This document shows positions 1 to 64,000 of a DNA stretch of 64,000 nt, piece after piece (the first letter of the stretch is position 1; each line of letters starts with the position of its first letter). A program made the translations under genes and the position numbers. This DNA is from Gavia stellata (taxonomy: Eukaryota > Chordata > Aves > Gaviiformes > Gaviidae). The stretch lies in contig NC_082598.1 of assembly GCF_030936135.1 (NCBI RefSeq), positions 50,002,347 to 50,066,346 on the forward strand. The letters are read 5' to 3'. Below the pieces are notes generated by a model. The model ran no database searches and had not been told where the DNA came from. It saw only the letters and a program-made list of their open reading frames with translations.

Positions 1-785
1 CAAGAATGGAGAAAGCTGCATTTCTTCATCTCCAGGGTAATTTGAGGGTTTGGTTTTTTTGTCCCCCACTGTATGTCCAAATACTCTTTGGCATCCAATT
101 TTTGAAGTTAGACCAGGTTATGCAACCAACTTCTAACAATATGACCTCCTGGCTGACCTGTTCTGGGCAGGAGGTTGGATTAGAGACCTGCTTAAGGCTC
201 TTGCAATCTGAACTATCCTAGTCTTACTTCAACTAGCAAAATAGATTAATGATGTAGGAATAGTCTCCAAACTCTCACATAATAACTTGTGCTTGTATAA
301 GCAGTCCTTTTGTGCCAAAGGTGGTGTAATTACTATCACCTTTACTAGTATGGACAAGCTAGCAATGCTTTTAGATATACACAGATACTAAGTGTGGGCA
401 TTCCCGCAGTTTGAGAGAGAAGTGCTGAAAGCTTGGAAAAGGTCCATTTATATCTGTCTCTGCGTATGATGTAGCACTGTAGTTTTCCACCCCATAAATG
501 CTTGTATTGCCATTAGGTGTTAAAATAGCCCAAGAAATTTTGCTATTCTAGTGATAGGTTTTATTTTATCTGCTCTCCAACTTTCTGACACTGTGGATGA
601 GATATTTCATTGCTCAGTTAAGGACATCTTGCATTTTCAACAAGTACATTTAGGTTGGATCTTCTATTGCATCTCTCAGCAATTTTTTTTTCTAGGCTTT
701 CCAGAAAATATCAAACTACACATAATTCTTTGACTACATGCACTTTGGTTGTACTGATGGCTACGCTCCTTCTGCAAACTCCACA

Positions 786-2040
786 TCACAGAATCACAGA
801 ATGATAGGGGTTGAAAGGGATCTCTGGAGATCATCTAGTCCAACCCCCCCACCAGAGCAAGTTCACCTACAGCAGATTGCACAGGAATGCATCCAGGCGA
901 GTTTTGAGTATCTCCAGAGAAGGAGACTCCACAACCTCTCTGGGCAGCTTGTTCCAGTGCTTGGCTACCCTCAGAGGAAGGAAGTTCCTCCTCATCTTTA
1001 GATGGAACTTCTATGATCAAGTTTGTGCCCCTTAGCTCTTGTCCTGTCACTGGGCACCACTGCAAAAAGACTGGCCCCATCCTCCTGGCACCCACCCCTT
1101 AAGGTTTTATAAGCATTCATAAGATTCTCCCCCCCAGTCTTCTCTTCTCCAGACTAAAAAGACAACTCCCTCAGCCTTTCCTCATAAGAAAGATGTTCCA
1201 GTCCCCTATTCATCTTTGCAGCCCTTTGCTGTACCCTCTCCAGCAGTTCGCTGTCCTTCTTGAACCGGGGAGCCCAGAACTCGACACAGTACTCCAGATG
1301 CGGCCTCACCAGGGGAGAGTAGAGGGGGAGGATAACCTCCCTCGACCTGCTTGCCACACTCTTCTTGATGCACCCCAGGATGCCATTGGCCTTCTTGGCC
1401 ACATGGGCACATTGCTGGTTCATGGTCATCCTGTTGTCCACCAGGACTCCCAGGCACCTTTCCACAGAGCTGTTTTCCAGCAGGTCAGCCCCTAACCTGT
1501 ACTGATGCATGGGGTTATTCCTCCCCAGGTGCAGTACCCTACACTTGCCTTTGTTAAATTTCATAAGATTCCTCTCTGCCCAACTCTCCAGCCTGTCCAG
1601 GTCACGCTGAATGGCAGCGCAGCCTTCTGGTGTGTCAGCCACTCCTCACAGTTTTGTGTCATCAGCAAACTTGCTGAGGGTACACTCTATCCCTTCATCC
1701 AGGTCATTGATTAATATGTTGAACAGGATGGGACCCAGTACTGACCTCTGGGGAGCACCACTTGTTACAGACCTCCAACTAGGCTCTGTGCCACTAATCA
1801 CAACCCTCTGAGCTCTATCTATCAGCCAGTTTTTAATCCACTCCGCTGTCCATTCATCTAACCCACACTTCCTGAGCTTGCCTATGAGGATGATGTGGGA
1901 GACAGTGTCGAAAGCCTTGCTGAAGTCGGGGTAGACAACATCCACTGCCCTTCCCTCATCTATCCATCTGGTCATGCCATCAGAAGGCTATCAGATTGGT
2001 CAGACTTGACTTCCCTTTGGTGAATCCATGTTGACTGCTT
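786..2040 (-). mobile_element. CR1 LINE, 5'-truncated
   Basis: On the minus strand the element encodes the C-terminal part of a CR1 reverse transcriptase: [25 protein letters not shown], the catalytic FADDTKL, then [13 protein letters not shown] and [11 protein letters not shown]. It ends with the 3' untranslated part and a short ATTCTGTG-type tail at about 786. One in-frame TGA follows FADDTKL (GGA to TGA), and the front of the element is missing, the usual CR1 5' truncation. The upper border is approximate. It lies in an SH3D19 intron or upstream region, antisense to the gene. Confidence 0.93.
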
Positions 2041-5000
2041 CTGTACACATATACCCTGTAAACATCACTTGTTCTTTGGATTGGACTCATTCTTCAAAAA
2101 TGGTGATCACTGGCCTTGAGTTGCCTTGCTTTTGTGGTCATCCATCAGATGTCAGCAGTGAACAGAGAGCAATGCCTAAAACCTACGCAAGTAGTCCACT
2201 ACATTTTCTCTGCTCTGAGTAGCAATAAATGTTGCTGGATAGATTTTTCCTGTCCTGAAGTCTTTGCACAACTCTTTTTAAAAAATCTTGTTAATGTGTG
2301 AGAAGTTTGAAATTTCTGTTTTGGCATCTGGACATAAAGATTCTGGGAGGAAAGATAATCCTCAAGATAAAACTTTCTGAAATTACTTTGTGCTTGCTCT
2401 AGTGTTGTGTGCTTTTGCTAAAACAGCATAAGCAGGTGCAGAAATAAAACTAATGCTTTGGCAACCACGTTGGAAAAGCTCATTCCATGTAAACGCTGTT
2501 ACATGTAAGAGATTTTTACCAGCCTGTTCAAGTACCTGTTTGACTAAATGTGCCATATCAGGTAAAGCAAATGTCCTTGGCCTGATCAACTATAAATCTT
2601 TGAATGAAGCAGGATCACACAGTCCATTCATAGCCTCTACCAAAATAATTGGGCTACTCATGAAAAACCTCTGTGTAGACTGGGTAGAAAGAAATCCTAG
2701 AATGTTATGATAGCAGATGTGCTTGTTTCTGCTCCAGTTTTAAGTCTGAAGCCATGCTAAGTCTACTCTTGAATACTGTATTCCTTCTATTTGAGTGACC
2801 TGGTCTACTCTCCTAGTGTTAGGAGAATGCTGAGAAGCCTGAATTTCACCTGAGCTTACTTTCAGGTGAATGTGCAGTTTGCATCCTGAAAGAGCCTGCA
2901 TCCCATTCTCTCTCTTTTTTTCCCTTTTTAATTTCCCAGCCTATTGAAAGACATGGTCATGACCAGAGCATGGCAATTTACCATGCAGAGGCAGCTGCAA
3001 ATTGCATGTTTTGAGAAAGGTGGTGCATATTATTCTCTCTGGGTCAGAAATACCATTTCTAAGAACAGTGAACTGTTAACTTTGATGATGAAAAATATGG
3101 GGGAAAAATGAGATTGGGAAAATCACTGATGCTGGAATTTAGGTAGGATACCTGTCTAATATCTCTATTTATAGTCGTAAACAGGTTGAGATTTAGAACA
3201 TCTGAGTGAACGTCAGACTTTTTGTTGTAGCATTTCACAGTGGTTTTTTGAGCATGGACTTCATTCCTCTTTGTGATGTTATCTGTCAGGTTTCCATTGA
3301 ATCTCCAGCTATATTACTAGAAGGGGCCTGTTGTTGAAAATTTTCCCCCAAATATGGGTTAAGTATGCTTCCACAAACACTAGAGGGTTTTCATGGGGCT
3401 AGGTTTTAATAAAACCATTTGTTGATGAGGTTTGGCTCTGTCCCCTGTTCTGGGAAGACCCCGATAACAATACTGTTCTGTGTGAAGAGAATGTGTGAGC
3501 CTTGCCTTTAACAGCTGATTTAGTTATTTTAATTAAACATTGAAAGTAGACACAGTTGCATACTTCTGTAGTGGCAAGTATTGCAACATCAGCATCAACA
3601 CCTTTTGTACTATGTTGTTCTTGTGTCCTGAGCGTACTTCTTGCAGGACTGAGTATCTTCACAGCAGATAATACTATTCTGTGCTTTCAACTTTCCACAT
3701 CTAATTTGTTTGGAGATTCCCTTTATTGCTGCTGAGGTATCTGTTACCATCTTACTGCCACCTACTTAAAGACTACCAATAAACGTTTCAGAAAGATATC
3801 CATCTGTCCTGCTCACATGGGCAAAACCTGGTGTTTGTTCTGTAACCTCCTAATTTTTTATTTTAAACAAGGATGGTAAATGAGAGTGGGAGAAAAAAGC
3901 TGTCTCTCCTAAACTGGTAAAAGAAAGAGGTGCTATATAGTGTATTTGAATACACAGCTTTCATTTGTCTTCCCTGCGAACAAGCACAGTAATATATGTT
4001 ATCACATAAACCTTTGAAACAGAAGCTGTAGAAAAGTGAGACTAAGGAAGACACAGGCTTTAAGCATCATTGCAAAAGTTGAATAAAAAAATCGATAGAA
4101 GTCTGTTGATATGTGCTATGAAAAATGCCTTGCAGATTAATTTCCTTGAGCTGAGAAGCTTTAAATGAGTATATTAACAATTCTGTTTTCACACCTCCGT
4201 GAATTATGCTCAAACGATGCCCAATTGTTGTTAAACAACATAAAAATTTGATATGTTGTCAGTCCCACTGCACAAAGCAGTACAGTCATTTACTCAGTCA
4301 ATTTCTGCTGCAAACCCAACACTGGGGAATGGAATAACACAAACAAGGTAATGAGTTTTAAACTAATTATGAGGTGACAACAGTATAATTGAACATAAGA
4401 TAATGAGTGAAAAACCAAGGTTCATCGAGTGGTTTTCTCAGCCTTAGAAATGACTTTTTGCAGCCTTAAAAATTACTTCTCAGATTTATTGATTTAGAGA
4501 CCTCTGCCAACTGTTGAATGGTCGAGAAAACCATTTCTGCACATAGCAATGATTAACAGCTGACAAACAGTAATTTGTACAATTTAAAATCTCCCATGAA
4601 TTTACAAGAATACAGATTTGTGATTATTTTGAGTGTTTAGAGCATTTCCAGTTGTTCTTATGATGTCTATATTTTTATAAGATGGAGGCTTTGGAAAAAT
4701 GTTTCTTCATCGTTCATGCAGAACTTCCTTAACCTCTGTGGAACCTTACCTTGAGAGGTGCTCTGTGTGCCAGCGTGTTCCCTACGGTCCTGCTGTGTCA
4801 AGGAGCCCATGACTTAGCCCTGCTCACCTTTCCTCTGCGTGCCCTGTGTCTCCAGCTTCCCAGTGGGCCAGTGCAGCTTTGAGGCACTGCAGCCCTGCTG
4901 CCTTGCCAGGGTCACTCCTCAAATCTGTCGTAGAGTTACCAGATACCTGAAAGAGAGAGGAAAGCCTGCTTTCAGTTTTCTTTTTTCAGCTGCACTGAAG

Positions 5001-7476
5001 TCACTCTGAACAGCAGCGTAAAAATTAAGATTAGATAAATCTTCTTTTTCCAGTGCAATTCAAATGTTAGCAGTGTAGCTAGCAGACATAGGTATAAAGG
5101 AATAAAAGAAAATTATAACTGCAGGCTTGCTCCAAGAGTGGGATTTTTGTTTCTTGTATTGACCATACTGCCAGAATAATTGCACCCCTCTTGTGGTCTG
5201 TGTTTTCAAGTCCTCTAGAAAAAAACCTTGCTCTGATGCAGCTTTCACTGAAAAGACCTAAATCTTTTACTGTCTAGTGCTAATCCATAAGTTAAACAAG
5301 ATGTTAGTTTTGCCCTTACCTTCTAAAACATTCTGGGTTGCCTGTGCCTGGTTTCTGGATGCACCAGTGTCTTTGGGCACAACGTGATGGAGCCATCTTC
5401 TGTCTAGATGGTAACAGAGCTTTTTTTTAACTGTAGCCTGTATACCTTTAGCTGTAGACAAATCGTTGGCCTTTCATGATCCTTTCCACCTGAAGCATAC
5501 GCTCAAAGCTGTTGTACAAGCAGCCTGACAAAAGGAATTTATGTGCTTTGATTCGTGATTAACATGTGACATGAAGGTACCCAGGCAGATTTCTGGGGAG
5601 CCTGTAGGCTGGTAGATGTCTTGGCTTTGAGAGACAGCATGGCACAAACCCCCATGGGACACCTGTACGTGATGGATACACCTATGAAGAGAACCTTAAG
5701 CAAGGAGCTAGTGGGAGGTGGGCATCTGAGCAGGGGTGAGCATGCACGGGCCCTGAGGCATGTTGTCCCTGCTGTTGCTACATCTGTGGCTGGCAGTGGG
5801 AGCTGGGGAGAGCTGGGGGCATGGGCAGAGGGGGCTGCCAGCTGCAGGCAGAAGCGCCTGGCAAGGAGGAGCAGCAGCAGAGGCTGGGGGAGCTGTGACC
5901 GCCAAGTCCTGTGCATGCGGGAAGGCAGTCCATTACACTGTAATTCAGCAGCTCAGTATTACACGGTGTTTTGCCTCTCTGAAATTACTTTGGGCCTATT
6001 TTTGGTGAAAAAAAACCCAAACAGAACCTGATGTACTTGGTCTTCTTCCCCTCTCTCTAAAAATGCCAAGACTTTTTTAATTAAAATGCTAACAGGTTTT
6101 TAATGAAGTTGTTCATAAATAAATGCTGTATTTCTGGATTTTCTTAAATCTTATGTATATTCCTAGACACAGATTTCTAGTGTCTTGATAAACTGCACCG
6201 TGTTATACTATCCAAAATTATCTGTAAGAAATCGTGACTTCATATTACAGAATTTTTTAAAATTGTTTTTTATAAGTGTTGAAGATAAGATTTTATCAAA
6301 TACAGGGCTTCCAACTTTGTCAGAAAGTGTGGCGGTAGTTTTGGGAAAGGGTATGCTTTTATAAAGAGTCCTGAAAAATTTAAAGAGATGCCCAGCATAC
6401 TTCCTCTCTGAGACTGACACTCCATAAATAACATCTCATTGAGCTACACATCTAAAAAGGCCACCAGAGGAGGTCAGACTCAGTTGTTGGGGCTATGAAT
6501 ATGTGTCATGGAGAATTTATTGTCCGGAGTGCTTCTCCAGTTTCTACTTTACACATTTATGATACAGTTAAGCGTTGCGATTTTACTGCAGTTTTTGGTA
6601 ATGTCAGAGAAAAAGGTAGCAGTTGTTAACGACAGAGAAAAGGTATAAATGAAGCATTGCTCTTTGACATGAAGGTGTACTTGAGAAAGAACCCATTGAT
6701 TTGGATTTTATTTATGTACAAGTATTTTTACAGCTGCCTTCTACATGCGCATATGTTCCCATGCCTATTAATAAGAGACCAGTGCTTAAGTTTATGAAGC
6801 ATAGAAAACATTGCTCCTGTCTTACCGATGAAACGATTGGACAGGCTTGTAGAAGAATGAGTGATACAGGCAGGGACAGAACTCGGGCACGACTCCCAGT
6901 CCCTGGTCTGAACCAGTCTCCCCCATGACAGGAGGTTTATAATCAACAAAATAATGCAGAATTTTCCTAGTGAATTAATTGTTCTACAGCAAATGCATTT
7001 TGTAATCAGTGATATTTAAATGTTTTTATTTGTTTTGTTTCTGTAGGCATTTTATCTGCTGCAGTGCTGATTGTTTAGCTTTGGCAAGATTTTATTGATT
7101 AAAACTTTTTAGCAAATGTGTTCACATCTATGTCTGCATATTAGAGCAACTGCTTTGAAAACATTTCCCTAAAGCCATTCTGATTTCAAGTCCCTATTAC
7201 CAAGCAGTGAAGTTCCTCTTGTTCAGTGGCTTATATAATCCCAGAAGGCATCTGGAGCATGTTTATGTTAAGTCAACTATGAATGCAGATGTACAGAAAA
7301 GACATGTTATTTACAAAGAGCCGAGTATGCTATTTGCATCAGCCTGATTTATGTATTTTTTCCATTACTTTCTTGGGTGTGAAATATGAATGGCCTTTAT
7401 AACGAAAGGAATACCCAGTGAGATTTGTGTTCAACAAATAAATATTAAATACGTTGGGTTTCTTTTTTTCTTTTAG
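2041..7476. other. Non-coding DNA left of the first SH3D19 exon seen
   Basis: AT-rich sequence with no splice-compatible exon matching the SH3D19 N-terminal region. It is taken as an SH3D19 intron. A GC-richer patch at about 5700-5930 has open frames but no recognisable protein. Confidence 0.6.
6810..6915 (-). mobile_element. MIR/CORE-SINE-like remnant
   Basis: CTGTCTTACCGATGAAACGA followed later by GGGACAGAACTCGGGCACG and ACTCCCAGTCCCTGGT resembles the MIR reverse complement (TTTTACAGATGAGGAAACTG, GGATTCGAACCCAGG, GACTCCCAGTCC). It is diverged, so the call is tentative. Confidence 0.4.
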
Positions 7477-10400
7477 ATCCATTTCAGTTCCTCACCAAAA
7501 GTGAACCTGCAAAGGAACAGACAGCTCAACCAGCTTTAGCCCGGAAACCCACTGTGATCCGAATCCCAGCTAAATCTGGGAAATGTAAGTTGTTCTTCCA
7601 AACCATCTGAGAAATCTCTGTCAGAAAATCATTCTGAGTTGCTGTTTACTAGTTATATTAGCTGCCAAAGGAATCTCGTGGTACAGTTTGACAAGACAGA
7701 GGAGCCAACCTAAGGGCTGTGGTGGGAGGGAGAAATAGTTGGGAGTCACGTTCCCCTCTCCCTGCTTCCCAGCTACCTCGTCTGGCTCCCTCCCTTTCGC
7801 TAACTTTGATGTCCCTCAAACCTTATGGAGCTATGCATGTCAGAGGTGAAACAGCATGGGGCGGATCTAAAGGCTGGCAGGGAACAGCTGGAGGAGACCC
7901 TTTCAGCAGAAGCAAGCTTGTCTCATCAGCTAAACCATATCACTGAGCTGTACCTTTGGTCAGATGGACTTCTGTTCTGACATCAGCTGAGGATATTTTA
8001 ATGCTGCTCCTGAGCTTCCTGGGAGCAGGGCCCCCACTTGTCAAAGGAACAACATTAGAGTAGTAAACTTTGCTTGAAACACAGCTTAGTTGGGATGTAA
8101 GCATAGTTTTCACAGCTTACATCAAAAAGTTCCCTTGACCCTTGTTAGATTTGAAATCTGTGGCCATTTAAGCAGTAGTATTTTGGTAGCAGTTGAGGCA
8201 ATAAAAAAAGCATGCGAGAACTGGGATGCAAAAACCTGATGTGTTCAATTTTGTGTCAAGGTCTTGACTGTAGTTTTCTGACAGTTACCGTATCCCTAAT
8301 GCCTTCTACCTCTAATCCTTTACAGCTTTACAAATGACACTGACAATATCTCAGAGTGGAAATTTATCAGAGAACCACAAGGTCTTTGTGTTGATCTTTG
8401 TATGCTGGAGTACATACTTGCTTCTGTTTTGCCTTATGTTTTATCCTCAAAGCTTAGGGAGAAATGTCACAAGATAGCTCTTAAAACCTGAATATCAAAA
8501 TCATGTTTTATTACACTGAGTAGGTGTAGAGCCATCTTGTAGCAACTAGATGTCCAGGTGGCTTTTCTCCTAAGACTTTCTCTCATTATTTCCCAAGTTC
8601 CCTTCTCTCCCCCCTCCACCCCAGTGCTAAAACAGTAGGTTTTCTTTTCCTCGGCATATGTGAGAAATTATTAAAAATGCAGAGAAAGCTGAAGATACAG
8701 CTATGAGGAAAAGTCTTTCTGTTAATACCTGACCAAAAATAGAAGGTTTTTTTTAGCTGAAAGAATATGCTTATGAACTAATGTAAAGAACCCAAGACAT
8801 AATTCTTCTCCACAAAGGAAATTGTGATTTCCATTTAAAATGAAAAAAAGAAGACATGACAATTTTTTTTTTTTTATTTACACCACCCCCACCCCCCCCA
8901 CACACCCCCCCAGCTAGATTTTCTTTTGAACTTGTAGATAACTGGTCCCTTGCTGCTCTCTAGTGGTAATTGAACTTTCCACAGGAGACTGCCAGTCATA
9001 CTGTACTTAGCTACAATTGTCAGGGGGGTGTGAAGGACTGCTTTATGGGAGGCTGTGGCTGGAAGATTAATGGGATGTGGAGGAACAGAAGCAGATTCCA
9101 AGCAGAGTAGCCTTTTGTCAGATAGGAGCTGCTGCAGAAATGTAAGCTGTTAGAAGTTAAAAAAATGAGAAAAGTACAACTGGGCCAAGGTATAACATGG
9201 ATATAGTAGGATTTACCTTGTAAGAGGGCCACATAATCTCAGTACAAGGGGTCTTTCACCATCATGGGTATGGAGGGAGATTAATTCTGTCAGGAACCAG
9301 CACACACCAAAAAGAAAACCCCCAATAAACCAAAAAAATCCCTACCTAGCACTACAAAAAAAAAAAAAGGACAGAGCTGGATGCTTAAGAATTTGAACTC
9401 CGGTAAAGCACTCACTTAGCATTAGCATTTTTGTCAAGATGTGATTAGAAAGGAAGCACGAAACTTCCACTTCAGTTATTACACTTAGAAATCACTGAAA
9501 ATAACACCTGCCTTACAGTTCTTGGGTTTTTTTTTTCCTTTATTTCCTTTAATTTTGATCTTATACAGAGTAAAGGCAAGGAAATTAGGCCATCTGTGTA
9601 TATATCAAGATTTGAAGTGGTGTGAATAAATAAATCTCGTGCTTTTTATATATCAGTAAGGTATGATAAGAGATTTCTCTTGCAATTACTGTCAGGTATT
9701 GTTTTTACTTTGCATCCATCATAGTAGCTTAGAAGAGTGATGAACTTCACTGACTTTTTTCCCTGTGCTCGGTCACTGCTAACATGGAAACTGTGACCTA
9801 AGAATAAGGGATTTATCCTTGAACTGATCCAGTTTTAAACATCACACCAGTGTTTTAGATCATAGTAATGCAACTGAGGCATTAAAAACAAACAACGCTT
9901 CTCCTTCCTATGTGTTATTTCTTTGTTGAGATTACTATTCATGAAATGAGCAACTGAAAGTTTTCATTTTGATAGAATCTCTCCTCTTTTTTGTCATCAG
10001 TCTATAAATGTCCAGGCTATCTACACATATTTTTACATAACTCCGAGACTGGCTGGAAGTCAGAAGAGCTTAAGTGTCTGAAGCTCTTTGTATGAAATGA
10101 ATTCTTTTAGTATACAAATACATTGTAAAATAAATGGCAAGGTTCCAATATATAAAGGCAAAATGATTGGTAAATATGCTGGCAAAACCTGTACAAGTGC
10201 TTCCCAGGTTTCAATGGCAGAGACGTTGAAAGCAAATGTCATATAATTAGCAGGGGTTTGTGTTCTTTATTGAGACTGAGGACATCATCGCCCTTCCGTA
10301 GTAAGAGCTGTACTGTTTCTTTCTCTGTGTCCTAAATTTGCTTAGCTCCTTAAAGACTATCAGGGAGCTTCCATCTCTGTTTTCTTTCTGTCACCCTGAA

Positions 10401-13400
10401 TTTTGTAGCAGGCAACGGTTTCTTTTCTTGCCTTTACCTTTCTGGAGATTCTTCCATCCAAGTCTCCTGATCTTTCAGGGTTACTTGAAATAACCTTCAG
10501 CTGTTTTCCAGCCTGAAGGATATTCCAGGAGCTGACAGCTGAAAAAAGTGAGCTACTTTAGAAATGTGGCTGAGAGATGGTGATGGTGTTTCAGGGTATC
10601 CAGTAATGAGTCTGACATTCCCAGGGATAGAAACTCTTCTACTCATCTAATATTATATCAACAAGTATTGCAGCTGAAACCCTTGAATAACTTGCTGGTG
10701 TCCTGAAAGTAAAGTGAAGATCCGTTATGCAGGATGGGAAGTACTCCTGAAGTCAACCTCAGAGTTGCAATGTTCCCTTCACATCCCTTTTCTCTTCACT
10801 AGTCTTTAAGTGGTCCTACCCATTGGCTGCTTTGGCTTTGAGGAAGGAAATTGTATTCACAACAAAATGCCCCAGCCAAGGTGGATTCCCTTACCTATTG
10901 TTGGTCCATGTAATGAAGCTATTAATTAGTCTTTCATTTGGGAACTTCTGGTTTTTTGACAGCTTTAAATGAAATTCCGCATAGCCCTCCGCCACTTCCT
11001 GCTGAAAAGCCTATTGGGAACACCTCCGATATCACAGTGGGAAAACCCAGCAGTGGTGGCCTAGTAAAAAAAGTGGTAAGTTAGAACTGTTTTCCTGTAT
11101 TACAACTTTGTCTGCATTGGTTAACAGATGTCTTGTGACTCTCAAGCATTTGTAAAGTAAGTTATTTGAAGGACCGAAGGATGAAAAGGACTACTCAAAA
11201 ATGTAAGGCTTTTTTCTTTTAATTGCATCCTCTAATTTAATTATGTAATTTGGACTGCTGTCAGTTCTGAAAAGCACTTTGTTGATTTTACTAAACTTTG
11301 ATCACATCTATCTTCAATTTTCTGTATTTAGCAGCTGGAATCAGGCTATTCTACAATTTAGTTTCAAAAGCATTGCAAAGTGGTTCGAAGTCCAATGAGA
11401 TTTACTTAGTGAAATATTGTCAAAGTCCTTTAGAAATGTATTTTTTTACCTTCATACACACAGTACCTCTCAGTGTCTGTGCTAATTTCCAGGCAGAGGA
11501 AACTTTTCTGTAGATGAATGAAGCTTGCTTTCTTCACCTCTTTCCTTCTAGTTGTTTTCTACTGGTCCTGTCAGAGCCTGAGTAGAACCATCTATTTTGG
11601 AAAGTAAGGCTCTGCTCCTCGCTCCTGAGCATATACTAATGGTAGACATTGTAGCTGTGTATCCTATATGCACTTTGACACAGATTTACAAAAAGGAATT
11701 AAAATAAACTAGAAAATGAGAGTAGAATTTCCAAATATTGAGTGCTGTGATGACAAGAATGGCAGAGAATCTTGTGGAAACCACAGGCCGTAAAAAGATC
11801 AAATCAAATCAAAAGCCGTCACTAGATGGACAACTGCCAACAAATGTCTTTGTGGCTACCTCTGCTAATAGGGTAAAGGGGTTTTTAAATGTCATGATTG
11901 AAGAGGCTATTCATAGAAGCCCCATCTTTTCTGGATAATGCTAAAAAATAATTTGCAACGCAAGACGTTAAATAATATTTTATACTGTGTCACCCCAAAA
12001 CTTTTACAGTGTCATCCAGGTTATTGTGACAGGCATATGTAAGCTTCAGAGGATTTTTTTTTTAAGAAGACGACTGCATCAAATCCACTGAAACATTTAA
12101 ATCTTGTCTTTGGAAAGATAAGAACTTCTGCGCTTGTAAAACTAGTATTGTTTGTCAGTGGAAGTGATTAACCAGTAACAGTAAAAATTGTTGACCGTAA
12201 ACAGCAGTTGGCACAGCTTTCTTCCTTTTCACACAGAAGAGGAAAATTTTGGTATGAGGACAACGTCCCCATCTGAAAGTGGCAGGTTGTTTTCTTTCTA
12301 ATCAGGATCGTTTGATCAGGAAGATTCATTTGGGGACTTAATTAAGGGTCAAAATTTTGTCACAAAATACATCTAGGTATTTTCTAGGTGGGAAAAATCA
12401 CAGAAATTGTTTACCATTTTCAAGCATGTGTATCCCTAATTAAATAAACAAGACTGTTCAGACCTATTTAAAACTACTGGTTCAAAAAGGATACTTTTGA
12501 AGCCAGAATCAGCACTCTGATTCACCATGCTGTTCCATAAGCAGCTGTGCTTGTTCAGCGGAGCTGGCAGTACTCTCTGGCACTGGGATGAAAATCAACA
12601 GCAGGAAGCAGAAGGGATGGTAACTTGCTAATCCATTACTGTGGTCCAAGCCCTTCAGACACGGCACATCTTCCCCTCTGCTGACTCTGCTACAGGGCAG
12701 TAGTCTCTGGCAGGGTCAGGATGGGCAGCTGGGAGGAGTGACGCCTTAATCTGCCAAAGCAAGATTCACCAGGGTTTATCTGTTAGATCTCTAGGAAACT
12801 TACTCAGATGCCTTCTTTAATGAGAGCTAATGTTATTTGCAAGAGATGCTGTCCTGTGTGAGTTGCATCAATATCGTGTTTTCTGCTTTAAGTCTGTTCA
12901 AAGTGTTTCATCTGTCAAAGTTAAATCAAAATTGATAATGTAACTGCGGCAGTTGGAATCCCACAGGCGGTGAAATTGTATGTTTGTATGACTCTCCTGA
13001 ATTTGCCTCTTAAGCCCTGACTCCCATGTAGTAGGAAAAGAGGGCTGGGTTATGCCTAATGCACAATTTAAGCTGTGATTCAAGTAGTCAGCCAGGTTAT
13101 TTACATCTCCCTCTATGTCCAACAAGACTTTAAAATGCTAGAACACACCATAATACTTACTACTTTATTCCCAGACCTCCAGAAACTCTTGTTTTTCCTG
13201 TCTGTAGGATATAATTTAATACAAGAAATGCATCATTTCAACAAGAACATTTTTGTTTCTTAGGCTTAAAGGAATGGCTTTTTTCTTTTGAATCTTTGTA
13301 GGAGTTGGATCATTCAGAACAGGGTGGAGTCCCTCAGCTAGAACCTGTACTACCCCCAAGGTAAGTGCAATTCTTCTGTGACTCACTTAAAAGGGGTGTT

Positions 13401-16400
13401 TCTGAGCAAGTTTGCCTAGTCAGTCTCAATGTAGACACTACCAACTCTAGTCTTAACTCAACAGGCTTGGGTAGGTGGTATGCTCACTAATAAATAGGCA
13501 GGAACAAGTTGCTAGCTGATTAATACTTGTTTGTACATTATTGGTATGAGCAAGGAGATTATAGGGGGACAGCTGTTTGGCTCTTCAGCTAATGTACAGT
13601 GGCTGCTGACAGTCATTCCTTTCTGCATCTTTAACCTTCTCACCCACAGCTGAACGTAGAACATCCCCTCTTGCATGTTGCTGACCTTTTGATCAACAGC
13701 ACTTGCACTTGTGGCTGGGTTTGAGTGGTGAAGGAATGGAGGTGGCAGATGCTGCCACCCTGAAAAGGGCAGATGCTGGGCCAGCATCTTCCCAGAAGCA
13801 CTGGCTAGTTTATACAGTTCACTTCAGACCTAAAACCCGTGGGAAGCTGTAGAATCAATTATAACCTTGGCGTTTTTTTTATTCTTTTAAACCAACAAGA
13901 AAGATCTGCAGAGGGAAAAGTAGCTGAACCAGCCTTAAATGCAGGTCCACTAAATGCCAGAGACAAACTGGAGGGAGATAAGGCATTGACTAGCTAGCCC
14001 ACTGCAGCTATCTCAGCATCTGCACTCTAAATCTGTGGGTTTAAACATAAGAGTTTGCTCTGTTGTGTCAGGACAAGAGAATCTTTCCGTTATTAAACTT
14101 AGTCTACCAATAATAATAAGTATTCATAAACAGGAAAGAATGGGGTTGTACCCACAAGGAAACACCTCATTATTGCCCCTTATGTGCTTGTTACTTTTGC
14201 CCGTTCTGTTTAGCATAACAGCATTCCTGATTCTCCAGAGGGTCTCTGGAACTGTAGTAAACATTTTGTCCTTTCACTCTTCTGCTCAAATGGATTTTAA
14301 AGTAAGCAGTAATAATTCTCTGAATTGCTTGATAGGGTTTTCTTGTTTAGTTGAGTTGCCTTACAAACGTATGGGTTGGTTTGTTTCCAGATTTAATGCA
14401 GTCTAACTTGGAATTTCCCCTTTTGTCAATATTAAAAATGCTTAGTTTAGGATGAGGCCAAGAAAGGGGAGAGGTGGAAGTTGAATAGAAGTGGAAATTT
14501 TTTTTGAAATTTAAAAAATAATCCATACTCAAGTACGAATAGAGAACACTTACCAGGAGCATTAGTAAAGCACTAGTATCTTCTCAGGTGGTGGGTGATG
14601 CTCACAAAATATGTCAGAAGGATACTCCAAAGATCCACTAATGCATATTTGTTGTGGTTGATAATTTTTACAGACCCTTGAGGAATTCACACAAGCAAAT
14701 AATTATGCTGAATTACACTATATGAAAAAAGGGAGACAATTGTAGCAGAAACTCACAGTAACTAGCCAAAGATTTCCCAATAGCAATCAAACAATATAGT
14801 ATTTTTGGAATAGTGGTAGTGCCAGGATTCTTAATAACAGGAAGCCAAAGTTTTATGTACATAATGGTTGTTTATAACAGAGGTGATTTTTAATTAGCAG
14901 ATTATTGATTTGGCCACACTCTTTGATTCTAAAAATCATAGCTCATGTGTACTGTATAGGCAGCTTTTTCTTCATCAATGCTTAGTAGGGGGGATTTTTT
15001 AGATTTTTTTAATTTTTTTTTTTTTAAATTACCACTGTCACTTAATAGTCTCTGATTTTGGTTTCTAAACTACTGGTACACTAATGAGTGTGTGATACCT
15101 CCAGCATTGCCAGAAAATGCAAGTATTTTCACTGGTGTTTTCTTTCTACAGTAGACATCTGTTGCATAAAAATGGTAAATTCTGCTGTTGATGCCATTGT
15201 GCAAAGTGGTGTCATATGTCATGAGTTTCAGCAGAGGTCCAAAAGTCACTTCAGGCAAGTGACATCCCAGGGAATGAGCTAGGCTGATTCCTGAAGACCA
15301 GCTAGATCAGCAGAGCTTCTCAGGGCTTTCACTAAAGCTCTTCACTAGAACAACTCCATCCAGAGGCAGCTTCAGGTAAAGCTCTTTCTAAAGGTGGATT
15401 GCTGAAAGAAATCCTGCTTATGTAGTGGGATCCCGAGAAAGCTGGCAGGCTGTTGATAAGCGAAAGTGGTGAGCAGACTTGGAAATATGTAGTCAAAAGA
15501 TCTGTCTAAGGACTTGGTCATCCAGTCCCAGTATCTGAAAAGTTCATGTATTCCCAGAGAGCTTCAGATACGACACACTCTACAGCTCAGGTCATCATGA
15601 GTCACATTTCCTTGTTGCATACTCTGTAGCTAGGGCTGTGGTGCAGGATGAGATGGCACATTTATTAATATGCATATTCCTCTGATTGGTTTGCCCAATT
15701 TTCAGGCCTGTGGATGGAAAAATTATACCTGCCCGACCTCCCCCACCTAAAGGTGTTCCGGGAAGGCCACCTCCACCAAAACTCTCTGCAGCCAAGACCT
15801 CCTCCCAGAAGGATGCTCTTTCACGATCTACTTCTGACATCGCTTCTGATAAAAAACCCAGCAAGTTCAGACTGGGACCCAAGAGAACAAAAAGTGAAGT
15901 TTTTAAAAATCCAGAACCAGCATTACCTCCTAGACCTAAACCGGGTCATCCTCTCTACAACAAATACATGGTGAGAGTTGAGATACTCTATCTGAGACTG
16001 TTGTTTATAAAACAGTGCTGGTTAAAATAGTAGTGAAAAAGGTAGTAAGGTAGGTTACTATGATGTGTTTTTCAACGTGCATCTATCAGCATAATCTTCC
16101 TTAGAAAATGCTAATAGATAAATAGTAATAAGTACTGTAAGGTAACACTAGAGAAAGCAATATATACATACGAAGTATAGATATATGTGTGCGTGTTTTT
16201 GTGTATATATGTAATTTTTATATAGAGAGAGGTATATATCTCTTTAATGCATAGCTTTTTGGGTTTGGAGATTCTTTTTACAGTCACCAGTTCAGAATTC
16301 TATTACAGCACGTAAAATGAAGCTAAATAATTGCATTTGTATGTTGTTTTTCCTTGTATATGTCCAAATGCTTAAGAAAATTGGGGGAGCATTAGAACTT

Positions 16401-19400
16401 TAAAAGTAGTTTACCTTGCTTAATCAAGCCTGCAAAGAGTGAGGAATGTAACATCACTTATCTTACATTTTCATCCTATCAATGCCATCCCTTTTCATTA
16501 TAAAAATGTTTCTTTTTGGTATTGCATATGTTGTTAGGGAATATTAAATATAAATGGATCAATATTACAGGTAAAAAGGAGAGAGTCTTTCCCTGGTCAG
16601 TGATCAGAGTTGGTGACTGCTTGAACCAGTGCTGTTGTCAAACAAAGCACCCACACAACCGTAGCATGAACAACATCAACATTCAGCATGAAGTGGAAGC
16701 TTTCTGTTGCCTTCTTTTTGATCTTCACTCTTGCATTTAAATCCTTGGTGGAGCAGAGGAGCACAAAAGAGAGAGAAAGATGTATCTAAGTTGATAGTAG
16801 GAACAGCTTTGATATAATGGAAGCATGTTGCTTCCTCTCTGGTGTAGCCACACCTATTTACATAAGAAACATGTGACATATTTTGTAGATGAGATTTTTT
16901 TTCAGTAGCAAATCACTAGTAATTCCCTGCCCTTAAGTGTTACTGTCAATGAAATTTTCTCCCAGGTTGTTTTTAGAGTGCCCTCCATGACAAATGAATA
17001 CATCTCCGTGTCATTGTGTTGCTGAACATCGTGTACTGTATGGTATGATACCAGTTAGGTGGCTAAGACACTTTCAAAGCGGATGAGAACACCTGGGTTT
17101 CTCGAAGTAGCAGTTCATATCACCAGCAGTCCATTCTGAATACCTTCCAAAGGAGCTTGTCCTCTTCCACTGGACTCCTAAATTAGTTACCTGTAGTAGG
17201 TGGTTTAAATAGTTCCATCGTCTGACCGTATTCACTTGCAGTGGGAATTTCAGCTGCTTAGACGTGAAACAAACTTTTCCATTTGCCTCTGTTTCTATTC
17301 AAGCTACCTGTGCCTCATGGAGTTGCCAAGGAAAATTGTCTTCCCAGGAATACTGGAGAACTGTCCTGTAAGGTAAGGCATTTTTTTCTGCCAATAAATA
17401 TTTAATGAGCAAGACTCCTGTTGCGTTAAAGTATCAAGTGCTTTAGGCTTTAAAGGTTACACTGAGAAATGTAATAGTGGTTTATTAAATCCTTGTGTTT
17501 CTTTAAGAAAAACAAAATAACCACCAAACCAAAACCCAATAATGATGATTTGCCTTATAGCACAGGGACATTCTGCTTATGGAGCAGAGCAACAGTAATT
17601 ACTTGGAGTGCCAGAAGGGAGAGGAAATTGGTAAAGTTTCTCTGTCTCATAGGAAGATAATCGCTCCCTTGGCTGAGTATCTGAAAAGTGGGCAAAAGAT
17701 AAGAGAGTAGTTTTATGAAGTGCTGTACATGATGTATCAGTATCATGATGTATCAGTGAATTGGCTTTGACATACGGACTTCAAAGTATTTTCCTCCCTC
17801 TGCTTCTACAGAACATAACCTGTTTTTAGGGCATGACTGCATTAATATTAAATAGCTAGTATAAATTATAGCCATGAGCAGCCTTTTTGATTATTATCAG
17901 AAACCTACATGGCTGAAATAGATTTCTATGCAATCTGTTGTTATCTGTTGTAATTCATATTATTCTGGCCTTCTCTTTGTCCATGTTGGGCTTTTTTGGT
18001 TGTTTTTTTTGTACGCAATGAATTACTTTGAACGTTATTCATGCACAGCGATTGTCATCAGTACAGTCTGAAAATTCCTAGTGGGTGGGATAGAGAAGAT
18101 TTTGAATATAATTTCCCTTTATAAAGATCCCACAACAAAATTGTCATTTCCCCTCAGTGTTACCTTCCTGTAAGCAAAGGCCTAGTGGCTTGCTCACCCC
18201 TCTAAAATGCTTGGCAGTCATCAGATCATAGAATCATAGATGTGCTGCCCCTGCTGAGTGTGCTGGGGAGAGTTGGCCTGGGGTGTTCCCTCCAAGCAAG
18301 GAAGAGTAACTGGCAGCACGCAGTACCAAGCAGCAGTGGAAAATTTGTCCACAACCCTTGCAATGACAGTTGGCATCAATGCTCCAGATTTCTGACCCAC
18401 AGAGATAGCTGAGGCTTTGTCTATTCTGGGAAAAGTTACATGCCTTCCCTTCCCTTTACTGGCTCAAAAGTAGATTTTGGTGAAACGCATTCTGGTTTAC
18501 ACTGGCAAAAGGCATACAGAATTCAGACCCATAGCTGTGTGACCAATACTAACCGTTGCCTCCAAAGGTGATTTCTGACACCAGAACAATGTTGTGTCCA
18601 AAGTCAGAAAATTACTTTCAAAGTACGTAACACAGAATCTCTGTTAGTATCTTCCATGATTTATAAACTACTTGGGTTTATTTGTTGTTGTCAGGATTCA
18701 AACCACCCTCCAAAAGTTTCTGACACAACTGCACCTCATGCTGTAGTCCTGCATGATTTTCCTGCGGGTAAGTAAATGTGAATATTCTGGAAGCTTGTTT
18801 TACTCTGAGACTTTCAAATTGGAATTTTCTTAGGAATTAGAGCTTAAAAATTATGACGAAGCTCAGCCTGCAAGGTCTGTGTGTAGAGTTGTTCAAATCC
18901 ATTGGTTTACCTATAGTTGGGCCAGTCTTTTAGTTAAAGCTAACTGGTTTATCAAGTATAATTAAGACTTTTTAAAAACTCATTCTGGATTTGTCTGTGG
19001 TATTTATATTAAGAAGGTTTTACTTAGAGAAAATCAGTGAGCGTGACAACTACTATTAACTGAAATGATGCTGTCTTACAGAGCATGCTGATGACTTGGA
19101 CCTTCATTCTGGAGACACCGTTTGTCTTTTGGAGAAAATCGATACCGAGTGGTACAAAGGAAAATGTGGGAATCGCACAGGGATATTTCCTGCCAGCTTT
19201 GTTAAAGTAGTTGTATGTAGGCTTTGTATACATTGCTACATAAGATCCTATTGCATTGTTTTTCTGTTTCTATTTTACTATAGCTCCTGTGTGTTTAACT
19301 CTATTCTGTATTTAGATCATCTCTTTTCCCTCTGGGAGCACAGAAGACATATCAACTTGTTTGTATGGTATTAGAAAGATGCTTGATTTGGCATGACCAA

Positions 19401-22400
19401 CTTGTATTATGGGAATTATTTTGCTGTTAATTTGAAGTGAGAAAATCATGGCCCTTACCATATTCTCTTTGTTAACCTAGGTAGTTTCTCAGGATCTACA
19501 AAGCAGATTATTTTTCACAGCTGCATGTAAGAATCAACACGCAGTAAGATGGTTGCTTTTTGTGCCTCCCCCCAGCTCCCCAGCTTCTTTCATTTTCTTG
19601 TCCCTTGAACTGTGCTGGAATCACCACTTTTATAGCCATGTAGTGAACTAGGTCAGGGCAGCAGTTGGGCCCAACGAAACATGTTTTTCTTCTTCCTAGA
19701 GTGTTTTTTTCCCAGCTGGATCAATTCGCATAAGTGGCTTACTAAGTGGCTGCACAAATGGTTGTGCTGGCACAGTGCAAGGAGATTGTGTTGTTGCAAA
19801 TGAGCAGCTTAAAGCAATCCTGTTACTGAATGTGACAGGGTGAAATCTATTGCAAGCCTCAGTCTGAGATGGAAGTCCATTTTGTGGCAGTAGAAAGGGC
19901 CGTTAGGCTATCTACACCAGCCATATGGACATGGAGGAATGCTAAACTGACACCAGGATGCAGTGAAGGTGTATGGCTGGGCATTAAAGATGGTAAAAGT
20001 CTGTGTCAAGCTGGGGCAGCTGGCAGAGATGAGCACTGTTGCTACATGGACAATACCAAGTATTTGGTAACTATCAGAGAGTGTAGGGTGTCTTGTTTAG
20101 TTTGTAATGGTGTTAGTGGAGAAAAATTTTAAGATTTGAGAAGTGCTGAAGAATAAAAACTAGACTTGGGGTTAGTAATAATGGAACCATACTCAAATTC
20201 GTTTCATGAGAAAGATTTGTTAGCTAAATTGATTACCTGCTTCTACACGGACCAGCAATTTAATTTAAAAGCTCTTGTTAGTACTGATGGCTAATAGAAG
20301 ATTTTATGTTAAAGCAGTGGAATGAATATTTGGTGTCAAATTCAGCATTAATACAGATAGATACACCTTCATAAAAGCTAGGGAAGATGTGTTTCAAATT
20401 TCTGTTTTAGCTTTAGAAGGGGGTTACCCTTTGAGTGCAAAAATCTTTTGTTTCAGCAAAACTAAAAAAAGGAAACAGAGTGCAGTACATGAGGCTAATT
20501 TACTGAGTGAATTCTCCTGTTCATTCATGTCAGATCTGATCTTGATACAAGGTCTGTATACAATACACTATAGTTTTACAATATTGAGCTGGGTATTAGC
20601 TTTGGTCTGGACACCTAACAGTAATACATGCTTTTTACTTCCCATAGAACCTTCAGAGCACCACAGATAACCAGCTCCTCTAGCAAGAGCACTGCAAAGA
20701 TTATTTGTCCTAAAAGGCAGCATGATTTCCTCCAGTCCTTCACATAAGCTAATGAAACATTCTTGTTGATTTTTATGGGAACTGGCTCATGCGATAGTGA
20801 GCTGTAACTCAAAGCTCCTCGCCAAGGGTCTCTAGTCTTGTAGTCTATCTCAGAGATCATCCTTTGTGTCACACCAAAAATACAATTGAAGTCCTCTTAT
20901 GATAAAGGTCTTCAATGCCGTCTGTTTGATACAACCATGTATTGATTTTCTAAATTATATTTCTCCGATTCAAGTGAGATCTGTGAGATGTGTTTTTGTT
21001 TGGAGGACAGCTGGCTACCAAAGCCCAGAAAGGATATGTGTAAACAATAATTTTGTCTATTGTGATTATATTGTGCTAATAAATAATAGAGAGCAATTAC
21101 CAGTTGAAAGTTGGGAGCTAAATGCAACAACATGTAGTAGCATCCAGTCTCATATTCTGTCAATCAGTCATGCCACAAGTAGAAACAGTAAACCAGCTTC
21201 GTAACAGAAAACATTAAAGAGTGCTCCTTGTTTGCATGAGATTGAAAAATGAGAAATCAGGCATACAAAACCAAAATCTACATTAATATGGTCATATATC
21301 ATAGCATGCCAGCGACTATGACATGGAGGTCATAACTGGAGCTGATGCTTAGCTGAAAAATAGATTATTTTAACCACTTCCAAGTTTATTGTAGTTATGT
21401 TGCCATGAGCTTGAAATGGAAGATTTCACTTATTTTGTTGTCTTATTAGATTGATGTTCCAGAAGAAGGCAACAGGAAAAAAATACCCTTTTCATCACAA
21501 TGTGTTAAGTGAGTCAGATAAATCTTATTTGCTTTCTCATGTTGATTTACTAGGAAGTAAAAAGATAACTTTGAAGCAGGTGTTATCTGCTCTGAGGTAT
21601 ATGGTTAACAGTTTCTTCACCAAAATATATTTTAAAAATTAAGCTCTCAAAACTGAAAGTTTATGATGTTTTAATAAAAGAGTCATATTCAGGTAAAAAA
21701 AGCCTAAAAACTCACTTCATGGCTTCAAAAAATTGGTAGATCACTTTTATTATAAATGTTTATATAGACATAGTCCCCTTCACTCACTTTCCTTCCTCTT
21801 ACAAGCTCTATTAGAAGAGCATTTCCCATAATTTTTCATGAAAATTGGTTACAGAAACTGTGAACCAATCCGATTAACTTCAGCAGCATTGCACTCTCCT
21901 GTCTTTGCTCCTGGCCGTGTTACTTTCTTCCAGTACCCTCATAAGATGTAACATGGTAGGGCTCCTACTCATTTGACAGAACAAGATAAAACGGGACAGA
22001 ACATAGGTGTACTTTAAGTAGAGAAATCTATCTTGTCTTAAAGTGTATAACTATAGAGGTGAGTCTAAAGTTCCCCAGATCAAATTATCAAAGGTACTTC
22101 AAGAACTTTCATTTCTGATTTGCAAACAACTTGTACTAAGATTTGTGGGAAGGAACAACTTTTCCTGCTGTTTTTACTCGATGTTTTATATGATTTCATA
22201 AATCATTCATTGCAGCAATTAAAGCAAATTCAGTCAGAGGCAGGAGCTAGTATCAATGGGATCGTTCAGTTTGTTCTTCAGATAGAGCTTGACTTGTTTT
22301 AACCGAAACTTTATTTTTAAAAGCTGCTTCTGCAACTAAGAAAGAAACAGAAAGTGCTAGCTCTGTGCTGAAGCTTTTTCAAAGATATGAGTGGGGGACA

Positions 22401-25400
22401 GGGGTGGGAATCAAGCTTCTTACATTGGTTGTATGCTATGATGCTATAGAAAGAACTAAAGCTTATTATCACTTTTTTCCAGCAAAGTATTTCTGATAAA
22501 TCAAAAATCTTATGAGAGTAATTTCTTGAATTTATTTTAATAGTTTATTAAATTATTAAAACTATTTAAGTGAGGAAAAAATTGATTTGCCTTTTCAGTG
22601 TTAGACCAAATTATGTAAAATTTATCGTATGCATTGATGTTTCTTTCTTTGATAGATAATTTATTTCCTCATGCCTATGAAACTGCCATGTATTTGGGAT
22701 TTGGGACAAATACACAACACCCACCCCCCACCCATGTTTGGCTGCATCTAAATTGGATGCTAGCTCAAAAAGATATCAAACTCTTAATAAAAGCATATCA
22801 AGACACTTACTTGGATATGGGCAAAAATATAAAATGGGACAGGTAGCCCAGAAACAAAATGGTATTTTTGTTGTTATTGTTTGGAAGAGAAATAGGGTCT
22901 TATGCAAAATACTGTAACAGCCAGGAATTGGGATGCAGAAGTTGCGTCCAGCTCCTCCAGGGTCCACATTCATCCTGCTCAGAAAGCAGAAATGAGAACC
23001 AGGGCTAGACCCCAATTTTCCACCTGTTCTATCTTCAGTGCATTCTTTCATCATTTTAATTAAAAGATATCAATCTGTATTTTGCACAATGCTGCCTTAT
23101 TATTAAGTGGAAAATAATAATAAATAAGCAAAGTAACTTTCTCGTCTGTTTGTGCAGAGGCCCAAGATGTGTAGCACGATTTGAATATATTGGAGATCAG
23201 AAAGATGAGCTCAGTTTTTCAGAAGGTGAAACTATTATCCTTAAAGAATATGTAAATGAAGAGTGGGCCAAAGGAGAGCTCAGAGGCACATCTGGAATTT
23301 TCCCCTTGAACTTTGTGGAAGTAATTGAAGATCTGCCTGGAACAGGTATGAGTATGTTTGCAAAAATCTTCAAGAACACAGTTTTGTACTGCATGCATAT
23401 AGGCAGCATATAGGAGAAAGGTACAAAAGGACAATGAATGCAGGAAGGAGGTAGAAAAGGAAAAAAGACAGGTAAGAAAAATCAAAAGCAACAGTAGGAC
23501 TTCTTAAGAAGTTATTCTTAATAATAATTTTGAATATCTAAAATGTCAATCATTAGTAACATTTTGAATAGTCATTGCTGCGATTCTAAGTTGTCCTTTA
23601 CTTATGTAGGTACAGGAGCAGCACTGAAGAACAAGGTGGAGGTTTCTTTTTCCCTTCCTCAGGTAATAAAATGTTACAGGTGAGAGACAGAATCTACATA
23701 GCAGTTTCATAGATTTACATAGACTTTCTATTATAATGGCAGATTAGCTGTACAACTTTAAACCTGAATGTAACACAACTCCCACAGCACACAATGCTGC
23801 ATGGGCACATCTTGAATTCTGTCAGTTGGCCTAAACTGATTGGATTCATAGCTTCTGGCAAATTAACATAAGTAAATTTTTACCCTTTGTACTTAGGCAA
23901 ATTCTTGTTAGCTCTATTTTAAGTATTGCTGCAGTGGTCTAATTTTGAATGTATTAATCCTGTCCCCTGCCACCAATGATAAAAAGGAATGTGTCTGAGC
24001 CTAGATGAAATTCTGTGGTAATTGCTGAAATGCCATTCTAGTCTACATCTGCAGTGATACTATTCTATGAGAGAAAGTCAGGACACCCGTGTTCTGTACA
24101 GCTGCTTTCACCAGTATCCATCAGCTTATGGGCTCCATTAACGCTTCTAAAATTAATGCATTTCTTCTGTTCGCTTGAATAGAACAACAGACACTCAGTA
24201 GAGTGGTGTGAAGCACTTCATGATTTTACAGCAGAAACCAAAGACGATTTATCCTTTAAAAAGGGAGACTACATCCAAATACTGGAGCAAGTAGATCCAG
24301 AGTGGTATAGAGGAAGACTGAATGAAAAGGAAGGGATTTTCCCAGCAGTTTTTGTTCAGACCTGCTCAGGTACAGTGCTCTTACTAGATGGCAATTCATT
24401 ATTCCTTGGGTTGTGACAGTCATGACAGTTCTGGGAGAACCCATCTATTCCAGAACCCATCTATTCCATTTTATTAACAAGCCACACACCACCTCAGTCC
24501 TTAATATCCTAAAGCTAAACTAAGCATTGCACCACCCTCTCTAATAATAGCAATATAATCCTGTAGTCAGTAAGTAATCTGGGAGGTGATACAGATTCTG
24601 AGTCAATTTAAAGTGCAGTTTGGGCACAGGCAAAACAGGACCATTGAGCTGCCTTTTTAGTAAGAATTCAGGGGTACAAAAGATGGGGCAGAGCTAGGTT
24701 CTCCCTCAGCTGAAGGGAAACACTGCAGCACAGCCAAAGAGCTGGTGGAGCTGTAAATAACCGTAACTGCTGCATCTTGGCACAGAACTATCGTACTGCC
24801 CTTGGTGAAGCAAGGACTGAATGCTACTTGCTCTCCTTGAGCTTCCATTTGGTCCCCAAATGAATGCAGTCAAAACCATCAGAGGACAGAAAATCGCATT
24901 TTTTCCCCATAGTTTTTGCAAGTAAAGCCATGAGTGAAAGTTGACAGAAAATAAATTCCACCTAACTGGCAAATAGCACATACCGAGTGCTGCTTCACCT
25001 CCACGTACAAAGATGAAAAGAGCTTTTATTAGATATTGTCATTGGAAAGTTCAAGTAAGTGAACTTTAAATTTAGTCCTCTTAGAAGCAGAACCATGGGA
25101 CTATGTTAGTACTGTAAAATGAACTGGTGTCAGTAGAGATTTTTATTCCATTAGGACAGTGAATTTGCTAAGTAGCAGTAGTAATAACATCTGGACACCC
25201 TGTAGCACGCTAGTGGGGAGAAAACAGGAGAATGACAGGAAGCTTCTCCAGAAGCAGAGATTTATTTAATTCCCATCCAAATAACTTGTCTTGTCCATGT
25301 TCTGCAGCCAGGGTAGAGCTGTCACAGTCTCTAGGAGCGAAGAAAGGAAAAGCCAGAGCTCTTTATGATTTTCATGGAGAAAATGAAGATGAGCTTTCCT

Positions 25401-26898
25401 TCAAAGTAAGTACCTCTCTTCTTAGCCCAATTTTCCAAAAGGTCTTATGCTCCTATAAAGAATGCTAAAAAATAGGATTATTCACAGTGAAAGTAGGCTT
25501 TGAACAGGAAAGAACAAAGCACATAGAAGAGGCATAAATACTAACACATTTGATAGCCTCTCAAAAAATTTTTGCCCTTACCACTTCTGTTTCATATTGG
25601 CAAAATCTTTACTGAAGACATTGAAAAGAGGTCAGGAATTGCAGAATTCCTCTGACTTTTCTGATCCAGTAAATGTGACAAAAAAACCAAATGTAATTTT
25701 GCAGTACATTCAGTTCTTGATCAGTTGATATGATCAAGGGAACCTCTTTTTAAACTAGAAAGACAGCAACAAGAAAGAGGGTATAGCAAGAGTGCCAGTG
25801 CTACACTAGTGATGCCTTTAAGGGATACCTAGTACAGCAACATCTCAAAGTTTGGCAGCACAACACATAGTTGCCATGGGAGCAAGGGGAGAAATGAAAT
25901 ACTTGCTGGATGGCCAGATAATACTAAGAATCATGAACAACAAACAGCGTGCCCTTCTAGATTCAAAGTCACGATTTAGGTAACTGTGTCCTCAAAATCA
26001 AGTTTCCGAGAAACAGCAGACTCTCACAGCAGGCCCCAAGTTGTGTTTATCAGCTGGAACACACTATTTTCTCTTTCTAAAGCTAGTAAAATTATTAGTT
26101 TCAGCATTAGCAGCTTGCAATGCTGGAAGGGCAGATGATTCTTTAAAGCAGAAAAGGGGAATGGAGGTACTGGAAGAAAGGTCAGGGCCATGACAGTGCT
26201 TCAGATGAAGGGTGTAGCACAGGACAATGAAAACACAACAAGCATCAAACACAGGAGCTGCAGTTTATTTTTAACAGCTACACTGAGCTACTTAGATGAT
26301 GATTGCTTTCCTTTTTGGGAAAGGAAAGTTTCTAAAGGAAAGAGGAAAGTTTCCAAGTGCTGGAAAATATTGGGACTAAATTTAAAAAAAAAAAAGCTTT
26401 AAAGCATTTGAAGAAAAGAAACCCTCATAACAGAGGAGGGAAACACACACAAATAACAAGAAAGGCAAGGGGCCTGTGAGCCAGCTCTCCAACATACCGA
26501 CCTACCTGCCTACCTACCTGGGGAGCTTAAGCAATGCAAGAAGTTATGCAGCAGTGCTATTTTTTTTCCTTTTGGAAGGCAGTGATTTTTCAGCATAGAC
26601 AAGTATTTACCCTAAGAGAAGCTTCAGCTGATTTTGGCAAACAATCTTGAAGAGATGTAACCAACAGAAGAGACTTCTCTTCTATTTGATTGATATTAAT
26701 TGCTTCTGAGTAACATCAGCTATGCATGCATTAACATTGCACAGTAAACTGTACTGGCTTATGTTACTCCTTCTCTTACAGGCAGGTGATACAATAACAG
26801 AGCTGGAATCCATAGATGAGGACTGGATGAGTGGAGAGATACAAGGGAAGTCTGGGATATTCCCCAAGAACTTTGTTCAGATTTTAAAAACACCATGA
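7477..26898 (+). CDS. SH3D19: SH3D19 (Eve-1), multi-SH3 adaptor, 3' two-thirds of the coding region
   Basis: Coding exons seen: 7477-7584, 10963-11075, 13302-13360, 15706-15970, 17304-17372, 18695-18767, 19082-19212, 21450-21508, 23158-23345, 23610-23662, 24183-24369, 25308-25405 and 26782-26898 (TGA). All have AG/GT borders and phases that join without a break, giving about 505 residues. The start of the protein (roughly 285 residues by comparison with human, 790 aa) lies left of the window. The first exons give a proline-rich linker (RPPPPKGVPGRPPPPK, PALPPRPKPGHPLY) with PxxP ligands for SH3 domains. Four SH3 domains follow: exons 18695+19082 (VVLHDF, EWYKG, GIFPASF), 23158 (ARFEYIG, EEWAKGE, GIFPLNF), 24183 (EALHDF, EWYRGR, GIFPAVF) and 25308+26782 (ARALYDF, EDWMSGE, GIFPKNF). 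The family binds ADAM metalloprotease tails and acts in membrane and cytoskeletal scaffolding. The human protein has a further SH3 domain before these; here its exon looks broken (see 17561-17698). Confidence 0.93.
8868..8913. repeat. Low-complexity T-run and C-rich tract
   Basis: A T-run is followed by C7-8 tracts broken by A and CA in an SH3D19 intron. The complementary strand has four or more G-runs and could form a G-quadruplex. Confidence 0.7.
15706..15970 (+). CDS. SH3D19: SH3D19 proline-rich exon
   Basis: This 265-nt exon completes a split Arg codon and then encodes 88 residues. It holds two RPPPPK-type blocks, a Ser/Thr- and Lys-rich spacer, and the PALPPRPKPGHPLYNKYM end that closely matches the human protein. 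The PxxP blocks are typical SH3 ligands, so they could serve intramolecular or partner binding. The acceptor is TTTTCAG and the donor ATG|GTGAGA. Confidence 0.9.
16160..16250. repeat. TA/TG-rich low-complexity tract
   Basis: Alternating TATATA, TGTGTG and AGAGAG segments form an imperfect purine-pyrimidine microsatellite in the SH3D19 intron after the proline-rich exon. Confidence 0.6.
17561..17698 (+). pseudogene. SH3D19: Decayed SH3-1 exon of SH3D19 (5' splice site lost)
   Basis: Between exons 17304-17372 and 18695-18767 lies a 138-nt (46-codon) stop-free block after a usable acceptor (CCTTATAG). It translates to NYLECQKGEEIGKVSLS followed by RKIIAPLAEYLKS. This lines up with the human segment NYLECQKGEDTGRVHLS..KIITPLDEHLRS, the body of the first human SH3 domain. 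At the expected donor the sequence is AAG|ATAAGA, not GTAAGA, and the next in-frame codons reach a stop. It is one codon shorter than human, and human RGD reads HRD here. Flanking exons are both phase 0, so skipping it keeps the frame. Use of a rare AT donor, or a base error, cannot be excluded from sequence alone. Confidence 0.75.
18695..19212 (+). CDS. SH3D19: SH3D19 SH3 domain encoded by exons 18695-18767 and 19082-19212
   Basis: The two exons (intron 18768-19081, phase 1) together encode an SH3 fold. They give VVLHDF as the ALYDY strand, DDLDLHSGD before the n-Src region, WYKGK for the conserved Trp, and GIFPASFV at the 3-10 helix and last strand. In the predicted bird protein this is the first complete SH3, and the second in the human order. 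All hallmark ligand-groove positions (Trp, Pro and the final aromatic) are present. Confidence 0.9.
23158..23345 (+). CDS. SH3D19: SH3D19 SH3 domain (single exon)
   Basis: A full SH3 domain lies in one 188-nt exon: CVARFEYIGDQKDELSF opens it, EEWAKGEL carries the conserved Trp, and GIFPLNFVEV closes it. The acceptor is TGTGCAG and the donor ACAG|GTATGA. The match to the human domain at the same place is nearly residue for residue. Confidence 0.9.
24183..24369 (+). CDS. SH3D19: SH3D19 SH3 domain (single exon)
   Basis: This 187-nt exon encodes WCEALHDFTAETKDDLSF, then EWYRGRL and GIFPAVFVQTCS, a complete SH3 domain. The preceding 53-nt exon (23610-23662) is a linker that is poorly conserved against human. 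The exon begins with codon AAC directly after the acceptor and ends in phase 1. Confidence 0.9.
25308..26898 (+). CDS. SH3D19: SH3D19 C-terminal SH3 domain, last two coding exons
   Basis: Exon 25308-25405 encodes KARALYDFHGENEDELSFK and exon 26782-26898 encodes AGDTITELES, EDWMSGE and GIFPKNFVQILKTP, then TGA. The intron (25406-26781, phase 0) splits the domain after DELSFK, exactly where the related human domain is split. The protein ends within a few residues of the last SH3 strand, as in human. Confidence 0.9.
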
Positions 26899-29800
26899 AG
26901 TGTTGCCTCTCTTTGTACTCCCTGCACATGGGGGAGAATGTTTTATATCCTAAAGGCACAGCAAAAACATCAACGTGTTTTGACTATCAATGTTTTGCAC
27001 TACTTTTTCTAGACAGTCATACTAATGTCTTGAAGTCAAATAAGAAAATTTTAATCTTTTGTGACAGTGTATGTAGTCATGCTTCACAAATGCTCTGAGA
27101 GCAAATACAAGCACGATTTTTAGCTGTTTCCAACTAGGGAAATACTGTGGTGCAACACCATTTTAACTTAAATAGCATTCTAGTATATTTACTATCGGGT
27201 ATTACATTTATCATGGACAAAGTCTGCATAAAGTAAGCTTCTTTGGGCTTCTTTAAAAACTTTAAATCCAAATTTAAAAAATTGTTTTTAAGATATAATT
27301 ACAGCACTCAGTATGTAGATCAAGTTTGATATTCAGGTTTCATTACTGCTCGACTTCAATATTACAGTAGAATCCATGTGTTTTACAACTTGGAGGATAA
27401 GGAAGATAACTGATATTTCATAGTAGAAAAACATAAAATCTAATACTGGTAAGAGGGAAAACTCAGACACAAATCCTTGTGTAGTATTCTTCTGTTCTTA
27501 GCCCAAGCTACTCATACAGGAAGATCACAAAAGTAAAACTTAAGTATTTTGCCTCTTAGCGAATAATGTTCACATTGGTATGAATCATCTTTCTTAGACC
27601 TTCCTCCCTTCCCCCGAAATCCTTTCTAGATATAGGTTTAGACTTTTCTACTGTTCTTTGAGCACCATCGTACCCTTCTTTCCCAGCTGAAGTTAGTTGT
27701 GATGGACAGCATTTACTGAGCTTTCTCAGATCCCCTCCATGCAGTAGCTGCACTATTCCAACTATTTGGCCCTCCACCCCCTTCATGTAACTGGAAAGCC
27801 AGTCTTCACTCAGTCTGCATTTCATTTGTCACTCAACCACTGGAACATACTTCAGTAACACTATTCCTATCCTTAACATGAAGAATATTATACAGCCTTG
27901 GTTTTACGTTTCAGCAGACATGGGGTTAGTTTTCAGTTTGTTACCACATACCAACTATACTGAGCATCATTATAAATGGTCTGTTGAGGCCTTAAGGAAA
28001 ACACGCCTGGCAAGAGGTTACTTTAAGAAGCTGTAACAAAAGCATAGTAAAAAGCAGCAGTGTGACCTAACAACAAAGACAGACATGATTGAGGAGGCTT
28101 CACATTATGGGAACTTCTGGTAGTAAATTCTTTTTTGCAACACTTGGCTTCTGACAAAATAGTTAAATACATCTTGATTAACTGCTGACTTCATCAGACC
28201 GGCATAGAAAATGCTGCAGAATAGAATGCTGCAGTTGGCTCTTTCATTGCTGACAGTATTCCATCACTTCTTTTGTACTATGTAACAAAAAGGAACCAGT
28301 AAGCTGTTAGCATGAGTCATTACTTCAGAGAGATGCAGGTATCGAGATATCCTTACAAGATTTTTCTTTGTGGGTCTGGAAGCTCAGCTTCCAAAACGGC
28401 CAACAGTTGAGTGGCAGATGGAGACTGGAAACTAGAATCATCATGGTTGACCTTGAGATAGTTTTGACTCAGTCATGTGTGTCTACTTAGAACTTGATCG
28501 ACAGGAGGTCCAGGTATTATAGCTACAAATACCTACTGCTACAAAAGATTGGGGTGCATCTAAATCAGTGTCTAAGCAAGCTGGTGAGGGTAGCCCCCCC
28601 ACGCCCAAGCACTGCACTTTGGTTACAATTGCAGTAGGGAGAGGGAAGCTTACAGCCAAAACTGAGCTGAAGGACTCCCCTGCAGCAGGGAAAGGGCATC
28701 CAGGCTCAGTAGCAGACTGGAGCTTGCCTGAAGCAAGCCTGAGGAACATGCAGCATGGACATGAGGTCCTCAGCACCATTTCACTCTGCAGAGTCACTGT
28801 TACGCCACAGTACTTGGAAATACAGACACAGGCATTAGCCCTCCATTTTTTTTCTCTAGAAGCTTCACGAACATGTATGTTTAAACTGCACCACCACCAT
28901 TCACACAACTGTGGGGGGATGAAGATCACAGACAGTTTTAATGAGCCAAGAACTGGATTTCCACTTTCATTAAGGGGTTTAACATTATAAAAACAATTAT
29001 AGATCATGTGCTATTCTAGAAAGGTGGAAACATGACAATTTATACAGCTATTACTCAGTTTTACCAGCCCCAGCAAGCCTAGGTGGAACTCCCGTGGAAT
29101 CAAACTTGAATGTAAGTCCACCTTCCGAGGACAACCCTTCCCACTCTACAAGCTCTCCTGCCAGGAGATGCCAAAGGTTCTTGTTGTTTATCCCAATAGA
29201 ACAGACATCTTCTAGAGGAATCCAAGGAAAGAAATATATAGATAAGAATTCCTCACTCCTACAAGCCCACCCAGACTTTTCAACCGTAAACTTTCAGTGG
29301 ATCACCCTATTAAAACAGGCTTCTTCCACCATGCCCGGTGCCAACACAATTCCTGAACATCCAGTGCGCACAGTGGGGGGAGAACAGCAGAACCAAGCAA
29401 AGCCCACACCAACAAACAATACCCAGGTCCTCCAAAGAAATACTGCATCATTGTCGTGGTGGATGAGGCTTAAGTGTATGATGTTTACTTACTGTTTGTC
29501 TGGCATTTTTCTAATATTTTTATAGAAGTCTCAAAAGTAGAACTGATTTTTTATATTTTTTTCAATTTCCTCTTCCCCATTTTTATAACTCTGTATTGAC
29601 CAGTTGTTTTTGTAACTTCCACTGAATGTTTAAAGTCAGTGCCTGTGAGTAGGGAAGACCACTCTGCTTTATTTTAATCATCTCCTCCCTATTATGCAGG
29701 GCAGGAAGAGCAGCAAAGCTTTATATTCAGACAAGGAGTGCCATCTAAAGGCTGCTTGCATTACTGCAGGCAGCTAAAATAGCATATTTGTTAAAACTGA

Positions 29801-30205
29801 GACAAGTTAGATGCTTGGCTTTTACAGGAAGGGATTTTCTTAAGACTTGATGCCTAGTATCACCATGAAACTGCATTCAGATCATAATATCAAGCTCCCA
29901 AGGTGTACAGTACATCATCTGCAAAAAATATTGAGAATGTGGTAGAGCACAAATCCTAACTGCAATGTAGTAGCACATTTCAGCTGTAACCTTGACATTC
30001 AGCTAGACCCTCATACATTAGTATAATAAAAGCCTTATTTATCAAAATATTTTGTTTGGCTCACCCTCTGGAAATTTCTTCAGGAAGACGTCTTTGTTCT
30101 GTGTACAATCAACAGTGTCCTAAATAAATCTTTAAGTCCAGTAAGTTTCTTATGGTACCTCTGTAAATTAAGAATGTATTTAACCAATAAAATTTTTATA
30201 ATTGT
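26899..30205 (+). other. SH3D19: SH3D19 3' untranslated region
   Basis: About 3.3 kb of AT-rich sequence follows the SH3D19 stop without another splice-compatible coding exon. It ends at AATAAA signals at 30025 and 30186; the second is followed by TGTT-rich sequence. Two ORFs near 28.5-29.5 kb (about 140-170 codons) have no recognisable domain and are treated as chance. The extent is inferred from the poly(A) signals only. Confidence 0.6.
30186..30191 (+). terminator. SH3D19: Poly(A) signal of SH3D19 (distal)
   Basis: AATAAA is followed within 40 bases by a T/GT-rich stretch (TTATGTTGGCATTTTTATTGT), a typical cleavage context. A second AATAAA lies at 30025-30030 and may be used as well. Confidence 0.55.
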
Positions 30206-32783
30206 TATGTTGGCATTTTTATTGTCTTATGCTGTGGAGAACTGAGCTCTCCACTTGACATGAGTGTTTTATGGATCTTACTCTGCTTATATATTTAACC
30301 CAACAGCAAAAAAACCCAACCAAACCCACCCCCAAACAAATAATACAGTATGGTATGCCTTTACAAGTAGTCCAAACCCTCAGAGAACCCTGATGGCTTT
30401 AATGCAGTTTATTCAAGCCTTCAGACTCGGTACGTTTCACACTTACCACCTGCAGAATCTGACCTTTGCTCCCTGCAGCAGCCACTGTCATCCCAGCGCA
30501 TCACACAAGACAGCGATGCTCTGCTCTTGCTGTGGCAAAGGCAAGATTACCCATGCTGAAGACATGGGCTGAGCCTGAGCTGAATAGCAATTCCATGCAT
30601 ACTTCAAGGGTGATCTGCTGATTGCTATTCACACACCATGATTTTTCAGTTCATTGTTTGTACAGAGAATACAAAGGATGCACAAAACTTTCCTTCCTGC
30701 TTACTTTTCTCCATCTGAAATAATTTTATATACGTTTACCCAGAGCCCCTATGTGGTAATGCCAGCAGTCTACTGCTCCAAAAAAAATAAAAAAACCCAA
30801 ACCAGAACAGCATGAAACAGTAGAACAATTTTTGAAAAACTGAAAAAAGCCAAGTTCTTGTTCTTTTCCAAAATGCTCTTGCACTAGCCTTTTTGCAACG
30901 CAACTCCTCAGGTGTACAGCTGAATTTAAAAATAGCAGGATAAAAGACACCCAAGTTTTCACAAACGACACCTTAGGATTTCTAACTCTCCTAGTCTACA
31001 GAGAGTACAGGCCAGTTGCAGTCCCTTACGATTTGTTTGATGGAAATTGCTAAGCAGAGAAAATACAGCCAACACATGTCCCTTACTAGAAAGCTCTGAA
31101 AGATCTAACTGTAACGCGGGGCTTGACTATATACATGTGTACATGTACACACCTGCATTAAAACTTACTGTAGTAGGTTCAAGGGTTTTCAACCTTGCTA
31201 CACTTACCATAAATCATGGTTTATTTTCCTAACCCCAGTGAAAAGTTCTCATTTTTATTAGAGAAGCAAAGGGGAATTTGTTGCAATTTATGTCTTTAAA
31301 AATACGACTGTCTGGGACTCCTGGAGGAGAATGACACCTGCCCCAACAGTACAGATGACGAGCAAAGCAGAACACCAAAAGCAGCACTATTCCTTTCTCC
31401 TGTTTCAGCATCATGAAAGTTTTCAACACTCGCTACCCTCCCACTGCACATATGGGAAAAAGCAGAACAAGCAGGCCTGCATTTGCAATCCAGTAAAGAT
31501 CAGTTACCTGAAAATTAAGTCATGGGCTGTTCTAAGTATCATCTTGGAATCACATCACCTGCAGTCTTCTGAATAAATCAGAAAACATCCTCTTCATTTT
31601 GCGTATTTTTTTCTCCAAACCAGAACTGTCAACTAGGAAAAGGTGACAATCCCTGACACTGAAGAGTACAGCCCTCAGGGGTGGCATCACTCTACTCTTC
31701 CCCTGCTATCTTAGTTGCAACAGTAACATTTCATTACTTTTCTCCATTTCTTGTCCTAAGCCATTTCACAGCTGACTACAAGAGCCACCACCGCTATCTC
31801 AGTGACCTCCCCAAATAGGTCAGTACCATTGTTCTCAGATTCACAAATTACCAACAATTTAACAGTGTGAAGTTTAGGTTTCTTGCCCAGTTCTAAAGAA
31901 AACATGCTGATAGTGCAAAATACTCCTTGTTTAGCCAGAAAAAACCCTCACTCTTCAATTTTGAAGCCGGCATAAGCTGAGCAACAAGCAAAAATACTAT
32001 CAGATAATGGAAAAAGCACTCTTAAGTGATCATCTGAGTAATTTTAAGTGCTTTATTTTCAGAAGATAGACCATTGCCTTTTTACAGCAGAATTTTTTTC
32101 CCCTGAAGTTCCACAGGTTTTTCAACTCCAATTATGGTTATCCCTCAGTTCTGACAGGTTAAAAAACTACATACAACCCTACTCTTCAGCATATTCTGCA
32201 TTGCTACCCTGCTCAGAACTGACGCTGCTTCCATAACCAAAATTACAACTTAAAGATCTTTTAACCCCTTTTGACTATCAGAGACCAAATCTATCCCATG
32301 AGAAGCCGTATCAAATAAATTACCACCAAGAAGCTTAAACATACACATATGAAATTCTCAAGTAGTCTGATAAATCCCTGAAGCTTCCTTACAATAAAAA
32401 AATCCTGAAACAGTTAAGCTTCTCTGTGTGGCACCCCATTTGCCCTGTACAATGCTCCTCTTTGAAGCATCCTTCACCAATGTAACAGAAGCTACAACCT
32501 CCGCACACATTCCACAAGGTTTCTCTTGGGAGGACTAGAATTGGTGGGGAAACCCAACATACAGAATCCTTGATACTGTACTTTCAAATAGCACCTCTCA
32601 AAAAGGACAAACCACCTTCTTCCACCCATCATGAAACACAGATCTCCAAAACAAGTATTTTTTTGCCTTTTTTTTAAACCAGGGCAATAGGTTTACCTTA
32701 TTAAAAACCCATCCACATACCCAGTACCAATATTGTCCAGTAGCAATACAGGCAACCAAACGTTAATTCTGTATATTAAAACT
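30206..32783. other. Intergenic gap between convergent SH3D19 and RPS3A
   Basis: No supported gene. There are short AT-rich ORFs only and no recognised repeat family. It is bounded by the facing poly(A) signals of the two genes. Confidence 0.6.
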
Positions 32784-32789
32784 TTTATT
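32784..32789 (-). terminator. RPS3A: Poly(A) signal of RPS3A
   Basis: AATAAA on the minus strand, 19 bases after the TGA of RPS3A. A very short 3'UTR is usual for ribosomal protein genes. Confidence 0.8.
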
Positions 32790-32807
32790 TTCGGTCAATT
32801 TTTAGTT

Positions 32808-37503
<4,696 letters not shown>

Positions 37504-37525
37504 GGTCCCGCCCTGCCGACGAAAA

Positions 37526-37608
37526 GGCCGGAAGCCGCCGCTCACGCGAGATTATACGAGAGTGAGGCTCGCGCGAGACCTGCGGGCGGCGGCAGCGCTC
37601 TCGCGAGA
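37526..37608 (-). promoter_or_regulatory. RPS3A: RPS3A core promoter: TOP start, TATA-like box, CGCG elements
   Basis: On the minus strand a pyrimidine run CCTTTTCG begins at about 37527, 24 nt before the ATG. It fits a 5' terminal oligopyrimidine start, the mTOR-controlled class used by ribosomal protein mRNAs. About 25-30 bp upstream is TATAAT (37551-37556). A perfect palindrome TCTCGCGAGA sits at 37599-37608, with 9-of-10 matches at 37569-37578 and 37542-37551. TCTCGCGAGA is a known activating element of housekeeping CpG-island promoters, bound by BANP. The start site is inferred, not measured. Confidence 0.75.
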
Positions 37609-38399
37609 ATGGGGCGGCATCTCGCCGGGAGGGGGGAGGCGGCCGCTGGGACGTACCACAGCGGGACGGAACCAACGGCGCGGGGGGAAAGGGGGCGTCG
37701 CTCCCGCTCCCTTCCCGCTGCGCTCCGCTCCTTTCCGCTGCGGGATCTCGGCGTGAGCGTCGCGACCGAGCGGGCAGCGACTGCGCCCACGGCGGGGTTT
37801 AAGGAGGGGACGAAAGAAGTGGGAAGACCTCCTAAAAAATTAAAGCGCAAAAAGTCAGGGCCCTGTGTTTCCAGCCGGCAGCCCACCCACGACAGCAGCC
37901 ACCCTGGCCAGGCCGCCCCCCGCACCGGCGAAGGGCGGGAAGGGCCGGCGGAAAGAGAGCGAGCGGAGGGGGGGGCCGAGCTTTCTGTGGGGGAACGGCA
38001 ACAAGGCCGGCAGCGTTTGCGCTGGGGGCCGCAGGGACAGGGCCTACGCGGCCGGGAGGGTGTCAGGCAGCGGGTACTGCCGGCCCTCGTTGAGAGGACG
38101 AAGCCTGGCAGCGGGCTGGCGCTGCCTGCCGGCGGCACGACGGAGGGCGCGGCGCCCAGCGGGGACACGGGTCAGGCTCTTCCCTCATGCGGCCCAGGCG
38201 GGACGGCTGGAGAGGCGGAGGCTGCCGGGAAGAGGGAGGCCGTGCAGAGAGCGAGGACCAGGGAGAGCCCCGGGCTGAGCATCGCGCTGCTCCCTGATGA
38301 GCTGCAGTCTCTGCACGGACAACCGCTCGCCGTCACCCTGAACCGCACGCAGCCAGTCACCAGCGGCGCCGGCGTCTGCGCCATGAAACGGTGATGGCA

Positions 38400-40095
38400 T
38401 CAGCTGTCACCCACCATGCTGTCACCAGATGCCCTGTGATGGCACCAAGCAGGCAGGGAAGGCTGAGGCAGGGAGGGAGGGTCCGTCCGTTTGGCTTTCT
38501 AAGCCTGCTGCTCCCACGCCTGCCTCCTGCACTGGGGGTCTGTCTCCCCACGGGGTGAGTGGGCCCGAGCCCCAGGGGCTTTGGGCTGTGCTCCCCAGTG
38601 CTTAGTGAGGAGGAGCTGTGCCAGCGCAGGGACATTGCCCGGGCACCTGCCTGACCCACGCTTGCCCTCAGAGCTGTGCCCAGGGGCGGCGAGGCAGCCG
38701 TGGCATTGCCAGCAGCACCGTGGGGCACTTGGGGGCTTTGCAGGTGCAGGTGGGAGCAGAGTCTTGGCCCAGCTGGGCTCTCACAAGCACCCCAGGGTGG
38801 TCCTTGCACCTTTCTGGACACCACAGTGGCCTTTAGGTGCACCCCAACCACCTCCCTGTGCCATTCTGTGCTCCCATGTTGGCCTTACTGTGCCTTTCAT
38901 GGCCCCACAGAGCCCTCTTGTGCCTTCCGGTCCTATGCCCTCCCCAAGGACTTCTTGCTTTTTGGTATACCCTGAGACCTCCGAAGATACTTCCAGCGCA
39001 TCACTTGCGGCCTTTCTGTGCCTTTTGTGGTATGCTAGGCCGCTCCTTGTGTCTTGTGGGGTGGCCAGCCTTAGACCTTTTCCAGCTCTTTTGGGGAAGG
39101 TGGTGCCCAGGGCCAAGCCTTCCCCAGGCTGAAAAACATGGTGGGCCTGGGACAGACAAGGGGGCAGCTCTGTGCTGTCATTGGGGACAAGAAGGTCAGG
39201 TCTGACACACACTCCAAGGGTGCATCTCTCAGCAGCCCATGGCCCCAGTGCTGAGGCCCACTCGTGGAGTGTCAGCATCATTGTCCTCCTTGAATCACTG
39301 TTGGGTTCAAACTTGGTTGCTCATGCAGAAGAAGGGCAGCTGAGGGCTCCTGTCCACTTTCTTCCTCATCCTCTGTTTGCCACTTCCCACCACAGTCTGT
39401 ATCATGTCTTTGAAGAGGAGGATGAAGACCACTTGCACCTGGCGGTGCCAGCCTCTCCTGGGCACTGTATGCCTCTCCCTCTGGAGCGGACACACTCTCC
39501 CTGGGGCTCCCTCAGATTCTCCCTGACGGTCAACGGAAAGGGGTGGGTTTTTGATGGGCTCGGGCTGGCTCCTGGCTCTTTGCTTGTCTCTGCCTCAGTG
39601 GAGCAACCGGGAGCATGTGAGGTAACAGTGGGGCAAAATGCATCCTGGCACTTCCCAGGGGTACGAATTTGCCTGCAAGGGGGCACAGGGGAAAGGACAC
39701 AGAGCTCCCGAAGCAGTGCAGGGCAGCCATGGACATACCACATCGTCCAAGAGGGGCAGGAGTGTCTGTCAGCTGCCCCAGAGGTGATGCTGACATCCCA
39801 CCCCCCCACCAGGGAACTAGGTATCTTACCCTGCCACCCAAGGGGACCCAGGTGTCCTGCCCATGGGACACACGGCCGAGGCCAGAATGCATCATCCAAG
39901 GCAACATGGGCAGGGGGCACCCAAGGGGATGTGCGCAGCCAGTCACGTGGTTCGTTAATGACTACCTAATGACCTTGGGGGGGCCGTGAGGGGGAGTGGG
40001 GCTTCCTGGACGCCTGGCTCCCCACACAAATCCGCTGGACCTTGCTCTTTGCCCTGCCCCTCGTCCTGGATCCTTGCCCATTGGGCCCAGCGGGG
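38400..40095. other. GC-rich intergenic DNA with degenerate repeats
   Basis: The stretch from about 38770 to 39060 repeats phrases such as CTGTGCC and TGTGCCTT at irregular spacing, like a decayed minisatellite. A 265-codon plus-strand ORF (39172-39969) has no recognisable domain, signal peptide or splice logic, and I do not call it a gene. Confidence 0.5.
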
Positions 40096-40099
40096 CCAG

Positions 40100-40107
40100 T
40101 ATAAAAG
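40100..40107 (+). promoter_or_regulatory. TATA box of the RNase gene
   Basis: TATAAAAG lies about 490 bp before the RNase start codon. Transcription from about 40130 would give a short non-coding exon with a donor near 40175-40182 (CAGGTGCGGGTGAGG), joined to an acceptor CTTTCCACAG at 40581-40590, six bases before the ATG. A 5' non-coding exon followed by an intronless reading frame is the usual RNase A family layout. Confidence 0.7.
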
Positions 40108-40194
40108 AGGCGTGGAGGAGTGGGAGGGATCCCGGAGACCCTGAGGCCATAAGGGAAACCGAGGCACGCATGCAGGTGCGGGTGAGGGATGCGT

Positions 40195-40570
40195 AGGGAA
40201 CCAGAGTGTCTGCGGGAGGGGACTGTGAGGAACCCAGGCATCCGGTGGGGGAGGGAGGGTATGTAGGGGATCCAAGTGTCGGGGCAGGGGGCAGATCTAT
40301 AGGGGACCCAGGGGTCCAGGGGGGCTGTTCTATAGGGGACCCAGGCTTCTGGGGATTGCAGAACTGTAGGGGACCCAGGTGTCCATGGGGTGTTCTGTAG
40401 GGGACCCAGGCATCCAGGTGGGATCCACAGATGGCCCAGGTGTCCAGAGGGGTTCCCCATGCATTTAGAGGGGATTTGTAAGGGACCCAGGTGTCTGGGA
40501 GGGGGAATTTGTAGAGGAATCGAGCATCCAGGGTGGGGTTTCCAATCGGGGGCCCAGAAGCCCAGATGGC
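40195..40570 (+). repeat. Degenerate minisatellite in the RNase 5' intron
   Basis: A core close to TGTAGGGGACCCAGGTGTCC recurs about every 30-48 bases with changes (for example near 40293, 40333, 40370, 40397, 40430 and 40480). Another copy of the core lies upstream at 39841. The G-rich strand is the gene's sense strand, and the array fills nearly the whole intron between the non-coding exon and the coding exon. Long minus-strand ORFs here are repeats of one unit, not genes. Confidence 0.8.
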
Positions 40571-40596
40571 CCTGACCCCACTTTCCACAGGTGCCC

Positions 40597-41028
40597 ATGG
40601 CGAGCTGGGGCCTATGCATGGCCCTGGTGCTGGCAGCACTGGCAGGGGCGGTGGGTGAGAGCCGCTATGAGAAGTTCCTGCGGCAGCATGTGGACCACCC
40701 CCGGACATCCGCGATCGCGGCGCACCGCTACTGCGAGACCATGCTGGCACGCCGGCGGGTGACGGCCCCAGGACGGCCCTGCAAGCCCTCCAACACCTTT
40801 GTGCACGCTCCAGCCGAGGAGCTGGTGGCTGCCTGCACCCAGACACCTGATGCAGAGGGGTTCCACAGCACCCCAACACCCATGGGCCTCACAGCCTGCC
40901 GCCTGCGGGGGAGGGACACCCGGCCCCCTTGCGCCTACCGGGCTCGGCAGCTCCAGCACCATGTGCGTGTCGCCTGCCTTGATGGGCTGCCCGTGCACCT
41001 CGCTGGCACCCACGCGCCCCCCCAGTGA
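40597..41028 (+). CDS. Secreted RNase A-superfamily ribonuclease, angiogenin-like
   Basis: 143 residues in one exon. Residues 1-20 form a signal peptide (hydrophobic ALVLAALAGAVG); the mature part starts near ESRYEKFL. Hallmarks are His31 in FLRQHVD (first catalytic His), Cys62-Lys63 in CKPSNTFVH (catalytic Lys block) and His134 in GLPVHLAG (second catalytic His). Six cysteines (46, 62, 80, 101, 112, 127) give three disulfides, as in angiogenins rather than the four of RNase A. RYCETMLARRR resembles the human angiogenin RYCESIMRRR segment, whose basic cluster is its nuclear signal, and PPCAYRA matches PPCQYRA. Family members cleave RNA and act in host defence or vessel growth. One oddity is Ala136 where angiogenins have Asp after the catalytic His (PVHLD). 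The first ATG after the acceptor is used; an upstream GTG two codons earlier is unlikely to be the start. Confidence 0.9.
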   Translation: MASWGLCMALVLAALAGAVGESRYEKFLRQHVDHPRTSAIAAHRYCETMLARRRVTAPGRPCKPSNTFVHAPAEELVAACTQTPDAEGFHSTPTPMGLTACRLRGRDTRPPCAYRARQLQHHVRVACLDGLPVHLAGTHAPPQ

Positions 41029-41100
41029 GGCTTGACGTGGCGGGGGCTGTAGATGGGGACGTGGACTCTCCCTCCCACTGGGGGCTCCATTAGGGCCTGC

Positions 41101-41106
41101 AATAAA
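41101..41106 (+). terminator. Poly(A) signal of the RNase gene
   Basis: AATAAA lies 72 bases after the RNase stop codon, giving a very short 3'UTR. This is in keeping with the small TATA-driven gene. Confidence 0.75.
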
Positions 41107-41164
41107 GGAGGTGCCACAGGCCTGGGCTCCAGCATCAGCTTCTGGGGGGACCCTGCGATCCTAC

Positions 41165-41575
41165 ACTTCTCTGGGTGCCCCTGAGACCCCTTGGGTGCCC
41201 CCAACCCTGTCCAAGGTGGACCTGGCCCCTCACGTGCCTCATTAAACCCCTGGGTTTTCCCAACGTCCTGGGTGTCCCATAGCCCCCCTAGGGTGACTCT
41301 GACCTCTCCTGTGCTGCACGGACTCCCCTTTCCAGGGTGCTCCACAACTCCCCTGGGTGCCCCATAACCCCTCCCAGGGTCCCCCGATCCCCTGGATATG
41401 CACCCAACTCTCTCCCCCGGTATCCTGACCTTTTGGATGTCACATTGCTTTCCTGGATGCCCCATAGCTCCTGCAGGGTCTCCCAACCTCCCATGTGCCT
41501 CATAACCCCCTCAGTACCCCCAACTTCCCCCATGCCTGCCCCATAAACCCTCATGTGCCCCACAGTCCCCTCTCT
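41165..41575 (+). repeat. Degenerate minisatellite downstream of the RNase gene
   Basis: Units close to CCTGGGTGCCCCATAACCCC recur about every 30 bases (for example near 41170, 41190, 41268, 41352, 41452 and 41495). Read on the minus strand the unit is GGTTATGGGGCACCCAGG, very like the GGGGACCCAGG core of the array on the other side of the RNase gene but inverted. The array begins just after the poly(A) signal. Confidence 0.75.
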
Positions 41576-41696
41576 CACATGCCTCTGACCCTATCTGGGG
41601 CATCTCTGGGGCTGAGGCTGCTCTTGGGCCCCCTTGGCACCCCCATGGAGCCAAGCACTGGTTGGGGCCACACAGCCCTGAACCACCACCCCATGC

Positions 41697-41944
41697 ACAC
41701 TGGATACACACAAAAACACAACACACAAACACATGCAAACACACAACACACACAAAACATGCACTGTGCACACAACACACAACCACACACCACACTCACA
41801 ACACAAAACATACACACAGCACACACACCCGCTCCTACACACAACATGCATACACAGCACGAACACACACGCACAACACACACACAATACACAAGCACAT
41901 ACACACAGCACACACACTACATGCACACGCATGCACAAACACGT
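41697..41944 (+). repeat. CA-rich imperfect microsatellite
   Basis: About 250 bases of ACACAC tracts are broken by AAAC, ATGC and ATAC. The array ends just before an old CR1 fragment. Long minus-strand ORFs rich in Val, Cys and Met in this stretch are repeat translations. Confidence 0.9.
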
Positions 41945-41969
41945 ATTTTCTTGGGTTTGGATGGGATCT

Positions 41970-42405
41970 CATGTGTTTCAGCTTGTGTTCATCAGCTCTT
42001 TTCCTGTCACTGGCCTCCACTAAGAAGCGCGTGGCTCCCTTGTCTTCATTCCTCCCCATCAGTACTTACCACTACACTGATAAGCTCCCCCTGCCTGAGC
42101 CTGCTCTTCTCCAGGCTGAAGAGTCCCAGCTCTCTCAGCCTTTCCTCTTACCAGAGACGCTCCAGTCCCTTCATCATCTGCAGCCCTTTGCTGGACTCTC
42201 TCCCGTATGTTCATGTCTCTCTTGTGCTGAGTCGTCCGTCCATCACCGGATCCAGCATTCCGGGTGTGCCTCAGCAGTGCTGAGCAGAGGAGCAGGATCA
42301 CCTCCCTCCACCTGCTGGCAGCACTCTGCCCAATGCAGCCCAGCACGCTGGGGGTCCTCTTTGCTCTGGTCCTATTGCCGAGGGAGCCCTGAGGACTCCG
42401 ATGGA
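41970..42405 (-). mobile_element. CR1 LINE fragment, old
   Basis: The minus-strand translation keeps CR1 pieces such as MLGCIGQSAASRWREVILLL and ERVQQRAAD, but with deletions and changes relative to the copy at 786-2040. No ATTCTATG tail is visible at its low end. It is probably an older insertion in the GC-rich zone between the RNase gene and MBOAT4. Borders are approximate. Confidence 0.75.
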
Positions 42406-45400
42406 GGCGCTGACATCCAGGTGCTGTGCTGCTGCAAAAAGGCTGCCCAAACGCACTCAGAAATTATAGCTGAGGAGGAAAAGAAGTGCAGCAAATGGTC
42501 TTCCTGATCCTTTTCAATTGCTCCCTGTCCAAGGTGTCTCTTCCTCATGTGCCTTGAGTAACTCAGGTGCTCCTTTTCTGGAATTCATCAGAAAGGCACT
42601 TGGAGGGCCCTCCATGGACTGGTGAGCTCCAGCTGTCAGCCCTGCCCCAGTGAGGAGAGCTCTACTCCCTGTACACGGGAGAGGAATTGGGGTATCTCAA
42701 GGGCATTCAAGGCATTCCTGGCCTGGCAACTTCCAGCAGATACACTTCACCACCCTGCTCCCTCCTGGCCATGGGAAGAACTGGGTGGGCTGACCCTCTC
42801 AGGAGGGAATGCCAGGGGTCTCTGCAAGTGCAAGGATTTGATCTGTGCTCTGTTTCTTTCTACCTTGGTTCTTCAAGGCTTGGAGGAGGACTCCAGCCTC
42901 TCCATCTGTTGTCTGGCAGCTCAGATCATCCTGACACTGGGAGCGAAAAATACCACCACTGTGATTTACCCTACGAGCCTTGCACTACAGGCTCTGAAGA
43001 GCATGGGAGAAATGACACCCATCTTGGGGAGCCAGCTCTGAGCAGCAGTCCCAGAGCAGCAATGCCAGTTCTGGGATGCCCTGCAAGCTGGGGCTACACG
43101 CGTGTGTTGGTGGGTTGTTCCTGGCATCTCCCCTTTGCCTGCAGGGCAGCTCCACCCCTCTGGCACATCCCATCCCGTTATTGTGCTGTTGGTTCACCCC
43201 TCTGCTGTGTTTTCCGGTAAGAAACAACTCTGTTTCTTCAGCATATGTTAGTGTCTGTTCTTTATGAAGGCTGAAGGGAAAAAAACTCAGCCACAAAGGA
43301 ATCAGGATCATCCTGAGGATGTTAGGACATCCACTCTGCAGCGTCCAGTGGCAATGCGGATCATAGCCGGGTACTTTACCTCTGAGGCAAAGCACCAGTT
43401 GATCTGCTGGCTTCATAACAAGGACCAGAAAAGCTGTATCTGCTCCTGCTATCTCCAAAAGGAGACATCAGGACAAGAACTGGCTCTCTGCGGGGCTTGC
43501 ATATCATGTGAAAGGGGATGGAGGGAGAACAGCATGCAGCCCTAGACATTTTTTGCCCATCACTGGCTGCTGTGTATGGTCCTTGGAGCCGCATACCTCT
43601 TGTCTCAGGAGCTCTGTGGTGAGGTTGAGGGGAACCAGCACTGGGGATGGTCTCCAGTGATGTCAGTCCCTGTTCTAAATGTCCCAAAACCTTAGGAGGT
43701 ACAAGAGGATCCATCTCCATCTGGCCTTGGTCTCAACACCAAAAGAGAAAAAGGAGTTCCTAATAGGATTCTGCTTTGAAACTAAACCACCTCTTTTGCC
43801 ACTGCTGGCACAGGGAAGGGCACAGGGCTGCCCCTCACCTGCACTAAGCTCAGCTGATGTGGCTGAGCTCAGGAGTTACAAGGCCATATTGCAGGTGAAA
43901 AAGTGACTTGCAGAAATCTAATTTATTGCCAATTAACATACACTTTTAATTATTATTTGGGTATTGAGAAGCACAGAAGATATAGAAAAACTACATGAGA
44001 AGTGCCCCCTTTCCCAGGCACAACTTCAGACCTCCTTGAGTGGAATCACAGCTGTGATTAAGAGACTTCCACACTATCCTTGAACTACTGGGATGTGGCC
44101 CTTTATCCAGGGAGACAAAAAGGTCTTTGCCACAAGCAGCAGTGGGCCATTTACAGGCAGTGGTCAGCAAAACTATAATGGCAACAAGTAGCAAAAAGGC
44201 AGCATGGGAGTGGTGCCTGAAAATAAAGGCAGGATTTTTGCATTTATTTCTTAATTCTTTTCTCATTTAGGTACTTTCATGTCCTGCCTATCACAGCCAA
44301 ATGTAAAGTCCCAAGGTTTGTGGTTGATTCTGCCTTACACCACCACAGGGAGACAGAAACTATCATCTCTGTTTTGTGGATGGGAGTTAAGTGGCTTTCC
44401 TAAGGTCACAGAGAAAGTCTCAGACAGGAGCTCAGTTCAGGCCTCCTGAACCCTATTTAATGGCTTCCCTTCGCATTTATGTGTTTTTCTCTGGGGAAAA
44501 GACAAACTGTGTCAGTCTGATTTTTTTTCTTTAAAAAAACTTTTTTTGCTTTCAATGTACGTCTTTCACTTTGCAGTGTGTCCTGCAGCAGAGCAGTATA
44601 GGCTGCATTACAATAGGCAACCGAAACTGTTCCCAAAACAGCACTGTATTCCACCAAGAAAGCAACTATAAACTTTCTGGATACTAGCCCAAAGCTAGTA
44701 TCTGAGTCATATCTGCTTGAATTTCATGCCCAGAGTTTGCTCTGACAGTGGTCAGCCTGCTCTTCTCACCTGCTGATTACCAAACAATTAATTCCTTAGC
44801 TAGGAATCGGGCTGTTGCTTGTTTAGTACATGGAAATGAAGCAAATAAAGTGCTCTCATGTGGTTCACTATGGCTCAGACGCTCGCTCTAAGATCACACT
44901 TCCACTGCCCAGCATCTGAGGGTGTAAAATGAGAGGCATGAGCAGTGTGTTAACGTTTCCAATGCTACTGTGGGAGTTCATTTCTGCTTCTTGAAAATCA
45001 ATGGCATTCTTGCAGAACCATAGCAGGGAATTGCTTAAGCAGGCACTGCAAAGGCCTTCAAAAATATTTACTCAGCAAAGTCAATACTGGGCTCCATGGA
45101 TTTGGCAGGATGAGTCCTGTGAAACCAGGCTGTTGCTGCATGCCATGCATGCCAAAATTGACATGGAAAAAAGCTTCTCTCTAGTGCTCTTGCTTGCTTT
45201 TAAAACATACCCTGCACAAATACAGCAAAATACAGTGGGTTTCTCTGCAGCATTTGCTCTAATAATTTTTTCCATGGGGTTTTGATCCCCTGCATTCTTA
45301 GAACTAAATAACTCGTCCAAACAATATGGTAAGCTTTCCAACATCACCATAGCTTGAAAAGCTCAGTGAAGAGTAGAAGCATTCATAGAAGTCAGACTTG

Positions 45401-46548
45401 ATGTATTTTTAAAATCAAAATTTCTTTTTTTAATGAGCACAGTTCTTTCTGTAACTTTAGGTACCAGTTTTGCTCTTTTTACTGAAAAATGGATTAATCT
45501 AAATATTTTGAAGCATTTGTCAAAGGAAAGGGAAAACATTACTTCTTCTACCCCTCCAATATGTTATTTTTTTTTTCTTCCAGAAGGAAATTCCAGGGTA
45601 TTCCTCTTCGTATTCACAGTGTTCATATGCCTAAAATAAAACAGATATCAACTGAATTTAAAAAAAAAAATCCATGAGCTTTCCATTTGAATTTGTCTGG
45701 TTTTTCTTAGCTGTTTCTCACGAAGAAGAGTCAAGTCCTGTAGACTGATTTTCTCGGACTTTTTTGTCTGTTTAGCTTGAAATACTGCTGGTGGCATTGT
45801 AAGAACAATAGCAACTGGCTTCACGTCGCCTTCACCTTTCAAGTCCAGCCCAAAAGAGGACCTTTTGCTTTCTCATATGGCACATTTTTGAATGTATGTG
45901 CAGTTTAAACAGTTTAACTGAATGACTAATTTCTACCATCACAAGTATCTCTGTGAGTCCATATTTTCTACTTACTTCTTTATTTACTTGAAGAAAAACT
46001 GTTTGGAGAGAATAGAGCTCTTCAGTTATCTCTGGTAAATGAAAAGGCCCTGTAGCTTGGTCTGAGTGGTGGGGCTGAGGGGCTCACCCTCCCTCCATGT
46101 CACTGAGACATGGCAGAACCCATCCTCTCCTTTCTGTGACCAGGAGTTTAAATACTGGGGTGTCCCCGCCACTACGCCGTAACAAGTGAGCTGGGAAAAA
46201 GCCACAGCTCTCTGGGAAGGACTGAGCTGAGAGGAAGCAAAGAGAAAGGATCAAGCCTCTGGGAGTACCTGGGGATTTTGCTCTGAGGTTCATCCCAGCA
46301 CAGCACATGTGGCAGCTCAAAGAGGCTCTTATCTCGGCAGCTCACTCTCGCTGTCTTCGAAGTATGTGGTAATGGTCCAGGCGTCTGGCAAAGCAAATAA
46401 CCAACGCCAACTTTTTCCACCTACACACTAACCTTGGGACAGAGGTGCTTGAAGGAGTCAGCACTGATGAATGCAAAAAACATGCTCCTCTTCCTGCAGA
46501 TACCTCTGTTTCCTTAGTTCTGCTCTGGTTTTTTGAGGTCCTGCCACG
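42406..46548. other. Intergenic DNA between the RNase gene and MBOAT4
   Basis: Apart from the MIR-like remnant at 44350-44455, nothing is recognisable. Open frames (for example 42622-43041 plus and 43991-44266 minus) show no known motif. GC content falls again after about 43.8 kb. Confidence 0.5.
44350..44455 (-). mobile_element. MIR/CORE-SINE-like remnant
   Basis: The plus strand reads GTTAAGTGGCTTTCCTAAGG then TCACAGAG, which matches the reverse complement of the MIR SINE core (GTTAAGTAACTTGCCCAAGG then TCACACAG). The flanks CTGTTTTGTGGATGGGA and GAGCTCAGTTCAGGCCTCCTGAACCC also fit. This is an ancient repeat class shared by amniotes. Confidence 0.55.
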
Positions 46549-46555
46549 TATAAAG
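46549..46555 (+). promoter_or_regulatory. MBOAT4: TATA box of MBOAT4
   Basis: TATAAAG lies 72 bases before the MBOAT4 start codon. A start about 28 bases downstream leaves a 5'UTR of around 50 nt with no upstream ATG. The motif is convincing, but transcription here is inferred. Confidence 0.55.
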
Positions 46556-46626
46556 AGGAGCCAGAGCAGCCCTTGGCGCAGTCCTTTCTCCAGGCATCAG
46601 AGGCAGTTGAAGAAGCAAGGTGCTCA

Positions 46627-48708
46627 ATGCGCTGGGCAGACCTGCTTGTCCTTCTCCCTGCAGCCCCGTACCGGCTGGCGGCTTTCCCCTTCGCCGCTCT
46701 CTTCCACCACCTCTGTGCTTCAGGGCACCTCTCTCTGACTGCCCGGTATGTGGTTGTCACCCCTGCTGCTGCGCGGAGGGCAAGTCATGCCTGTGGATGC
46801 TTTCTGGGGGCTCTCCTGGCCAGAGGTGCAGCAGGATGCATGGTAGTAAGTCCCCGCTGACTCGGGTAGGGACATTTGTATGGCTTGGATGTGAGCTGTC
46901 CCCAGTCCCCACTCTCTGCAGTGGGGCCAGATCAAGGTCGTTAAGGACTAAACAGCCAGGCCGGACACTTCAGGGTTGTGAGAGATGGGTTTAGGGATGT
47001 ACCAGGATGAGCACATGGGCAAGGGGAGAAGGGCAGGAAATGGGAACTGTCTCTGGTGTGACTAGGGTGGGGGACAGGCAGGGCCAGCAATATCTGTCCC
47101 AGTCCCCCCCCTCCATTCCTGCTTGCAGCTGCGATGGCCCTGGTGATCCCTCAGCTCCATGAGAGGCCAAGAGGCAGACTACAGGGGGGCTGTGGAGGCT
47201 GCAGGACCCAGACTAAGCTCCACTATCAACGCTCTGGCAGGAGTTTCAAGCCCCATTTTCCGTAAAAGGCAGCCAAAGGGCATCTGGTCTCTTCTAGGTA
47301 CATATTCCTCCTCGCTGGAGGATGTCTCCTTGCTGGCACAGCCATGGGCAGCTACGCTGTGTTGCTCCTCATCCCTGCAGCTGGCTCCGTGCTTGTCCTC
47401 CTCTCCGTCAGCCCAGCTCATGCCCACACCTGGGTCTTCACCCTCCAGATGTCCTGGCAGACACTCTGCCACCTGGGTCTGAGCAGCTGGGAGCTGGACC
47501 CACAGGATGCCAGGTAACACCCCAGCTCTGCCTCCTTCCCGCTCATCCCCTCGGCACACTGGCGGCCCTCCCAGTCATTTTGTGAGGGTGGAGGGCCCCC
47601 CGGACCGCACTGGCTCGCTGTTTCACAGCCATCAGTCTCCACTCTGGCTCCGGCTGCATCCCTGTGCATGGGTGATGCTGTGGGCAAGCCAGTGCTCTGG
47701 GGGTGTCGGACATAACATCCCCCGTCTGCAGCCTTGCGCCCGTGCCTCTAATAATCCCATTGAGGCCGTCTCGGCAGCTCTCAGGTTCCCTCTCCTTCCA
47801 GGCCAGCCGTCGCCCTCTCTGCCATCATGCTGCTCACCCAGAAGGCTACGTCTCTGGCCCTGGACATCCACGAAGGGCTTGTGCCACTCCAGCTGGGCCA
47901 GGGGCTTTTGCATGGCGCGCTGCCTCTCTGCAGCTACCTGCTCTATTTCCCAGCCCTCCTCGGAGGTCCCCTGTGCTCCTTCAGCAGGTTTCGGGCCCAG
48001 GCCGAGTCCCGGGGTGCTCTCCGCCGCCCGCTGAGGGCCGCCAGCCAGCGGTGCCTCTGCGCACTGGCCCTGCAGGGGCTGCGCTTGGGGCTGGCGGGAG
48101 GGCTGGCCGGCGGGCAGGGCTGTGCCGGCCTGGGCTGCCTGCCCCGCACCTGGGCGCAGGCCCTGCTCCTCAGGCTGGCCTACTATTTGCACTGGGTGCT
48201 GGATGAGGCCCTCCTTGAGGTGGCAGGCTTCGGGCCGGAGGCGGGCCAGGGCGACCTTTCCGTCCGTGATCTGTGGATGCTGGAGACAACCCACCGCCTG
48301 TCCGTCTTCGCCCGAACCTGGAACAAGAGCACGTCCCGCTGGTTGAGGAGACTCGTCTTCCAGCGCTGCCCAGCCCAGCCACTCCTAGCCACCTTTGCCT
48401 TCTCTGCCTGGTGGCACGGCCTCAGGCCCGGGCAGGTCTTTGGTTTCCTGTGCTGGGCTGTCATGGTGGAGGCCGACTACCGCATCCATCCCTTCCTCAG
48501 TGCCTGGGCCACCTCTCAGGGTGTAAAGCTCCTCTACCGTGGCACAACCTGGGTCTTCACGCAGCTCATCGTCGCCTACATCCTGGTGGCTGTGGAGACT
48601 GAGAGCTTCACCATGCTCTGCCTGCTCTGGACTTCCTGCAACAGCATCCTTCCCCTCTCCTACGGCCTCGTGCTGCTGCTCCTTGCCAAGAAGCCGAAGC
48701 AGAACTGA
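46627..48708 (+). CDS. MBOAT4: MBOAT4, ghrelin O-acyltransferase (complete)
   Basis: Three coding exons: 46627-46745, 47298-47513 and 47802-48708, all GT-AG with frame kept, giving 413 aa (human 435). This ER multi-pass enzyme of the MBOAT family attaches octanoate to Ser3 of ghrelin. The start [20 protein letters not shown] aligns with the human N terminus (FYQGAAFPFALLFNYLC against [13 protein letters not shown]). Exon 2 carries FLLAGG..AMGSYAV and [13 protein letters not shown]-like [12 protein letters not shown]. Exon 3 has [17 protein letters not shown], the MBOAT Asn286 in [17 protein letters not shown], and His317 in [18 protein letters not shown]. Their spacing (31 residues) equals that of human Asn307/His338. 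Many hydrophobic segments alternate through the protein. The shorter length comes from a reduced loop before the [13 protein letters not shown] block. Codons are GC-rich like the surrounding DNA. No AATAAA lies close after the stop. Confidence 0.95.
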
Positions 48709-51488
48709 GCCTGTCCTGGGCTAACTTGTGCAGCCAGTGGGGCATGTCCCTCCACATGTGTGCATGCAGGGTGAGAAGTGCTATTGGCCAAGCAATCTCA
48801 TATAACAGCATTTCCAGAGAATCAGGTTGGCTTTTACTCTTGAGATATCCCCCAGTTTTGAGGGATGCTCTGAAGCAGGGAGGTGAGGTCACCAGACCAC
48901 TGGGCAAGAGGGTTTCTAGCAGCACTGCCTGCCCAGTGTTCGTCTTGGGACTTTGGGTCTCAGCCTCATCTCACGTAGGAAGTACACGACCTCCTCACCA
49001 ATCTCATCTGTGCTACAGATGCACCAGTTGGCAACTCTGCCCATCTCCTGGAAATCTGTCCTCCATGGGGATAGCAGGCACTGGCAGAGAGCTGTCTTGC
49101 CACCTTTCTTGTGTGCACGGACCACTGAGAGCCTGGGCACAGGGAAAGGGGCTGACAGTCTGTCTGAGGGCAGCACAAGACATGAATCACTCCTGTCTCC
49201 ACCCAGCAGTCCTACCAAGATGCATGGGTCTGTGGTGCTCCTCCAGCAACTGCTCCTCAGCACTGTCCCTGTGGCATGTGGACACCAAACTGTGTTCCCA
49301 ATTATATCTCTCCTGCAATCCCCACTCCCCACCAGGTGGGTGACATGCTTGGTCCCCAGGGCACAGGGCCAGCTCTGTCCCCTGCCACAGGGGGAAGAGG
49401 GATGATCCATCCCCTCCAACATTCTTGCAGAGGATCCTGGGCATGGGGGCAAGAATGCCTGCTAGGAAAAGGAGGGCTGCGGCCCATGGCATGCTGAGGA
49501 CAGCATGGGCAAGGGGGAGCAAGCCAGCGAAGTCCTCGGACTCAGCTGTGGCATTCAACCAAGGCTTAGGTGTCACTTTCCCCACAAAGCTATACAGCAC
49601 AAACCCTAATGCATTTCTCCAGTACATGCATTGGCCTAGGACCCAAAAGCCTAGGACTGTTTAGGCTGGAGAAGCATGAGCTACCATAGGGGAAGGTATT
49701 AGGAAAGCATGGAACTAAGAATTTCTGTTTATATGAGAGCAAGAAGCCACCCACCAAATCTCAAAATAATATAGCTGAAAATGCTACAAGACTATAGTTG
49801 GCCTCTGGTCCGCTGTGCATGCTGCTGCAGGGTACCAGGACCAACGCCAGAACCAGTCTCAAGTGCCCAAACTCAAGGGAAAGCCCTGCCTCCTTCAGCA
49901 CTGTCCTGCAGAGCTGCCTCCAACTTATTCCCTACATCAGTGCTTAGAAACTGAGTCATCTCTTCATCTTATCTCTGAAAAACATGCTGGGCTCCTTCAG
50001 GCAGGTTCTCCAGCTGTTTAATGACTCTGCTGGCCCACGTGAGACCACATGCAGCAAGCCAGGGCCAGACTTTCCAGGGTGTTGTGTCCAGGATGGTCCA
50101 TGGGACAGTGGTTCCCAAGTCAGAAGGCTCCTGTCACCTATGTTGGAGGGAAGTGGACCCAAGAGTCAGACGCAAGAAAGCCAGCGTATAAAAAAAATCC
50201 CCGACGGCCGCGGTTAGAGCCGTCCCACATTCTTTCAGCAGGCAGGGACTTGCACGGCCTCCTCCCTAAGGGGATCAGGGGAAATTCATTGCAAATGGGT
50301 GCCCAGCCAAGGAACCATCCCCTCCCATCAGCAGCAACCATAGCCAAACAGATTAAAAAAAAAAATATTCCAGGTGAGAAGCCTGGAAAAGATTCAGAGA
50401 AACTGTATGAAATGTCAAAAAAACTGGGGAATTAAAATTGCCCCAAGAGAGCAGGCTGGATCTGGAGGTGAATCAAGGCTGGAAGAAAGTGCTCATTAAT
50501 TTCTTCCCATTTTGAGCTGGGAGGGGGTTAGCTCAGCTAGTCTCATGCCGGGCTCTCTCCATGTACCCCAAACCTACCCCTTCTCCAAGGGCTGCAGAAC
50601 AGGTGCCAGCAGCAGGGCAGCTCATCTCTGCCTCATGTTGGGGTTGAGGAAAGTAAAAGCAGCCCACCAATCTTTTGGAAAATAATTTTTTCTGAGAAAC
50701 AGCATGGCCTCTCGACCAAGCCAAGTGGCTGCTATATGTCTGGATGGAGCGAAAAGGGCTGGAGGGAGCCAGGCCAGCTTCCTCCTCTTCCATTGTGCTG
50801 CTGTTGCATCACATTTGTTGGAGGAGCACGTTCATAGTGCACCCGGCCCTATGCATTTCTAATTCAAACACTAGCAGCCATAAGAGCCTCCCAGACCACA
50901 TGCCAGCTAGTCTCTCAATAAAGGGGTTAAATGAATGCTAGACACAAGGGACAGGTGAATTACCAGGTGGAGGGAGAGAGCTGGAGGGATGGGGAAAGCA
51001 AAGCAACCTGGCCCTGACTTCCCCCCTGAAGGCCTTGGAGGTGAATTGGGGATTTTCCATTTCATTAACTTTACAAGGGGTAATTCCCAGCATGCAGCAT
51101 CATCCTCACGAACAGACGCATCCTGGGCTCTCTCTCACAATCAACAGCCTGCACGGCTGCACCACTAGACAGGAAAGCAATTCTGTATTAGTATCTAACA
51201 AAGGTAATAGGCAGCTGATACTGAATTGCACACAGTGGAAAATACAGCTGATACACAGAAAGAAGCAGTAATTGGTTCTCCCTTGCAAAGGAGCATTAAG
51301 TGAATTGCTCTTGCTCCCCAGGGAAAGCAGCCAACTGTTTATCGCTGCTGCCCACTCTAGGGAGCGGTGGTGTTCCTGGGCAAAGAGGTTCTGATGCTTT
51401 ACGGGGGGTGGGGATCAAAGGACTGTCCCACAGAAATCAACTCAAGTGCATCGAGTTCATTAGAAACATGCACACACGCAGGCAGGAG
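48709..51488. other. Intergenic DNA between MBOAT4 and PRAG1 tails
   Basis: The two genes converge here. Two minus-strand frames at 48916-49132 and about 49400-49627 look faintly protein-like (see findings) but are not assigned. The rest shows no recognised gene or repeat. Confidence 0.5.
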
Positions 51489-51494
51489 TTTATT
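51489..51494 (-). terminator. PRAG1: Probable poly(A) signal of PRAG1
   Basis: AATAAA on the minus strand, about 260 bases after the PRAG1 stop, followed closely by GCGTGTGTGCATGTTTC, a good GT-rich downstream element. A longer 3'UTR using a later site is possible. Confidence 0.55.
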
Positions 51495-51752
51495 AGTCCA
51501 CAGACTTACCATAACAAAAAAAAACCACCCAAAAAATCTGCCAAAATAGGGGTAGGTTCCCAGTTTTGCCTGCTCGCAAATTAACAGTGCTGAGGGTATT
51601 AAACGTATCTTGTGCACTCTGATCAGAGTGCAGGGCAGGAGCTGAACATGCATTCACAGCTGAGATTCAAGCCTCTCGCATACAAAGGGGCTGGGTACCT
51701 TTAGCTGCAGGACAATCGGGAGCCCTCAGCTGCCTCCAAGACATGTCCAAGG

Positions 51753-54700
51753 TCAGAGCAGCTGCAGCAGTTTTAATGTGCGTGAGAGGGAGGCCGGCTC
51801 AGCAGATGCTAAGTACTGGCAGCACAGCCAGTCCTCCAGTTCAATGCTCCGCTCTGTGTCCACAGCCCTCTCTGCGAACTTCATCATGAGCAGGGCACGC
51901 TTCATGTCCACCCAATTCTGAAGCACCTGGCAGAGGGCTTCCTCATGGCTGAGGGGCTGCTCGGTGAGGTCTTTCCGGGGCCCCCAAAGCAAACACTGCA
52001 GCATCCGCTTGGCCTCAGTGATCCGTACACGCTTGATAGGATCGGCTTCCAGCAGCAGGTGGGCCAGCTGCTGGAGCCCCCGGGAGTAGATGGACAGGCT
52101 GGGCAGAGCAGGGAGGTCCTCAGGGCTGTACTCCTGCTCCCGGAGGTGCACCTTCTCCTCAAAGGGGTTGGGCTGGTGCAGCAGCTCGTAGATGAGAATA
52201 CCAGTCTGAAACTCGTCAAACTTCTTGTACTGAGAAGCTGACACGATCTCCGGGGCCAGCCGGGCCTGACTCTTCTTCAGTTTGGAGTCTCCAGTCCCTG
52301 GCTTCTGTTTGGCTTTCAAAAAATTGCTGATGATGAGGCGGGGTAAGTGTTTGTCATCTTTGGCTTTCACACAGCTCATGGGGGGCTTGCAGGGGACAAG
52401 CAGGAGGTTCTCCAGGCACAGGTCACGATGGATGATGCCGTGCTCTTTGAGATGCTCCAGGCCATTGCAGAGCTGGAGGAGCAAGAAGCAAACACGACGT
52501 TCATACAGCTCGGGCTTGGCTTGGTGCAATATCACCGAGTCCCTCACGAAGTCGGCAGTGGTCTGGCTTGGCACCTCCCGGGTAATGACCACCACACAGT
52601 CGTGCTCGCTGGCAGTGCGGGAGGGATGGAGGCCATCCCCAGGCATGCTTTTCCCAACATCTGAGGCCAGCAGCATGCTGGAGGGGACAGAGGCCACAAA
52701 ATGCCCACAGTCCTGCTGGATGTTGAAGTGGACTGGCACCGCAGGGCTGCAGTATGAAGCAGCCACCTTGGACTCCTGGGTTTTACAAATCTGTGAGGAG
52801 AGACCAAAAGAGAAGTCTCATCAGTCAGTGACAGAGCAGAGACCAGAAGTTCAGAGGTAGGTTCCTATGCTGAGATTTGCAAATGCTAAGGAAGACATCA
52901 GTAGAAGCAGGGAGCACATTGGTCCCTTTAGTACTTTAAACTATCTCCTGGCTTGAGGATCTTTCTCATCCTGCAACACTCCAACCTTAGCAACCAGCTG
53001 TCTGGGTCCCATTTTTTAGCACGTGTCCTTTGCCAGGCAATGCCCAGTATTTGCAGGAAAGGAGGAAGGTAGTCCTCCCATGAGTAACTTCTGGACATTT
53101 TGTTTCATAGCTGACAGAAGTGACATAGCTTTTACATCACAGATGTTATCGAGATTCCCCCCTGCAACCCAGGAGACACTTTGCAAAGGGAAAAGCAAAG
53201 CCTGTGGCAGAAGATGTGCCACCTCCATCTCTGGAGACAGTTAACACTTGCCTGGATGAGGCCCCACGCGACATGACGTGGCTGTGACGGTGGCCCTGTT
53301 TGGAGTGAGGAGTGGACAGAGACCTCCAGCACTTTCTTCCTACCTAACCCTTCTCTGATCCTAAGCCCTGGAGCCACTTTCACATCCTCCTCAACCACTC
53401 CTCTTCCTTGTGTCAGCGACTACTCTCAAGCCCCTGACCAATGGCTAAGGGAAACCAGCAACAAACTGTACTCATCAGCACAGGGAAAAAAACACCAGAG
53501 AGAAAGTGGGAGCTAACAATAGACTTAGAAATAAGTGAGAGTGCAGCAAACTCAAGGGAAAATAGCATTTTATAATCTGGATTCTCTTAAACCTACATTA
53601 CTTTTACCTTCATTTTGTTCCGTATTTTAGCTTTATGAGTCCATTAAAGACTAAACAAACTCAAACCCAGGTTTATTATAGGAGTATCCATTAGCTTATG
53701 GGGCCTTCTGGCGTTTCTATTGTACACTTTTTCTTTTCTTTTATTTAGCGATGTATTTATATCTCACCCACAGGAATCAGCAACAGGCTGAAACTCAGCA
53801 TAAAAGGTTTCAAACCCTGGAGCGTGCCACTGCCAGTCACAGCATGCGTGCAAAATCGGACAAGAAATCAATTTTGCCTCCGAGTTAAAATAAATGCAAG
53901 AATAGAGGGGAGCTGGAGGAGTGGGCTGCTTTTGTATTCCTCTAGCAAGGGTCTGAATCTAGGCGTTTGCAGGTAATTCACTCAGATGAGGCTATACTGT
54001 GGAGATTGGGCATTTCAAATCCCTATTGTCCTCTCTTTTCTAAACAAAAATACCCTGCCGTGGGGCTGCATGCTTGTTTTGTGGAAAGACAAGCTTTGGA
54101 GAGCTAGGCAGACTGCAGATTAACGCAGCGGACCACAGGAAGACGCAGAAGGTCCCCAAAGGCAGAAAAGGCCTTCCAGCCCTCTGCTGAACAAGCCTGC
54201 TTGTTCCTCCCCACATAGGGAGGATGTGTAAGGCTTAGGAAAAGGGGAGGAATTCCTGCGAGAGAGGAGTCTCTGGAAGAATAACTGCAACCAAATGAAG
54301 ACAGGGAGATCTTCCTCAGCCAGCCATTCTTCGTGACTTTGGCTGCACCAGCAGCATCCTCCATGCAGCAAGCTCTAAGTAGGAGCCTGGGGCTGGCTTA
54401 GTCATGCATCTTTAAGTGGAGAAAGAAGCCAAGGTGTGGAGCATATCTTGGCTTAATTCCTCTAAAGCCATTTCATGTAACCCTGGCTCCTTCTAACTGT
54501 TTTATATGTATCTGTGTCTGCCTGTGCACAACCCAAACTCTGGCTCCTGCTGCTCAGCAGGCTCCTTGGCTCAAGTCAGATCCCCTGCCCATTTTGAGCT
54601 CTCCAAGTCTAATTTTAACTACAGCTCTGTAATCTCTTTCATGTAAGAAAATCTGTACCAGAAGCCAAGAGGGACAGCTAGGAATCAGCCAGTTATAAAG

Positions 54701-57700
54701 TTTCGCAATTATTCTCTGTTTTGGCTACCAAAAGGAAGGTGGCACCCGGGAGCATTGCAGGAGGCGTACGCATGCACGTGTGTAAACACATACACGACTT
54801 CGCCTTATGCTGGCGCAGAGTACGGCCCTGTCGGAGTGTTTTTGGCTTTGTTAAGGTGCTCTGCAGCATACCAAGGGCACAGAGTAAGCCCACATCATAC
54901 ACAGGGACACAAGTGCTTAACTTGTGTTAAGAGGTTGAAATGTGCTGTTTCTGCCTTGACAAGAATTCATGCACAGGGACACTCTTAACTTGTGTTAAGA
55001 GGTTGAAATGTGCTGTTTCTGCCTTGACAAGAATTCATGCACTACAGCCATAGAGCTGAGCCCCTGAACCCCACCTAACACAACAGGCAAGAGCAAAGGT
55101 GTGCACATGCCACAGGGAACCACATATCGAAAAGGAGTACACCAGTTCACCATGTGGTTCTCAGGTTTCAGGAGGAAAGTTGCAATGGATTTAGGTATAA
55201 TATGCAAGAGAAGCTGCTGCTCTCAGTGCTGGACTAGGGGTATTGGTGCAAGACCTCGCCTAACTCCATCTTGGTTATTTACAGCTCCCCTATTGGGTTG
55301 ACTGTACTTCCTTTAGAATATCAACTGGCTTTAAAACTACCACTTAACTAAAACATCCTCTTGGGGTTCATAATGGTGGAAACGATTCAGCAGAGATTTT
55401 TTTTTTTTTTTTCTTGCTTAATGCATCCCTGACAGTGCTTTTTTGGGAATTACTTTAGGTTTTAAAAACAACCTGAAGGGTAAGCAGCAATGAGATACCC
55501 CTAGGGTTAAGTCAGAATAGAAATTAAAGGCTCTGTATTCAAGTAGTAACATGGGTCAAGAACCCAAAGTCCATGGGTTGTGTATGAAACAGGTTGGATA
55601 AGCTTACTTACCCAGGTTTCAAAGAGCTGCAACTATTGCACCTCAAGTTTCCATTTCAAACATGGATTCCATAGAGTTACAGGAAAATATTTCAGACCTG
55701 ACCTTAACAGTATGTCTAGGTCAGCCTTGCATTGTTTAATCGAGATCTGCGATAATTTAACGCCTGTAGTTTCAAGATCATAGAAGCACTCACATGGTTT
55801 CTGGGTCAGACCTTACACTTAAAAGGCACGCAGAGGCACAAATGCTGTCTTTTGAACAGCCTTTCCTCAGCTTGTGTCATTAGAGGCAAATGCCTCTGAG
55901 TTTACAACACAGTATTTGCACAAAGACTTTTTAGAGAGAAACTGGTTGGGTTGCAGACCCTACTAAGCTGCAGCAATAAGCTTCTGACTGGCATTTGTTA
56001 CAATGAAAACTCCTCCAAATTAACCTTTGCAAGGGGTGGGGGAAAAGTGGCAATTTTGGAAGGGGTTTTGCTTGCCAAACTTCACCTGTGAGAAAGGCAA
56101 GCAGAAAAAACAAGCCATCATGTACTGATGGTGCTTCTCAAAGGCGCACCACTAAGCCTGCTTCCCACTCTTTCATTAAAATCCATATACCAGAAGGGCG
56201 GGGGGGAAGATCGAAGGTTCAGTCCCAGCTCAGCTGCAGACCCCCACACAGCCTTGGACCCTGCAGCTCTTTGCCTCATCCTCCCAACTGGAGGATGGAG
56301 ATAAGCCTGGGTACCTCCTGGGCGCAGGCTTACCTTCACAGCATAGGTGGTAGAAGGGTCCTTGGAGCAGGTGGCACAGTAATATATTGCATCCCCCGAA
56401 TCACAGCAGGGCTTGTTGCACGTCAGCTTGAAGAGCGACCAGTTGTTTTCGCTGAAGTGCAGCTCGTTCTTCTGCTCCCGCATGAAGCAGTCCTCACACT
56501 TGGCAACCAGGCGGCGCAAGGACTCGGCGTAGAGGGCCCCCAGCTTGGCGTACACCCCCTCCTTGCTGTCGATGTTGCTCAGGAGGTTGTGGAGCTGGAG
56601 GCTGGAGCCTGATGACACCTGGCTGGACACACTGAGCTGCGAGGAGGAAAGGGACTGGAGGTTTCTGCTGGGGATGCAAGCCCCTGTGCTCTTACCAGTG
56701 GCTGAGCCCCAGTAGCCGTTTCCTTTGGAGCCTTTCTCCAGGGACTCGGAGGAGGAGAAGGCACCGGGGCGGCCCCCCAGGCTGGACGGATGGACGAAGG
56801 GAGGCTCCTCTCGGAGACAGACATTGCTCTCGGAGTGGCTGACATTCAGCCTGGGGCTGGCAGCATCGGCTGCTCTGCCTGAAGATGCCTGTCCCCCAAA
56901 AAAGCCATCTGGGGAGGACACCGTTCTGCTCACTGTCTTCTTCTGGGGCAGAGGGGGTGGGCAGCTGGGGGCAGAGGAGGGACCATCCTCACCGGAGGCA
57001 GGAAGGAAAGGGACCGGGAGAAACACTTGGCTCTCAGCTGGAGGGGGCGAGTGGTTCGGCTCAGATGAGTGCCCTAGGAGACAGTGACACACAAGAAGAT
57101 GCCATGAGTGGCCATTGTGGGCTGGGAGCACAGGTTCCTCTTCACGTCCCTGACACCCCGACAGCCTACCTCTCCCAGGGCCCTGGCTGGGAACAAAGCA
57201 GCAAGCCAGGTTACATCTGAACCCAGTGCACAGTCCTCATCTGCTCATGACTGCAAAGGTTCACTGAAGGTGTTAGGGATTTAATCCAGTTTAATACAGC
57301 AGGTTTGCAAAGCAGCCTACAACCAGCCATCTAGAGAAATGCCCCCTTTGAAACAACTCCCCTATGAACTGCATACACAGTAGTAAAAAGCTAGTAGAGG
57401 GTAAATATTTAAGCTGTGATGTCATCCACAAGGAGGTAAGAACAAAGCACTTGGGGATTTGAGGACAATCTCTTAAACAATGCCTGTTTCCCCTGGGAGC
57501 TGCCACCCAGTGCTTCAGCAGCACAGGGTGATAAGGAGAGAGTGACGCCCTACACAGCTCCGGCCCTCCGGCTTAAGCGTGACCACAGCAGCCCAAGAAG
57601 TGTATTGAACCTGTCTCTCTGCCTCACACTGGGTAAGGGTCACAGGGCAAGGCCTGGGATTTTGCCAGTTTCCATCCTCCTGAAAAAATCTGGCCTACCC

Positions 57701-60659
57701 CACTGCTGCCTGTCCCCCAGCTTATTGCCAGACCTCTTTGCTCAGAGGGCAGCCTGGCCCACTACATACCACTAGCCCCCAAGCAGCCCCACATGCCACC
57801 TGCATGGATTGGGATGGCTGGCTCCTTTCAGGCAGCTGTAGCAGCCGTTTTCCTACCCTGGCCAGACTGGAGACAGGTAATACAGTTGCATGTCATGGAA
57901 GAAGGGGAAGGAAAGAGAAAAAAAGGCAAAAAGAGATGATTTGACATTGAAATAAAGAGCAGTAATTTCAGGTCATGGAGACAGAACAAATGTGGAGTGG
58001 AGGGGTCTGCAGGAGAAATTAAAAGAAGAAACATAATTGTTTCAGAAAATTTTCTATACCACTTGAATGACAGGTGGGACTTTTGATAAACTTGAGCTCT
58101 GCTAACACTTGCATGCAAGTGTAGACCTTGAAAAGTGCATGGTGGGGTTTTGCTCCAAGCAAGCTCAACAGATAGCGAGATCTATTGCTTTCTTTGAACG
58201 CAGCTTCCAAAGCTGCAGAGTGGTAGCAAGCCATCCTTCCTCCTCACAAGGCTGCTGGTGAGGGTTCAGCTGCCAGCAGGCACTTCCTCACAGTGGCTTT
58301 CTGCTTGCCCCACAGGAACGCCCTGGGGCAGTTTCATGTCAGCCTGCAGCAGGAGCTTGTCTCTTACAATCCTAGTGATTCACCAGCTCTCACGCACAAC
58401 CTCCAAGCACAGGGGCTCAGCAGCTCAGATCCCCAAGCTCCCAGCCTGTCCAGGTGTGTCTGTGTGGTGTCACATGGAGGCTTAAAGCCATACCAGCTGT
58501 GCCAGAGCAGCAATCCCTGTTAGCTGCTCGCCACCTGAGACTGCATGAGGTGGGGGCAGGTTCGCTAGTGCTCAGCTACCAGAGCGGATGCCGGCACAAC
58601 CTGTCCCTGTCCCTCCCCACCAGAGTCTGGTAGTGTGACATCAATTTTCATTTGTCACCTCCACTGCCAAGGCTGCCTGTATGCTCCTGCTGCAATACAC
58701 CCCATCCCAAGCAACAGCGCTGAGAGACACCCCAGGAATGAGCAGCACTGATTTTGGCTTTTGTGGAAGATAAGCTTCCCATGCAAGGCAGTTTCAACAC
58801 CCCATTTCTGATGACGTGCTCAGAAACAACTCTGTAGGAAATGCTGTGAATCAGCACACGTCTCTCTTGCCCCAGTTCCTGGGTGCCAAGCTATCCGACT
58901 CCCTTTGGGCCCTTACTCCAGGTGTCTGCCCACATTGTGCACCCAGTCACTGAGCAGTTGACTGCTCTCCAGTTTCAGCTGCTCTCCAGCTGCAGTTAAC
59001 TGTGGAGCCCATGGCTCAACAGATGTATGCCCCAAGCTTTAACAAAAACCCAGACATCTGCATCATACCCTGCTTGGTCCACGGGAGAGATCCCCTCCAT
59101 TAAAAATCCTGTCAAAGGCCATGGGCAGGGATCGTTCAGCATGGCATCTCTTGCCACTTCCAGTCCAAGGGGCTTTGACAGATAACCAAGAGAAATTCTT
59201 CGGCATGCAGCCCAAGAGCAACTCAACAGAGGCACCTCTGCCAGGACACGCAGCCGAATTCCCGTTTCAAGAGGCAAGAATAACTTGACAGAGTCTTACG
59301 GAACAAACGTCAGTGCTGGAAGCTTTGGCAACCGGTCCACGTGCCTAGCCCACAAATGCCAAACTGCTCTTACCTTTTTTTACGTGGTGCTGGGCTCCGC
59401 CCCAAGCACAGGGTAAACAAATGAAACCCTTTCACAACTTTCCTAACAGTGCTTTGCACCTTCAGCATAGTCCTTCTGCATGTCAAGGGCGTAAAAGCTC
59501 CCCCCCGCCCCGTTCATATTTTAACATCTGACAGCACAGCCAATTAATTTGAGCTCACCTCACTCAGTGATTGACTGCATAGCTTCTTGCTTGCATCAGC
59601 AAGAAAAACTGCATTCGGGTTGTTCATTTAAAAACTCAACTTTCCCGAGACGAGTTGAAACAGTTGCTTCTGTTAGTGGAGGCAGAGAAACCCTCTCGTC
59701 CCATATCATTTTTGACAGCAAATTGCTTCTGTGCCCAGCAAGTAAAGATCCAACATCTGTGAGTTTTTCTTCCCCCTGTACAATTTCCTGGCGTGGTCTC
59801 ACTCTCAGACTCCAAGTGAGTGGCGGAAAAATGGAGTTTCCAGAGCTCTGGCTCTTAATTTTATTGCTGCACATTGTTGCTCTTGGAAAGACAGAACTTC
59901 CACTACACGAAGGTTGCTTTTACAAAGGAAATACTTTCTGAGCTGCTGAACACGTTACTGCATGTCTAAGTTACGCACTGATGAAGAAAGTGACTTCACA
60001 GTAAGTATTTTTTAATCTCAGTTAAACGAGTGCAGGCAGATTCTTTCCCCTTCAAGAAATAACTGGGAACACAATGAGAGGGAGAGATCACCTCTAGCAC
60101 AAGACTCCTTCTGGTACTCCTCAAATCTGTGGAGGACTTTCTATGGCAGGGCTACTTGTGACCTCATGCAACATGTGAAGCACAAGCAGGATAAGGACAA
60201 TTGCTTTCAGATGGACGTTTTATCTAGACAAGAGGAGAGCCACAGGATGAATGATTTTGGCACTTGCCAAATGAAAGAGGAAAAAACCCATGATGTTGGC
60301 CTGACTGCCACATTCATCTTAAGTGCATCAAGAGGCAGAAGAGAAGGAGAAGTGGAAAGAGGAAGGGTTGCTGGGGGAACTAGGTGACAGGACCCTCATG
60401 ATGCCTGCTCTGAAGATGCTGCCCCAGCAGCGAGCCTCAGGATGGAGGTAACTTCTTCCTCAGGTCCGATGCTACCTCTCCCATACCCAATGGTCACTTA
60501 CTGCCATCACTGCCAGTCTGCGTGTCTGAGTCGAGGCTGTCGGTGGAGCCAGCCGTGAAGCTGACGTGGACACTCCTGAAAGGTGGGCTCAGGCTCTCGG
60601 CAGAGCTGTTGCTGACCCTCTCCAACTCAGCATTATTTGGGTTCATTTTCAGAGCATGC
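51753..60659 (-). CDS. PRAG1: PRAG1 (pragmin/SgK223) pseudokinase scaffold, last three coding exons
   Basis: Exons on the minus strand: 60502-60659, 56334-57073 and 51753-52790 (TGA). They keep frame through GT-AG junctions and give the last 644 residues; human PRAG1 has about 1400, so the N-terminal half lies beyond 64000. The first exon has MNPNNAELERVSNSSAESLS. The second has Ser/Pro-rich sequence, PPPLPQKKTVSR, the dimerisation helix region (SNIDSKEGVYAKLGALYAES), then CDSGDAIYYCATCS and YAVK. The last holds the rest of the kinase fold (HFNIQQDCGHFVAS, HGIIHRDLCLENLLL) and the C-terminal helices (LEDWLCCQYLASAEP, LKLLQLL). HRD is kept but the DFG site reads SNF, as expected for the catalytically dead PEAK family. 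Pragmin scaffolds Csk and Rho/Rnd signalling and pairs with PEAK1 at adhesions. The Csk-binding tyrosine motif is outside the window. Confidence 0.95.
54902..55041. repeat. Tandem duplication, about 70 bp, two copies
   Basis: Copy one (54902-54973) and copy two (54974-55041) both begin CAGGGACAC and end AAGAATTCATGCA. The roughly 60-base block from CTTAACTTG onward is essentially identical. The near-perfect match suggests a recent event in a PRAG1 intron. Confidence 0.9.
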
Positions 60660-63600
60660 CTAGAGAGAGTGAAAGAGAAGAGTCAGGAGACAGATGGCAA
60701 AAGATACCCTGCATGCACTTGTGCATGGAGACTCAAGCTGAGAGCAGGCTTAGCTTGGTTACTGCACATCCATACAGACACTATGCAGCCTTTTACCACA
60801 CCATAGTACCTCATTCCTCTGCACTTTTCTTCTTTCTCCAGCACCTGGGGATCACATCCCACTGACACTGAGTGGGTTATAGCCTTGCAGCCCCCATGCC
60901 AGCCCCCCATGCCAAACCAGCTGTGCTTGAGCACTGAGTCAACCGCATCCAGCCCCACTCTGCACCTCCTTTGCCTAGCACATGTGGGGTCCTGGACCAC
61001 ATCCCATCTTGGCCACCATCACTGGATAGCGGGGACCCACCAGCGTTTGCCTTCAGTAAAGTTCTCAATGGAAGGGAGTGGCATCACTCCTCCCATTTTA
61101 CAGAAAGGCAGGTTGAGGCTGGGTGTCAGAACCCAATTCCTTCATGTCAGAGGCATAAGTGGAATAAGAGTCCAGCAGCTGTTGTCTCCTCAGTGCATCA
61201 CAGTAACTACTGACACCTTCCAAAAGAAGAAGCGCCTCTGCAGAAAACAAGAGTCTGCCAAACTCAGGACCCACCATGCAGGTTTTAATGCAAGACCTAC
61301 AGTTTTCCATGCAGCTTCCATCTAAATAAGTATATAAATAAAGCATAAACTGGGCTTATAACCTGCCAGGTCACAGTTTAAGTGATCAGTTGTAGGCAAG
61401 CAGGACTTTTCGCTAAGATAAAGAATTTCCCTTGCATTTTCTTCATTTTTTTCCTCCTTGGAAAACAACAGAAACCGTTGAAATCAGGCAACACGTCAGA
61501 GCACAGACTCTTCTAGCTTTGGTACAGTTCAGACTCTCTATCGACCAGCAAACGAAGGTTACCAGTCCATATTTTTAAGTAAAACTGCCACTCTGCTGAT
61601 AAAATTCAACACGTTGTTGATAAAGATTGTGAAAAGGTTAGTGGCAGACTTGTAAAAAAGAAAAAGGACTTCCACCAGCTATCTTGCTGGAAGGTATCCG
61701 GCGTTTCCTAATCAGACGGCTGAATGGCTGCTGAGAAAGACAAACAAAAGACGTGCACGACCATTTTCTTGTGGCACCCTGTTCATGCGCACAGGACCCC
61801 TTCTCTTCCAAAGCCCCCAAGCACAGCAGATGCCACAAGCGATTTTTATTTGAAGATTGAGAAATGTTTCGTTCCCCATCCAGACAAAGCACTTACTCTC
61901 ATGTCCACACCACCACATGGAGAGCAGAGTGTATGAGAAGCCCGGAAGAAACTTCTGCCAGACTTCCTCATTAGCCTGAGCAGCCTCGGTCTAAAAATAC
62001 TCAGGGGCTGATGAAAATAAGGCTCTAAAAACCACCTCAGGTATAACTCCGCAAAGACACTGGTCTTGCACTACTGATTAATTTACCACAGCAAGCCTCT
62101 TGGGGATGATTTACAAAACTTTGCAATGCACCACACAAGTCACAGTTAAAAAATAAAAAGAGAGAGTGCGAGAGACACACTGAGATTTTTATCTCTGTCA
62201 CAATTAATGCTGTTGAAAGCAACCAACTGGACTTAAATCCTTTTCTCTTTTTTTTTTTATAATAAAGATATATCTTTATCCTATAACTTTCTCAGACGTT
62301 TAACTTTTAGTAATTTGGGGGGAAAAAAATGCATGGGTGCACACCCGTGCGGGTGCACTGTCTGACCTGGCAAGAATCAAGGAAGCGTTTGAATCCATAA
62401 GAAAAGAAGATTTTGCGAGAGAGCTGGTCTCGATTTGCACAGATGAGAGGTTTTCTAACACATTCCTCCCCTCCCCCCCCCGCCCCCCCAAAAGTTGGTG
62501 CATTTCTGTTTCCTTCCCATCACTTAAACACAAATCCGCAGAGCTGCCTTACCATTCCCGCACTCAGAGAGAGATGGAACTTTGCTTGGCGGGGTCCAAG
62601 GTCCACCGCACGCAGCCACACCTATTCCTCCAAGCAACCTGGGCGCAACGCGGCGTCTGCCAGAACCGTGCTGGCTGCTGCTTTTGCCGAGCTCAACGTC
62701 GTGGTGAAGTCAGATGTACAGAGAGCCCCGTTTCCTCTCTGTACCGCTGTGACTTATGTAAAATGCAGTTCCTGAATAGGCACACCGAAATAGAAATTGT
62801 TTGCTGCTTAAACGACATCCTGCTCTTGTTTCAGATGTTACAGCCTGGCCACCTAATACGGCCTGGAAATATCTCCGCTTTACATCTCTCCCTTTTCCTT
62901 AGAGCTGCTTGAAGCTCAGGCTGCAGCCTGCACATTAAAATACCAAAGCATTACTGAAAACACTTGCTAGGGTCAAACTCTCCCATTTCAGTAAAATTCC
63001 ACCCCAAGAGGAGGTCAACACCCCATTGCTGCAACAACCTGTGGGATTCTGATTTACAGCTAACCTGAATTTCCCCTGCTCTGGTAGTGTTCCTTTCCAC
63101 CATGTGTGACTGCAAGGGCACAGGAGGCTATTCTCCATCTCGTCCTTTTCACCAAAGGATATTGGAAATAAAGGGCATCAACCCATCTTAAATCTGAAGA
63201 AATCATCGTGATTGTCCCCCCACCAGCTTGCTAACATCTGTGGGCTCCATCCCCCTTCAGAAAGATGTAGCAGTGGTTAATTTACCTCCATTTCAAAAAT
63301 CCATGCTCAGCAACTTAAACGTGACCAGCAACTTCAAGAGCAGCAGAAGAGCCTCCTTCATGTGCCAGTGCATAAAGAACAGGTCACAAGAGTCACCCCT
63401 CCCAATCTAATAACCTAAAAAGACAGAATTTCCGGCTCCCCAAATTATTCTGGCGGCTTTAGTTCAGTTACTCAACATCGTCCATGCAACATGCTGCCAT
63501 ATTCAGGCAACCCTTCCTGTTCACTATTCTCCAGTTTTCCCATCCTAAACAATTTAATCCAGCTGACTTTCCACACCATTCCCACAGTCCTGCCTAAAAC

Positions 63601-64000
63601 AAGTCAAGGTTGAAAACAGCAATCTTGTAAAAAACCCAACAAAACAATACAGTCTGGAGTTCTATAACACTGCAAAGGGACCCGGATTGTTTGCCATGCC
63701 CCACACTGCATCTCCGGCCAGCGCATGCTTTGTCTTTCCCGTGATTCATAGTCGATCAGTAGCCATGTGTTTAATTTCACATTTCTTAACAGATTGGGGT
63801 CCCACTTGAAGCTGCTGTGGGACTGCAGCATGGCCAGCTGCGCACCTTGCACTTCTTGGAGAGAGAGTAGAGACAGGCACCAAAGTGTGGTTCCCTTAAC
63901 TGCAGCAGATACATGGGCCTTGGGATATCACCCCAGGGATCCCTCGGACTCCGGGCATGCCTTCGGCTTGAATTTCCTGCCCAAGATTTGACATGCAGAT
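60660..64000. other. PRAG1: PRAG1 intron or upstream sequence
   Basis: No long minus-strand frame is present, so the large N-terminal PRAG1 exon is not here and must lie further right. The stretch holds a MIR-like remnant, short A/T runs and a C-run near 62470-62490. No other gene is supported. Confidence 0.6.
61085..61140 (-). mobile_element. MIR/CORE-SINE-like remnant
   Basis: CCCATTTTACAGAAAGGCAG followed by GTTGAGGCTGGG matches the MIR reverse-complement motif CCCATTTTACAGATGAGGAA / ACTGAGGC. It is short and lies in a PRAG1 intron, or upstream of the exons seen here. Confidence 0.4.

Follow-up and report, generated by a model that had tools for sequence, protein, structure and literature searches.

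Has the SH3D19 gene of Gavia stellata lost the first SH3 domain of its product through the change of a single base? The question is raised by a 46-codon open block at 17561-17698, which lies between two coding exons and is followed by AT where the gene's other mapped donors read GT. The window analyzed here, i.e., the whole stretch of 64,000 nucleotides, corresponds to positions 50,002,347-50,066,346 of contig NC_082598.1, within an assembly of 1.32 Gb. We consider it reasonably probable that a G-to-A change at +1 disabled this donor, that exon 17304-17372 became joined to 18695 and that the remainder of the first domain (SH3-1) was thereby lost. Judging from the gene model, the likeliest outcome is a protein that lacks its first SH3 domain.

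Human SH3D19 protein, used as query and reference throughout in a provisional version (residue numbering included), gave 12 collinear plus-strand tblastn blocks between 7461 and 26889. Splice sites and phase turned these blocks into 12 exons, and a search restricted to open, phase-matched candidates flanked by AG and GT supplied two short ones, 13302-13360 (donor AAG|GTAAGT) and 23610-23662, the latter a weakly conserved linker. A direct join of 23345 to 24183, with no exon between, was rejected: it meets stops, and the frame closed up once the two short exons had been added. SH3D19 is thereby mapped as 14 exons on the plus strand (7477-26898), open to one terminal stop that ends at 26898. The model starts with an exon of the N-terminal part (7477-7584), further 5′ exons lying outside the mapped set, and continues with two proline-rich exons (10963-11075 and 15706-15970, the second with donor ATG|GTGAGA) on either side of the first short one. 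These three exons are placed by tblastn, splice sites and frame. They are followed by the two exons of SH3-1 (17304-17372 and 17561-17698), by 18695-18767, placed by tblastn, acceptor match and frame, and by the exon that completes SH3-2 (19082-19212). A linker exon at 21450-21508 corresponds to the weakest of the 12 blocks (21450-21509, E 0.097), which is nevertheless in place and in phase. The remaining exons carry SH3-3 (23158-23345), SH3-4 (24183-24369), the first part of SH3-5 (25308-25405) and the rest of SH3-5 with the stop (26782-26898); like 19082-19212, they are supported by tblastn, Pfam and frame. Acceptors are AG in all 14 exons. The mapped reading comprises 553 letters, stop included, with exon 17561-17698 and 507 without it, and is open both ways.

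Across the 12 blocks and the two short exons, the exon order is collinear with the provisional human protein, beginning in the proline-rich part and ending with the last SH3 domain. On the minus strand, SNORD73, which we take to be hosted by RPS3A, lies at 33169-33238 (Rfam RF00071, 76.3 bits), and an RPS3A-like N-terminus is found near 37.4-37.7 kb. By these two features RPS3A is present as a neighbor, tail to tail with SH3D19, as it presumably is in human. Judged by exon order and neighbor gene, and not by the count of SH3 domains, the gene at 7477-26898 is the SH3D19 (Eve-1/EBP) orthologue. Other features of the window were noted in passing. An open reading frame at 40576-41028 (plus strand), not far from RPS3A, matches PF00074, the family of pancreatic ribonuclease A, with 90.5 bits; chicken RNase A genes lie on another chromosome. 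Another, at 47764-48708 (plus strand), has an MBOAT domain (PF03062, 58.7 bits) and is MBOAT4-like by eye, and a kinase-like frame at 51753-52817 (minus strand; PF00069, 57.6 bits, with HRDLCLEN) is PRAG1/PEAK-like by eye. The frame at 56118-57236 (minus strand) has no Pfam match at 0.01. At 54916-55042, a 68-base unit is repeated 1.9 times at 100%; either the duplication is very young or the assembly is at fault.

The exon at issue comprises 138 bases, i.e., 46 codons in phase 0-0, with neither stop nor frameshift, and reads ...CCTTATAG before and ATAAGAGAGTAG after. Since 46 open codons are expected by chance in about 4% of cases (one frame, local composition), the open frame by itself is weak evidence, and it is the homology to SH3D19 that settles its status as an exon. 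The tblastn match (17570-17689, E 1.75e-9) is in its collinear place, the whole-exon alignment has 25 of 46 residues identical to the provisional human sequence with one gapped codon, and both flanking exons, 17304-17372 and 18695-18767, are matched as well. Human residues 484 and 485, in provisional numbering, straddle the AT donor without a gap. The block, its frame and its donor are as the sequence-only reading had described them, and the assignment to the first SH3 domain of SH3D19 holds on E value and identity. The same is true of the 23-codon exon 17304-17372, said to carry the opening strand of the domain (LPVPHGVAKENCLPRNTGELSCK): it is matched to the provisional human sequence by tblastn and alignment, and its splice sites are good (13 of 16 acceptor pyrimidines, donor AAG|GTAAGG). 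To call the acceptor of 17561 good was generous: AG is present, but only 9 of 16 positions are pyrimidines, the second lowest among 12 acceptors counted (range 8-14). The finer observations that RGD reads HRD and that one codon is gone agree with the human sequence, in its provisional version only.

The composite SH3-1 (17304-17372 plus 17561-17698) scores 17.8 bits against PF07653, or 17.0 with a longer tail, where the cut-off is 21.8 and the provisional human sequence reaches 45.0; the model may, however, be tuned to mammals. SH3-2 to SH3-5 have best Pfam scores of 53.7, 44.5, 63.7 and 56.0 bits, compared with 49.9, 47.3, 62.0 and 58.8 in the provisional human sequence. Four SH3 domains therefore pass their cut-offs, and the one that does not is the one whose exon has no GT donor. 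Eve-1 is reported to have five SH3 domains and to bind several ADAMs (PMC4380453), a count to which this bird gene does not conform. In exon 17561-17698, identity to the provisional human sequence (25/46) falls short of that in the exons of the other SH3 domains (162/218, p 0.012), but no clear deficit is seen against the exons outside the SH3 domains (139/222, p 0.32). The evidence for erosion of SH3-1 in these comparisons is real but modest: the claim that the domain is eroding draws support from the Pfam score and from the contrast with the other SH3 exons, and is weakened by the contrast with the non-SH3 exons and by the lack of any stop or frameshift.

Donors are GT at 12 of the 13 mapped sites, GT having been a search condition for two of those 12 (13360 and 23662). 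The exception, AAG|ATAAGA after 17698, is the sole AT, as had been noticed from the sequence, and the splice dinucleotide of this exon is lost at the former 5′ splice site ATAAGA (17699-17704). Scored with a provisional donor matrix, 11 donors range from 0.0 bits, at the AT site, to 11.4 bits; the donor at 13360, outside these 11, reaches a total of 12.5 bits. When +1 and +2 are left out, the AT site scores 7.0 bits and ranks second of the 11, which argues for a strong donor with one base altered and not for a chance AT. Since it is among the strongest donors of the gene apart from +1, one G-to-A change is enough to explain it. On this scoring, it is only +1 that has worsened.

A human intron bears on the ancestral state. 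Intron 6 of human SH3D19, of 838 bases, is reported to have an alternative TG acceptor, used as a minor variant beside the canonical AG (PMC2374985, table 1), in a set obtained by screening introns whose donor is GT. Its 24-base acceptor motif fits the acceptor at 18695 best among 12 introns (score 11; next 9), and, of all 1129 AG ends in the window that are rich in pyrimidines, 2 reach a score of 11, 18695 being counted among the candidates. By this fit, the intron before 18695 is likely, though not proven, to be human intron 6; because of the motif match and the nature of the screen, the orthologous human intron probably has a GT donor. From the strong remainder of the donor and from this intron, we infer an ancestral GT at 17699-17700. 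The comparison for the ancestral exon consists of homology to the provisional human exon and the matching human GT intron, and was made with human only. A TTG is also present within 18672-18694, 20 bases upstream of exon 18695. Human and bird would thus share what is probably the same intron, with a splice irregularity in each; in human it concerns the acceptor, whereas in this bird it concerns the donor.

Alternatively, AT may be a miscalled base, or an allele that segregates in the species and was carried by the one individual sequenced; the species would then normally have GT and include the exon. We hold this to be unlikely, but not negligibly so. The region is assembled in a single copy, so a second haplotype is not at hand for comparison, and the exon is open, with an AG acceptor and good bases at the other donor positions, as expected of an exon in use. 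Polymorphisms at splice dinucleotides do exist, with 212 validated SNPs reported in human (PMC2882926). On the other hand, the open frame and AG/GT ends of the other 13 mapped exons speak for good base quality, even if such ends and frames had guided the placing of the exons, and the failure of SH3-1 alone to reach its Pfam cut-off suggests relaxed constraint. A 511-base DNA search of the genome for a second haplotype gave one match, the window itself, and the exon is thus present in a single genomic copy. A retrocopy was also considered and rejected: a protein search of the genome gave 58 matches, seven of them in the window, and since the other 51 are all confined to query residues 62-137, no match outside it covers SH3-1. 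A putative second SH3D19-like gene on the same contig (36.177-36.195 Mb) was discarded as well, as its SH3 exons are SORBS2-like; we take them to be SORBS2. Searches with the SH3-3 exon confirmed no SH3D19 orthologue in viral_contigs (21 pattern matches), and none was confirmed in genome_contigs (122 pattern matches).

The preferred reading, loss of the donor followed by skipping, can be laid out as follows. Ordinary (U2) introns require a G at +1 if they are to be spliced. A G-to-A change at this position in an otherwise intact SH3D19 would disable the 5′ splice site after 17561-17698; the 3′ end of the exon would, for that reason, no longer be defined, and 17304-17372 would be joined to 18695. 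With an exon of 138 bases in phase 0-0, skipping would keep the frame, as the sequence-only reading had proposed and as the open 507-letter reading confirms, and the protein would lose 46 residues. The 23-residue opening strand of SH3-1 would stay as a linker, and SH3-2 to SH3-5 would be kept. Since these four domains stay sound, we expect them to be translated in frame from the majority of transcripts, which skipping would achieve most simply. The open frame and AG acceptor that exon 17561-17698 retains, as a used exon would, count against loss.

If the acceptor at 17561 is still recognized, the exon could instead end at a cryptic donor, either 17630 (TTG|GTAAAG) or 17687 (AAA|GTGGGC), or in the intron, and the transcripts would be truncated or would decay. 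Within the exon there are three candidate donors, at 17594 (3.4 bits), at 17630 (GTAAAG at 17631-17636, 4.5 bits) and at 17687 (GTGGGC at 17688-17693, 4.9 bits), and the latter two outscore the mapped donor at 19212 (3.4 bits); their use would lead to a frameshift and an early stop. One ATTAAA, at 17847, lies past the stop that read-through would meet. No frame-keeping cryptic donor was found: all 10 GT or GC sites with a positive score in 17561-17950 lead to a premature stop after joining to 18695. Such products end before SH3-2, yet SH3-2 to SH3-5 remain SH3-like, so that cryptic splicing or read-through can hardly be the main outcome, and we give it a low probability. A minor fraction of such transcripts is possible.

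It is also conceivable that the AT is used as it stands, as a non-canonical AT-AG site, and that transcripts continue to include the exon, completely or partially. Apart from +1, the site is a good fit to the donor consensus, and the frame of the exon is intact. Human AT-AG introns are reported to be spliced, and A-to-I editing to GT-AG is described for three AT-AG sites, one of them U2-like; the same source reports that a single mismatch at the U2 splice dinucleotides dramatically impairs splicing, which speaks against use of the site (PMC4176328). The ACTR10 intron of some primates offers a parallel: it is an AT-AG intron derived from GT-AG, so that, as in SH3D19 here, a GT donor became AT, but it is seen spliced in human, whereas the bird site is known from sequence alone (PMC4176328). 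Several features of the locus weigh against this route. The donor after 17698 is not U12-like, the U12 form being ATATCCTT. Editing is disfavored where G precedes the edited A, as it does at A17699. Neither inverted repeats nor the local fold revealed an editing duplex over 17699: none of the six inverted-repeat pairs of at least 14 bases in 16500-19300 has an arm over it, and shuffled sequences fold about as well as the local one (z -0.92; 18 of 100 shuffles fold as well as it does). The predicted pairing of A17699 ranges from 0.16 to 0.94 with the folded length. We regard inclusion by way of the AT site as improbable, and the further proposal that the AT donor is conserved in a bird group and still used, spliced as AT-AG or after A-to-I editing, which would make SH3-1 inclusion a conditional switch, as more improbable still. 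Since AT-AG introns are sometimes spliced, actual skipping is something that we infer from the sequence, as are fixation of the change and the effect of the loss.

On the preferred reading of skipping, the donor change looks recent because the exon has neither stop nor frameshift; measured against the evolution of birds, it probably happened not long ago. The intact frame, donor flanks and acceptor limit divergence since the loss to less than 0.097-0.157 substitutions per site at 95%, depending on the assumed indel ratio and assuming neutrality with no selection since the loss. If birds accumulate near 2e-9 substitutions per site and year, the limit corresponds to an age under some 50-80 million years.

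What the protein would have lost depends on what SH3-1 did. The ligand pocket of SH3 domains is formed by the aromatics of ALYDY, W, P and Y/F. In a five-domain alignment of both species, SH3-1 is without the usual pocket residues in the bird and in the provisional human sequence: the ALYDF position reads AKENC and ANEDI, respectively, the GIFP position GKVS and GRVH, and the tryptophan is a tyrosine in both, although single columns are uncertain because SH3-1 is only 15-20% identical to the other eight domains. It is doubtful, given these residues, that SH3-1 bound proline motifs before the donor broke. Against solved structures, the bird SH3-1 composite gave three weak matches, two endophilins (E 0.13 and 0.59) and one unrelated protein (0.77), and the human SH3 region, in its provisional version, found no SH3D19 entry among the best 60 of 142 matches. 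Since SH3-1 is atypical in the provisional human sequence too, the loss would be smaller than one of five SH3 domains suggests. For this reason, and because AT-AG introns can be spliced and both the skip and fixation of the change are deduced, the sequence-only reading went too far in presenting the locus as clean domain loss from an adaptor.

SH3D19 is reported as a scaffold that binds ADAM proteases and raises growth-factor shedding (PMC4103893, PMC4380453), and its isoforms Eve-1c and Eve-1d are reported to bind ADAMs 9, 10 and 17 (PMC2211485). Among the titles and abstract openings listed for the literature searched, we found no report of the SH3-1 exon in birds. If AT is fixed, a single-base, frame-keeping change would have trimmed a domain from a scaffold, caught before the exon decayed and with the opening strand of SH3-1 left behind in the protein. 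Such a case would help to ask if scaffolds with several SH3 domains can dispense with the atypical ones.

Exon loss by splice-site change is a known process, of which SH3D19 is plausibly an instance. Wang et al., in 2015, reportedly described exons lost in a species-specific manner after their splice sites had weakened or been broken. A review describes weakened splice-site recognition as a route to exon loss (PMC12992808); there, and probably here, an ancestral constitutive exon stays in the genome, unspliced after a splice-site change, whereas our case is the sequence of one genome with the exon frame still open. Exon 3 of TNNI3, reported in the same review as lost or inactivated in moles and shrews and partly skipped in bats, likewise is one exon gone from a working protein, but it involves several lineages and is tied to heart physiology, and SH3D19 here involves one species, read from its sequence (PMC12992808). 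Exon 6 of Drd3 is reported to have been repeatedly deleted in vertebrates (PMC12198306): one short exon is lost from a working gene, birds included, by deletion in Drd3 and, in SH3D19, probably by a donor change that leaves the exon in place.
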